A stretch of DNA of 64,000 nt, taken from Muricea muricata. Lineage: Eukaryota; Cnidaria; Anthozoa; Malacalcyonacea; Plexauridae. This document shows, one piece after another, positions 1 to 64,000 of this stretch. The position numbers and the translations under genes were made by a program. The stretch spans positions 12,702,946-12,766,945 of the forward strand of contig OY979727.1 in assembly GCA_963855995.1 (NCBI GenBank). The letters are read 5' to 3'. Within the stretch, counting starts at the first letter, position 1. Each line of letters starts with the position of its first letter. Below the pieces are notes generated by a model. It ran no database searches and had not been told where the DNA came from. It saw nothing but the letters and a program-made list of their open reading frames with translations.

Positions 1-5457
<5,457 letters not shown>

Positions 5458-5509
5458 CCTAGCAAAAGATTCAATTCATTTACTCATTTCTATATTATAA
5501 TCTTTTTGT

Positions 5510-5750
5510 GACTAAACTACCTGATAAACGTGGTGGTCCATATCGGTAGTATTCTACAATAAGCTGTCGTGGTTTGTGTCTGAACTACCTGAAAAGATAT
5601 CTCAAACGTGGGGGTCCAGTGTAGATAGTATTCTACAATAAGCTGTCGTGGTTTGTATCTGAACTACCTGAAAAAGATATTTCAAACGCGTTGGTCTAGT
5701 GTAGGTAGTATTCTACAATAAGCTGTCGTGGTTTGTGTGTGAACTATCTT
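5510..5750. repeat. 80-bp minisatellite, about 3 copies
   Basis: Tandem unit containing GTAGTATTCTACAATAAGCT, GTCGTGGTTTGTGTCTGAAC and a GATATCTCAAACG segment. It begins about 50 bp upstream of the collagen start codon. The same unit fills a RAD50 intron at 57320-57905. Confidence 0.88.
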
Positions 5751-8746
5751 TAAAACTTAAAAGGTCTTAAATTCAGACATCAACCAGGGTAACATATTGC
5801 AGAATGTCTTTATCCGTTGTCTTAATCGTCGAGGAGTCATGTATATATTACTAGAAGTCATGCAGTCATCTGCATGTGAATTCTACTGAAAACCACATGA
5901 AACTGGATTGTTTATATAGCGTTGAAGTGCAATTGATTTTTTCCCAAAATATTATTTCAAACATGCTTTGTTATTCCAGAGTGCGCCCATAGATTGTGAT
6001 TTTATACCACAAAGAAATATTTTAACTAAGAAAAATCCCTGACCGAGCAACAATAAGGCAATTCTCTTGAGCCTGCTTTTGAATCGGAACTTGAAGTCTG
6101 TGAAATATGATAAAAATATGAAATGTTTGTAGAAAAGATAAAAAAGATCAATTTCTGTATCATGATAAACAACAACAACCTCTTGTAGATTAGCGCGATA
6201 AAAAGCCATGGGAAACATTTTTGAAATGGTTCATCTGGTGGTATATCTGAGGCGCAAATTTAACTGTTACAGCTGAATTTAGCAATGGCTTCTGCTGAGA
6301 AATTCACTATGAGGCAAAGATTTGTCACGCATTTGTGATTATTTGTCACAAGATTTGTACCTTAGCAACCGTGCAGGATTGGAACACCTAATGGGTATGT
6401 TGACATTTCCAGTTTCCCGCGCGGTTCGCAATGCATTTTGGGATCGCTAGGGGGCAAACAAAGTTTCTTTCGTAGTAGGCTGTTATAAATATTCATATAT
6501 TTTAAGTTTTCGAGATCTCCTCACCCTAAACTCAAGCGAAAATTTGAAACTTTTGTGCCCTATTCTGGCTTAAGACTAAGAGGGTGATTATATGACCCTG
6601 CTTACTCTGGATTAAATGAAGCTTATTAAAATGACATCGAGGAATTAAAATAAGTCATTTTATGAAACCAATCAATCAAGGTTCGAATGCTTTGAATGTT
6701 GACCAACAAAAAAGATATACATTTTACGAAAATTAATTGCCTAAAACCCTTTTGCTTGTTTTATATTTCGGCAAAACATATCATAAACTGTGTCTTATTT
6801 CTAAACTTCAAAATCATTTTGCGCTCCATTTAATTTCGGGCAGGCGGAATCATATGATAATCGGCCCCCGGAAAGCGCACCTTGTAAAAAAATCCAGCAT
6901 AAAAAACTCCAATTATCTCCATTACAGGGAATTGTAAATGACATTTCATCTTTTAATGCATAAAGTGTCATTTAGCATAGTTTTAACGCAATTCAAATCA
7001 TAATCATCCCACATGCAACGAAATAATGACAGATGTTTCGAGGAATATGACAAAACAAAGTGATACATAATGTTATATTGAAGTATATTACAGGCATTGT
7101 ATTATGAAGGCGCCGGTCTAAATAAAGTCATCAGTCACCAATACAATCCCTCGATGATGTGCCAAATGGTGCTATTATTCGTTTATCGCAGGTATTCAAC
7201 GGTTCTATTTAAACGTTATTTAATTACGACGATGAAACTCACGCCCTTAAACGCAGGATGGACGCAGAATGCCATTAACAGAACTTCTTTGATAAAAACT
7301 ATTAATGTGGTAAACTTCTCTTAAGTACCATTTACAACATGATTGAACGTTCTGTATCAGTTATTTGATACAAAACGGACGTGAATGTTGCAAATGGCTT
7401 GTGACTCTTTTGTAAACCTATTTGCAAAGTAACTTTGAAAATTCATCATGTATAAGGCGAGAAAATCACATTTAAAGTTCATTGAGATGAAGAGAAATCT
7501 GTATTACATACACAGACTCCTTCACGCTCATACACGCTAAGCTTTGCACAGAGTTGATGAGAGTTCTGCAGTTCTTGTTGTGAGCTGCATGCTGGGACTT
7601 GCCGACTCTCATGCAATCTCATAGTCTTTGAACTGCTTCCAGAATTGTATTTAAACGCATTCAAGCACCTTACAAGATCCAAATGACGAGACTATTCAAA
7701 CATGCGCAGTGATATTTAATTCTCATCAAATCTCACGAGCCCTTGTTCTCTTGTGACCTAGGCAAACTTTCGCTGACAATTCCTGTATTCGCTTTGTCTA
7801 AGGGCTCTGTTATAATCACGACAATTGTCGCATGCCAATTTTTTTACATTGTACAGTACCAGGAGACCTGCAGGTCGACATCGACAGACAGACTAAGATC
7901 TGGACGTCACTAGGACACCGTCCTCCGAATTTCAACACAAAGAATGAATGCTAAGCAATTTGTGCGCGCAAGCAAATACTATATCTGTTTCCCAAAATCT
8001 GCTCAGATTAGCTAAAACGATGTTAATGTCTGTAAAACGGTGGAGTGTAGAAAATCGCTTCTACGTCGTTCTGAAAATGCTTGATTGTGCTGTCCTCGCT
8101 AGCGACATAAGCACAAGCACAAGCTAAACCAACAAGGCAAAACAAAGAAACGCGAGGAAGTGTACGACATAAGCACAAATTTCTCAAGGTCAAGTTTACA
8201 GAAAATGTGGCATTTTTCCAGTTGCGGTAAAGGTTATCAAGATATTCGAGTTATTACTAAGCACTCTCGAGCTGAAATCTTGACCTCTATTATGTCAAAC
8301 AGGCGTCTACTAGGTTCATAGATTACCATAAAATGCGCGACATAAGCAGCCTCTCGCTCAGCAACCATTCATCAGAATCAGTTCTCGACATCCCCCGAGG
8401 CAACGCGCATGCTTGTCTCTATCGTGATAAAGTCGCACGAGCGAGCGTAAACAAGCCCCTGACGCAATGCTAAAAATGACCTCTCGTTAAAAGGCTTGAC
8501 TGCTTGCCAAAAAATGCAGGGTGGTATTCCATACATCTGCTCGTGAAATATCCGCGTTTAGGGCTGGGCGAATGACATGATTAGAATTAGGCGCGGAGTC
8601 CTGCTAAGTGTGAATGCTTTAGAATGGTTTAAACTTGAGCAACGCTGATCGTCTAATTCTTCACCGCCCGTCGTGCGTGTATCTTTAAAAAGCCGCAGTT
8701 CAATATACATCATGACAAGAAATATCAACACTTGACTAAATCATAC

Positions 8747-8792
8747 CTGGGCAATGTAATGGCGGCCCATATTCCTAGCGCCTCTGGTCTCC
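8747..8792 (-). other. Possible 46-bp exon (weak)
   Basis: On the minus strand, CTTACAG precedes and GTATGA follows 46 bp. One frame reads ETRGARNMGRHYIAQ. It could be a 5'UTR exon of the collagen gene or an exon of an unrecognised gene. No homology is recognised, and it does not join in frame to the candidate at 10350-10394 using the obvious acceptor. Confidence 0.2.
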
Positions 8793-10349
8793 CTGTAAGA
8801 AATACATAAAAGATATAGAATTTTCCAGCGCCTAAAAACGGGGTTCCAAATAGCGCAGACCTTAGAGATGACCTTGACATCGCTCGATATGTTCAGACTC
8901 AATTAGTATTTCATCAGGTGATTGGACTGTCGACGCACCAAAAATATATAGGCCAAATACATATGAAAGTTCTGTATGCTTCATATAAATAGCAGAAGCG
9001 CAGTTCTGTCAATAAACTTCGCAATATTTTGATTTGATTTCTTGCAATCTTTTTGGCTTTTTTCGCCAGCAATCTCCACTTTCTGACAATCATAATTATT
9101 AATTAACGCAATCGGCCCGGCAAGCCGAAGAGTGACATTGTGCTTTGTAATAAAACAGTTTTGCAATAATAAAATGAAACATGCTTCTCGATTTAAAAGG
9201 CTGCACTTTTACGCGACAAAAAATACTCGTATTAATTAATCGTTTTGGTCATGCTCGCGAAACGTAAGCCATCTATGTAAATAACGAATATAATATCGCT
9301 TAACGAGAAGACATATATAACATCAGCGAGCCACGTTTCACACGCACAAGTACTTTGGGCAGCAAATCTTCGCCACCGATTTTTATCAAGTGCGTAATTG
9401 AGATACAGCACTTTCATTGATAACTTTGACGTGGTTGACACAAAACATGGTCACTTTATATGAGTTTGTGTTTGCCAAATATGAACTTAGTTGCAACATC
9501 ATGCAGTGCTTATAAAACCATTTGACTCGGATCACACATCATATTATGTACATATTTACAATACGATTCACGCACGAGCGCGTAATTTATTCAAAAGGCG
9601 CAATTTATACAAAACCCACGTCGTATACACATGCTAGTGCGCACTAATTGTGTATGCATGTTTTGGTGCATTACAAATATACAAGCCCCTTGTTATGTCG
9701 ACAGTTTTACGGCTTACCTTGGATGGGTCTCATTCGAGTGCGAGTTTGAGAACTTTGCATACACTATGGCCGCTCATTCATACATCCTTTATGCGTAACA
9801 AACTCCAGATAACGCGCAGCGAAACGAGAACAAAGACGTCGGACTGCCGAAGCCTGCTTTGGATTCTCACACGGGCCTACAAGACACTGTGCGGCTTTGT
9901 TTTCGACCGGAAACGGTAACGGCTGCGTCTGGCGAACAAGATATCTTATTACCTCAGAAGCCTCACTAAATCTTGCGCGCTATTACTTCGATGCGCAACG
10001 ATCGGTCATTTGCGTACGCTCCGCCACCGCGCGCTGCTAGGAAACGGCCAATTCGATGTTATCAATGCGCTACTTAAAACATTCTTGCGCGATTGTCCAC
10101 AGTGGTTCGTAGCGCGGTTTATGCTAAACAAAGAATGCATTAGGCGCGAGAACAGTGCTTTCTTGTTCCAGGAAGTGCCGGGATTCTTCTGTTGCTTTGA
10201 CAAGTATTTTCTCGCCAGTCAAAATATTTTTCTTCGCATTTTTGCTTCAGGGCTACGCGTTCGTCGATCGTAAAACGTGGCGGATTGGCAGTAGTCAAGA
10301 AAAAAAGCAGATTTGTGAATCACACGAGCATAGAACAATATTTACTCAC

Positions 10350-10394
10350 CGAGCGGAAATACGACGTTACGATAACGATGTCGTCCTTCGACAT
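10350..10394 (-). other. Possible first coding exon (weak)
   Basis: On the minus strand an ATG at 10394 opens MSKDDIVIVTSYFRS, followed at once by a consensus donor GTGAGT. No partner exon is convincingly found. Confidence 0.2.
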
Positions 10395-11582
10395 GCTGCC
10401 GCCCGTGTTTTGCAGGGCCTGATGTGGAGTTTGTTTAATTAAACCTGTTTATTTTACGACACGAAGAAAGACCGAAATTTTTCGACCGCATCGGCAATCA
10501 GGAACCAATTAGGCTATTAAAACTGTGTAGATGCATTAACTACATTTCAGGCAATTACAAATCATTATGATTAAGCCATGGGGCTCGCATCTCACATCTT
10601 GTATCAAAAAGAGCTTGCATATCCGGTGACGCCGATGTCATGTCAGAGCGTTGACGGACGCGATATTTTGGCACGTTTTACTTAAAAACTAAACTCGTAC
10701 GTGATGCAGGTTCGCGTACTTCTACTAGAGGCATTACTGGGCGAGTTCAAACATCACGCGAACTTTTTTTCTTTCTACCCAAGTAGTATATATCTCCACT
10801 GCGGATAAGCGTTAAACATACAAAGCAAATCTCAGCTATTTAGTTTTTTCCCGGCTTGTTAAAGATAGAACTGATCTTCGCGTGTTTTAGATATATCTTC
10901 TCAAGCATGTCCCGCCCGCTGCAATAAGATTACTATCAAAGATACTCAAAGCTTCTACTTTAATTTCCTTGCTCGTCAATGCAGATTTAACGTGTATTTT
11001 CACTTACTGTAATTAGCCAACAGGACATAGACAATTGATTTCACACACGCGCTATTAGATTCGAATTAAATTTAATGAATTTTGAACACAAAACGATGAA
11101 ACAAAAAACACCTATTATTGATATATTGCAGCTTTTCAGATAGAGAATCTTCCAACAACGCGTATAGACCTGACCTTATATCTCTCTCACCTCTAAATAT
11201 ATCTTCATCGCCGCCTTGGGACAAGCTATTCTAATGGGTTTAGGGTTGGAACGTAATCTCATTTCCTCAGTAATAGTCGAGCCTGATAACTGCTACGAGT
11301 TGCGTCGTTCTCGTTCCAAGTGAACAGCAAAGCATAGCATCTATGCATCCTACTTGAGTTCAAAGGCAAGGCAAAAACAATTTACTTTTACTGATATTAC
11401 TTTTGCACAAATAATGTAGTGAACACAAAACGTAATAATTCCGGCTTTTCAGTTAATCGGATGATAATCATTATAAGTCTTGGGAGGTTAGGATTTCCGC
11501 ATTGTTATGACTAAATCACAACGTGTGAACGTTTCGAGAAACTTTTGACGTTTCATTGCTACGACAATGTAACCGATTACAA

Positions 11583-12010
11583 AACCTATGTTAAATGCCA
11601 TTCCATACTGGACCATACAATACCACATCAGATCACATCGCACTATTCCATGCTATACCATACCATACAAGAGCACACCATACCATAGCATACCATAACA
11701 CACCATACCATAGCATACCATAGCTACCATAGCATACCATGGCATACCATAGCATACCATAGGATACCATACCGTACCGTACCATACCATACCATACCAT
11801 ACCATACCATACTATACCATGCCATGCCATGCCATGCCATGCCATGCCATGCCATGCCATGCCATGCCATGCCATGCCATGCCATGCCATATCATACCAT
11901 ACCATACCATACCATACCATACCATACCATACCATACCATACCATACCATACCATGTCATGCCATGCCATACCATTGACCATATACTATACTATACCATT
12001 GACCATATTA
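11583..12010. repeat. Pentanucleotide satellite (ACCAT)n / (GCCAT)n
   Basis: Degenerate ACCAT repeats surround a pure block of about 14 GCCAT units (about 11818-11889), followed by pure ACCAT. The long Met-Val-Trp-Tyr-Gly and Met-Pro-Cys-His-Ala frames are translations of it. A short array of the same pentamer on the other strand lies at 56690-56775. Confidence 0.96.
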
Positions 12011-13840
12011 CAATATCATAAAATACCACACCCTTAACACAAGACGGGTTTTGTAATTTTTCAACCTTCTATTTGACTGAGATAAACTTTCCTCGCTTAC
12101 AGAGAGATGTTGGCTCGTCATGACGATCGTCATGAACACTATAGTAAAGCAAATGAAGTAACCAGGTAACCATTGGACATAGTATTGTACTCATAGAGAG
12201 TCGTCCTGATTTTACATTTAATTTTAAATAGTAATTTTATTTAACGCGTATTTGAGTACACTTTTGAAGTAATTCACAAAATTCGTGCGTCGCTGAAGAA
12301 CAGCCACGCATTTTATAAATAGAATAAAAAATCAATAACTTAATTCGCCATTGACAAACATGGAGTTTTGTTTACGCAAGACAATCTGCAAAACCTACAA
12401 ATTCTAGCTTCGTGTTTCCTGCTGTTAAAATCTCACTGAGCCATGCCTCCATAATATTTGCTTATTCATCACCATGCAGCTATAATACTATATTGTTTGT
12501 CAATAGTGTAATCTCTTTGTGCAAAAGTGGACAATAAATTCACCTCTGTATGGTGTGTCACAGATAAGAAAACCACAAAATTGGAAAATATGATTATCTG
12601 GCATCTATTAGCTAAACAATTATTCTTGATGATATACTTCTTTCATCATCACCAATCTCTTGATTGTGTTGTTAACGAGGTTTGTTCAGAAGATAGAACC
12701 GCTTTCAACACCCTCTCGATTAACGAAATCTTCACGAAAAATCTATTATACTTATTTTAAAACCTAGTTTACGCATAGTCGTGAATACATCAAAGTGGCC
12801 AATGTGGTAAAGTATGCACGCTGATCTACACTTAATATGACAGATTTGAATACAGCTCACAAAAGAAAAAATAGATTCAGACTATATCACATCGTAGAGA
12901 ATACGTCATTTACAAGACCTGTGCCATTAAAACGTGTGTACATAAGGACGTGCATATCCCAACAGTGTCTACACCTTTTCACGAGTCAAGGCTTTTGAAA
13001 AGTTCGTAAAACGTATTTGGTTGGGAAATTTGAAAAGGTATATACTTTCTTGAGCCATGCCATGTCCTGGCCCTTGACTAGTGGTATAGCATTCCATCAC
13101 AACAGTACTAGCCACCCCCCTCCCCCCGTACAACCATTAGGTAATTAGGTATCATTGTTTTCCCAAGATAACTTCGTATTGGCACTTATTACAGAACTAC
13201 TTTCAAGGGTCGGTACAGTACTGCCACATCATAAAAACTCCAGTTCATGGTTTGAGATCATCCAAGCAGGGTATATTTGTCACTATGTCACCACATATGG
13301 AAACATTACGGAAATTCTTTTCCCATTGCAAGGCATTGGCACACTGTAACAATTATCACGAATCTGCGTGAATCAAGGATTAAGCAAGGGTAGCCATTTC
13401 AACACAGCAAGCAAAACTTACAGTTCTTGGCTTGTTCCCATCAGACCACACAAGCCGTGCACAAAGGTTCTGCTATCGCTCACCAATTATTAGAAATATA
13501 AACACTGGCTACACAGCCGAAAATTACAAGTTGTTGAAAACAGGATGCAATAACGTTACGAGGGAATATTGTTCATAGTTTTCAACATTATCTTGTTACA
13601 CCTGATTCACGCTCGACAATATTGTTTGACACCGTTGACAACCAAGGACAATGTTGCCTCCACAATTCAACATTGTTGAATATTGTTTTCAACAAGCTGG
13701 AACAGAGGGCCAGTTGTTCAACAGCTGGATAGCTTAACCCCTTGGTAACTTCCCAACATTTTGTTCATAGGCTTGGAAATATTACTTTAGAAAATTTGGT
13801 TTGTAGAGGTAGTTTTGGTTTCTGAAGTCTTGAAATAAAC

Positions 13841-14091
13841 ATAGATATTAGAAAAAGGGATGGATTGGCAACTCTTTTGTTATCTATATTTTATCTTCAG
13901 TTGAGCACACCGGAAGCAAACATTGCCCAACTTGTATGGTAATTATGCTCATGAACTCAATTTCGTTTATGCGCATAATTACCATAGCGAGTTGTGCAAT
14001 GTTTGTTTCCCGTTTATTCAAAATAACTGAACCGAAGATCGTGTATAGTATTGAATAGCGTTGCCAATCCATTTTCCTTTCTAATATCTAT
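13841..14091. mobile_element. Long hairpin element (about 250 bp)
   Basis: Outer arms ATAGATATTAG and CTAATATCTAT are followed by GGATTGGCAAC and its complement. An inner palindrome is centred near 13967 (TGGTAATTATG / CATAATTACCA). There are no coding features. It is probably a MITE. Confidence 0.72.
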
Positions 14092-15450
14092 GGAATAAAC
14101 AGATTCGCAGAAATCATTAAAACAGTTGGCTAAGCTTCAACCAAACCAGGATTACTGCTGACCAAACTTTGAACAACTGGACCCTGCTAGGAATAAAATT
14201 CGTAGTGCGCATTGTGCAACCATCTGTATTTCAAAGCACAAACAGTTTCTCGTTGGACTACGTCTTCTCAATAGGTCTCACTCCACAATTACTCAACGCC
14301 GTTTCTAACATATCTACATAATATATATCTATATATGCCTCTAAAATTCTCAAAACATTCTGCGAAACACGATATTAATTTTTTAAATATCAATACGATT
14401 CCAATTTTTTAACTCCTTCAATATGAAGGTGAGAATACCGACATAAAGCTATTAGCCAAACGAGAATGAGAGTTGATGGGCTTTAAAACACTCGCGCGTT
14501 TTAAGCACCAACTTTTATCGAACCTCATGAGATTTTGTCAAGTTTCAGTTGGTTCAAATTTTGTTCAGAATCGATGGTCACTCAAGACGCAACAAATGAC
14601 TCTCATGCAACTCAATTTGTCAACTCGAATTCTCGTTTGACATGCAGCTTCATGTAGTCATTTGGACATGGAACATTTCCACTGTACAGTCCTTGACAGA
14701 CCATAACAAGAACAATACTAGTGAATAGTACTGGATACCAAAATACTGAAAGATACTGGGTATCTCCAAAACCAGATTGGTGCTTAATAATTTGACAGCT
14801 ATCTATAACGAGTTACGTCTCGAACGCAAGTTGTCAAGCTGAATTGGACCTAGCGTAGTTCCTGGCTTTGCCCAAAAAGACTGTTCGCTGAAGGTGCCCA
14901 GGAAGAAACGACAAGGTAGAATTCCTCACAAATTCATTGATGTGACATGATGACAGCCAGTTCTACCCACGTCTTTTACATATTTACATAGAGGTTTCTG
15001 TACAAATTTACGGCCTTATGGATAAACGACGAAACTATTTGGGGCTCGAATACGGTGGGAATTACTCCATCATTTAGCCAATTTCATTGGGCCTTTTGCA
15101 CAGGCAGAAACGAAACAGACTTGTTGCAAGTTGCGAAGTTTACTGTCTGAAGTTCGTCATCAAATCCGTGAAATGGGACATGAGGCAACGTGATATTTCA
15201 CAGACTTGCTGCCAGTTGTTGAAACTTAACATCAAGATTGTCGATAAAAAGTCTTGACAATCAATTGGCGCGAAGCTTGTTGACAACTTGCAGCAGACTT
15301 GTTCTCATACTGATATCGGCTTGATGACCACCCAACCACAAGCCTGAGGTAGACTTGCTGTAATATCTGCCTTTCCAAACTATGTACAGCACATCACTTC
15401 AAGACCGCGCCAGGCAGGCCTGGAACTAGGCTAAATCAGATGTACATGTG

Positions 15451-15642
15451 CTATACAGGCGGCCCATTAGGAGGTCCACGTGGATGTAGAAAAGGACAGC
15501 TATTCCCGCGAAGACATCCACGAGGCGATTTAAAGTGTCTACACAGGGGACGACCCCGCCCACTTGGATGACGTAGGCCGCGACCACGCCCTGGAAATTG
15601 TCCCTCATCTCCGTCACTGCTGTAGTATTCTTCCCCGGCGTC
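15451..15642 (-). CDS. PPP1R10: Last PPP1R10 exon with CCCH zinc finger
   Basis: Encodes an acidic stretch, an RG-rich run, then CRHFKSPRGCLRGNSCPFLH and PRGPPNGPPV before the stop. The CCCH finger followed by GPP is the PNUTS C-terminal signature and was the strongest single clue to this gene's identity. Confidence 0.93.
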   Translation of the reverse strand, partial: DAGEEYYSSDGDEGQFPGRGRGLRHPSGRGRPLCRHFKSPRGCLRGNSCPFLHPRGPPNGPPV

Positions 15643-18600
15643 CTGGAAAACAGAGTAACGTCTTTTAGTATAATACAGTAAGACACAGACACAGAATAGA
15701 GAATAAACAGACGAGCCACTCGAGTTGGAATCTGTAAAGTTTGTGTCGCCGCGCATGTTGCATTACGCATGTTCATTATGCAGGTTCGGGCCAGTCAATT
15801 GCCTTTTCTGGCCGATAGCAACGCTGAAATGGCCGTTCCGCCATCATTGTGGCATAAAAATAGGCGAACATGTCGCACTGTTGAGTGGTCCTACTGTTTA
15901 TTCACCATACTGGGACACACTTTAGACTCTAGGCTAGTGTATAAATCAATGAAGGCAAATGATGCTGTACTCGATAATTGTCTGGTTGACTAGAAATGTG
16001 TTCTAATTAACAACTAGATTACGAGCTCGAGATTTCTATGCGGTGATAGTTGATGAGGGCAAAGCCCGAATCAACTATCACCGCATAGAAATCGAGAGCG
16101 AGTAATGTAATTGTTTTAGTAGAATCAAAGGTCAAACATGGAATATTCAACAAAAAATTTGATTTTCAAGCAATTTTTTTAAAAGAAATCTCTATAGGAA
16201 GATGATTGTTTCGCTACTCGCTATATATCGAGGAATAGATAGCGAGGAGAGTAACCAATCAAATTACAGCATTTGCAATAGTATACTAGTATGATTCTAC
16301 TAATCTTGGTTGGAAGTCATACACATGTCGAAACTAAAGCTATGAACCGTTGAGAAAAATTCATCATCAACTATAGATCCTCCAGCAGGAATAGAACCAG
16401 CACCTTTGCAATGCCGATGCAATGTCAGAGCAAACGCAATTAATGTGTAAACATTTAAACATGAAGGGTGAGATTCCGGACGGAGAGTTCTGGCAAGAAT
16501 GTTTTTCTCTAGTTTAAATAGCACCAATGAAACTCGTCAACCAACTACTTACTTGATTTGGGTTCCGTATAGGAAATCGATTCGGCATTCCCCCTCGCCC
16601 CATGGGCCCGGCCATCCTCTGTCCAGGTAACGGATGCCTCATGCGGGGACCACCGGGAAGAGGGAACCTTCCCCGCATTCCTAGAAAGCGTGTGGGGTCG
16701 AGTGGGGGGCCTGGGGTAGGGAGTAAGCCACGAGATCTGAATTCGGGCGAGGTGTGACGTGATGGATCGTGACTTAAAAGACCTAGAAAAAAATACATTG
16801 AAAAATTGCTGTGGTGAGGAAGAAAGACTTTAATTTGATTCACATTTGTCGTAAGAATCTGGAATGGCTTCTCTAGGCTGATGTACTGTAATTGAGTGAA
16901 TGCTTTATATAAGGGTATACCAATGCAACAGAATTCTAATATTCGTTTCATACTTTGGTTTGTGAAGCACTTATTCGCATATGTCAAAAGGACAAAATCC
17001 TCGATGGTTAGTGCGAACCAGAATGCAGTTCTAAAAGCGTTAGTTGAGATGTCTTTATCGTATGTAGACATTCCAAAAACTATCAAAGGCGGCTAGCCAA
17101 CTTGATCAATCTTCGTGTGTTGTATTCTTTATGCGTTTTTCATTACCTTAGGTCTCTTCAAGAAAGATCTTTAATGCCTTACCTACACGGCCGGGGACTC
17201 TTAACGTCTGGCCCATTAACGGCGAAGGAAACCGCTGAACACCAAGTTCGTTTAAGTTTTGGTTTTGTTCTCCTTGCTCTTGCGAAGCCTACGGGACACA
17301 TTTAAAAAACAATACGAAGGTTTTCTTGTTACATGTCAAGACGCGCAAAATTTTTCAAATATATTTCAGAAAAATCATCACGGTTGGCTTACCACGATTT
17401 TCTTCAACAGAGCTTGAACATCTACGTTGGACAATGCTGCACTCGACGAGCCTGTAATGAAAGAGAAAACCATTCATTAAGTCTTAAGCCCCGTACCGAC
17501 AAGCAAGTTTTCCTTGACAAGTTTTCCTTGACAGGCTTTGGTTGTTCCTGTGTACGCGAAATTTGACTACATTTTTTTCTTGACAACTTTTACGAGGCCA
17601 CATGAATTAAGTACGTAAACAAAAATTCCCTTGTCAAGTGTTCCTTGTTGCACGTATACACGAGCAAGTTTCCTTGTCGAAAAGCTGGTACGACTAGCTT
17701 TTAAACCAGGCTCCTTGTCCAGGAAAGATTGTCAATTATTTTGCGTACACACGAGCAAATAAAACTTGTCATCAAGGAAAACTTGCTCGTCTGTACGGAG
17801 ATTTATTCTGCGTTGACTCAAAGATGACACTGAAATGTTTACACAGCAACGTTATCACTTACCAGCCAAGTTTGTCGCTGAATTGCCAGCACCTAAACCA
17901 TACAAGATTTTTAATAATGGTTCGTGACCAACCTACACTGTAGTGAACCTTTGGTGGGGATGTTGAGGTGGCGTTGATGTATGGGTTCTGATCTTCCAGA
18001 CAACGATAGCGAGGTTCAAATCTGACAACAACTAGCGCTACATTAATCTACTGTATCTTTAGCCAATCACCTTTACCAACAGACAATTTAATAAAATATA
18101 AGAAAAAACATACTCCGAAGAACAACATCGTGTAAACTCAAGATATGAGCTGTTAACAAGGCAACAGTTTTGAGGTGATATTTCGACTCTATTTCAAAGT
18201 CATTGTCAAACACTTATTCTGGTTTGACAATGACTTTGAAATAGAGTCGAAATATGACCGTACAACTGCTGTCTTGTTGTTAATAGCCCATATCTTGAGT
18301 TTACAAAATGTTTTTCCTCGGAGTATGTTTTTTCTTATATTTAGCCAATCAGATGTGCTGTATCCTTTTGATTAACCAATAAGGTTCCTTGTAAGTCAGG
18401 AAAAGGCAGCAGTGGTGAAAGTCAGAGCTGAACCTCGCCAATCCAACCTCCCCCCCCCCCCCGCCATCTCTACTCTGGCGGTGAAAAGAATGCTTCACCA
18501 CCGTGACACCATACCAAAGCTTAGACACTCCATCCCATCTTGCTGCCAATGATCCAGCTTTATATCTCAACCCCCCAGTAACCTTCTTGCGAAATCATGC

Positions 18601-21600
18601 TGGATTCACGCACTACTTCATATAAGGAGAATACGTACCTTTGGTAGCGTTGGCGAGTAACGCCGCCAGTGCGGGCGGTAGCGTGACATTCGCATCCGCA
18701 GTTCCAGCTGTCGCAGTTGTTGCTTCAGGCTCGGGCTCAGGATTTGCCAATCCGGTCGACTGCGGGTAAACTGATCCATTCTGAAGTACAGAATTCCAAT
18801 TGATTAAAACCAGATCCATGCAATCAAAAAATAGCACGATGTATATGTTTATTCTGGCCTGGGTACGACAGCATCACTCAAGATGCGGTCAGTGGTGTCA
18901 AGCTCTATGAATCGTCCACCGTGGTGGTCCTACCTCATCATGTGGTATCACAATAGGCTGGGACGAGGCGGAACTTGCAGGCTTAGCTTCCGGTTCAGGC
19001 TCGCCAGGACTGATGGGTAAACTATAGAAAAGCAGAAACAAACCATATAACGATTTCTTGGCACATGGCGAGATAAATAGCGTTAAAGTTGGAACTGATG
19101 AAAATTGGTCTACCTTGATTTTGAGAAGAATAAGTGCGCCAGAATCTTTGATTCTCGTTCTTTCTATTGAGTTATAAGACGAAATTGTAAAGTCTGTTCT
19201 TATTTTATACTTATAAGTATCTGTCTTTATAAGAATAATAATAACGTTAATATTGTACGTGTATCAAGTATAATAAATGTCAACGCGAGTAACAAACCTG
19301 ACTGATTTTTTCCTGACTGTTTTCACCGCGTTGCATTATTTCTGTGACATCAAGTGGTTTCGGTCGATACCACTGGACTTTCTCAACCATCTTATCTTCA
19401 CTCAGTCGCTTGGCTTGTTCAACTCTCTGGATAAATAAAATACCTATTAGCTGAAGATACGTAATAACCAATACATTCGATGTCGGAATGTCTAGTACGG
19501 AGCCAAAATTATGAGTTTAATAGGACAAATATTTAGTTTTATATATACTCGTTCTTGTCAGGTCAAATAACTTTAGCTGGTTTGTTTATGCAACATGCAA
19601 ACTAGTTTTGTGTTTGATTTATCCACCGTTTAAGCTAAACGCCTTCGATACAACCGGCCCCTGTAGGTAGTTTCAATCCACAGCTCCAAGTAATTATGAT
19701 AGGTACACACAAGGTCATTGCAATCAGCAGACTTCATAACTCCAATTTTTCTATTTTAAAGTTTAAAGGACGTTCAAAATATAAGCACCTGTCTTTCCCG
19801 AATGGCTTCTTGGTGTTGAGCGTCGTGGAAGTTGATAATGTGTTGAACAGCAACTAAAAAAAAGAAGGTATGTTTATGTGAAACAAATCAAAGATACTTA
19901 ATTGCCAATTAGACTCTTAATTACCTCTCTCTACATACCAGTTACACTCTTTATTACCTCTCTCTTCATGCCAATTAGACTCTTAATTACCTCTCTCTTC
20001 ATACCAGTTAGACTCTTAGTTACCTCTCTCTTCGTGCAATTATCTCTTAATTACCTCTCTCTTCATCATCAGGTTCATAGTAATGATATTCCACGAGCTT
20101 ATCATCTGTTGCCCACGTGATATTTCTCTTTTTCTTCTTCCCACTTACATCCTTTTCTTTCTTCACTTCATCCTTCTTTTCCGTTTCCATCGGTTCCACC
20201 GTTGCTGTCATTGGAGGGGCTTCATCTTTAGTCTTTACTTGCTCTTCTGAAGGTGCGTTCTATGATCATGTACAAAACATGAAGTTAGTTCGTTCGCGAC
20301 AACCTTGGTTTAAATATCCTCTGTGACTCTTCGTGACTGACAACTTTCATTAACTCATGTCCTCGTTTCACTGACCTGGCCTTACTGTAATACCTCAAAA
20401 CCTTTTTACCTCAGAATTCGTGACTGTTGGAGCGACGGAATCAGGAGTAGCATCGGATGGCTTCTCTTTCGTTACGTCATCTTGCGAGGTTTCTGGCGTC
20501 TCTTCTTGTTGCGCGCTTTCGCTGCTAGAAAATCAAGAACAGTATGAGAGGAAATATAACATATCAAAAACTCTCTGAGTTATGAAAGACAAGTTCTCTT
20601 GCTACCTTTCTGGGTTCTCAGTCTTTTCTTTGCCAGTTTCTTGTTCTTTCTCGTCTTTTTCTTTGTTCGTTTTATCCTTTTCTTCGCCTTGTTTATGTGT
20701 TTGTGTTTGGTTGAACAAAATCTCTTCAAGTGGGCCAGCTGACGTTTGCTGTGGAAAAACACGAGGCTGTACTATTAGATACAGTTGACTCAATTCTCAA
20801 TATTCTGATGGTTTTAGTTCTACCTTGGGTGACGGCGGAGGAGGTACTTTCTTTTTCTTTTTCGTAGGAGCTGCTGATTGTTGTATCAAGGCGTTCATGA
20901 AACCTGAGCTTTCCATTACAATTGCTGCAAAACAAAGTATGTTTTGTGTTTCAGAATCTTAAAGGGAAATGGCAACAAAATTTTTTATCGTCTCATTTGA
21001 ACGAGACTCCAAAACAATATATAGAAGTCTATTACAGAATTCTTATATCTGCCTTATTTGGTAAGATATTTTGACTTGAAATCTTTCGTTGTCCGCCATC
21101 TTGGATATTTGTGGATATGCACGATACGTCACAACTGGGATCACGCGATTTTTTTTCTTACGACACAATGGTTATAACCGCAAGTACGGCAAGTGTTTCG
21201 GATTTCACCACGGACTTAGAAGATTTCAAACAATATTTGATTGTTGGTAGGTATTTAGGAGGATTTTCGACAGGCTTATCCCTGTTGTGACGTCACCAAA
21301 ACATTGTTAATGAGGTGAAAAATTAATCCAAGATGGCGGACAGTTAGTTGATTTAGGTGAGAATATCTCCCGAAGTAAAACAGATATAAAAATTTTGCAG
21401 TAGACTTCTATTTATTGTTTTAGAGTCTCTTTGGAATGAGACAATAAAATTTTTTGTTGCCATTGCTCTTTAAGAACATTACATCCTTTGTACATCTTAT
21501 GTACAGTACAATCTTATGTACAGTACAATCTTAAGTACAGATCGTGAGTCTCGTCGGTCCTCATTAACGACGAGCTGGTTAAAATTTTGTAATCATCAAA

Positions 21601-24502
21601 TCTCTCATCAACTTACACTTCACAAGTCTCAAGAACTCTTATACCGATTTTTGCATGCCGAATTTTGTCAGTCATCATGAAACTGCACCATCTTTTGCTT
21701 GTCTACTTCATGAACTCACATAGTAGCTCTTCCTTGTCAAACTAATGCAAACTCTGGTGTAAACTCTTACAATTTTCATTATCTAAACTGTCGCTGGTCA
21801 AATCTCACACACGAAACTCTTGCTGCCAACTTGCACGCAAACTCTCGCAACTTTTATCAACTCTTATGCAAATCATCGCTTGCCAACGTCAACAGCTGAC
21901 AAACAATCTCTCACTTGTCAAATCACATGCAAACATTCGCTTGTCAACTCTCATCAACTCCCAATGCTAACTCTCGCTTTTCAACTCCTCTCAACTCTAC
22001 TCCACGCTTGATCTGCACTTCAATATGCACAGCTTACGATATAGTCAATTTTGACTGTAATTTTCTCAACGTACGTTTCGGCAGAGGCGCGATAACTTTC
22101 GCTTTTGGTGGAGGTTTAGCTACGCTGGTAACATTGCTCTTTGCTTCAGCCAACGTCTTGGTTTTCTTTTCTGGGGGTTGATTTGCTTTTGGCTCTTTGC
22201 CGACTGAGTTTTCTCTACAAGATCATACAATCAGATGAATTTGAGTTCCTTAAAACAAACAAGTTGGACGTAACTAATGTAATGTCCCGGTAAATTATTT
22301 GCGATTTCTTCCACCGTTAAACCATCGTTGCGAATATTCTTTACGCATCGCACTTCATGTTTAACTAACGTTGCCAGTGTAGGCAGTGTAGTGAAACGCA
22401 CGCAGAAACATAGGATGTCTTTCACTATCTGAAAAGCAGGAACTCCAGCTTCGTCACGAATTCCGCTTATATCTTTAGGTAGTGAAAGATCTTACATTTT
22501 GGCTTGCATTAATTGTATGGTATACCTTGGTCGCTTGGAGTTACCACTTGAAGGACTGCTTCCAGCGCTTGATTCTGAAATATAAATATAGTTACTCAGA
22601 TAATTTTATAGCACAAGAAAGGTACATACTTTCACTGCCTGAAAGAACAAAGTGAAAATCAATGTCTCAAGCAAAGGTCCTTCGTCAGGAAGTGAATAGA
22701 TCTTATTCTATATGCTGTTTTATTACACACCTTCACTGTGTTCACTTGATTTTTTACTTTTCTTGGGTTTGCCTAAAGAAGAAGACCCAAGGAATGAAAG
22801 TAAGACAATCTAAGCAATCCTCAATAAAACAACACTTAGCAAACATGATCATTTCTAAGCGGCATCCTACCTTTTACTAAAATCATCCATTTGCTTAAAA
22901 CACTGCTGGCTAAATCTTTCACTTCTGGAATAAGAATAGGATGAGGTTAAGTCAAAATAATTTTTCAGCTTTACGCTTTACAATTATTTTGCTGTTCAGT
23001 TGACAGCTGACTTAATTTGAGACTCCAGGTGCGTTTAGACAATCACGGTACATTTAATGCAACTTTTTCCGTCATTTCTACAACAATTTTCTCCTTGTAA
23101 AACCATTTGTTTGCATCTATCAGAAGAAGAGGATTATAGTAGAAATCACAGTAAGCCACTGGCCTTTATTTCCTGTTTGTCATATACCAACATACCTGTT
23201 TCCTCACTTTTTGACAATTGTTTCACAAGTTTTCCAATGTTACCCTATGCAAACAAAATAGGTTTTCTAAAAGAAATGTTTTTCAATTCACAAAATTTTG
23301 TCAATATCAAACTGTCTAGTATAGTATTGCTACAGCTTGGACATTTTTGAGCAAGGTTATATAGCAATGTTTCCACAGTGAATAAAACTATATATAAAAC
23401 ATTTGCACATACTAGCCAGAACTTATCACATGCAAAATTTGTTTACCAACCTGTTTAAGGGCATCAATGGTAATTGGCATTGCTTCCAACAGCTAAAAAT
23501 AAAGAAGTACATCAATAAACTCTGTAATTCACAATACTCACATAAAAACCTATAAATTATGTAAAATAAGTATCAAAATGGCCATCTCGAGTCAGGCTAC
23601 CTTACAAGTAAGATAATTCAGGTAATGATAAACATGTCTAAATCTCAATTGCAAATCATACATGTGTCAAAACGCAAGCCAGGGAACAATTGAGAAAAAA
23701 ATCATTAACTATAAGATCCTTCAGCAGGTATGCAACCAATGCCTTTGCAATATGCCAGTGTATTGCTCTGACTAGCGAGCTACAGAGGCAGCTGACAAGA
23801 GTAGGCATAATTTACTATCATCCACCAACCTCTAAAACATCTAATATCAATGGTAAATTTTGTGAGTTCATGCCCTCTTGCAGCCATTTGTTTAACACAT
23901 TGCAGCCACCATCCTTAACAAACCTTGAATAGAGAGAACATTTTAAATGATCTTTGATTTACATAGCATACAATTCAGGTGTGTTAATATTGGGGTGGGG
24001 TCAATATAAGGGTGGGTCAGCAATAAAATTCATATGCAGTATAACTGTCAACAAACAACAGAAAGTTTCAAAGAAATTTAAAGCATATTTGTTGTTTGTT
24101 TTGCTGTAAAGTATTAATTTCTTACTTGTGAACAGTTTCTGAAGTAGCATTGTTGTCTGAAGCTATTTCTATTGTTGCTCTGAGGATGTTGAGAAACGTA
24201 AAACGACTTAGCGCTTTCTCGGCATCATTCATCAGGCTAGATAATCAATGATACAGAAACATTATTTAATATTAATTTTGCACCTGACTTGGGCAGCTCA
24301 ATCAGTGAACTGCCATCACCTGACCTGAATTTTGGAACCTATAGCTTATTGAAACCTCCAGTTGTTCCTAGTCAAGGTGACAAATCACCAAACAGTACCT
24401 TATGATTGTAATGACCTCCTGTGGTCCTTTAATATCACCATATTCCCCCAACATGCTGTTCATGGCATCCAACAACTCCCTCGGATCACTTCCACCAGAC
24501 AT
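15451..24502 (-). CDS. PPP1R10: PNUTS, protein phosphatase 1 regulatory subunit 10
   Basis: Twenty-four coding exons give a continuous 764-codon frame: 24399-24502, 24126-24236, 23830-23923, 23451-23492, 23196-23244, 22871-22924, 22731-22772, 22630-22638, 22526-22574, 22075-22214, 20824-20924, 20606-20748, 20410-20524, 20055-20259, 19789-19853, 19298-19426, 19114-19163, 18934-19021, 18639-18780, 17863-17892, 17393-17451, 17183-17234, 16553-16782, 15451-15642. Order of domains: a TFIIS N-terminal/LW-type helical domain (FTFLNILRA, KLVKQLSKS, LASSVLSKWM), a GFMNALIQ-KKKKK motif, an acidic/charged linker, the PP1-docking RNITW at residues 396-400 followed by EYHYYEPDDEER, the EKVQWYRPKPL block, an LPPALAALLA motif, a Pro/Arg/Gly-rich tail and a terminal C-X8-C-X5-C-X3-H zinc finger (C735, C744, C750, H754). 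The vertebrate protein is about 940 aa. Known family role: nuclear PP1 targeting, RNA polymerase II CTD dephosphorylation and termination. Confidence 0.95.
16020..16300. repeat. Palindrome plus dispersed repeat, family B copy 1
   Basis: A near-perfect palindrome near 16025-16100 (GATTTCTATGCGGTGATAG and its complement). It is followed by AGTAATGTAATTGTTTTAG, then GATAGCGAG and CAAATTACAGCATTTGCA. The second part matches 50840-51025. It lies in the last PPP1R10 intron region. Confidence 0.75.
16311..16450 (-). mobile_element. tRNA-related SINE, copy 1
   Basis: The minus strand reads GCTCTGACATTGCATCGGCA, then a B-box-like GGTTCTATTCCTG. It continues with a tail containing TTTTTCTCAA and CATGTGTATGAC. 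It matches 23640-23785 over the body and tail. Inserted in a PPP1R10 intron in the sense direction. The A-box end is truncated or diverged. Confidence 0.6.
17489..17801. mobile_element. TIR element with internal CCTTGTC repeats
   Basis: The ends are inverted copies: CCCCGTACCGACAAGCAAG at the left and CTTGCTCGTCTGTACGGAG at the right, each next to TTTTCCTTGA. The interior is rich in short CCTTGTC/GACAAGG motifs on both strands. It lies in a PPP1R10 intron and is noncoding. Confidence 0.75.
18093..18342. mobile_element. Hairpin MITE in PPP1R10 intron
   Basis: Outer arms AAGAAAAAACATACTCCGA and TCGGAGTATGTTTTTTCTT; inner arms with a perfect TTTCGACTCTATTTCAAAGT and its complement, loop near 18215. 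The whole element could fold into one long hairpin. No TSD was resolved. Confidence 0.8.
19905..20066 (-). repeat. 33-bp tandem repeat duplicating a 5' splice site
   Basis: The PPP1R10 exon ending at 20055 reads GATGAAGAGAGAG then the donor GTAATTAAGAG. Downstream in the intron this exon-end/donor junction recurs about four more times at about 33-bp spacing (GAGAG-GTAACTAAGAG, GAGAG-GTAATTAAGAG, GAGAG-GTAATAAAGAG and one more). Use of a downstream copy would read through TAA, so only the first donor keeps the frame. Confidence 0.8.
20959..21473. mobile_element. TTAA-flanked TIR element, 515 bp, copy 1
   Basis: Starts TTAAAGGGAAATGGCAACAA and ends with a near complement (TTGTTGCCATTGCTCTTTAA). 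The TIRs extend inward more than 60 bp (GTCTCATT / AATGAGAC). TTAA at both ends suggests a piggyBac- or Kolobok-type target site. The interior is noncoding and has GTGACGTCAC and AAGATGGCGGAC. Same length as the element at 48146-48660. In a PPP1R10 intron. Confidence 0.82.
21640..22015. repeat. Degenerate repeats of CTCATGCAAACTC / CGCTTGTCAACTC
   Basis: Many short imperfect repeats built on CAACTCTCATGCAAACTCTCGCTTGTC. Related sequence on the other strand is at 58130-58320. No reading frame here is supported; PPP1R10 exon 22075-22214 begins just beyond it. Confidence 0.6.
22630..22638 (-). CDS. PPP1R10: Predicted 9-nt microexon of PPP1R10
   Basis: GCAGTGAAA sits between the acceptor TTCTTTCAG and the donor GTATGT. 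It adds three residues without changing frame, so it could be constitutive, alternative or unused. It lies in the basic/Ser-rich region after the LW domain. Confidence 0.55.
23640..23785 (-). mobile_element. tRNA-related SINE, copy 2
   Basis: The minus strand reads TAGCTCGCTAGTCAGAGCAA (A-box-like), then TTGCAAAGGCATTGGTTGCATACC (B-box-like), followed by a tail of TTTTTTTCTCAATTG and ACACATGTATGA. The order and spacing fit a tRNA-derived SINE. It matches the copy at 16311-16450. In the intron between PPP1R10 exons 3 and 4. Confidence 0.65.
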
Positions 24503-27500
24503 CGTCTAAAACATATTTATTTTTAAGCTGCTAGGAGATGATGAACAGCAATAAGTTTTAAAATCTAAGTTTTTAGAACTTAAAATAAGAATGCCAAAAA
24601 ATTCTCAACTATTGACTAGTTTATTTCTGACATTTTACAGAAAAATATTTTAAAATCTTACAATAAATCCCTGCATGAAGTGAGCCTGACAATACTCATC
24701 AAACTAGACTTGGCTTCCTGTCAATAGTACCAGCAGTAATTACGCCCATCTGACTGAGAACTGATCACTATAAAATATAACATGGCTGCATTGAACTAAT
24801 GTGCAAATGTAATGCAAATTGCTCAAATGTACAATACAAAAGAACAGTAACTCCGAACAACATTTTGATTGTTTTAATGAATCGACGTTTCAACTAAATT
24901 GTAGTCATCATCAGGATATCCTGTTGCTCGGAGTTACTATTCTTTTTATTTTATTAAAATAATGGGTGGCTCTGGTAACAATTGGTCAGCTGTGTGGTCT
25001 AGGTTCACAATGAAAATATAAACTATTAAAAAATGCATGTCAACTGTCATGCTTTGCATTGTAATATTTCACATCTTACTTGCAAAATTTATCTTATAAC
25101 CAAAAATAGGCAAGAAAAATCATTCTTTATTGCATCTCCATTAAAAATATCTTAAAATGAATAAGTGTATCCCTACAATGGTAGAGGTTTTTTATGGATT
25201 CAAAATGAAAATGTAATGATTTCAACATGCAATGCCAGTTGACACACATTCTTCAAGTCTCGTACAGTCATACTAACATTGCCAGCGACAGCAGTGCAGT
25301 CAAAAGCACACAGAAAACATAGGATCTTTCACCACATGAAACGACATAAACAGAATTCAACATCTCCACTAGCTTCTCAATGAAGTGCTTTGGCTTTAAG
25401 CTATCAAATGCTGTTTATATTGCTTTAAGAAGTAATTGAGATTCTTGTTTTGCATGAATTTGTCCCACAGCCTGAGGCACTATGACTTATCACTGAATAT
25501 TATGCCTGGATATATGCTCAGGATTAGGTTATCTGGTTAGGGCAGGGTCTTGTTCCCCATTAGTCATTCATTTTCTAAGCCAGGCTGAATTATCGATTAT
25601 TCAAGTATTATCATTTTACATTCTCCAGTTGTCAAACAATTTTACTTCAAGGTACAGGCATAATTGTGTAATTACATTACACTGAATGATTTTTAAATAC
25701 TGCATACTTAGGGTCTTTGTTAGGGTTAGGTTATATGTATATACACAACATACAGGATAGAGATATAAAGTGTATTTTCTGCAACACTGGCCTTACTCAT
25801 CAGAGGCTACCTATTATAGGCATAATAGGACTCTTGCATGAGATATGACCCCTACTGGACCTCTAATTGATCTGTTTGCAAGAAGCATCCAGTTGAAATT
25901 GCAGTCACTGAGGTTAGGTTTCCTCGTGTAGTAGCACCACAGACCATGGGAACATGTATGGTCACAGGCAACAGCAAAAGTTAAATAATTTTAAGACCTA
26001 TTTACAGTGTGAAAAATATTTATAATATACAATGAATAATTAATAACTAAAAGTAAACTTTTTACACTAATTTGCCCTGCATTAGAAATGAACTAATACA
26101 ACTTCAAAATTTACTTGTCTAAAAGTTTTTGGCATTTTTTTGTTTTTCATTCACAGGATATGTTTTTTGATAAAAATTTCACAAGTCATTTACAAACGCT
26201 GCATGAGCTTTAAATGTGTTTTTTATAAAGTTTGAACAATTCAAAGAGCACCCAAGACCCGAAACATATAATAATATTCCCCTCTTACTTATAATACAAT
26301 TAAAAATATTAATGTCCCCTGGGAATTGAGTAACTCTTGATTTGATACAATACATTCCAAAATATTTAAAATCACGCATTTTTAAAAGCGCCTTTTCAAA
26401 CTTCAAATTGCTCATTACTTCCATTCATAATGAGATTTTTGAGGATATTCACTGCCCGACACGATATCAACACACTGAAGTCCTCCGAACGGTTTTTTTA
26501 AGTCCAGAGGACTATTTGAGCTGGGAAATTTTAGGTGCGAATGCTCCCAAGAGCTTAGCACTTTAGCTTTAAAAACGAAAAGTTGGCTTCTTGACACAAA
26601 CGTCTCCTCAAAACACCCAGACAAAATGCTACACGTATGTCACTGTGCCTGGTCATAATTTTTTGCGAAAAAATGTTCATGTTGCCAGATTTAGCCCTTT
26701 ATCGTTTCAACGATTTCAGCCACAACAATTCGTTTCTTATCAAATTGACCCAAATACGCTGTTGTGGGTGGGATCCCCGTTCAAGAAGTAGGCAAATGGC
26801 CTTCATTACTCACCAAAGAATGTCGATCTTTCAATTTCTAAGTATGTATGCGAGTTTATTGCAAGAATTTTAGCGAGAGAAGAACTGAATGTGAAAAACA
26901 ACCGGCCAATATGGCGTGGTTTGGACTTGAGAATTTTGTGAGAATTTCGACGAAAGATACCGTTCAAAGCTATAATTTCTACTCTACGGGATAGTTCTTG
27001 CATCTAACACATACTTCCTGCAAAAATACTCCAAAATTCCGCGTCAATTTGCATCAGAAAAGCTTAAAACGCTCAACCGTTTTCGTTCATAAACGTTGGG
27101 CGAAAACAACATGTTCTTTCTTTCCCGACAAGAAACAAGTTTGTAGCACGTGACCTAAATCGTACGTTCTCATTGGTCAATCATAAAAACATTGACGACC
27201 GTTTTGAGTTCAACTGGAATGCTCGTTTATCATTCATGCTTCCACTTGTAATACTTTGAAGTATAAATGTGAAATTTATATAAAACTTAGTACGTACGGT
27301 ATCGCCTTTGTAGCGCATTACGACTTGGTCTGGTTCAAATATCGCTGAAATCTTTTGCAAAACGTTTAGCTCAAATTAAGGGGAAAAAGTTTAAAAATCG
27401 TTCCAAGTGATAGCCGGTCAGTAGCTGGCCGATTTTCTTAGGAATTTTTATTAGGTATAGCCTTTAGCCGTCCAAGTATGAGACAAATTGACTCAAACTG

Positions 27501-27584
27501 CCATAGAAAAATTTCTAGCCTAGCTACGATATGTTCGTAGCCATTGCTCCTTGAGAAACCGTGAGAAAAAAATTTCCTCGTTAG
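24503..27584. other. Region upstream of PPP1R10, no gene recognised
   Basis: Apart from the short inverted repeat, a degenerate copy of the 114-bp minisatellite near 25790-25960 and unique AT-rich DNA, nothing is identified. A 22.3-22.4 kb segment (GAAACGCACGCAGAAACATA) recurs diverged at 25280-25330. 5'UTR exons and the promoter of PPP1R10 should lie here. ATTGGTCAAT near 27173 resembles an inverted CCAAT box. Confidence 0.5.
24847..24936. repeat. Short inverted repeat (GTAACTCCGA ... TCGGAGTTAC)
   Basis: Ends GTAACTCCGAACAAC and GTTGCTCGGAGTTAC enclose about 60 bp that includes TCGACGTTTCAACTAAATTG and AGTCATCATCAGGA. It lies upstream of the PPP1R10 start codon. Confidence 0.6.
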
Positions 27585-30500
27585 TTTAAACAAAAGTATC
27601 GGCGAAATACTTCAGCGAGATTTGAACCAGAATAACAGGTAAATCACACCGATGTCCGCACCACTGCACCACACGATCATGCTTCAAACAAGGCTGCAAA
27701 TTATTGACTTTAACACTTTTGTTTCTTATATTTTAAACTAAAATGTTTGCGGATGATTCCTGCACGATTTGAACCAGACCAACTGGCAAATTACACCAAA
27801 GCCTGTAGCATTACACTACTCGTTCATGCTTATGCTGTACAACGTAAATTAATGACTTTAACCAATTTTTCACTTCATTTTAAACCAAAATGCTTTCGAC
27901 TGTCTGCATCGGGATTTGAACCAATGTAACCTGGCAATTCACACCAAAGCCTCTACCACTACACCACACTTGCATGCTTCAGCAAATCCTGCATATTATT
28001 AATTTTGACCATTTTTCTCTCTTTATGTTAAGCCAAAATTTTTTCAACACTCTTCCACGAGATTTGAGCCTGCCCACCAGGTAATTTATACCAAGCCTAC
28101 ACCACTAGACCACTTGTTCATCCTTATGGAGTAGGAGGTAGATTATTCACTTTAACTAATTTTTTTTCACTCAATTTTAAGCCAAAACACTGGCAACTGT
28201 CTACAACGAGATTTGAGCCAACGTAACTGATTCTTAACATCAAAGCCTCTACCACTAGACCAGTTGTTCATCCTTATACAACCTCGGGTAGATTCTTGAC
28301 TTTAACGATTTTTCTTGCTTAATTTTAAGCAAAAATACTTGCAACTGTTACAACAAGATTTGAACCAACGTAACTGATATTTAACACCAAAGCCTCTACC
28401 ACTGGACCACTTGTTCATCCTTATGCAACAGTAGGTAGATTATTGACTTTACCCATTTTTTTTTCACTTAATTTTAAGCCAAAACACTGAAACTGTCTAC
28501 AACGAGATTTGAACCAACATAACTGATACTTAGCACCAAATCCTCTACCACTAGACCACTTGTTCTTCCTTACCTTACGACTTTAACCAATTTTTTTACT
28601 TAATTTCAAGCCAAAATATTTTCAACTGTCTACAACGAGAACTGAACCAGCGTAACTTGTAATCAACACCAAACCCTGCCAAACCCTGTACCACTAAACC
28701 AGTTGTTAATCCCTATACAACCGCAGGTAAATTATTGACTATAACGATTTTTTTACTTAATTTTATGCAAAAATACTTGCAAATGTCTACAACGAGATTT
28801 GAACCAACGTAACTGATAATTAACAGCGTAGCCTGTACCACTAGACCACTTGTTCATCCTTATACAACCGCGGGTAGATTTTTGACTTTAACGATTTTTT
28901 TTACTTAATTTTAAGCAAAAATACTTGCAACTGTCTGCAACGAGATTTGAACCAACGTAACTGATAATTAACACCGCAGCCTCTACCACTAGACCAGTTG
29001 TTCATCCTTCTACAACCGCGGGTAGATTCTTGACTTTAACGATTTTTTTACTTAATTTTAAGCAAAAATACTTGCAACTGTCTACAACGAGATTTGAACC
29101 AACGTAACTGATTATTAACACACAGCCTGTACCACTAGACCAGTTGTTCATCCTTATGCAACCTCGGGTAGATTCTTGACTTTAACGATTTTTCTTGCTT
29201 AATTTTAAGCAAAAATACTTGCAGCTGTTACAACGAGATTTGAACCAACGTAACTGATACTTAACACTAAAGCCTCTACCACTAGACCACTTGTTCATCC
29301 TTATACAACAGTAGGTAGATTATTGACTTTACCCATTTTTTTTCACTTAATTTTAAGCCAAAACACTGGACACTGTCTACAACGAGATTTGAACCAACGT
29401 AACTGATACTTAACACCAAAGCCTCTACCACGAGACCACTTGTTCATCCTTATACAACAGTAGGTAGATTATTGACTTTACCCATTTTTTTTTCACCTAA
29501 TTTTAACCCAAAACACTGGAAACTGTCTACAACGAGATTTGAACCAACGTAACTGATACTTAGCACCAAAGCCTCTACCACTAGACCACTTGTTCATCCT
29601 TACGCAACAGTAGGTAGATTATTGACTTTACCCATTTTTTTTCACTTAATTTTAAGCCAAAATACTTGCAACTGTTACAACGAGATTTGAACCAACGTAA
29701 CTGATACTTAGCACCAAATCCTCTACCACGAGACCACTTGTTCATCCTTATACAACAGTAGGTAGATTATTGACTTTACCCATTTTTTTCACTTAATTTT
29801 AAGCCAAAATATTTTCATCTGTCTACAACGAGAACTGAACCAGCGTAACTTGTAATCAACACCAAACCCTGCCAAACCCTGTACCACTAAACCAGTTGTT
29901 AATCCCTATACAACCGCAGGTAAATTATTGACTATAACGATTTTTTTACTTAATTTTATGCAAAAATACTTGCAAATGTCTACAACGAGATTTGAACCAA
30001 CGTAACTGATAATTAACAGCGTAGCCTGTACCACTAGACCACTTGTTCATCCTTATACAACCGCGGGTAGATTTTTGACTTTAACGATTTTTTTTACTTA
30101 ATTTTAAGCAAAAATACTTGCAACTGTCTGCAACGAGATTTGAACCAACGTAACTGATAATTAACACCGCAGCCTCTACCACTAGACCAGTTGTTCATCC
30201 TTCTACAACCGCGGGTAGATTCTTGACTTTAACGATTTTTTTACTTAATTTTAAGCAAAAATACTTGCAACTGTCTACAACGAGGTTTGAACCAACGTAA
30301 CTGATTATTCACACACAGCCTGTACCACTAGACCAGTTGTTCATCCTTATGCAACCTCGGGTAGATTCTTGACTTTAACGATTTTTCTTGCTTAATTTTA
30401 AGCAAAAATACTTGCAGCTGTTACAACGAGATTTGAACCAACGTAACTGATACTTAACACTAAAGCCTCTACCACTAGACCACTTGTTCATCCTTATACA

Positions 30501-33500
30501 ACAGTAGGTAGATTATTGACTTTACCCATTTTTTTTCACTTAATTTTAAGCCAAAACACTGGACACTGTCTACAACGAGATTTGAACCAACGTAACTGAT
30601 ACTTAACACCAAAGCCTCTACCACGCGAGACCACTTGTTCATCCTTATACAACAGTAGATAGATTATTTACTTTACCCATTTTTTTTCACCTAATTTTAA
30701 CCCAAAACACTGGAAACTGTCTACAACGAGATTTGAACCAACGTAACTGATACTTAGCACCAAAGCCTCTACCACTAAACCACTTGTTCATCCTTACGCA
30801 ACAGTAGGTAGATTATTGACTTTACCCATTTTTTTTTCACTTAATTTTAAGCCAAAATACTTGCAACTGTTACAACGAGATTTGAACCAACGTAACTGAT
30901 ACTTGGCACCAAATCCTCTACCACGAGACCACTTGTTCATCCTTATACAACAGTAGGTAGATTATTGACTTTACCCATTTTTTTCACTTAATTTTAAGCC
31001 AAAATATTTTCATCTGTCTACAACGAGAACTGAACCAGCGTAACTTGTAATCAACACCAAACCCTGCCAAACCCTGTACCACTAAACCAGTTGTTAATCC
31101 CTATACAACCGCAGGTAAATTATTGACTATAACGATTTTTTTACTTAATTTTATGCAAAAATACTTGCAAATGTCTACAACGAGATTTGAACCAACGTAA
31201 CTAATAATTAACAGCGTAGCCTGTACCACTAGACCACTTGTTCATCCTTATACAACCGCGGGTAAATTTTTGACTTTAACGATTTTTTTTACTTAATTTT
31301 AAGCAAAAATACTTGCAACTGTCTGCAACGAGATTTGAACCAACGTAACTGATAATTAACACCGCAGCCTCTACCACTAGACCAGTTGTTCATCCTTCTG
31401 CAACCGCGGGTAGATTCTTGACTTTAACGATTTTTTTACTTAATTTTAAGCAAAAATACTTGCAACTGTCTACAACGAGATTTGAACCAACGTAACTGAT
31501 TATTGACACACAGCCTGTACCACTAGACCAGTTGTTCATCCTTATGCAACCTCGGGTAGATTCTTGACTTTAACGATTTTTCTTGCTTAATTTTAAGCAA
31601 AAATACTTGCAGCTGTTACAACGAGATTTGAACCAACGTAACTGATACTTAACACTAAAGCCTCTACCACTAGACCATTTGTTCATCCTTATACAACAGT
31701 AGGTAGATTATTGACTTTACCCATTTTTTTTCACTTAATTTTAAGCCAAAACACTGGACACTGTCTACAACGAGATTTGAACCAACGTAACTGGTACTTA
31801 ACACCAAAGCCTCTACCACGAGACCACTTGTTCATCCTTATACAACAGTAGATAGATTATTTACTTTACCCATTTTTTTTCACCTAATTTTAACCCAAAA
31901 CATTGGAAACTGTCTACAACGAGATTTGAACCAACGTAACTGATATTTAGCACCAAAGCCTCTACCACTAGACCACTTGTTCACCCTTACGCAACAGTGG
32001 GAAGATTATTGACTTTACCCATTTTTTTTCACTTAATTTTAAGCAAAAATACTTGCAACTGTTACAACGAGATTTGAACCAACGTAACTGATACTTAACA
32101 CCAAAGCCTCTACCACGAGACCACTTGTTCATCCTTATACAACAGTAGGTAGATTATTGACTTTACCCATTTTTTTCACTTAATTTTAAGCCAAAATATT
32201 TTCATCTGTCTACAACGAGAACTGAACCAGCGTAACTTGTAATCAACACCAAACCCTGCCAAACCCTGTACCACTAAACCAGTTGTTAATCTCTATACAA
32301 CCGCAGGTAAATTATTGACTATAACGATTTTTTTACTTAATTTTATGCAAAAATACTTGCAACTGTCTACAACGAAATTTGAACCAACGTAACTGATGAT
32401 TAAAACCAATGCCTGGACCACTAAACCACTTGTTCATCCGTATACAACAGTAGGTAGATCACTGGCTTTAACTAATTTTTTTACTTAATTTTAAGCCAAA
32501 ATACTTGCAACTGTTTACAACGAGATTTGAGCCAACGTAACTGATAATTAACACCGTAGCCGGCACCACTAGACCAGTCAGGTTCATCCATATACAACAG
32601 TTAGTAGATTACTGGCTTTAACTAATTTTTTTACTTAATTTTAAGCCAAAATACTTGCAATTGTCTACAACGAGATTTGAACCAACGAAACTGATAATTA
32701 ACACAAAATTCTGTACCACTAGACCAGTTGTTCATCCCTATACAACAGTAGGTAGGCTATTGACTTTAGCCATTTTTTCATTTAATTTTAAGCCAAAATT
32801 CTTCCAATTGCCTACAACGAGATTTGAACCAATGTAGCTGATAATTAATACCAAAGCCTGTACCACTAGACCTTTTTCTCGTCCTTATGCAGTAGCAGGT
32901 AGATTACTGACTTTTACTAATCTTTTCTACTTAGTTTTAAGCCAAAATACTGGCAACTGTCTAAAACGAGACTTAAACCAAAGTAAATTGTACTTAACAC
33001 CAAAGTTGTAGCACTAGACCACTTGTTCATCCTTATAAAACAGTAGGTAGATTACTGACTTTAACTTTTTTTTTACTTAATTTTAAGCCAAAACACTTGC
33101 AGCTGTGTACAACGAGATTTGAAACGTAACTGTAATTAACACCAAATCCTGTGCCACTATAGATCAGTTGTTCATTCTTAAACAACAGCAGGTAGATTAT
33201 TGATGTTAAGTAATTTTTTTTATTTATTTTTAAGCCAAAGTAGTGGCAACTGTCGGCAGCGAGATTTGAACCAACGTAACTGACAATTAACATCAAAGCC
33301 TGTGCCGCTAAATCACTTGTTCACCCTTATACAACAGTAGGTAGATTATTTACTTTAACCATTTTTCTATTTAATTTTAAGCCAAAATACTTGCAACTCT
33401 CTACAACGAGATTTGAACCAACCATTTTTCATCCTTATACAACAGTAGGTAGATTACTGATTTTAACTAATCTTTTTTCTTAATTTTAAGCCAAAATACT

Positions 33501-33653
33501 TGCAATTGTTTGAAACGAGACTTGACCAACGTAGCTTGTAATTAACACACAACGCTGCACCACTAGACTACTTGTTCATCTTTATGTAACAATTGGTAGA
33601 TTATTCACTTTAATCATTTTTTTGATTAATTTTAAAGGTAGGTTACAGTCGCT
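27585..33653 (-). repeat. Left tRNA-like satellite array, about 41 monomers of about 147 bp
   Basis: Read on the minus strand, each monomer has GAACAAGTGGTCTAGTGGTA, then GAGGCTTTGG-type sequence, then GGTTCAAATCTCGTTGTAGA. TGGTCTAGTGG fits the Pol III A box (TRGYNNARNNG). GTTCAAATC fits the B box (GWTCRANNC). The boxes are about 43 bp apart, as in an intron-less tRNA gene. A T4-T5 run (AAGTATTTTTGC) follows the B box by about 20-25 bp. Spacing between successive units is 146-148 bp. Units at the left edge (27.6-28.3 kb) are the most diverged; the interior is homogenised. The arm pairing is too poor for a functional tRNA. Confidence 0.9.
28641..32230 (-). repeat. Higher-order repeat of 8 monomers (about 1193 bp, three copies)
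   Basis: A distinctive variant monomer (ACTGAACCAGCGTAACTTG, with a duplicated CCAAACCCTG) recurs at 28641, 29834, 31029 and 32221, i.e. every 1192-1195 bp. The seven monomers in between repeat in the same order with few differences. This indicates recent block duplication or unequal exchange. Confidence 0.88.
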
Positions 33654-33680
33654 AATGTAAACAAACGCTTTGTTTACATT
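33654..33680. repeat. Perfect palindrome at the centre of the two arrays
   Basis: Arms AATGTAAACAAA and TTTGTTTACATT, 12 bp each, perfect, with a 3-bp spacer CGC. Each arm contains TGTTTAC, a forkhead-type core, in opposite orientations. It replaces the B-box half of the last left monomer. About 40 bp to the right a left-type A-box half (near 33700-33712) runs straight into a right-type B-box half (GGGTTTAAGCACTG). Confidence 0.9.
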
Positions 33681-33718
33681 TTGAGCCTGTACCACGAGAC
33701 CACTTGTTCATCCTTACA

Positions 33719-36700
33719 CGGGTTTAAGCACTGACTTAATTATACTCTTTTCCTTTCGTTGTTATAGTGAAAAGTACGTTAAATAAAATAATATGCCGCG
33801 TCAACACACAAATTAACAAGTGGTCTGGTGGTACTTGCTACCATTTGTCACACCGTTTTTCTGGGTTCAAGCACAGGCCTAATCAACCTCTGTTTCTTTG
33901 GTAGTTAAAGTGAAAAATGCGTTAAATAAAATAATATGCCGCACTGACACACAAATGAACAAGTGGTCTAGTGGTATTTGCTACCAGTTGTCAGGCAGTT
34001 TCTTCAGGGTTCAAGCACTGGCCTAATCATCCTCTTTTCGTTTGGTTCTTAAAGTGAAAAAATGCGTTAAATAAAATAATATGCCGTGTTAATACACAAA
34101 TGGACAAGTGGTCTAGTGGTACTTACTACAAAATTTCAGGCAGCTTATTCAGGGTTAACGCACTGGCCTAAGCATCCTCATTTACTTTGGTTGTTAAGAT
34201 GAAAAATGCGTCATCAAATAAAATAATATGCCGTACTAACACACCAACGAACAAGTGGTCTAGTGGTACTTGCTACCAATTATCAAGCCGTTTCTTCAGG
34301 GTTCAAGAACTGGCCTAATCGTCTTTTTTTACTTCGGTTCTTAAAGTGAAAAATGTGTCATCAAATAAAATAATATGCCGTACTAACACACCAACGAACA
34401 AGTGGTCTAGTGGTACTAGCTACCAAATATCAAGCCGTTTCTTCAGGGTTCAAGCACTGGCCTAATCGTCTTTTTTTACTTCGGTTCTTAAAGTGAAAAA
34501 TGTGTCATCAAATAAAATAATATGCCGTACTAACACACCAACGAACAAGTGGTCTAGTAGTATTAGCTACCAATTATCAAGCCGTTTCTTCAGGGTTCAA
34601 GCACTGGCCTAATCATCTTTTTTTACTTCGGTTCTTAAAGTGAAAAATGTGTCATCAAATAAAATAATATGCCGTACTAACACACCAACGAACAAGTGGT
34701 CTATTGGTACTTGCTGCCAATTATCAAGCCGTTTCTTCAGGGTTCAAGAACTGGCCTAATCGTCGTTTTTTACTTCGGTTCTTAAAGTGAAAAATGTGTC
34801 ATCAAATAAAATAATATGCCGTACTAACACACCAACGAACAAGTGGTCTAGTGGTACTTGCTACCAATTATCAAGCCGTTTGTTCAGGGTTCAAGCACTG
34901 GCCTAATCGTCTTTTTTTACTTCGGTTCTTAAAGTGAAAAATGTGTCATCAAATAAAATAATATGCCGTACTAACACACCAACGAACAAGTGGTCTAGTG
35001 GTACTTGCTACCAATTATCAAGCCGTTTCTTCAGGGTTCAAGAACTGGCCTAATCATCGTTTTTTACTTCGGTTCTTAAAGTGAAAAATGTGTCATCAAA
35101 TAAAATAATATGCCGTACTAACACACCAACGAACAAGTGGTCTAGTGGTACTTGCTACCAATTATCAAGCCGTTTCTTCAGGGTTCAAGAACTGGTTTAA
35201 TCGTCGTTTTTTACTTCGGTTCTTAAAGTGAAAAATGTGTCATCAAATAAAATAATATGCCGTACTAACACACCAACGAACAAGTGGTCCAGTGGTACTT
35301 TCTACCAATTATCAAGCCGTTTCTTCAGGGTTCAAGAACTGGCCTAATCGTCGTTTTTTACTTCGGTTCTTAAAGTGAAAATGTGTCATCAAATAAAATA
35401 ATATGCCGTACTAACACACCAACGAACAAGTGGTCTAGTTGTACTTGCTACCAATTATCAAGCCGTTTCTTCAGGGTTCAAGAACTGGCCTAATCGTCGT
35501 TTTTTACTTCGGTTCTTAAAGTGAAAAATGTGTCATCAAATAAAATAATATGCCGTACTAACACACCAACGAACAAGTGGTCTAGTAGTACTAGTTACCA
35601 ATTATCAAGCCGTTTCTTCAGGGTTCAAGCACTGGCCTAATCATCTTTTTTTATTTCGGTTCTTAAAGTGAAAAATGTGTCATCAAATAAAATAATATGC
35701 CGTACTAACACACCAACGAACAAGTGGTCTATTGGTACTTGCTGCCAATTATCAAGCCGTTTCTTCAGGGTTCAAGAACTGGCCTAATCGTCGTTTTTTA
35801 CTTCGGTTCTTAAAGTGAAAATGTGTCATCAAATAAAATAATATGCCGTACTAACACACCAACGAACAAGTGGTCTAGTGGTACTTGCTACCAATTATCA
35901 AGCCGTTTCTTCAGGGTTCAAGAACTGGCCTAATCATCGTTTTTTACTTCGGTTCTTAAAGTGAAAAATGTGTCATCAAATAAAATAATATGCCGTACTA
36001 ACACACCAACGAACAAGTGGTCTAGTGGTACTTGCTACCAATTATCAAGCCGTTTCTTCAGGGTTCAAGAACTGGTTTAATCGTCGTTTTTTACTTCGGT
36101 TCTTAAAGTGAAAAATGTGTCATCAAATAAAATAATATGCCGTACTAACACACCAACGAACAAGTGGTCCAGTGGTACTTTCTACCAATTATCAAGCCGT
36201 TTCTTCAGGGTTCAAGAACTGGCCTAATCGTCGTTTTTTACTTCGGTTCTTAAAGTGAAAATGTGTCATCAAATAAAATAATATGCCGTACTAACACACC
36301 AACGAACAAGTGGTCTAGTGGTACTTGCTACCAATTATCAAGCCGTTTCTTCAGGGTTCAAGAACTGGCCTAATCGTCGTTTTTTACTTCGGTTCTTAAA
36401 GTGAAAAATGTGTCATCAAATAAAATAATATGCCGTACTAACACACCAACGAACAAGTGGTCTAGTAGTACTAGCTACCAATTATCAAGCCGTTTCTTCA
36501 GGGTTCAAGCACTGGCCTAATCATCTTTTTTTATTTCGGTTCTTAAAGTGAAAAATGTGTCATCAAATAAAATAATATGCCGTACTAACACACCAACGAA
36601 CAAGTGGTCTATTGGTACTTGCTGCCAATTATCAAGCCGTTTCTTCAGGGTTCAAGAACTGGCCTAATCGTCGTTTTTTACTTCGGTTCTTAAAGTGAAA

Positions 36701-39700
36701 ATGTGTCATCAAATAAAATAATATGCCGTACTAACACACCAACGAACAAGTGGTCTAGTGGTACTTGCTACCAATTATCAAGCCGTTTCTTCAGGGTTCA
36801 AGAACTGGCCTAATCGTCGTTTTTTACTTCGGTTCTTAAAGTGAAAAATGTGTCATCAAATAAAATAATATGCCGTACTAACACACCAACGAACAAGTGG
36901 TCTAGTAGTACTAGCTACCAATTATCAAGCCGTTTCTTCAGGGTTCAAGAACTGGCCTAATCGTCGTTTTTTACTTCGGTTCTTAAAGTGAAAAATGTGT
37001 CATCAAATAAAATAATATGCCGTATTAACACACCAACGAACAAGTGGTCCAGTGGTACTTGCTACCAATTATCAAGCCGTTTCTTCAGGGTTCAAGAACT
37101 GGCCTAATCGTCGTTTTTTACTTCGGTTCTTAAAGTGAAAATGTGTCATCAAATAAAATAATATGCCGTACTAACACACCAACGAACAAGTGGTCTAGTG
37201 GTACTTGCTACCAATTATCAAGCCGTTTCTTCAGGGTTCAAGAACTGGCCTAATCGTCGTTTTTTACTTCGGTTCTTAAAGTGAAAAATGTGTCATCAAA
37301 TAAAATAATATGCCGTACTAACACACCAACGAACAAGTGGTCTAGTGGTACTTGCTACCAATTATCAAGCCGTTTCTTCAGGGTTCAAGCACTGGCCTAA
37401 TCATCCTCTTTTCCTTTGGTTCTTAAAGTGAAAAATGTGTCATCAAATAAAATAATATGCCACGCGAACTCACAAATGAAGATGTGGTCAAGTGGTACTT
37501 GCTACCAATTATCACGCCGTTTCTTCAGGGTTCAAGAACTGGCCTAATCATCGTTTTTTACTTCGGTTCTTAAAGTGAAAAATGTGTCATCAAATAAAAT
37601 AATATGCCGTACTAACACACCAACGAACAAGTGGTCTAGTAGTACTAGCTACCAATTATCAAGCCGTTTCTTCAGGGTTCAAGCACTGGCCTAATCATCT
37701 TTTTTTACTTCGGTTCTTAAAGTGAAAAATGTGTCATCAAATAAAATAATATGCCGTACTAACACACCAACGAACAAGTGGTCTATTGGTACTTGCTGCC
37801 AATTATCAAGCCGTTTCTTCAGGGTTCAAGAACTGGCCTAATCGTCGTTTTTTACTTCGGTTCTTAAAGTGAAAAATGTGTCATCAAATAAAATAATATG
37901 CCGTACTAACACACCAACGAACAAGTGGTCTAGTGGTACTTGCTACCAATTATCAAGCCGTTTCTTCAGGGTTCAAGCACTGGCCTAATCATCCTCTTTT
38001 CCTTTGGTTCTTAAAGTGAAAAATGTGTCATCAAATAAAATAATATGCCACGCTAACTCACAAATGAAGATGTGGTCAAGTGGTACTTGCTACCAATTAT
38101 CACGCCGTTTCTTCAGGGTTCAAGAACTGGCCTAATCATCGTTTTTTACTTCGGTTCTTAAAGTGAAAAATGTGTCATCAAATAAAATAATATGCCGTAC
38201 TAACACACCAACGAACAAGTGGTCTAGTAGTACTAGCTACCAATTATCAAGCCGTTTCTTCAGGGTTCAAGCACTGGCCTAATCATCTTTTTTTACTTCG
38301 GTTCTTAAAGTGAAAAATGTGTCATCAAATAAAATAATATGCCGTACTAACACACCAACGAACAAGTGGTCTATTGGTACTTGCTGCCAATTATCAAGCC
38401 GTTTCTTCAGGGTTCAAGAACTGGCCTAATCGTCGTTTTTTACTTCGGTTCTTAAAGTGAAAAATGTGTCATCAAATAAAATAATATGCCGTACTAACAC
38501 ACCAACGAACAAGTGGTCTAGTGGTACTTGCTACCAATTATCAAGCCGTTTGTTCAGGGTTCAAGCACTGGCCTAATCGTCTTTTTTTACTTCGGTTCTT
38601 AAAGTGAAAAATGTGTCATCAAATAAAATAATATGCCGTATTAACACACCAACGAACAAGTGGTCTAGTGGTACTTGCTACCAATTATCAAGCCGTTTCT
38701 TCAGGGTTCAAGAACTGGCCTAATCATCGTTTTTTACTTCGGTTCTTAAAGTGAAAAATGTGTCATCAAATAAAATAATATGCCGTACTAACACACCAAC
38801 GAACAAGTGGTCTAGTGGTACTTGCTACCAATTATCAAGCCGTTTCTTCAGGGTTCAAGAACTGGCCTAATCGTCGTTTTTTACTTCGGTTCTTAAAGTG
38901 AAAAATGTGTCATCAAATAAAATAATATGCCGTACTAACACACCAACGAACAAGTGGTCCAGTGGTACTTGCTACCAATTATCAAGCCGTTTCTTCAGGG
39001 TTCAAGAACTGGCCTAATCGTCGTTTTTTACTTCGGTTCTTAAAGTGAAAATGTGTCATCAAATAAAATAATATGCCGTACTAACACACCAACGAACAAG
39101 TGGTCTAGTGGTACTTGCTACCAATTATCAAGCCGTTTCTTCAGGGTTCAAGAACTGGCCTAATCATCGTTTTTTACTTCGGTTCTTAAAGTGAAAAATG
39201 TGTCATCAAATAAAATAATATGCCGTACTAACACACCAACGAACAAGTGGTCTAGTGGTACTTGCTACCAATTATCAAGCCGTTTCTTCAGGGTTCAAGA
39301 ACTGGTTTAATCGTCGTTTTTTACTTCGGTTCTTAAAGTGAAAAATGTGTCATCAAATAAAATAATATGCCGTACTAACACACCAACGAACAAGTGGTCC
39401 AGTGGTACTTTCTACCAATTATCAAGCCGTTTCTTCAGGGTTCAAGAACTGGCCTAATCGTCGTTTTTTACTTCGGTTCTTAAAGTGAAAATGTGTCATC
39501 AAATAAAATAATATGCCGTACTAACACACCAACGAACAAGTGGTCTAGTGGTACTTGCTACCAATTATCAAGCCGTTTCTTCAGGGTTCAAGAACTGGCC
39601 TAATCGTCGTTTTTTACTTCGGTTCTTAAAGTGAAAAATGTGTCATCAAATAAAATAATATGCCGTACTAACACACCAACGAACAAGTGGTCTAGTAGTA

Positions 39701-42700
39701 CTAGCTACCAATTATCAAGCCGTTTCTTCAGGGTTCAAGCACTGGCCTAATCATCTTTTTTTATTTCGGTTCTTAAAGTGAAAAATGTGTCATCAAATAA
39801 AATAATATGCCGTACTAACACACCAACGAACAAGTGGTCTATTGGTACTTGCTGCCAATTATCAAGCCGTTTCTTCAGGGTTCAAGAACTGGCCTAATCG
39901 TCGTTTTTTACTTCGGTTCTTAAAGTGAAAATGTGTCATCAAATAAAATAATATGCCGTACTAACACACCAACGAACAAGTGGTCTAGTGGTACTTGCTA
40001 CCAATTATCAAGCCGTTTCTTCAGGGTTCAAGAACTGGCCTAATCGTCGTTTTTTACTTCGGTTCTTAAAGTGAAAAATGTGTCATCAAATAAAATAATA
40101 TGCCGTACTAACACACCAACGAACAAGTGGTCTAGTAGTACTAGCTACCAATTATCAAGCCGTTTCTTCAGGGTTCAAGAACTGGCCTAATCGTCGTTTT
40201 TTACTTCGGTTCTTAAAGTGAAAAATGTGTCATCAAATAAAATAATATGCCGTATTAACACACCAACGAACAAGTGGTCCAGTGGTACTTGCTACCAATT
40301 ATCAAGCCGTTTCTTCAGGGTTCAAGAACTGGCCTAATCGTCGTTTTTTACTTCGGTTCTTAAAGTGAAAATGTGTCATCAAATAAAATAATATGCCGTA
40401 CTAACACACCAACGAACAAGTGGTCTAGTGGTACTTGCTACCAATTATCAAGCCGTTTCTTCAGGGTTCAAGAACTGGCCTAATCGTCGTTTTTTACTTC
40501 GGTTCTTAAAGTGAAAAATGTGTCATCAAATAAAATAATATGCCGTACTAACACACCAACGAACAAGTGGTCTAGTGGTACTTGCTACCAATTATCAAGC
40601 CGTTTCTTCAGGGTTCAAGCACTGGCCTAATCATCCTCTTTTCCTTTGGTTCTTAAAGTGAAAAATGTGTCATCAAATAAAATAATATGCCACGCGAACT
40701 CACAAATGAAGATGTGGTCAAGTGGTACTTGCTACCAATTATCACGCCGTTTCTTCAGGGTTCAAGAACTGGCCTAATCATCGTTTTTTACTTCGGTTCT
40801 TAAAGTGAAAAATGTGTCATCAAATAAAATAATATGCCGTACTAACACACCAACGAACAAGTGGTCTAGTAGTACTAGCTACCAATTATCAAGCCGTTTC
40901 TTCAGGGTTCAAGCACTGGCCTAATCATCTTTTTTTACTTCGGTTCTTAAAGTGAAAAATGTGTCATCAAATAAAATAATATGCCGTACTAACACACCAA
41001 CGAACAAGTGGTCTATTGGTACTTGCTGCCAATTATCAAGCCGTTTCTTCAGGGTTCAAGAACTGGCCTAATCGTCGTTTTTTACTTCGGTTCTTAAAGT
41101 GAAAAATGTGTCATCAAATAAAATAATATGCCGTACTAACACACCAACGAACAAGTGGTCTAGTGGTACTTGCTACCAATTATCAAGCCGTTTCTTCAGG
41201 GTTCAAGCACTGGCCTAATCATCCTCTTTTCCTTTGGTTCTTAAAGTGAAAAATGTGTCATCAAATAAAATAATATGCCACGCTAACTCACAAATGAAGA
41301 TGTGGTCAAGTGGTACTTGCTACCAATTATCACGCCGTTTCTTCAGGGTTCAAGAACTGGCCTAATCATCGTTTTTTACTTCGGTTCTTAAAGTGAAAAA
41401 TGTGTCATCAAATAAAATAATATGCCGTACTAACACACCAACGAACAAGTGGTCTAGTAGTACTAGCTACCAATTATCAAGCCGTTTCTTCAGGGTTCAA
41501 GCACTGGCCTAATCATCTTTTTTTACTTCGGTTCTTAAAGTGAAAAATGTGTCATCAAATAAAATAATATGCCGTACTAACACACCAACGAACAAGTGGT
41601 CTATTGGTACTTGCTGCCAATTATCAAGCCGTTTCTTCAGGGTTCAAGAACTGGCCTAATCGTCGTTTTTTACTTCGGTTCTTAAAGTGAAAAATGTGTC
41701 ATCAAATAAAATAATATGCCGTACTAACACACCAACGAACAAGTGGTCTAGTGGTACTTGCTACCAATTATCAAGCCGTTTGTTCAGGGTTCAAGCACTG
41801 GCCTAATCGTCTTTTTTTACTTCGGTTCTTAAAGTGAAAAATGTGTCATCAAATAAAATAATATGCCGTATTAACACACCAACGAACAAGTGGTCTAGTG
41901 GTACTTGCTACCAATTATCAAGCCGTTTCTTCAGGGTTCAAGAACTGGCCTAATCATCGTTTTTTACTTCGGTTCTTAAAGTGAAAAATGTGTCATCAAA
42001 TAAAATAATATGCCGTACTAACACACCAACGAACAAGTGGTCTAGTGGTACTTGCTACCAATTATCAAGCCGTTTCTTCAGGGTTCAAGAACTGGCCTAA
42101 TCGTCGTTTTTTACTTCGGTTCTTAAAGTGAAAAATGTGTCATCAAATAAAATAATATGCCGTACTAACACACCAACGAACAAGTGGTCCAGTGGTACTT
42201 GCTACCAATTATCAAGCCGTTTCTTCAGGGTTCAAGAACTGGCCTAATCGTCGTTTTTTACTTCGGTTCTTAAAGTGAAAATGTGTCATCAAATAAAATA
42301 ATATGCCGTACTAACACACCAACGAACAAGTGGTCCAGTGGTACTTGCTACCAATTATCAAGCCGTTTCTTCAGGGTTCAAGAACTGGCCTAATCGTCGT
42401 TTTTTACTTCGGTTCTTAAAGTGAAAAATGTGTCATCAAATAAAATAATATGCCGTACTAACACACCAACGAACAAGTGGTCCAGTGGTACTTGCTACCA
42501 ATTATCAAGCCGTTTCTTCAGGGTTCAAGAACTGGCCTAATCGTCGTTTTTTACTTCGGTTCTTAAAGTGAAAATGTGTCATCAAATAAAATAATATGCC
42601 GTACTAACACACCAACGAACAAGTGGTCTAGTGGTACTTGCTACCAATTATCAAGCCGTTTCTTCAGGGTTCAAGAACTGGCCTAATCGTCGTTTTTTAC

Positions 42701-44290
42701 TTCGGTTCTTAAAGTGAAAAATGCGTCATCAAATAAAATAATATGCCGTACTAACACACCAACGAACAAGTGGTCTAGTGGTACTTGCTACCAATTATCA
42801 AGCCGTTTCTTCAGGGTTCAAGCACTGGCCTAATCATCCTCTTTTCCTTTGGTTCTTAAAGTGAAAAATGTGTCATCAAATAAAATAATATGCCACGCTA
42901 ACTCACAAATGAAGATGTGGTCAAGTGGTACTTGCTACCAATTATCACGCCGTTTCTTCAGGGTTCAAGAACTGGCCTAATCATCCTTTTTCCTTTGGTT
43001 CTTAAAGTTAAAAATACGTTAAATAAAATAATATGCCGTGTTAAAACACAAATGGACTAGAGGTCTAGTGGTACTTGCTACCAATTTCCAGGCTGCTTCT
43101 TCAGGGTTCAAAAACTGGCCTAATCGTCCTTTTTCCTTTGGTTCTTAAAGTGAAAAATGCGTCATCAAATAAAATAATATGCCGTGCTAACACACCAATG
43201 AACAAGTGGTCAAGTGGTACTTGCTACCAATTATCAAGCCGTTTCTTCAGGGTTCAAGCACTGGCCTAATCATCCTTTTTCCTTTGGTTCTTAAAGTTAA
43301 AAATACGTTAAATAAAATAATATGCCGTACTAAAACACAAATGAACAAGTGGTCAAGTGGTACTTGCTTCCAATTATCAAGCCGTTTCTTCTGGTTTCAA
43401 GCACTGGCCTAATCATTCTTATTTTCTTTGGTTCTTAAAGTGAAAAATACGTTAAATAAAATAATATGCCACGCTAACTCACAAATGAAGATGTGGTCAA
43501 GTGGTACTTGCTACCAATTATCACGCCGTTTCTTCAGGGTTCAAGAACTGGCCTAATCATCCTTTTTCCTTTGGTTCTTAAAGTTAAAAATACGTTAAAT
43601 AAAATAATATGCCGTACTAAAACACAAATGAACAAGTGGTCAAGTGGTACTTGCTACCAATTATCAAGCCGTTTCTTCAGGGTCAAGCACTGGCCTAATC
43701 ATCCTTTTTCCTTTGGTTCTTAAAGTTAAAAATACGTTAAATAAAATAATATGCCGTACTAAAACACAAATAAACAAGTGGTCAAGTGGTACTTGCTTCC
43801 AATTATCAAGCCGTTTCTTCTGGTTTCAAGCACTGGCCTAATCATTCTTATTTTTTTTTGGTTCTTAAAGTGAAAAGTACGTTAAATAAAATAACATGCC
43901 ACGCTAATTCAGAAATGAACAAGTGGTCTAGTGGTATTTGTTACCAATTATCAAGCAATATCTTCAGGGTTCAAGAACTGGCCTAATCATCCTTTTTCCT
44001 TTGGTTCTTAAGTGAAAAATGCGTCATCAAATAAAATAGTATGCCGTGTTAACACAGAAATGAACAAGTGGTCTAGTGGTACTTGCTACCAATTATCAGG
44101 TAGTTTCTTCAGGGTTCAAGGCTTGGGTTGATGCGTCCTTGTTTTCTTGGTTCTTAATGCGAAAAAATGCCGCATGTAGAATAATATGCTGCGCTTGAAA
44201 ACAAATGAATAAGTGGTCTTGTGGTACTTGGTACTAATATCCGTGCAGTTTCTGCAAGTGGTTCAAGTTTCGGCGTGACCATGCAGTTTT
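33719..44290 (+). repeat. Right tRNA-like satellite array, about 72 monomers of 146-147 bp
   Basis: Plus-strand monomer: GAACAAGTGGTCTAGTGGTA, then CTTGCTACCAATTATCAAG, then CAGGGTTCAAG, then a T6-T7 run (TCGTTTTTTAC), then the spacer with ATCAAATAAAATAATATGCC. With G of GAACAAG as position 1, the A box starts at T8 and G53-T54-T55-C56-A57-A58 falls at the tRNA position for the T arm. The period is 147 bp (146 where one A is lost). Variants in the A box (TGGTCCAGTGG, TGGTCTAGTAG, TGGTCAAGTGG) mark subtypes. Both edges, 33.7-34.2 and 43.0-44.3 kb, are diverged. CTTG/CAAG may form a small hairpin, but no true cloverleaf is visible. Confidence 0.92.
35830..42290 (+). repeat. Two tandem copies of a 3230-bp, 22-monomer higher-order repeat
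   Basis: Marker variants recur exactly 3230 bp apart: CACGCGAACT at 37461 and 40691, CACGCTAACT at 38049 and 41279, ACTGGTTTAA at 36071 and 39301. The match breaks before about 35830, where the marker at 35191 has no partner. So 35830-39060 was duplicated to 39060-42290. Smaller shifts of 880 bp (6 units) and 588 bp (4 units) show earlier rounds. Confidence 0.88.
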
Positions 44291-44525
44291 TTTTGTCTTT
44301 AAGTGGAATGTTATTTTGGATCGGTTAATTATTTGGTGGATTTTTTAAAGAAAATAGCATGTCAGAGCGTGGAGAATATTCAATGCCTAAATAAGCTATT
44401 TAGAGGCTATTTTATGGAATAAACATCGTAATCTGCCATATATTCTGCAATGAACTGCTGAAGGTCGGTTCTATTCAATCAACTTTATCGCTGTTACATG
44501 ACGTATCCCGCTTTCTCAAAACAAC

Positions 44526-47500
44526 ATGGCTTTCACGTGTAGGAGATTTTCGCAACAATTTTATATTAAATCTCGCTCGAAGTTATTCCTGTGGACGACT
44601 GCAAGTTGTAAAAGTCGAAAGAAGAAGAAAAGTGCATTATTTTCTACACATGCTGAACCATTTGTATGTTAATTTCAGAGGTTTATTTCTGTAGGCACGA
44701 GCATAAGGTCTAGTGTTGATAGTGCATTTTTTATTAAAATGGAAAATAATAATATTTTCTGCACATGAGCTTTGTATGCTGATTGTCTATTTGACGTGGT
44801 ACGTACACACTGCTTACAAGCACAATGGATTGCAAAAGAAATGAAACAGAATACTGAATCATTAATACATGAAGATTCCCCCCCCCCCTGATTATCATTC
44901 TGGCTATGTATGCTACTGACAATGCAATCCACAGTAAACATAACTAATCCTGATGCACTTGCCACCATATCATGCAAGCACAGTTTGTATCTTGTCAGAC
45001 AATACATCTATCCAGGTTTTGCCCATTGAACTATAATTCAATGGGTTTTGCCTAGTCTCTTACGCAGCCTGATCGAGGGTAGGTTTTGCCTGATCTGGGG
45101 ACCAAACTTCGTGTTACTTTGATCTATAGGGGAAAATTGCTGATGGTAATCCACAGTCACAGAGGCCGAGCAGACAAGAGAGAATGTTGAGAGGTTTACC
45201 AAAGAGGAAGTCTATTGAAGGAGTCAAAGATGTCATTGTGGTTGCTTCTGGCAAGGGTGGTGTTGGCAAATCAACTTGTGCTGGTTAGTTGAGATGAAAC
45301 TCACAGAAATATAATCATCTGTAAAGTCTAGTTATGATTATTATCAATATCGTTATCATTATCCATGATCATGCATCACTATTATCTTCACCAATCATCG
45401 TCACCATTATCATCTTCACCACTACCTCCACCTTTCATAACCATCACTATACCATCTTCCCAATGATATCCATCATCATCACCATCTTCATTAACTCCAG
45501 CAGTCATACTACATGATTACCACTATATCACATTACAACTCTCTGTATTTTAGTCAATCTGGCCCTGGGACTAGCAGCTATAAACAAGGTACTGTTTGTG
45601 CACAGTATATACAGTACTAAATCCATTATTAATCTACCAATACCATGTACTGTAATGGTACCAACCTAATTGCATACTCTACCATTATCTTCCAGAATAG
45701 AAGTGTTGGTCTTCTTGATGCTGACATTTATGGACCATCTATTCCAAAAATGATGAACCTCGCTGGAAATCCACAACTTACTCAAGGTTTTTTGTCAAAA
45801 ATAATAAAATCATAGTGTAAATCTTAACAATAATCTACTATATTTTCTGTTCTTGATGTTATGATTTGGATGAACAGGGTAGGTTGTACTAAGGGTGGAT
45901 ACTGCTATCCACTGGATAGGAATTTTTTCAACTGTCGCAGAGAGGCGTAAAAAGTAATGACGCCAGGGATATTGAACTCATAAAAGATAAAAAGTGACTT
46001 TAACTTGAAAATGCTGAACTTTAATATGGGTTTTACCAGTTACTGAACATGTTTAGAAAGATTGATAAAATCACTATCCGGTGACTAATGCTATTCACCT
46101 TTCGTGCAGCCTAGTTACCTCCCAGGTCGATATATGCAAAATTTGAATTTCTTTCTACATTATTTAGACAACAAAATGGAACCTTTAAGGAACTATGGCA
46201 TTTCATGGTGAGAGACACGAGCTATATCTGTTACGGGCCAAGATGTTTTTTAAGTAGCCCAAAAATGTTCCCTTTTTCCAGTAAACATCATCTGAAAACA
46301 GCTTTGTTTGTTTCCGCATTCAGCATGTCGATGGGATTTTTGGTAGATGAGAAATCTCCGATAATTTGGCGAGGTTTGATGGTCATGTCCGCGCTTGAGA
46401 AGCTGCTGAGACAGGTGAACTGGGGGGCATTAGATGTCCTTGTTGTGGATATGCCACCTGGGACAGGGGACACGCAGCTGTCCATATCCCAAACTGTCCC
46501 TCTTTCAGGTGTGTCTTACATTAACTAACGTAGTAGAGCAATTTATCGATTTGATGTCCTGCATGATTCCACCTATTGTCATACTGGAGAAAATCTAAAC
46601 TAAATTATAAATTGTATTTATTTTACAGAGCTATCAAAACCTATACTATGAGCATACCTCTTGTGCCATTAGAGAGAATCAGATTGTTATAGTATTATTA
46701 TTATTATTTTTTCATCCAGGGGCTATCATTGTTACAACACCTCAGGACATCGCACTTTTGGATGCTCGAAAGGGCGCCAAAATGTTCCAGAAAGTTCACG
46801 TTCCTGTACGTAACACCACCCAATGTGTCCTGTAGTGTAGAGCTATCCAGTATAAGTAAAGTTTAGTTTAGGTTTCCTCCTGTTGTAACACTGGATCAAT
46901 AAGAGATGATCCTTACTGGACCTCTAGGAAGAACAGTTTAGAACTGATAGAGCTATCCAGTATAAATAAAGTTAGTTTAGTTAAGGTTTCCTCCTGTAGT
47001 AACACTGGATCAATAAGAGATGATCCTTACTGGACCTCTAGGAAGAACAGTTTAGAACTGATAGAGCTATCCAGTATAAGTAAAGGTAGTTTAGTTTAGG
47101 TTTTCTCCTGTAGTAACACTGGATCAATAAGAGATGATTCTTACTCAACCTTTAGGAAGAACAGTTTAGAACTGATAGAGCTATCCAGCGTAAATAAAGT
47201 TAGTTTAGTTTAGATTTCCTTCTGTAGTAACACTGGATCAATAAGAAATGATCCTTACTGGACCTCTAGGAAGAAAATTATAAATACTGCTACAAAATTT
47301 TTGAAAGCAAATTTTGCTTTTTAGGTGCTCGGTGTTATTGAGAACATGAGTCACCACGTCTGTCCTAAATGCAATCATAAAGAATACATATTTGGCGAAA
47401 GCGGCGCTAAAACTTTAGCTGAAGAAATGAAGTTGGAAATATTAGGTGAATAAATTCTTAAAATACATCTCCAGGGTTAAAGAAAGTTGTTAATTAATAA

Positions 47501-48780
47501 CTTATTTGTTCATGCAGACCTAAAAACGCGGCAATATGTTTTCGGACCATCACGCCCTATATTAACCGTACTAACGCATTCTTAATTCTATATTTTTTCT
47601 TTTACCACGCCAGGAAACATACCTCTGCATATATCAATTCGCGAGACTTCAGATACGGGCTCTCCTGTGACAATTTCTAGTCCAAACAGTCCTGAGGTAC
47701 GGAGTATTTGTATGATTGAAATGCACTTTATACTTACGAAGTTGGCTTATTCAAGACAACCACCATTGACGCCGGAACCTTAAAGGGCCAGGGCGGGCAA
47801 ACGTTTGTTGAAGGGCAGCGACAAAATTTTAAACATGTTAACGTTCTTATGCGGGAATGTAGAGGGTCAAATATGAGTCCAATTTCGTCAATTTACAGTG
47901 CTACAGCAGGTTTTGTTATCACTAAGGCATCTTGAAAACTGACTGTTCAAAAACAAAGCGAAAAAACTCAACTGCACCCCCCCCCCCCCCTTTCGCCAAT
48001 TTCGGCTTCCCTGGCAATTAGATGTACTAATGTAATCATGTTTCGCTCACTGCTCTGGTTATGTAAAATACACAGCCAATCGAATTGTATTCTAGGTGGA
48101 ACTGTAGCAACGTTGAGTCTTGAATGCAAGTGGCCTTGTATTTGTTTAAAGGGATATGGCAATATATTTTTTGATTGGCTTATTGCCAAGAACTATTGAA
48201 ATAACTTTAAAATCCGTTGTTAGATTTTTAGTAGCATGTTAGTTTCTGTATTATTGAACGACAAAGACACCAGCTATCTGCCATCTTGTTTTATAATGAG
48301 GTCTATTTTGATGACGTCACAACCATGGAGGAAAGTATAAAACTTGCTGTTAGTTGTTTAAATCCCTATGAAATTTTCCGAAAACTTTTCAACATATGTA
48401 AGAAGTATATACATACAAATCCAGCAATTTCGAAAATCGTATATCTTTTCTATGTGCTCATTAAGAAAACAAATTTTACCCTGGTTGTGGCGTCATTGGT
48501 TTTTGAATATCCAAGATGGCGAACAGCTTATTTCTTTGTCATATCTTTGTCCTTTAATATTTCAAAAGCATGCTATCAAAAATTTAAAAATGGATTTTAG
48601 AGTTATTTCAATAGTTCTTAGCCGTTTAGCCAATAAAAATATATTGCCATATCCCTTTAAGTATGGCCAGGTTAGGAGGTAAAAATATCCAACCTCTCAT
48701 TTTGAGAAATTGCCTTCCATTTTTAGGCGATGGTGTACAAAGAAATCGCGAGGAAAGTTGCTGAAAAGTTGCGATGGTAA
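44526..48780 (+). CDS. NUBPL: Mitochondrial Fe-S scaffold P-loop protein NUBPL (Ind1/Mrp family)
   Basis: Ten exons: 44526-44663, 45130-45283, 45554-45588, 45696-45786, 46168-46207, 46324-46508, 46720-46805, 47325-47445, 47614-47696, 48727-48780. They total 987 bp, 328 aa, close to human NUBPL (319). The N-terminus is rich in Arg, Lys and Ser, like a mitochondrial presequence. [20 protein letters not shown] carries the deviant Walker A motif (GKGGVGKST, residues 87-95). It is followed by [62 protein letters not shown] and the CPKC motif (C256, C259) that in this family binds a 4Fe-4S cluster between two subunits. Known role: delivery of Fe-S clusters to respiratory complex I. The start is the first ATG with a targeting-like sequence and a phase-0 donor. 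All family motifs are intact. Confidence 0.96.
45330..45520. repeat. Degenerate ATC/TCATCA-rich tract in NUBPL intron 2
   Basis: Imperfect ATC, ACC and TTC triplets, an eroded relative of simple (ATC)n. No coding value. Confidence 0.8.
45890..46113. mobile_element. MITE family C, full copy
   Basis: The left end GTAGGTTGTACTAAGGGTGG and the right end, whose complement begins CTAGGCTGCACGAAAGGTGA, are imperfect TIRs. Near each end sits CTATCC-GGATAG. The interior has AAAGTGACTTTAA and GAACATGTTTAGAAAGATTG, shared with 62375-62578. In NUBPL intron 4. Confidence 0.72.
46838..47277 (+). repeat. 114-bp minisatellite, 4 copies, in NUBPL intron 7
   Basis: Unit: GAGCTATCCAGTATAAATAA, then TTAGTTTAGGTTTCCTCCTG, then TAGTAACACTGGATCAATAA, then GATCCTTACTGGACCTCTAG, then GAAGAACAGTTTAGAACTGA. 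Marker spacing is 114 bp (46931, 47045, 47159). It fills most of the intron 46806-47324. Confidence 0.92.
48146..48660. mobile_element. TTAA-flanked TIR element, 515 bp, copy 2
   Basis: Starts TTAAAGGGATATGGCAATAT and ends with the near complement ATATTGCCATATCCCTTTAA. TIRs of about 70 bp include GAACTATTGAAATAACT and its complement. The interior has ATGACGTCAC and AAGATGGCGAAC. It occupies the last NUBPL intron. Its ends and length match the element at 20959-21473, but the inner TIR has diverged. The two overlapping frames inside are not supported as genes. Confidence 0.85.
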
Positions 48781-49435
48781 AACTATCCGTGACACTAACA
48801 AGGTTTGTTGATGAAACTTTCGTTGCTTTTAAACCATCAAATCACAGTAATTGTGGGAAACTCGACTGGGGAAATACTAGCCGCTAGTGTTGGCGGAAGA
48901 CGTGAGCAAGGACGATGTTGAGATAGGAGCAGTTGGTATAAAGATATATAGATGGAATATTTTCCATGGATTTTCTTGAGAGTGAAGTCCCCGAAAACTC
49001 ATGGGATACTGATAGGTTTATTGATTGGATTTGTCGCGCGATTTTACTGATACGTTGATGAGAGGGTTTTGCAAAGCAAAGAAGTACTAATAAGAATACA
49101 CAATTACAATAGTCTGTGTGAACGTACCTAAAGCATTCAGACGGCAATATGACGCAGTACAAATTATGAATATTTTGCAGTGATGAATCAAATTCAATAT
49201 TGAACATACATAATTATGTTATCGTCTGCTAATGAATATAACATGAAGTTTTATTGACAGGCTATACTACTATGTAAACACACCTACATATCGACAAGGG
49301 TATAAAATTAAAAATCGTAGGAGATATAAAATATTCCTTAAGTATTGCTAGTTAATATATATTACGATTACTCATGCTTTTACTTAGTTATTACTGGTTA
49401 TTCATGAATCATGTTAATCAAGTAGTCTTCGTTCC

Positions 49436-51782
49436 TTATTCACTCTCCATACTACTGCTACTCGAAGACGAGAACACGTATCGCACAGAACGTGCTGACT
49501 GCTGGGAGCTTTCGCCAACTTCAGCTGAGCCTCGTGCATTTTGTAAGGATTCGTGCTCGGTTTGTCGCGAACCGTGCGCAATTTGTTCGAAGCCGTGATC
49601 ACTGCGACCCATCGCGTGTCCAGGTTGGCCTATACCGTGCGCAACTAGCATAGAAGCGTGCGAAAATTGCCCGGGTCCGCGTGCAGCTTGTTCAGAAGCG
49701 TGCGCAACTTGTCCAGAACCGTGTCCAACTTGTCCAGAACCGTGCGGAACTTGTCCAAAACCGTGCGCAACTTGTCCAGAATTGTGTCCAAGTTGACCAG
49801 CAACGTGCACATCATTATTCGAAGCGTTCAAAACTCGCGCGGATATGCGCGCACTTTGTCCTGCGCCGTTCCCAATTGAAATGGAACCATACGCGACGTT
49901 CCTCGGAGGTTGCGCCACTGACCCAGACGCACTTCCGATTTGCCTCGAGGCATTCGCAATTTGCGCGAAAAGTTCAGCAATTTGCATAGAATGCGTCCCT
50001 TGCGCAAATTGCGCAGAACTCTCTCCGCACTTATTGGGCAAGATGAACGTTCCGTTTCGAATGCGCTCAAAAGCTCGTTCAACGTAACCGCGCGATCTCC
50101 AGCATCGTCTGAGCATAAATTTCTCAAGTCCTTTTGGTCCCCCGTGCACCCTCATCGCGGCGACTTGAATGTCTCTCCAGCGGTAGTAGGATGTCCCATA
50201 CTCCACTCTGGTCACGATGTGCTCGGGAAGGTCGGCTGATTTCAAACACCAGACTTTCAAAGTTTTCCCCAACGATATTTCAGACATTTTGTAGCGAAGA
50301 AATGGTTCGTGATAATTCCTGATCCATTCTGGGAGAAGCGGCGGATTGGTATTGAAGACAACCCATGACCACAGCCAGCTTGGAAAAACACCGTACCTAC
50401 ATCAAAGAACTCCCGTACAGTATTTGTATTTAGAGGGTATAAGGCGAAGTAATCCACCTCTACAGTAATGTAGTGCGCTCAATAAACAGTTACTGCTCAA
50501 AAGTTTGAATACTAGTGTGAAATGTAGTTTCATGTATTGGTAAAGTGATACCTATAGCTTTTTTTGGTTAGTCATTCTTTCATTGTTAAAAATTCTGACT
50601 TGCATCTTCTAAGGTCTTTGCACACTTGCAATTAAAATAGTACTAGTAGAACATGCATATAACCTCAAAATCAAGGAAATGGATTGACATAGTTGACTAA
50701 ACAGATCAGCAGGTGTATTCAAACTTTTGAGCAGTAACTGTATAATCCACAGGAATCACTCTTTCGCTGTCAGAAAGAACAGTTCTTTAGTTTTTAGATG
50801 GCACCGTGTTTATATAATTTGAAAAGAATGAGGAAATACGCATAGAAATTGAGAGCGAGTAATCTAATTGTTTTAGTAGAATCTGTTACAAATTCTCTTT
50901 AAATTGAAAACAAAAATGCACTGGAAAAATTGCTTTGCTACTCGATATCTATCGAGCAATAGATAGCGAGTAGAGTAGCTAATCAAATTACAGCATTTGC
51001 ATTAGCATTTTATTATGATTCTACTGAAGAAATTTAGTTCCATTTCGACTGTTCAAGGCTCTGGGTCTTATGGAGTTAATGTCAATTGCAGTTGAATAGT
51101 ATAGTGAAGCTGAGCGATTCATTGCTGAATTAGCATTGACATTGTTCGAGAAAAAACAGCTGGAATATAGTATGGTGATGCATTAGCTGAGGGCATAGCT
51201 GTCTTTTAATCTGCTGAGATCTGCAGTACTATGTTTACGAGGCTCTGGGACAATAAAGAAACAAGTGGGCTGTGACATTGGTAGCATTGAGATTTTGAAT
51301 GCAGTTGGGAGAATTGAGTGAATAAATTACGCTTAATAATTATTTAACCTAATACTGGGTACGTTGAATAGTATAGTTGCCTGGTTAAAGTAAAATTTAA
51401 TCTGACAGATTGCGTAAATTAAAATAGAAAGTTATTACCTATTGTTTCCATGTTCTTGGTATTCGTCGGAAAGATAAAACTTCAAAATCTCGCGCGATTC
51501 GTAAATACATTTATAAAGATGTCGAAAACACGAGAAAGGTTGAGGCGAGAGCAAACCAATTGCGAAATCGACGAGACACAAACGGGACCAGAGTTGCTGA
51601 TCATACGTGCAAATCTTGTGAAGTTTACGGCAAGTCTGCGCAAGCCTGAGAACTGACTTGCCGTCCAGCGAGGAAAATATCAACATCAGTATTTCGTCGC
51701 ATTGCGAAGTAAGGTGATCGAATCCTGCCATGTGATTGGCTCCTGCGCCGCGCACGCGAGTTTTGAAATTTTGTGACATCAT
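49436..51782 (-). CDS. F-box protein with a C-terminal heptapeptide repeat region
   Basis: Two exons, 51439-51782 and 49436-50396, join at a phase-2 junction (AG + G = Arg) to give about 434 aa. Residues about 24-70 are an F-box: CDEILMLIFSSLDGKSVLRL then AQTCRKLHKI and QQLWSRLC, the usual Skp1-binding surface, suggesting an SCF ubiquitin-ligase substrate adaptor. A middle region has Trp/Tyr-rich YGVFPSWLWSWVVFNTNPPL and TSYYRWRDIQ. The second half is low-complexity with about 14 heptads of the form GQVAHGS/GQVGHGS (49560-49870), then SARSVRYVF, a Ser run and MESE. It is not assigned to a named F-box family. It is convergent with NUBPL and has RAD50 just upstream on the same strand (427 bp from the RAD50 stop codon). 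Confidence 0.85.
49560..49870 (-). repeat. 21-bp coding minisatellite in the F-box gene
   Basis: Tandem 21-bp units keep the frame and encode degenerate heptads with a frequent His or Arg at position 5 and Gln at position 2. The Cys-rich or Gln/Val-rich plus-strand frames over this stretch are shadows of the repeat. Confidence 0.85.
50840..51025. repeat. Dispersed repeat, family B copy 2
   Basis: Shares GCATAGAAAT, GAGAGCGAGTAA, AATTGTTTTAGTAGAATC, AATAGATAGCGAG and CAAATTACAGCATTTGCA with 16090-16300. The GATAGCGAG palindromic core is present. It lies in the intron of the F-box gene. Confidence 0.75.
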
Positions 51783-51884
51783 AAATTCTAAGTTCTAATA
51801 ATTGCTAATTATTGGCACCGCAATTTATTCCGCTCGCCTACGCGATAACACGAGTGAAAGGTCCAGTTATCGTTACATCCTCTA

Positions 51885-51975
51885 CTCTACTCCACTTCAC
51901 TCCACTCTACTTCTCTCTACTCCACTCCACTCCACTCCACTCCACTTTACTCTACTCTACTCTACTCTACTCTAG
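51885..51975. repeat. (TCTAC/TCCAC)n pentamer tract
   Basis: Short degenerate pentanucleotide array between the F-box gene start and the RAD50 stop codon. Confidence 0.85.
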
Positions 51976-52209
51976 AGCGCTGCGAATTGATAGAAAAATC
52001 CAATATAAGCCTAGTTAGTTTTTTTTATTCTCATCATCACTTTATCGTAACATAACATAACATGACTACACTCTAGTCAACACAATACCCCTAACGTTTA
52101 ACGTCATTGCTTTAGCAGGACAGTATGTCCAATCTCGTGTAAAATATCAAGTAATAATATGTAATATTTGGGTGTCAAACTCAACGAAGTGTCCATCTTT
52201 AACTGCGAT

Positions 52210-55200
52210 CTAGGAGATGGAAGTTTTGGAGGTGGTGGAGGAGGGCTTAACAACAGCGTCCGCTTTGTTATGCCTATGGATTCTTGATATACCGCTAGAA
52301 AATATAAATAAGAACTTGAGGATACAAAACAAGCATGATCTATGCACTGCCTGAAACTAACGGAAACGTGCATGTTTAAAAAATAAGGAAACATTGTTTC
52401 CTAGCCATGTTTGCTAAAAGTGGACAAACTAAAAAACATTGTTTCCCAGCCATGTTTCCTGAAGTTAGACAAATCAGGAGACGTTGTTTCCTAGCCAAGT
52501 TTTTTGAAGGTGGACGTACCGAGGAACATTGTTTCCTCGCCATGTTTCCTACAGGCGGACAAACCAGGAAACACTGATTCCTGGCTAATGATGTTTCTCA
52601 AACGAACATAAACCAAGAGAAATTTCAGATATCAAGATCATTGTATTTTTCCAGCAATGTTACCTGGTTTGACAAGGGATAATACATTACACGACATCAA
52701 CTTAACTAGTTAAAGACGACAATCTTACCCTTCGTCCTTGAAAACACGGTAATAATGCTCAACGAAATCTGACCGGCTCAACAGATCCACAAAATGTTCA
52801 TCGTGTGTGATTACTATTAGCTGGAAAGTCCTGTTAGGATATCGAGCGTTAACAATTCTAAAGAATAACAAAACAACGCGATAATAAACTTACGTGGTTT
52901 TTCCACAAAATTATATTTTAATTTGATATTCACATGCAAGCATACAAGGAACGTATTTCAAGAACAAATGCTGCATCCCCCCAGCTACAAAATTTTATGC
53001 TGCACCCCCCCTGCTACAAAATTTTATGCTGCATCCCCCCTGCTACAAAACTTTATGCTACATCCTCCCCTGGCCGTGAGCGCATCCTCCCCCTACTATA
53101 AAATTTTATGCTGCACCCCCCTGGCCGTGAGCGCTTGCTATGCCACTACCTCGCATTATACTCACTTAGTCAGGTGCTTCGCCAGACTCTCGACATTGTC
53201 TTCGTCCAGGTTCGCGGTTGGTTCATCAAGCGCCAAGATACCACAGTGGAGACAAAATGTTTCTGCTAGTGCCAGTCTTATAATCAACGCAGCCAGAACT
53301 TTTTGACCTGCGCTGCATCGACCGCGCATGTCCAATGCGACACGGTTTTTTATCATGACAACCTACAATGGACGTAGTGTTTGTTAGCCTTGTCGAGAGG
53401 ATGAATAAATCTCATGGAAAAAGTTAAATTTCCCATATAATTTCCCATGATGAATTTCAGATGTTAAAATAACATTTCCCATGTTAAATAACCATTTCAC
53501 ACGTGAAACGTATGTGGAATTGAAACATTTTTACATGTGAAAATGACAATTTTACATGCGAAATTATATGTGGAAGTAGAAAACCTCATATGCGAAGATG
53601 ATAATTTCAGATGTGAAATTGTATGTAGGATTAGAACAATTTAAATGTGAAAATGATCACTTCATATGTGAAATTGTATGTTGAATTAGAACACCTCGCA
53701 TGTGCAATTTAGAAATTACGCAGTCATGTTAAGTTTTCACACATCTTTTTTCACATGAAATCTTTGGTGTAGAATTGAAAAACTTCACATGTGAAAAGTC
53801 GACTTCAGATGTGAAATGAAATGTAAAATGTTCGTACGGGAATTGAATTCTTGCCTTGTAGTTGTAATTTCTCCGAGCCATTGTGGAAGTATTTTCCGAC
53901 TCTTCATCTGTACGAATTTCAATTGTATCAATATCTGAAAACACGATGAAAGTAGAAACATTTAAAAATTTATTCCATTTTCACAACATTTTCGAAGTTG
54001 ACTTCTTATAGTTATAGGAAAAAGAATTTTCTTTGGTAGCTGTATTGCAACCAAAACTTCAGTTTAGCTTCTCAGTTCACGAAGAATACAACGCTTGAAC
54101 CCGAAGAGCATCTCAATCTCTTTGATACAGTATTAGCTTGGATATTCTTTCCTATAATCATGTTCATAATTTGGATTCTTACCACCGCCTTTGTACGTGC
54201 TTATCCAATATTCTTTGATGATCTTGTTAATCTCTTTCATTTTCGTACTATGATACTGCATGACTGCACTGAAATATTACACAGAAATTAACACAATGAT
54301 AATATCCTCGATAGCTTTATAAGTTATAAACTGTTCTTCCTAGAGGTCTAGTAAGGATCACCTGTTATTGATCCAGTGTTACTACGGAAGGAAACCTAAA
54401 CTAAACTAACTTTATTTATACTGGATAGGTCTATTAGTTCTAAACTGTTCTTCCTAGAGGTCCAGTAAGGATCATCTCCTATTGATCCAGTGTTACTACA
54501 GGACGAAACCTAAACTAAACTAGCTTTATTCATGCTGGATAGCTCTATCAGTTTTAAACTGTTCTTCCTAGAGGTCCAGTAAGGATCATCTCTTATTGAT
54601 CCAGTGTTACTACAGGTGGAAATTTCCCTAAACTAAACTAACTTTATTTATACTGGATAGCTCTATCAGTTCTAACCTGTTCTTCCTAGAGGTCAAGTAA
54701 GGATCATCTCTTATTGATCCAGTGTTATTACAACCTAAACTAAACTAATTTTATTGATACTGGATAACTTTATCTGTTCTAAACTGTTCTTCCTAGAGGT
54801 CAAGTAAGGATTATCTCTTATTGATCCAGTGTTACTACAAGCTAAACTACTATTGATACTGGATAGCTCTATTAGTCCCAAGTCATTGTAAACTCGAACA
54901 AACTTGTCCACAGCTTTGTAGTATGTGTCCAGGTCATCATTTGCCATCTCAGTTGTCTGAAAATGCAAAAAACGATGACATATTTTCTATGATACTCACA
55001 AGCGACCGTGTGCGGTCTAGGGGGGAGGAACGTATAACATCCTACACCAAGCGATCACACTTACCGTAATTTCAATCAACTTCTTGCGGTGTTTACGTTC
55101 AGAATCTTTATATAAAGGATCTTCTAGTTCTTGCTGAAATCTCTGGATCTCTCTTTGGTATCCAGTCTGCATGCCTTCGCATGTTGCTTTCTGAAAATAA

Positions 55201-58200
55201 ACACAAACTTCACAATTCACCAATAGTCTAGGTTCCGTCAATTCCTGTCACAATCAACAAATCTTTCTAGTGTATTAGAGAGGCTAAGATACCCCTATTA
55301 TGTGTCTTTCATGAAATTTGCATCAATGTCTATGTGTTTACTCCTAATTACTACAAGTCATTAGTCTTCAAAAGACCATAGTCCACCTCAAAAACAGGGA
55401 GGTATCTTAACCTCTCTATTCTTCACGATATTTCCCCGGTATCATGCATGTTTTGTCACATCTTTTCTGCTTGTGCTGTCTTAATCTCTCTGTTCTAAAA
55501 GGTCGTATACAAAACCTGCTTCCTGTATTCTTCGAGTCTTCTCGTTAAACTATCTTGCTCTCTAGAAGTGAAATATAAAGGTAATGAAATAAACAGGCAA
55601 TTAACTTTCTTGATTGTTTGCATGGTGATTATTAATCAAAGTATAATTTTGTGGAAACACACGTACATTTATTATGCGATAGTAAATTTACGTGGTGTTT
55701 TCACAAAATTATGCTTTGACTAAACAGGCAATTCGTTGTTGTTATCAGTTATGAAGCTATCATGAAATCAGATTCAGCCTTCATCTACCTTTGTAACTGG
55801 TTAACATTCCCGACCCTTTCTTGTTCCTCTCGAATCTCTTTCATTTCCTCATCTAGTTTCGAAACTTTTTCCTCGTTCTCAACGAATGTCACGTTGTCCT
55901 GTAGTTCTCTGGCGCGAATCTGAACAGAGTTAGTTCAATTTAGGTTTCCTCCTATAGTAACACTGAATAAATAAAAGATGATCCTTACTAGACCTGTGGG
56001 AAGAACAGTTTGGAACTGATGGACTATCCAGTATAAATAAAGTTAGCTTAGATTAGGTTTCCTTCTGTAGCAATACTGGATCAATAAGAGATGATCCCTA
56101 TTGGACCTCTAGGAAGAACAGTTCAGAACTGATAGAGCTATCCAGTATAAATAAAGTTAGTTTAGGTTTCCTCCTGTAGTAACGCTGGTTCAATAAGAGG
56201 TGATCCTTACTGGACCTCTAGGAAGAACAGTTTAGAACTGATAGAGCTATCAGGTAAAGTTAGTTTAGTTTAGGTTCCCCCCCGTAATAACACTAGATAA
56301 ATTTAGAACTAATAGTTTTAGAACTGACAGAGCTATCTAGTATACCTTCCTCTGTGACAAATCCTCTTTTAATGCATCCACTTGTGATGTTAATTTTCCT
56401 CTTTCTGCGCTACATTTCCGTATCTCCTCTTCGACCAATTTCAGCTTTATTTTAATTTTTTCCAAAGCGCCCTCCCGGTTTTCATCAACGTATCTAAAAT
56501 ATGTCCAAATATCACAGTATAAGACTACACAAAATGTGATTATGAAGAGCTCGTTAATAAGAATGGTACTGACCTTCGAATTTCCACCATTTTCTCACTG
56601 AATCTGCTAGAGTAAGTCTTGACTTCACTCAGCTAATGAACGAAAATGTTAATTACATTTTAATTTACTGTGTTGTGTTGCATTGTGTGGTGTTGTGCGG
56701 TATGGTATGGTATGGCATGACATAGTATGGTGTAGTATGGTGTGGTATGGTATGGTATGGCATGGTATAGTATGACCTTTTTTATATTACCTTTAAATTT
56801 GTTTTTTCAACGAGTTCTTGCTGTTCATCAACCACAGATTTGTGTTTTTCTCCCAGATCCGCTAAGTGCCCCTGTTAAGTCACATTAGAGTCACTGACGA
56901 TCACTGATGAACGTCGTTAGGAGGAACTTCAAACAACCTCAATTGATTTGCGATCCTCGTGCTTCACAATAACACCATACAATATCTAATTATTTAGCGA
57001 AACCACTGGCTTTTGCTAAAAGACATGACACTTTATACAGTTATCTCTCTATCTTATACCTTAACTGGTTCCAATTGCCTCTTCGCTTCCTACATTAAGA
57101 AATAAAATAATTCTCGAGAATTGCATGTAAAATATCAATACCAAATGATATTGTGACAGAATTTCACAGACCTTGACTTCTCTTTCATGCTCCATATTCA
57201 TGGCGGTCAATTCTGCTTTTTGTTCCTCAAGATGAGATCGTCGCTGTAGCTCACCGCTTAGCCGCAACTGCAGAAAAAATTTGGAACGTAAAATGTTTTT
57301 GACACAAGAAATTCCACAGCATGTATTCTACAATAAGCTGTCATGGTTTGTGTCTGAACTAGCTGAAAAAAATACCTCAAAGGTGGTGGTCTACAGTTGG
57401 TAGTATTCTAAAATAAGCTGTCATGGTTTGTCTGAACTACCTGGAAAAGATATCTCACACGTGGTGGTCTAGTGAAAGTAGTATTCTACAATAAGCTGTC
57501 GTGGTTTGTGTGTGAACTACCTGAAAAGATATCTCAAACGTGGTGGTCCAGTGTAGGTAGTATTCTACAGTAAGCTTATGGCTTGTCTCTGAACTACCTG
57601 AAAAAGATATCTCAAACGTGGTGGTCTAGTGTAGGTAGTATTCTAGAATAAGCTGTTCTGGTTTGTGTCTAAACTGCCTGAAAAAGATATCTCAAACGTG
57701 GCGGTCTAGTGTAAGTAGTATTTTACAATAAGCTGTCGTGGTTTGTGTCTGAACTACCTGAAAAGATATCTCAAACGTGGTGGTCTAGTGTTGGTAGTAT
57801 TCTAGAATAAGCTGTCCTGGTTTGTGTCTGAACTATCTGAAAAAGATATCTCAAACGTGGTGGTCTAGTGTAGGTAGTATTTTACAATAAGCTGTCCTGG
57901 TTTGTGTTTTAATTTTATTTTGTTAAAGTCAGTTATGTTCCAATAACGTTAAGTGTGAGCGTGAGACACACCTTTTTAGAGTTCAATTCGTGGACATTGC
58001 TTGTCAAAGTAGCAAGTCGACTTTCTTGTTGAGATATTTGAGTTCTCTTTCTTTCAATGGTGCGACTCAATGCATCTCTAGTAACAGACCCAACAAGCAT
58101 TAAAACTTTGTTATATAAGAGTTTGAAACATGTATGAGAATTTGTATGAGAGTTTTCTCAACTGTTATGTCCCGGTCAAACTGGAGCAAGAGTTGCATGA

Positions 58201-61200
58201 GAGTTGACAAGCGAGCGTTTGTACGAGAGTTTTCTCCACTCTCATGTTCTGATCAAACGAGAACAAGAGTTCCATGAGAGTTGATGAGAGTTGAGAAGCG
58301 AGAGTTTGTATGAGAGTTTCTCAACCCTGACGTCTTCATGTTTTAAAGTCTTTAAACCCATATTCGGCAACAAAATCCCGCGGGAATGTAAATTCCGTCA
58401 AGTTCGTTCGAATCAAGATTCGCATATTTTTAAGCGTCGCTTTCTGCGTGGTTGTCTTCAATTCGCTCGGTGAGAAACATTTGAAGCATTTGTCGGCGAC
58501 AAAATGTGCAGTGATATTCGTACATGTTTGGAACGAAAGAATGAAAATCCGAAAAAGTTTCGATGGCAGAGCAAGGATATTATAAAAGCGTTGACTTCAA
58601 AAACGACTGACCAAGCAGGTACGTAAGACATTAGGTCTTATACACTTGGTTACTTTTCCAAGCGCTTTGAGCCGCGATTTACGGCGGGAAACATTTAGCT
58701 TAGATGCAGAAAGTGTTGCATGATGGACAATAAAAGGAATGAACTGGAAAAGCGAGCTAAAGCGCCAACGTAAAGCGAAGTAAAGACAAAGTTCTCGAAT
58801 ATATTTAAAGTGAAGTTACAGAGTTCCAAAGTAAAGCGTATCAGGTTGTATCACGGATGTCTTTAGCTCGCGTTTCCAGGCCATTCCTTTGTATATGGTC
58901 AGATGTATAACAAAATTTCGGCTTTCAAAATTTATGTGTCTTTCACAGTCGCTCGTACATACAAATGCTGTAGCGTAATAGCGGAGGTTGATGATGGTGT
59001 CAATCCAAACAAGTACACACTACAACTTACACTTTATCTTGGTGGTCTGATATTTCATTTGTCACTAACTGCATGCTGCGACCAGGAGCTGTAATATAAC
59101 AAAATTTGTTTGTGTTTTATTCAAATACGACGCGGCCAAATTGGATTCAGTCAAAAAGCTTTCAACGGGCGGTTTTGACTTCAGTATTATGACAAAACAC
59201 AACTACGGTGGAAGAATCGGTTAGGAGAAAGCCAACCGGAAAGGGACAGGGATAAACCCAAGGCTTTCAGCAGAGTCTTACTAATTCTTCACGTCTGTGT
59301 CGTGAGTTCAAAGTGACGATTGAATTAACCCACGATACTTAAGGCCCTGTCACACGGTGAAATTTTTCTTGCAACTTGCAAGGCAGTAGAGATGTATATT
59401 TGTGACAAATGTTTGGTATGTTAAAAATGTATTAGCAAACTGTGATGAAAACTTTGCCAATTTTACATGTCCCAAGAATAGAATTGCATTGCAAGTTGCA
59501 AGAAAAATTGCATCATGTGACAAGGCCTTTATTCATTCAATTTTTTATTCATCTTATTCATTCCGCTGTCTCACCAACTCCTTCCATCTTTGCCTGCAGT
59601 AAACTGATTTCCTTATCAAGTGTCTTCAAGGATCTTTGATTATCTTCCAACATGACAAGATCAGGTTCAATCTTCGCCGCCGTATTCACCTCGTTCTCAA
59701 TCACAAAGCGAACGTCTTCCAACTGAAATACAAACCATCAACAATCATTATTAATTTCTTCAATTTAAAAACAGCAATGTCTAGCATGACGTAAACATCT
59801 CATACTTCTTCAATCCTGTCTCTAAGCTCATCGTGTTCCGAATAAAGTTTTGACAAACTCTCTTTAGCCGAAGGCAACTTTGTCTTCTCTATTTCTTGAA
59901 GCTAAAACGATAAGAAATCGTTAAATTGACTTAAAGCGTTACGCCACCTAGAGTAGCTTAACATGCGCTTTCGTTGTAAAAAATATGATAGCTGATAACT
60001 GGCTTCTATTCTACTAACTGATTCTTCATAGCTCACAATTAACTGATTTTAAAGGTTCTCAATTTTACCGGAATACAATATATGCGGTGCATGTGTCCTA
60101 TTATTGGGTACCAAAAGACAGTCCTACTCACATTGTCCTTCACGGAACGTAGTTTCTGCAACTGCTCGTACATTTTCTCGTCTCGATCCAAACCAGTCCT
60201 TTGCGCTGTCATCTTTTCAGGAACTCGTTTGATCTTTTCTTTCAACTAAATAAACAGTTCATTATTTTCTAAGAAAGAACAGTTTAGAACTGATAGAGCT
60301 ATCCAGTATAAATAAAGTTAGTTTAGTTTAGGTTTCCTCCTGTAGTAACACTGGATCAATAAGAAATGATCCTTACTGGACCTCTAGGAATAGTTTAGGA
60401 CTTGTAGAAATATCCAGTATACTTTCCTTCCGTAGTAGGCCAACAGGTGGAACAGGTTAAAATAATCATTCATAGTCAATCGGTCAGTATAATTATAAGT
60501 TCAGTATCTACCTCGTCAACCAATTTTTTCATCTCCTTCAAAGCGTTAAACTGTCTGTGGCACAGAGGACAACAGGGTTCGTTTTCCTTTTCCTCCATTG
60601 TTGAAATGTATTTCTTATAGATGGTCTCGAATGCTGACAGCTGACTGCATTTACTACAATGTAAAATAAGACCTAATATGAAACGATCATTTGTCTTGCT
60701 CTTCTTCAGCTGCTGACTATGACTCCTGCCATTTTTGTGCGTCTTCTTGTTCGTCTTGCCTATGTCATGTCGTTCTATTTTCAATTTTACTAGACGCAAT
60801 CTACCGGGAGTAAAAGGCCTGGAACTAGCTACCAAATAGAAATCCATTTTGCTATTGTTAATCACTTATGTCTTTTGTTTTCCTTCGTGAAACTTGTTGA
60901 AACTTAGCAACTGTCTTTAATAAAGAAAATTATAAGTCTGCCATAAATTTAAAATCAAAGTGAATTACATTTCATGAAAAATTTAATAATTTGGATCGAA
61001 AAGTGGATTTCTATTTGACAACGAGTGCCAGTACTTTTCCGTGTTTTCAAATCAACTGGATGGTCAGAAATGCATCGGGCGAGAACAGACTCAAACCTTT
61101 TCGCTTCTTCTATGCCGCTGCGGAGTTTTTCGTTCAATACGTCGTAGTCTTGGTCACCACAGGTTTTCTGTAGTTGACTTTTATATCCTGCCATTACTTT

Positions 61201-63898
61201 TTCCAAATTTTCAATCTGATTCCTGTAATTGTATGTATCTGCAATTTCAGAACTGAAAAAGCCATGTAGCATAAATAGATTTAAGTCGATATCGCTTACC
61301 CGGTCATTCTTTGCTCTGCCGTTTTCGACGATTTTTGCTGTTTCATTTTTTCAACGTCTGTACTAATTGAGCGAAGTTCACGTCGTTTTTCTTGAAGAAA
61401 TGTCGAAACTCTTGACTTGAGTGTATCAGTCGGTCCACTCGATCCAAATAGTGATCGAAGACCTTCTTCATGTCTGTCGATACTAGAAATAAAACAAATA
61501 CAAATACTGTTACAAATAGTCTAGCATAAATAAAGTTAGTTTAGTTTAGTTTAGGTTTCCTCCTGTAGTAACACCGGATCAATAAGAGATGTTCCTTACT
61601 GAACCTCTGCGAAGAACAGTTTAGAACTGACAGAGCTATCCAGTATAAATAAAGTTAGTTTAGTTTAGGTTTCCTCCCGTAGTAACACTGGATCAATAAG
61701 AGATGATTCTTCTGGATCTCTAGGAAGAACAGTTTAGAACTGATAGAGCTATCCAGTAAAAATAAAGTTAGTTTAGTTTAGGTTTCCTCCTGTAGTAACA
61801 CTGGATCAATAAGAGATGATTCTTCTGGATCTCTAAGAAGAAAAGTTTTGAACTGATAGAGCTATCCAGTATAAAATAAAGTTAGTTTAGTTTAGGTTTC
61901 CTCTTGTAGTAACACTGGATCAACAAGAGATGATCCTTACTGGATCTCTAGGAAGAACAGTTTAGAATTGATAGAGGTAACAATCCTCACATCTTCTGAA
62001 TAGCATCTTCTTTGGCCTCCTTCTGTTTTCGTGACATGTCTAGTTTCGCCTGCGTAGTCGAGTTAAGATGCATCGTCTGTTGTTCGTCGCGAAGACGACT
62101 CAGTTCTGTTTCTAATTTACTCTTTTTCTTCTGAGACTCGTCAACTTCAGCTCTCCACTCTCCAATATAACCACTGTCTTTTGTATCTTGCAACTCTTTT
62201 TCCTAGAAAAGGAATTCATCAAGGAGCTGTTTCTAGGACACGGGTTATCACCGTGCTGATTTGTGTCGTGGTCAAATTTTTTCCTCTTTGATAAGGGACG
62301 ATTTTGAATTGCATAAATACAAGTTTGCAACTATACAAATTACTGGATCTTCTTTAGCGAAAGCGGTTGACGGAGCTAGTCTGTGCCGGTTGTGCGAAGG
62401 GTGGGTGGCGTTATTCAGCGGATAGTGATTTTTTAACTGCTTCAGAAAGACATAAAAAGCAATGACACCAGGGATAATGAACTCACAAGGATAAAAAGTG
62501 ACTTTAAGTCGAAAATGCCGAACTTTAATATGACTTTTGCCAGTTGCTGAACATGTTTAGAAAGATTGAGAAAATTATACTTACAGCAGTGTTTAATTCT
62601 TTCTCCGTTCTTTGTAAATTCTTTGCCGATGCATCAACATTGCTCAAATCTTGTCCGACTTGTTTTAACTTCCTCTGGTTCTCGCCCTGTTACAGATTAT
62701 TACTTATTTTAAATGTTATGTACTATTTATGCAGGTAACGCATTCAGGTTGTGTTTAAACCTAATAGAAGTTGATGGAACTGACGCTTGTCACAACTTGT
62801 TGAAACAACTTGCAGCAAGTCTGTGGATGAGAAGCTTTGGCGATCAATTTACAACAAGTTGGTTGACAAATTGCAACAGATTGTCCGCAACAAGCTGTCA
62901 CAAGCTTAGCCATCCGAACACGTCCTGATAGCTTCGTGAAAAAGTAACAGTTAGTAGATGTGCTGCTAGCACGCGATGCATCAATAAAGAGAGTTTGTTT
63001 TACAGGTATTTTACATCATTACCAGAAGGTTTGTTTTAATTCGGATTGTCTCTTCGTATTGATAAAGTGTTTTCTTGGTGTCATCTATTTTGCATTGAAT
63101 TGAGTCGATCCTTTCCTGACATTCTTGCTAAATAAAAACACAACTAAGGATGTAATACCACTGAATCAGTAGGAGAGGATCCTTAATGGACCTCTTGTTC
63201 ATCCATTCCCTTTCGTTTTAAAGCAAACCTTGGCTTCTTTTCCGTCTTTGATCATTTTCTGATACATCGCCCTTGTCGATTCCATGAACTCCGTCACCTT
63301 ATCCGCAGAAAATGGCGCAGCATCAAAACCTGTTGTGAAGAAGAAAGCACATGCCATTCAGATGCAAATTTAAGTTAAATAATCGATAATCATATAGGAA
63401 TGTGGTACAATCTTTCGGACAAAATGTCCTCCGGCTTTATTCGTACTTGCCTTTCATCTGGAACGTGTTTGACTGATCTATAATCATTGAATCCCTTTGT
63501 TTAATGTTAAAGTTATGTCTCTGAAATGAGATGACCACTCGTTATTCATGAAATATACTATGGATGCATTTATTCTTGTTCTCTACCTCAGCCTCTTGCT
63601 GCAGTTTGCCGTGGTTCACTAGAATTTCGTTCTTTTTCGAAGTGCATCCCGAGTATTCGCGGTCCATCTTTCGGACACTTTCTTCAATCTGAAAAAATTT
63701 GAAAATCGGTTAAAATTTCATCCACGTCCTACTCTACCAAGCATGGCCTTTTCGACAGCTTCTCGTACAAAAACCGTCTAACGCCGACTGATGAAGTTAC
63801 TAAAGTTTACTTTACACCCACCTGGACTAATTGTGTCTCCTTTTCTTGAACATTACTATCAAACTCTCGGACGAATTTCTCCAGTTCTTGTTTCGATC
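52210..63898 (-). CDS. RAD50: RAD50 double-strand-break repair ATPase, C-terminal three quarters (5' end outside window)
   Basis: Twenty-eight in-phase exons: 63822-63898, 63587-63688, 63451-63520, 63229-63329, 63023-63127, 62585-62686, 61991-62202, 61300-61482, 61097-61252, 60512-60653, 60132-60245, 59806-59901, 59575-59722, 57972-58075, 57172-57267, 57060-57089, 56791-56871, 56574-56632, 56346-56493, 55789-55919, 55516-55561, 55065-55190, 54904-54956, 54183-54268, 53855-53934, 53166-53362, 52729-52857, 52210-52294. They encode about 1018 residues of a protein usually about 1310 aa. Order: first coiled coil, zinc hook CCPLC, returning coiled coil, then the C-terminal ATPase half with [20 protein letters not shown] (signature), [12 protein letters not shown] (Walker B/D-loop) and [12 protein letters not shown] (H-loop). 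Walker A lies beyond the window. Acts in the MRE11-RAD50-NBS1 complex. Two introns use GC donors. The divergent C-terminal tail is Ser/Thr/Lys-rich. Confidence 0.96.
52385..52600. repeat. Tandem repeat of about 55-58 bp (GTTTCCTAGCCATGTTTCCT)
   Basis: Four degenerate units each with AACATTGTTTCCTAGCCATG, then TTTCCTGAAGG, then GGACAAACCAGG. In the last RAD50 intron. Confidence 0.85.
52970..53130. repeat. Tandem repeat with C-runs (CTACAAAATTTTATGCTGCA)
   Basis: Five units of 30-40 bp with ATCCCCCC/ACCCCCC and ACAAAATTTTATGCTGCA in a RAD50 intron. The plus-strand frame over it is a repeat translation. Confidence 0.88.
53166..53362 (-). CDS. RAD50: RAD50 exon with ABC signature and Walker B
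   Basis: Encodes [40 protein letters not shown] and SLAKHLTK. The catalytic Asp-Glu of Walker B is intact. It is preceded by the exon 53855-53934, whose donor is GC instead of GT. Confidence 0.95.
53440..53830. repeat. Degenerate repeat of CACATGTGAAA palindromes
   Basis: Roughly 60-bp units contain TTTCACATGTGAAA-type palindromes alternating with GTATGTGGAATTAGAACA. It lies directly beside the GC-donor end of exon 53855-53934. Confidence 0.8.
54310..54870 (-). repeat. 114-bp minisatellite, 5 copies, RAD50 intron
   Basis: Same unit as 46838-47277 but inverted relative to it, so it is in the sense direction of RAD50. It fills nearly the whole intron 54269-54903. Confidence 0.92.
55922..56345 (+). 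repeat. 114-bp minisatellite, about 3.7 copies, filling a RAD50 intron
   Basis: The intron 55920-56345 is almost all repeat. The 5' splice site of the flanking exon (GTATAC at 56340-56345) is the end of the unit motif CTATCCAGTATA. Confidence 0.92.
56690..56775. repeat. Pentanucleotide (GGTAT)n tract
   Basis: Complement of the ACCAT pentamer at 11583-12010, in a RAD50 intron. Confidence 0.9.
57320..57905. repeat. 80-bp minisatellite, about 7 copies, in a RAD50 intron
   Basis: Same unit and strand as 5510-5750: GTAGTATTCTACAATAAGCT, GTCGTGGTTTGTGTCTGAAC, CTGAAAAAGATATCTCAAAC, GTGGTGGTCTAGTGTAG. It occupies most of the intron 57268-57971. Confidence 0.93.
58130..58320. repeat. Degenerate repeats (GAGAGTTGATGAGAGTTG)
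   Basis: A tandem duplication of about 100 bp with CATGAGAGTTGACAAGCGAG and TTTGTACGAGAGTTTTCTC. The complement of the motif is common at 21640-22015. In the large RAD50 intron 58076-59574. Confidence 0.7.
59341..59530. mobile_element. MITE, family A, copy 2
   Basis: Ends AAGGCCCTGTCACACGGTGA and its near complement CATCATGTGACAAGGCCTTT. The subterminal TTGCAACTTGCAA and TTGCAAGTTGCAAG pair. The interior matches 4448-4632. It stops about 45 bp from RAD50 exon 59575-59722. Confidence 0.83.
60272..60425 (+). repeat. 114-bp minisatellite, 1.4 copies, RAD50 intron
   Basis: GAACAGTTTAGAACTGATAG to CTCTAGGAATAG and a second partial unit, in intron 60246-60511 next to the zinc-hook exon. Confidence 0.9.
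60512..60653 (-). CDS. RAD50: RAD50 zinc-hook exon
   Basis: Encodes [20 protein letters not shown] and, after a short acidic stretch, [16 protein letters not shown] is the CXXC zinc hook that joins two RAD50 coiled-coil tips through one zinc ion. The upstream frame over 60660-60865 is intron and not part of the protein. Confidence 0.93.
61505..61980 (+). repeat. 114-bp minisatellite, about 4 copies, RAD50 intron
   Basis: Fills the intron 61483-61990 to within about 10 bp of exon 61991-62202. Confidence 0.92.
62375..62578. mobile_element. MITE family C, right-truncated copy
   Basis: Aligns with 45890-46090 (AAAGTGACTTTAA, GAACTTTAATATG, GAACATGTTTAGAAAGATTG) but lacks the right TIR. The sequence stops matching where the RAD50 donor (GTAAGT, 62579-62584) begins. 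Confidence 0.7.
62750..62900. repeat. CAACTTGTTG-type degenerate inverted repeats
   Basis: Short direct and inverted copies of CAACTTGTTGAAACAACTTG and ACAACAAGTTGG in a RAD50 intron. Similar sequence is near 15110-15310. Possibly an eroded MITE. Confidence 0.55.
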
Positions 63899-64000
63899 CT
63901 AAAAATATATTAATATTTTTTAAAAACGGTAATAAGATCAAAGCTTGTCATTTATTTCTCGATTTTATCATCAGTTTAGAAGTCAGGAGTAAATCTATCG

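Follow-up and report, generated by a model that had tools for sequence, protein, structure and literature searches.

Outward-pointing tandem arrays of a 147-bp unit with tRNA-type Pol III promoter-like anatomy in the cnidarian Muricea muricata

The genome of Muricea muricata (453 Mb, 74 contigs) contains a satellite family whose 147-bp unit combines an A box, a B box at a tRNA-like distance and a T-run, and whose neighboring arrays mostly point away from each other, many of them with telomere-like tracts upstream of the first unit. We analyzed one such pair in a window of 64,000 nucleotides (C12:12702946-12766945) together with related loci in the rest of the genome. In our interpretation, the pair is a two-armed satellite whose unit would derive from a tRNA-type Pol III unit; we give this reading, including the history proposed below, a probability of about one half.

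A scan of the window with an 18-mer core identified about 112 monomers of ~147 bp, 40 in a left array on the minus strand and 72 in a right array on the plus strand, in good agreement with a preliminary description made from the sequence, which had reported two outward-pointing arrays with a total of about 113 monomers. Tandem Repeats Finder assigned a period of 147 to both arrays (27766-33422 and 33781-44120) and a second period of 440 to the right one. Intervals between monomers in the core scan are 143-158 bp in the left arm, except for values of 132, 255 and 294, and 142-147 bp in the right arm, and the mean pairwise identity of monomers is 81% and 92%, respectively. According to profile matches, the arms are placed head-to-head and point outward from a gap of ~97 bp (Table 1). 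With units arranged head-to-tail, homogenized within arrays and present at many loci, the arrays qualify as satellite DNA. The 20-mer that carries the A box had been described as identical in both arrays; its exact form is limited to 8 of the 40 left and 30 of the 72 right monomers, but with up to two mismatches it is found at 94 places in the window (0.01 expected), on the minus strand in the left array and on the plus strand in the right one. The array observation as a whole is confirmed.

Table 1. Coordinates of the two arrays, of one representative unit from each and of flanks that recur at the second copy of this locus (window positions).
Feature	Position	Strand	Remarks
Left array	27598..33714	-	About 40-42 monomers of ~147 bp; predicted transcription sense leftward; 42 profile matches
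Centre separating the arms	33715..33810		Without telomere-like tract
Right array	33811..44281	+	72 monomers; 72 profile matches; 440-bp (three-monomer) higher-order period
A box TGGTCTAGTGG, one left monomer	28838..28848	-	Sequence reading; exact 20-mer at 28836-28855
B box GGTTCAAATCT, same left monomer	28795..28805	-	43 nt from the A box
T5 run, terminator-like, same left monomer	28769..28773	-	21 nt past the B box
A box, one right monomer	34256..34266	+	Sequence reading; exact 20-mer at 34249-34268
B-box-like element GGTTCAAGAAC, same right monomer	34300..34310	+	44 nt from the A box
T7 run, terminator-like, same right monomer	34324..34330	+	Past the B-box-like element
Left edge common with the copy at C12:8.65 Mb	26811..28231		84% identical
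Right flank, in pieces common with the copy at C12:8.65 Mb	44282..49409		81.7% identical to 44976
Right-flank pieces compared with the copy at C12:8.65 Mb	45081-46501; 48304-48876; 49190-49409		88%; 91%; 89% identical
NUBPL-like exon pieces, open frames, right flank	45130-45285 and 46115-46525

In the left consensus, the A box TGGTCTAGTGG is followed 43 nt on by a near-canonical B box, GGTTCAAATCT, and a T4-5 run begins 21 nt past the latter. The right consensus has an altered B-box-like element, GGTTCAAGAAC, with an A-B spacing of 44, and its T6-7 run begins 14 nt past that element. The preliminary description had placed a B-box core at tRNA spacing and a T-run about 25 bp downstream in both families: the left arm agrees with the former whereas the right B box is altered, and the run is present in both arms, although closer than had been proposed.

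Searches of the genome revealed that the unit belongs to a family with arrays at many loci. The 20-mer, for which a genome-wide search had been suggested as a check, has 75 exact places; its variant GAACGAGTGGTCTAGTGGTA has 278 places, and 112 places match a longer pattern when one mismatch is allowed. With the left consensus as query, at least 191 matches were obtained (best 40 of 716 candidates scored). No satellite place on C1 or C2 was among the matches listed. A profile scan of 31 fetched stretches (L009-L039, 335,518 bases) and the window yielded 819 unit matches. For comparisons between loci, 62 arms were reduced to 47 consensuses by dropping 15 with fewer than three usable units, and then to 27 arm types by removing 20 consensuses with at least 90% identity to a kept one.

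The promoter-like elements recur across these 27 diverged arm types. The A-B spacing is 43 in 18 of them (the spacing of 51 in L029-206 is not real, because the A box was mis-set for that arm), a B box with up to two mismatches is present in 23, compared with 0 of 27 in a reversed-sequence control, and a T4+ run is present in 25, at 20-21 nt in 16. Judged by its sequence, the unit is a putative type 2 internal Pol III promoter unit, with an A box, a B box at a tRNA-like distance and a T-run as the predicted terminator. Averaged over columns, identity among the arm types is 0.97 in the A box, 0.90 in the B box and 0.74 between the boxes, with 0.81 in the 40 upstream columns and 0.73 downstream; of the 139 alignment windows ordered by conservation, that of the A box comes 3rd and that of the B box 20th. 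The boxes are not alone in being conserved, since nearly all of the first 16 upstream columns, which are AT-rich (AAAGTCAATAATTTAC), are at 0.7-0.9, approximately the conservation of the B box.

Within the window, the two arms behave differently in this respect. In the left arm, divergence is 0.064 in the B box and 0.130 elsewhere, with 7 of 148 comparison windows as low; this is the less biased figure, because the left monomers were found through the A-box core, which biases the corresponding values for the A box (0.061 vs 0.131; 5 of 148). With all 72 right-arm monomers, the values are 0.052 in the A box and 0.049 elsewhere (88 of 147 as low or lower) and 0.045 in the B box and 0.050 elsewhere (76 of 147). 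When only the 35 distinct right monomers are considered, the 20-mer is low (10 of 147 windows) but the A and B boxes do not stand out (58 and 76 of 147). The preliminary description had named mutation of the boxes at the rate of the spacer as an argument against its interpretation; in the left arm, the boxes have roughly half the variation of the remaining unit, but the right arm, with all 72 monomers counted, has no box conservation. Overall, that interpretation is partly supported.

The units had also been proposed not to be decoding tRNAs, and this holds. The Rfam tRNA model RF00005 has no match inside the window arrays even at E up to 10 and none anywhere in the window at the gathering cut-off, and ARAGORN in default mode found no tRNA in the window; its matches at very low thresholds were everywhere and were discarded as noise. 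In eight other loci, the sole tRNA match lies outside the arrays (L038:9050-9121). Decoding tRNAs are therefore rejected, as neither the covariance model nor ARAGORN recovers a cloverleaf. RNAalifold produced no consensus structure (0.0) over the alignment of the 27 arm types. A separate tandem array of canonical-looking tRNA genes was observed at C1:68.26-68.74 Mb: 62 of the 63 tRNA matches scored (best 63 of 55,957 candidates) are on C1 within 0.5 Mb, and several of those in the array are spaced 346 bp or multiples of it. C1 also has one GFP-like match, and a 45-aa piece has its best match among GFP-type PDB chains in 2rh7, an entry from the octocoral Renilla, which is a weak hint at an octocoral.

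Although the left and right consensuses of the window are only 53% identical, their global alignment with the 20-mer fixed scores 93.7, above all 500 shuffles (mean 67.0, sd 8.2, maximum 93.2), the best of them only just. Full-length intermediates that join the left and right types are present at other loci, so the two window arms belong to one family. The earlier statement that the monomers differ almost completely outside the promoter-like core is thus an overstatement, and conservation of the core alone is not borne out: the arms are homologous over the full length of the unit, with the AT-rich upstream stretch of 16 bp also conserved. The right-arm type forms a derived branch with L017 (support 0.98); of the fetched loci, the window and L018 alone carry the type itself, and L017 is placed next to them. 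We do not uphold the idea that this type is unique to two loci: a search gave at least 17 matches, all at C12:8.65 Mb, but it proves little because the window's own copies were missed and only the best one of two candidates was scored.

L018, at C12:8.65 Mb, is a second copy of the window locus that includes both arms, both flanks and NUBPL-like exons, pieces of which lie within the right-flank stretch of 88% identity. The left arms of the two copies are 93% identical and the right arms 85%. Since both arms and flanks are common to the two loci, the arms were already paired when this duplication took place. The neighborhood contains further features of its own. RAD50-like exons with Walker B and zinc hook (window 53165-53362 and 60479-60865, minus strand) and an F-box-like exon (51438-51794, minus) lie beside the locus. 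An 80-bp tandem repeat at 5526-5746 and 57323-57907 has a unit with GTGGTGGTCTAGTG or GTGGTGGTCCAGTG, which resemble the A-box string of the satellite; no B box was seen in it by eye. Another tandem repeat of ~113 bp, with a common unit in either orientation, is scattered at 46838-47275, 54303-54839, 55939-56302 and 61541-61976. Open frames at L018:2153-3136, within the left array of that locus, and at L022:4968-6116 look Penelope-like by eye; both match Pfam GIY-YIG, the former below the cut-off and the latter just above.

The divergent arrangement is not confined to the window and its copy. Adjacent arrays of opposite orientation with at least two units are divergent in 17 cases and convergent in one (p 7e-5), or in 13 and one after duplicates are collapsed (p 9e-4). 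These counts cover fetched loci or exact places of GAACGAGTGGTCTAGTGGTA and leave out single-unit runs, as well as a minus-then-plus pair at 818-834 kb on C3, 13 kb apart with an unfetched gap; including single-unit runs within single fetched loci gives 19 and 5. One more divergent pair, beyond the 17, is located on C7 (13.90-13.92 Mb). Chromosomal position differs between contigs. On C4-C13, 6 of 9 loci with the exact 20-mer are no more than 1.05 Mb from the end of their contig (KS p 0.0026; p 0.0084 when one copy is dropped), and the 22 loci on C3 have no such trend (KS p 0.62). In all seven comparable two-armed loci near contig ends (C4, C6, C8, C12), the larger arm points toward the nearer end; in this comparison the C4 case at 0.74 Mb is represented by 17 minus and one plus exact matches, and the two C8 loci are copies.

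Telomere-like tracts are associated with the starts of the arrays. With a tract defined as at least four repeats in 500 bp, 21 of 47 arms have one in the upstream flank and 1 of 47 in the downstream flank, compared with 5 of 322 background windows. One C3 module accounts, through its copies, for many of the arms with tracts, so the independent cases number about five or six. The 335,518 fetched bases contain 17 CCCTA/TAGGG clusters, and 14 of these lie upstream of a first unit at a distance of at most 260 bp. The tracts are composed of CCCTAA or CCCTAG, with up to 84 repeats (L013). CCCTAA runs also begin 2.5 kb into C1, as expected of a chromosome end. Within two-armed centres, the tracts run one way only, unlike those of a simple telomere-telomere fusion. 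No telomere tract was found in the centres of the window, L018, L014, L015, L017, L036 and L038. The presence of tracts at array starts suggests that arrays were seeded on, or joined to, broken or terminal DNA.

We propose the following history. The ancestor of the unit would have had an upstream AT-rich element, an A box, a B box 43 nt on and a T-run ~21 nt further. Recognition by TFIIIC and Pol III would be an ancestral property of the units and may persist in some arms. Unequal exchange, along with duplication at the higher-order level, may have made the arms grow. Inverted joining of DNA with interstitial telomeric sequence, or of DNA from chromosome ends, could have given rise to two-armed loci, as could repair around breaks at array starts, and the finished loci would then have spread via segmental duplication. 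The window pair would be a descendant locus that lost or never had its telomere tract, and its right arm would have drifted from a working promoter. The rarity of convergent pairs could be accounted for by replication-transcription conflict; in yeasts, tRNA genes are described as sites of fork pausing and chromatin boundaries, and head-on collisions are reported to be worse than co-directional ones (PMC5368702). A more specific proposal seems to us improbable: stranded telomere repeats, from fragments of chromosome ends or breaks repaired with telomere sequence, would nucleate outward-pointing Pol III-type arrays, replication or transcription conflict would spare only divergent ones, and every two-armed locus would be the trace of a former break, fusion or origin.

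Several other explanations deserve consideration. The main rival, for the C3 module, is spread by a mobile element: the arrays would be cargo of a fold-back, Helitron-like or other non-autonomous element with repeat-bearing ends, and the loci its insertions. In its favor, at least ten C3 loci, in either orientation, resemble one another on both sides of the arrays, with flank identities of roughly 80-93%, and reverse transcriptase or GIY-YIG frames are present in or near L018, L020, L022 and L009. However, the window pair was copied as a segment together with gene exons and is not an insertion with defined limits, the centre sequences of two-armed loci on other contigs are mostly not shared, the partly fetched boundaries have no clear common outer limit or target-site duplication, and the C3 module has no common long coding frame. 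On balance, we consider this explanation unlikely, if less so than those that follow.

While persistence of the promoter-like elements and the T-run across diverged arms, the low variation of the boxes in the left arm, the yeast precedents cited above and the direction of the larger arm, toward the nearer contig end, in the seven comparable loci would all be compatible with a working gene cluster, in which selection keeps putative promoter elements either for a short Pol III RNA or for TFIIIC-bound boundary or fork-pausing sites, the lack of a conserved RNA fold and of box conservation in the right arm speaks against it, and we rate it slightly lower. Lowest of all, below even the proposal that telomere repeats nucleate the arrays, we place a neutral satellite, in which the boxes persist by common descent from a tRNA-related sequence without any role and one ancestral inverted locus was copied around. 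The unconstrained boxes of the right arm and the evident copies among two-armed loci (window and L018, L014 and L015, L019 and L039) fit it well; about 13 loci remain after copies are collapsed, with mostly unrelated centres, and the left-arm boxes are low in variation, neither of which it would lead one to expect.

Tandem families of Pol III type have been described in amphibians, namely PolIII/TAN in the newt Cynops, OAX or satellite I in Xenopus and Rana/polIII; the newt family is reported to be transcribed in vitro and, by the title of its source paper, derived from tRNA-Glu (all as given in the accessible part of PMC10702118). Like the Muricea muricata arrays, these are tandem units with a tRNA-like Pol III segment; as far as that part of the source describes them, they differ from the family reported here, which has a 147-bp unit, small scattered arrays, mostly divergent neighbors and upstream telomere-like tracts. 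The same text describes SINE-derived satellites of scaled reptiles, with a unit of ~143-151 bp in geckos and a preference for positions near chromosome ends; they are similar to the window arrays in homogenization and unit length, but the C3 loci are not near contig ends and no dispersed parent SINE, only scattered single-unit matches, was found in the 335 kb scanned, which is DNA chosen for its arrays. Telomeric repeats adjoin satellite DNA inside chromosomes at Indian muntjac fusion sites and at human 2q13, and at the muntjac sites they run all one way, as in the two-armed centres; the available parts of these sources mention neither a Pol III nature of the satellites nor a divergent pair of arrays (PMC2760882, PMC6410037). 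Our literature searches found no report of inverted or head-to-head arrays with tRNA and none combining interstitial telomeric sequence, satellite, tRNA, RNA polymerase III and subtelomeric.

The preliminary description called a tRNA-like satellite of this kind unusual, which is partly right: tRNA-like tandem families are on record in newt, Xenopus and Rana, and what is new, relative to the accessible text on these and on the SINE-derived satellites of reptiles, is the divergent, telomere-tract-linked layout, which that description did not contain. With this family, the short list of tRNA-like satellites, drawn from amphibians and reptiles, comes to include a cnidarian. If the layout holds genome-wide, it would provide a natural test of two questions: what makes tandem units of Pol III type adopt a divergent arrangement, and whether interstitial telomere repeats seed satellites.
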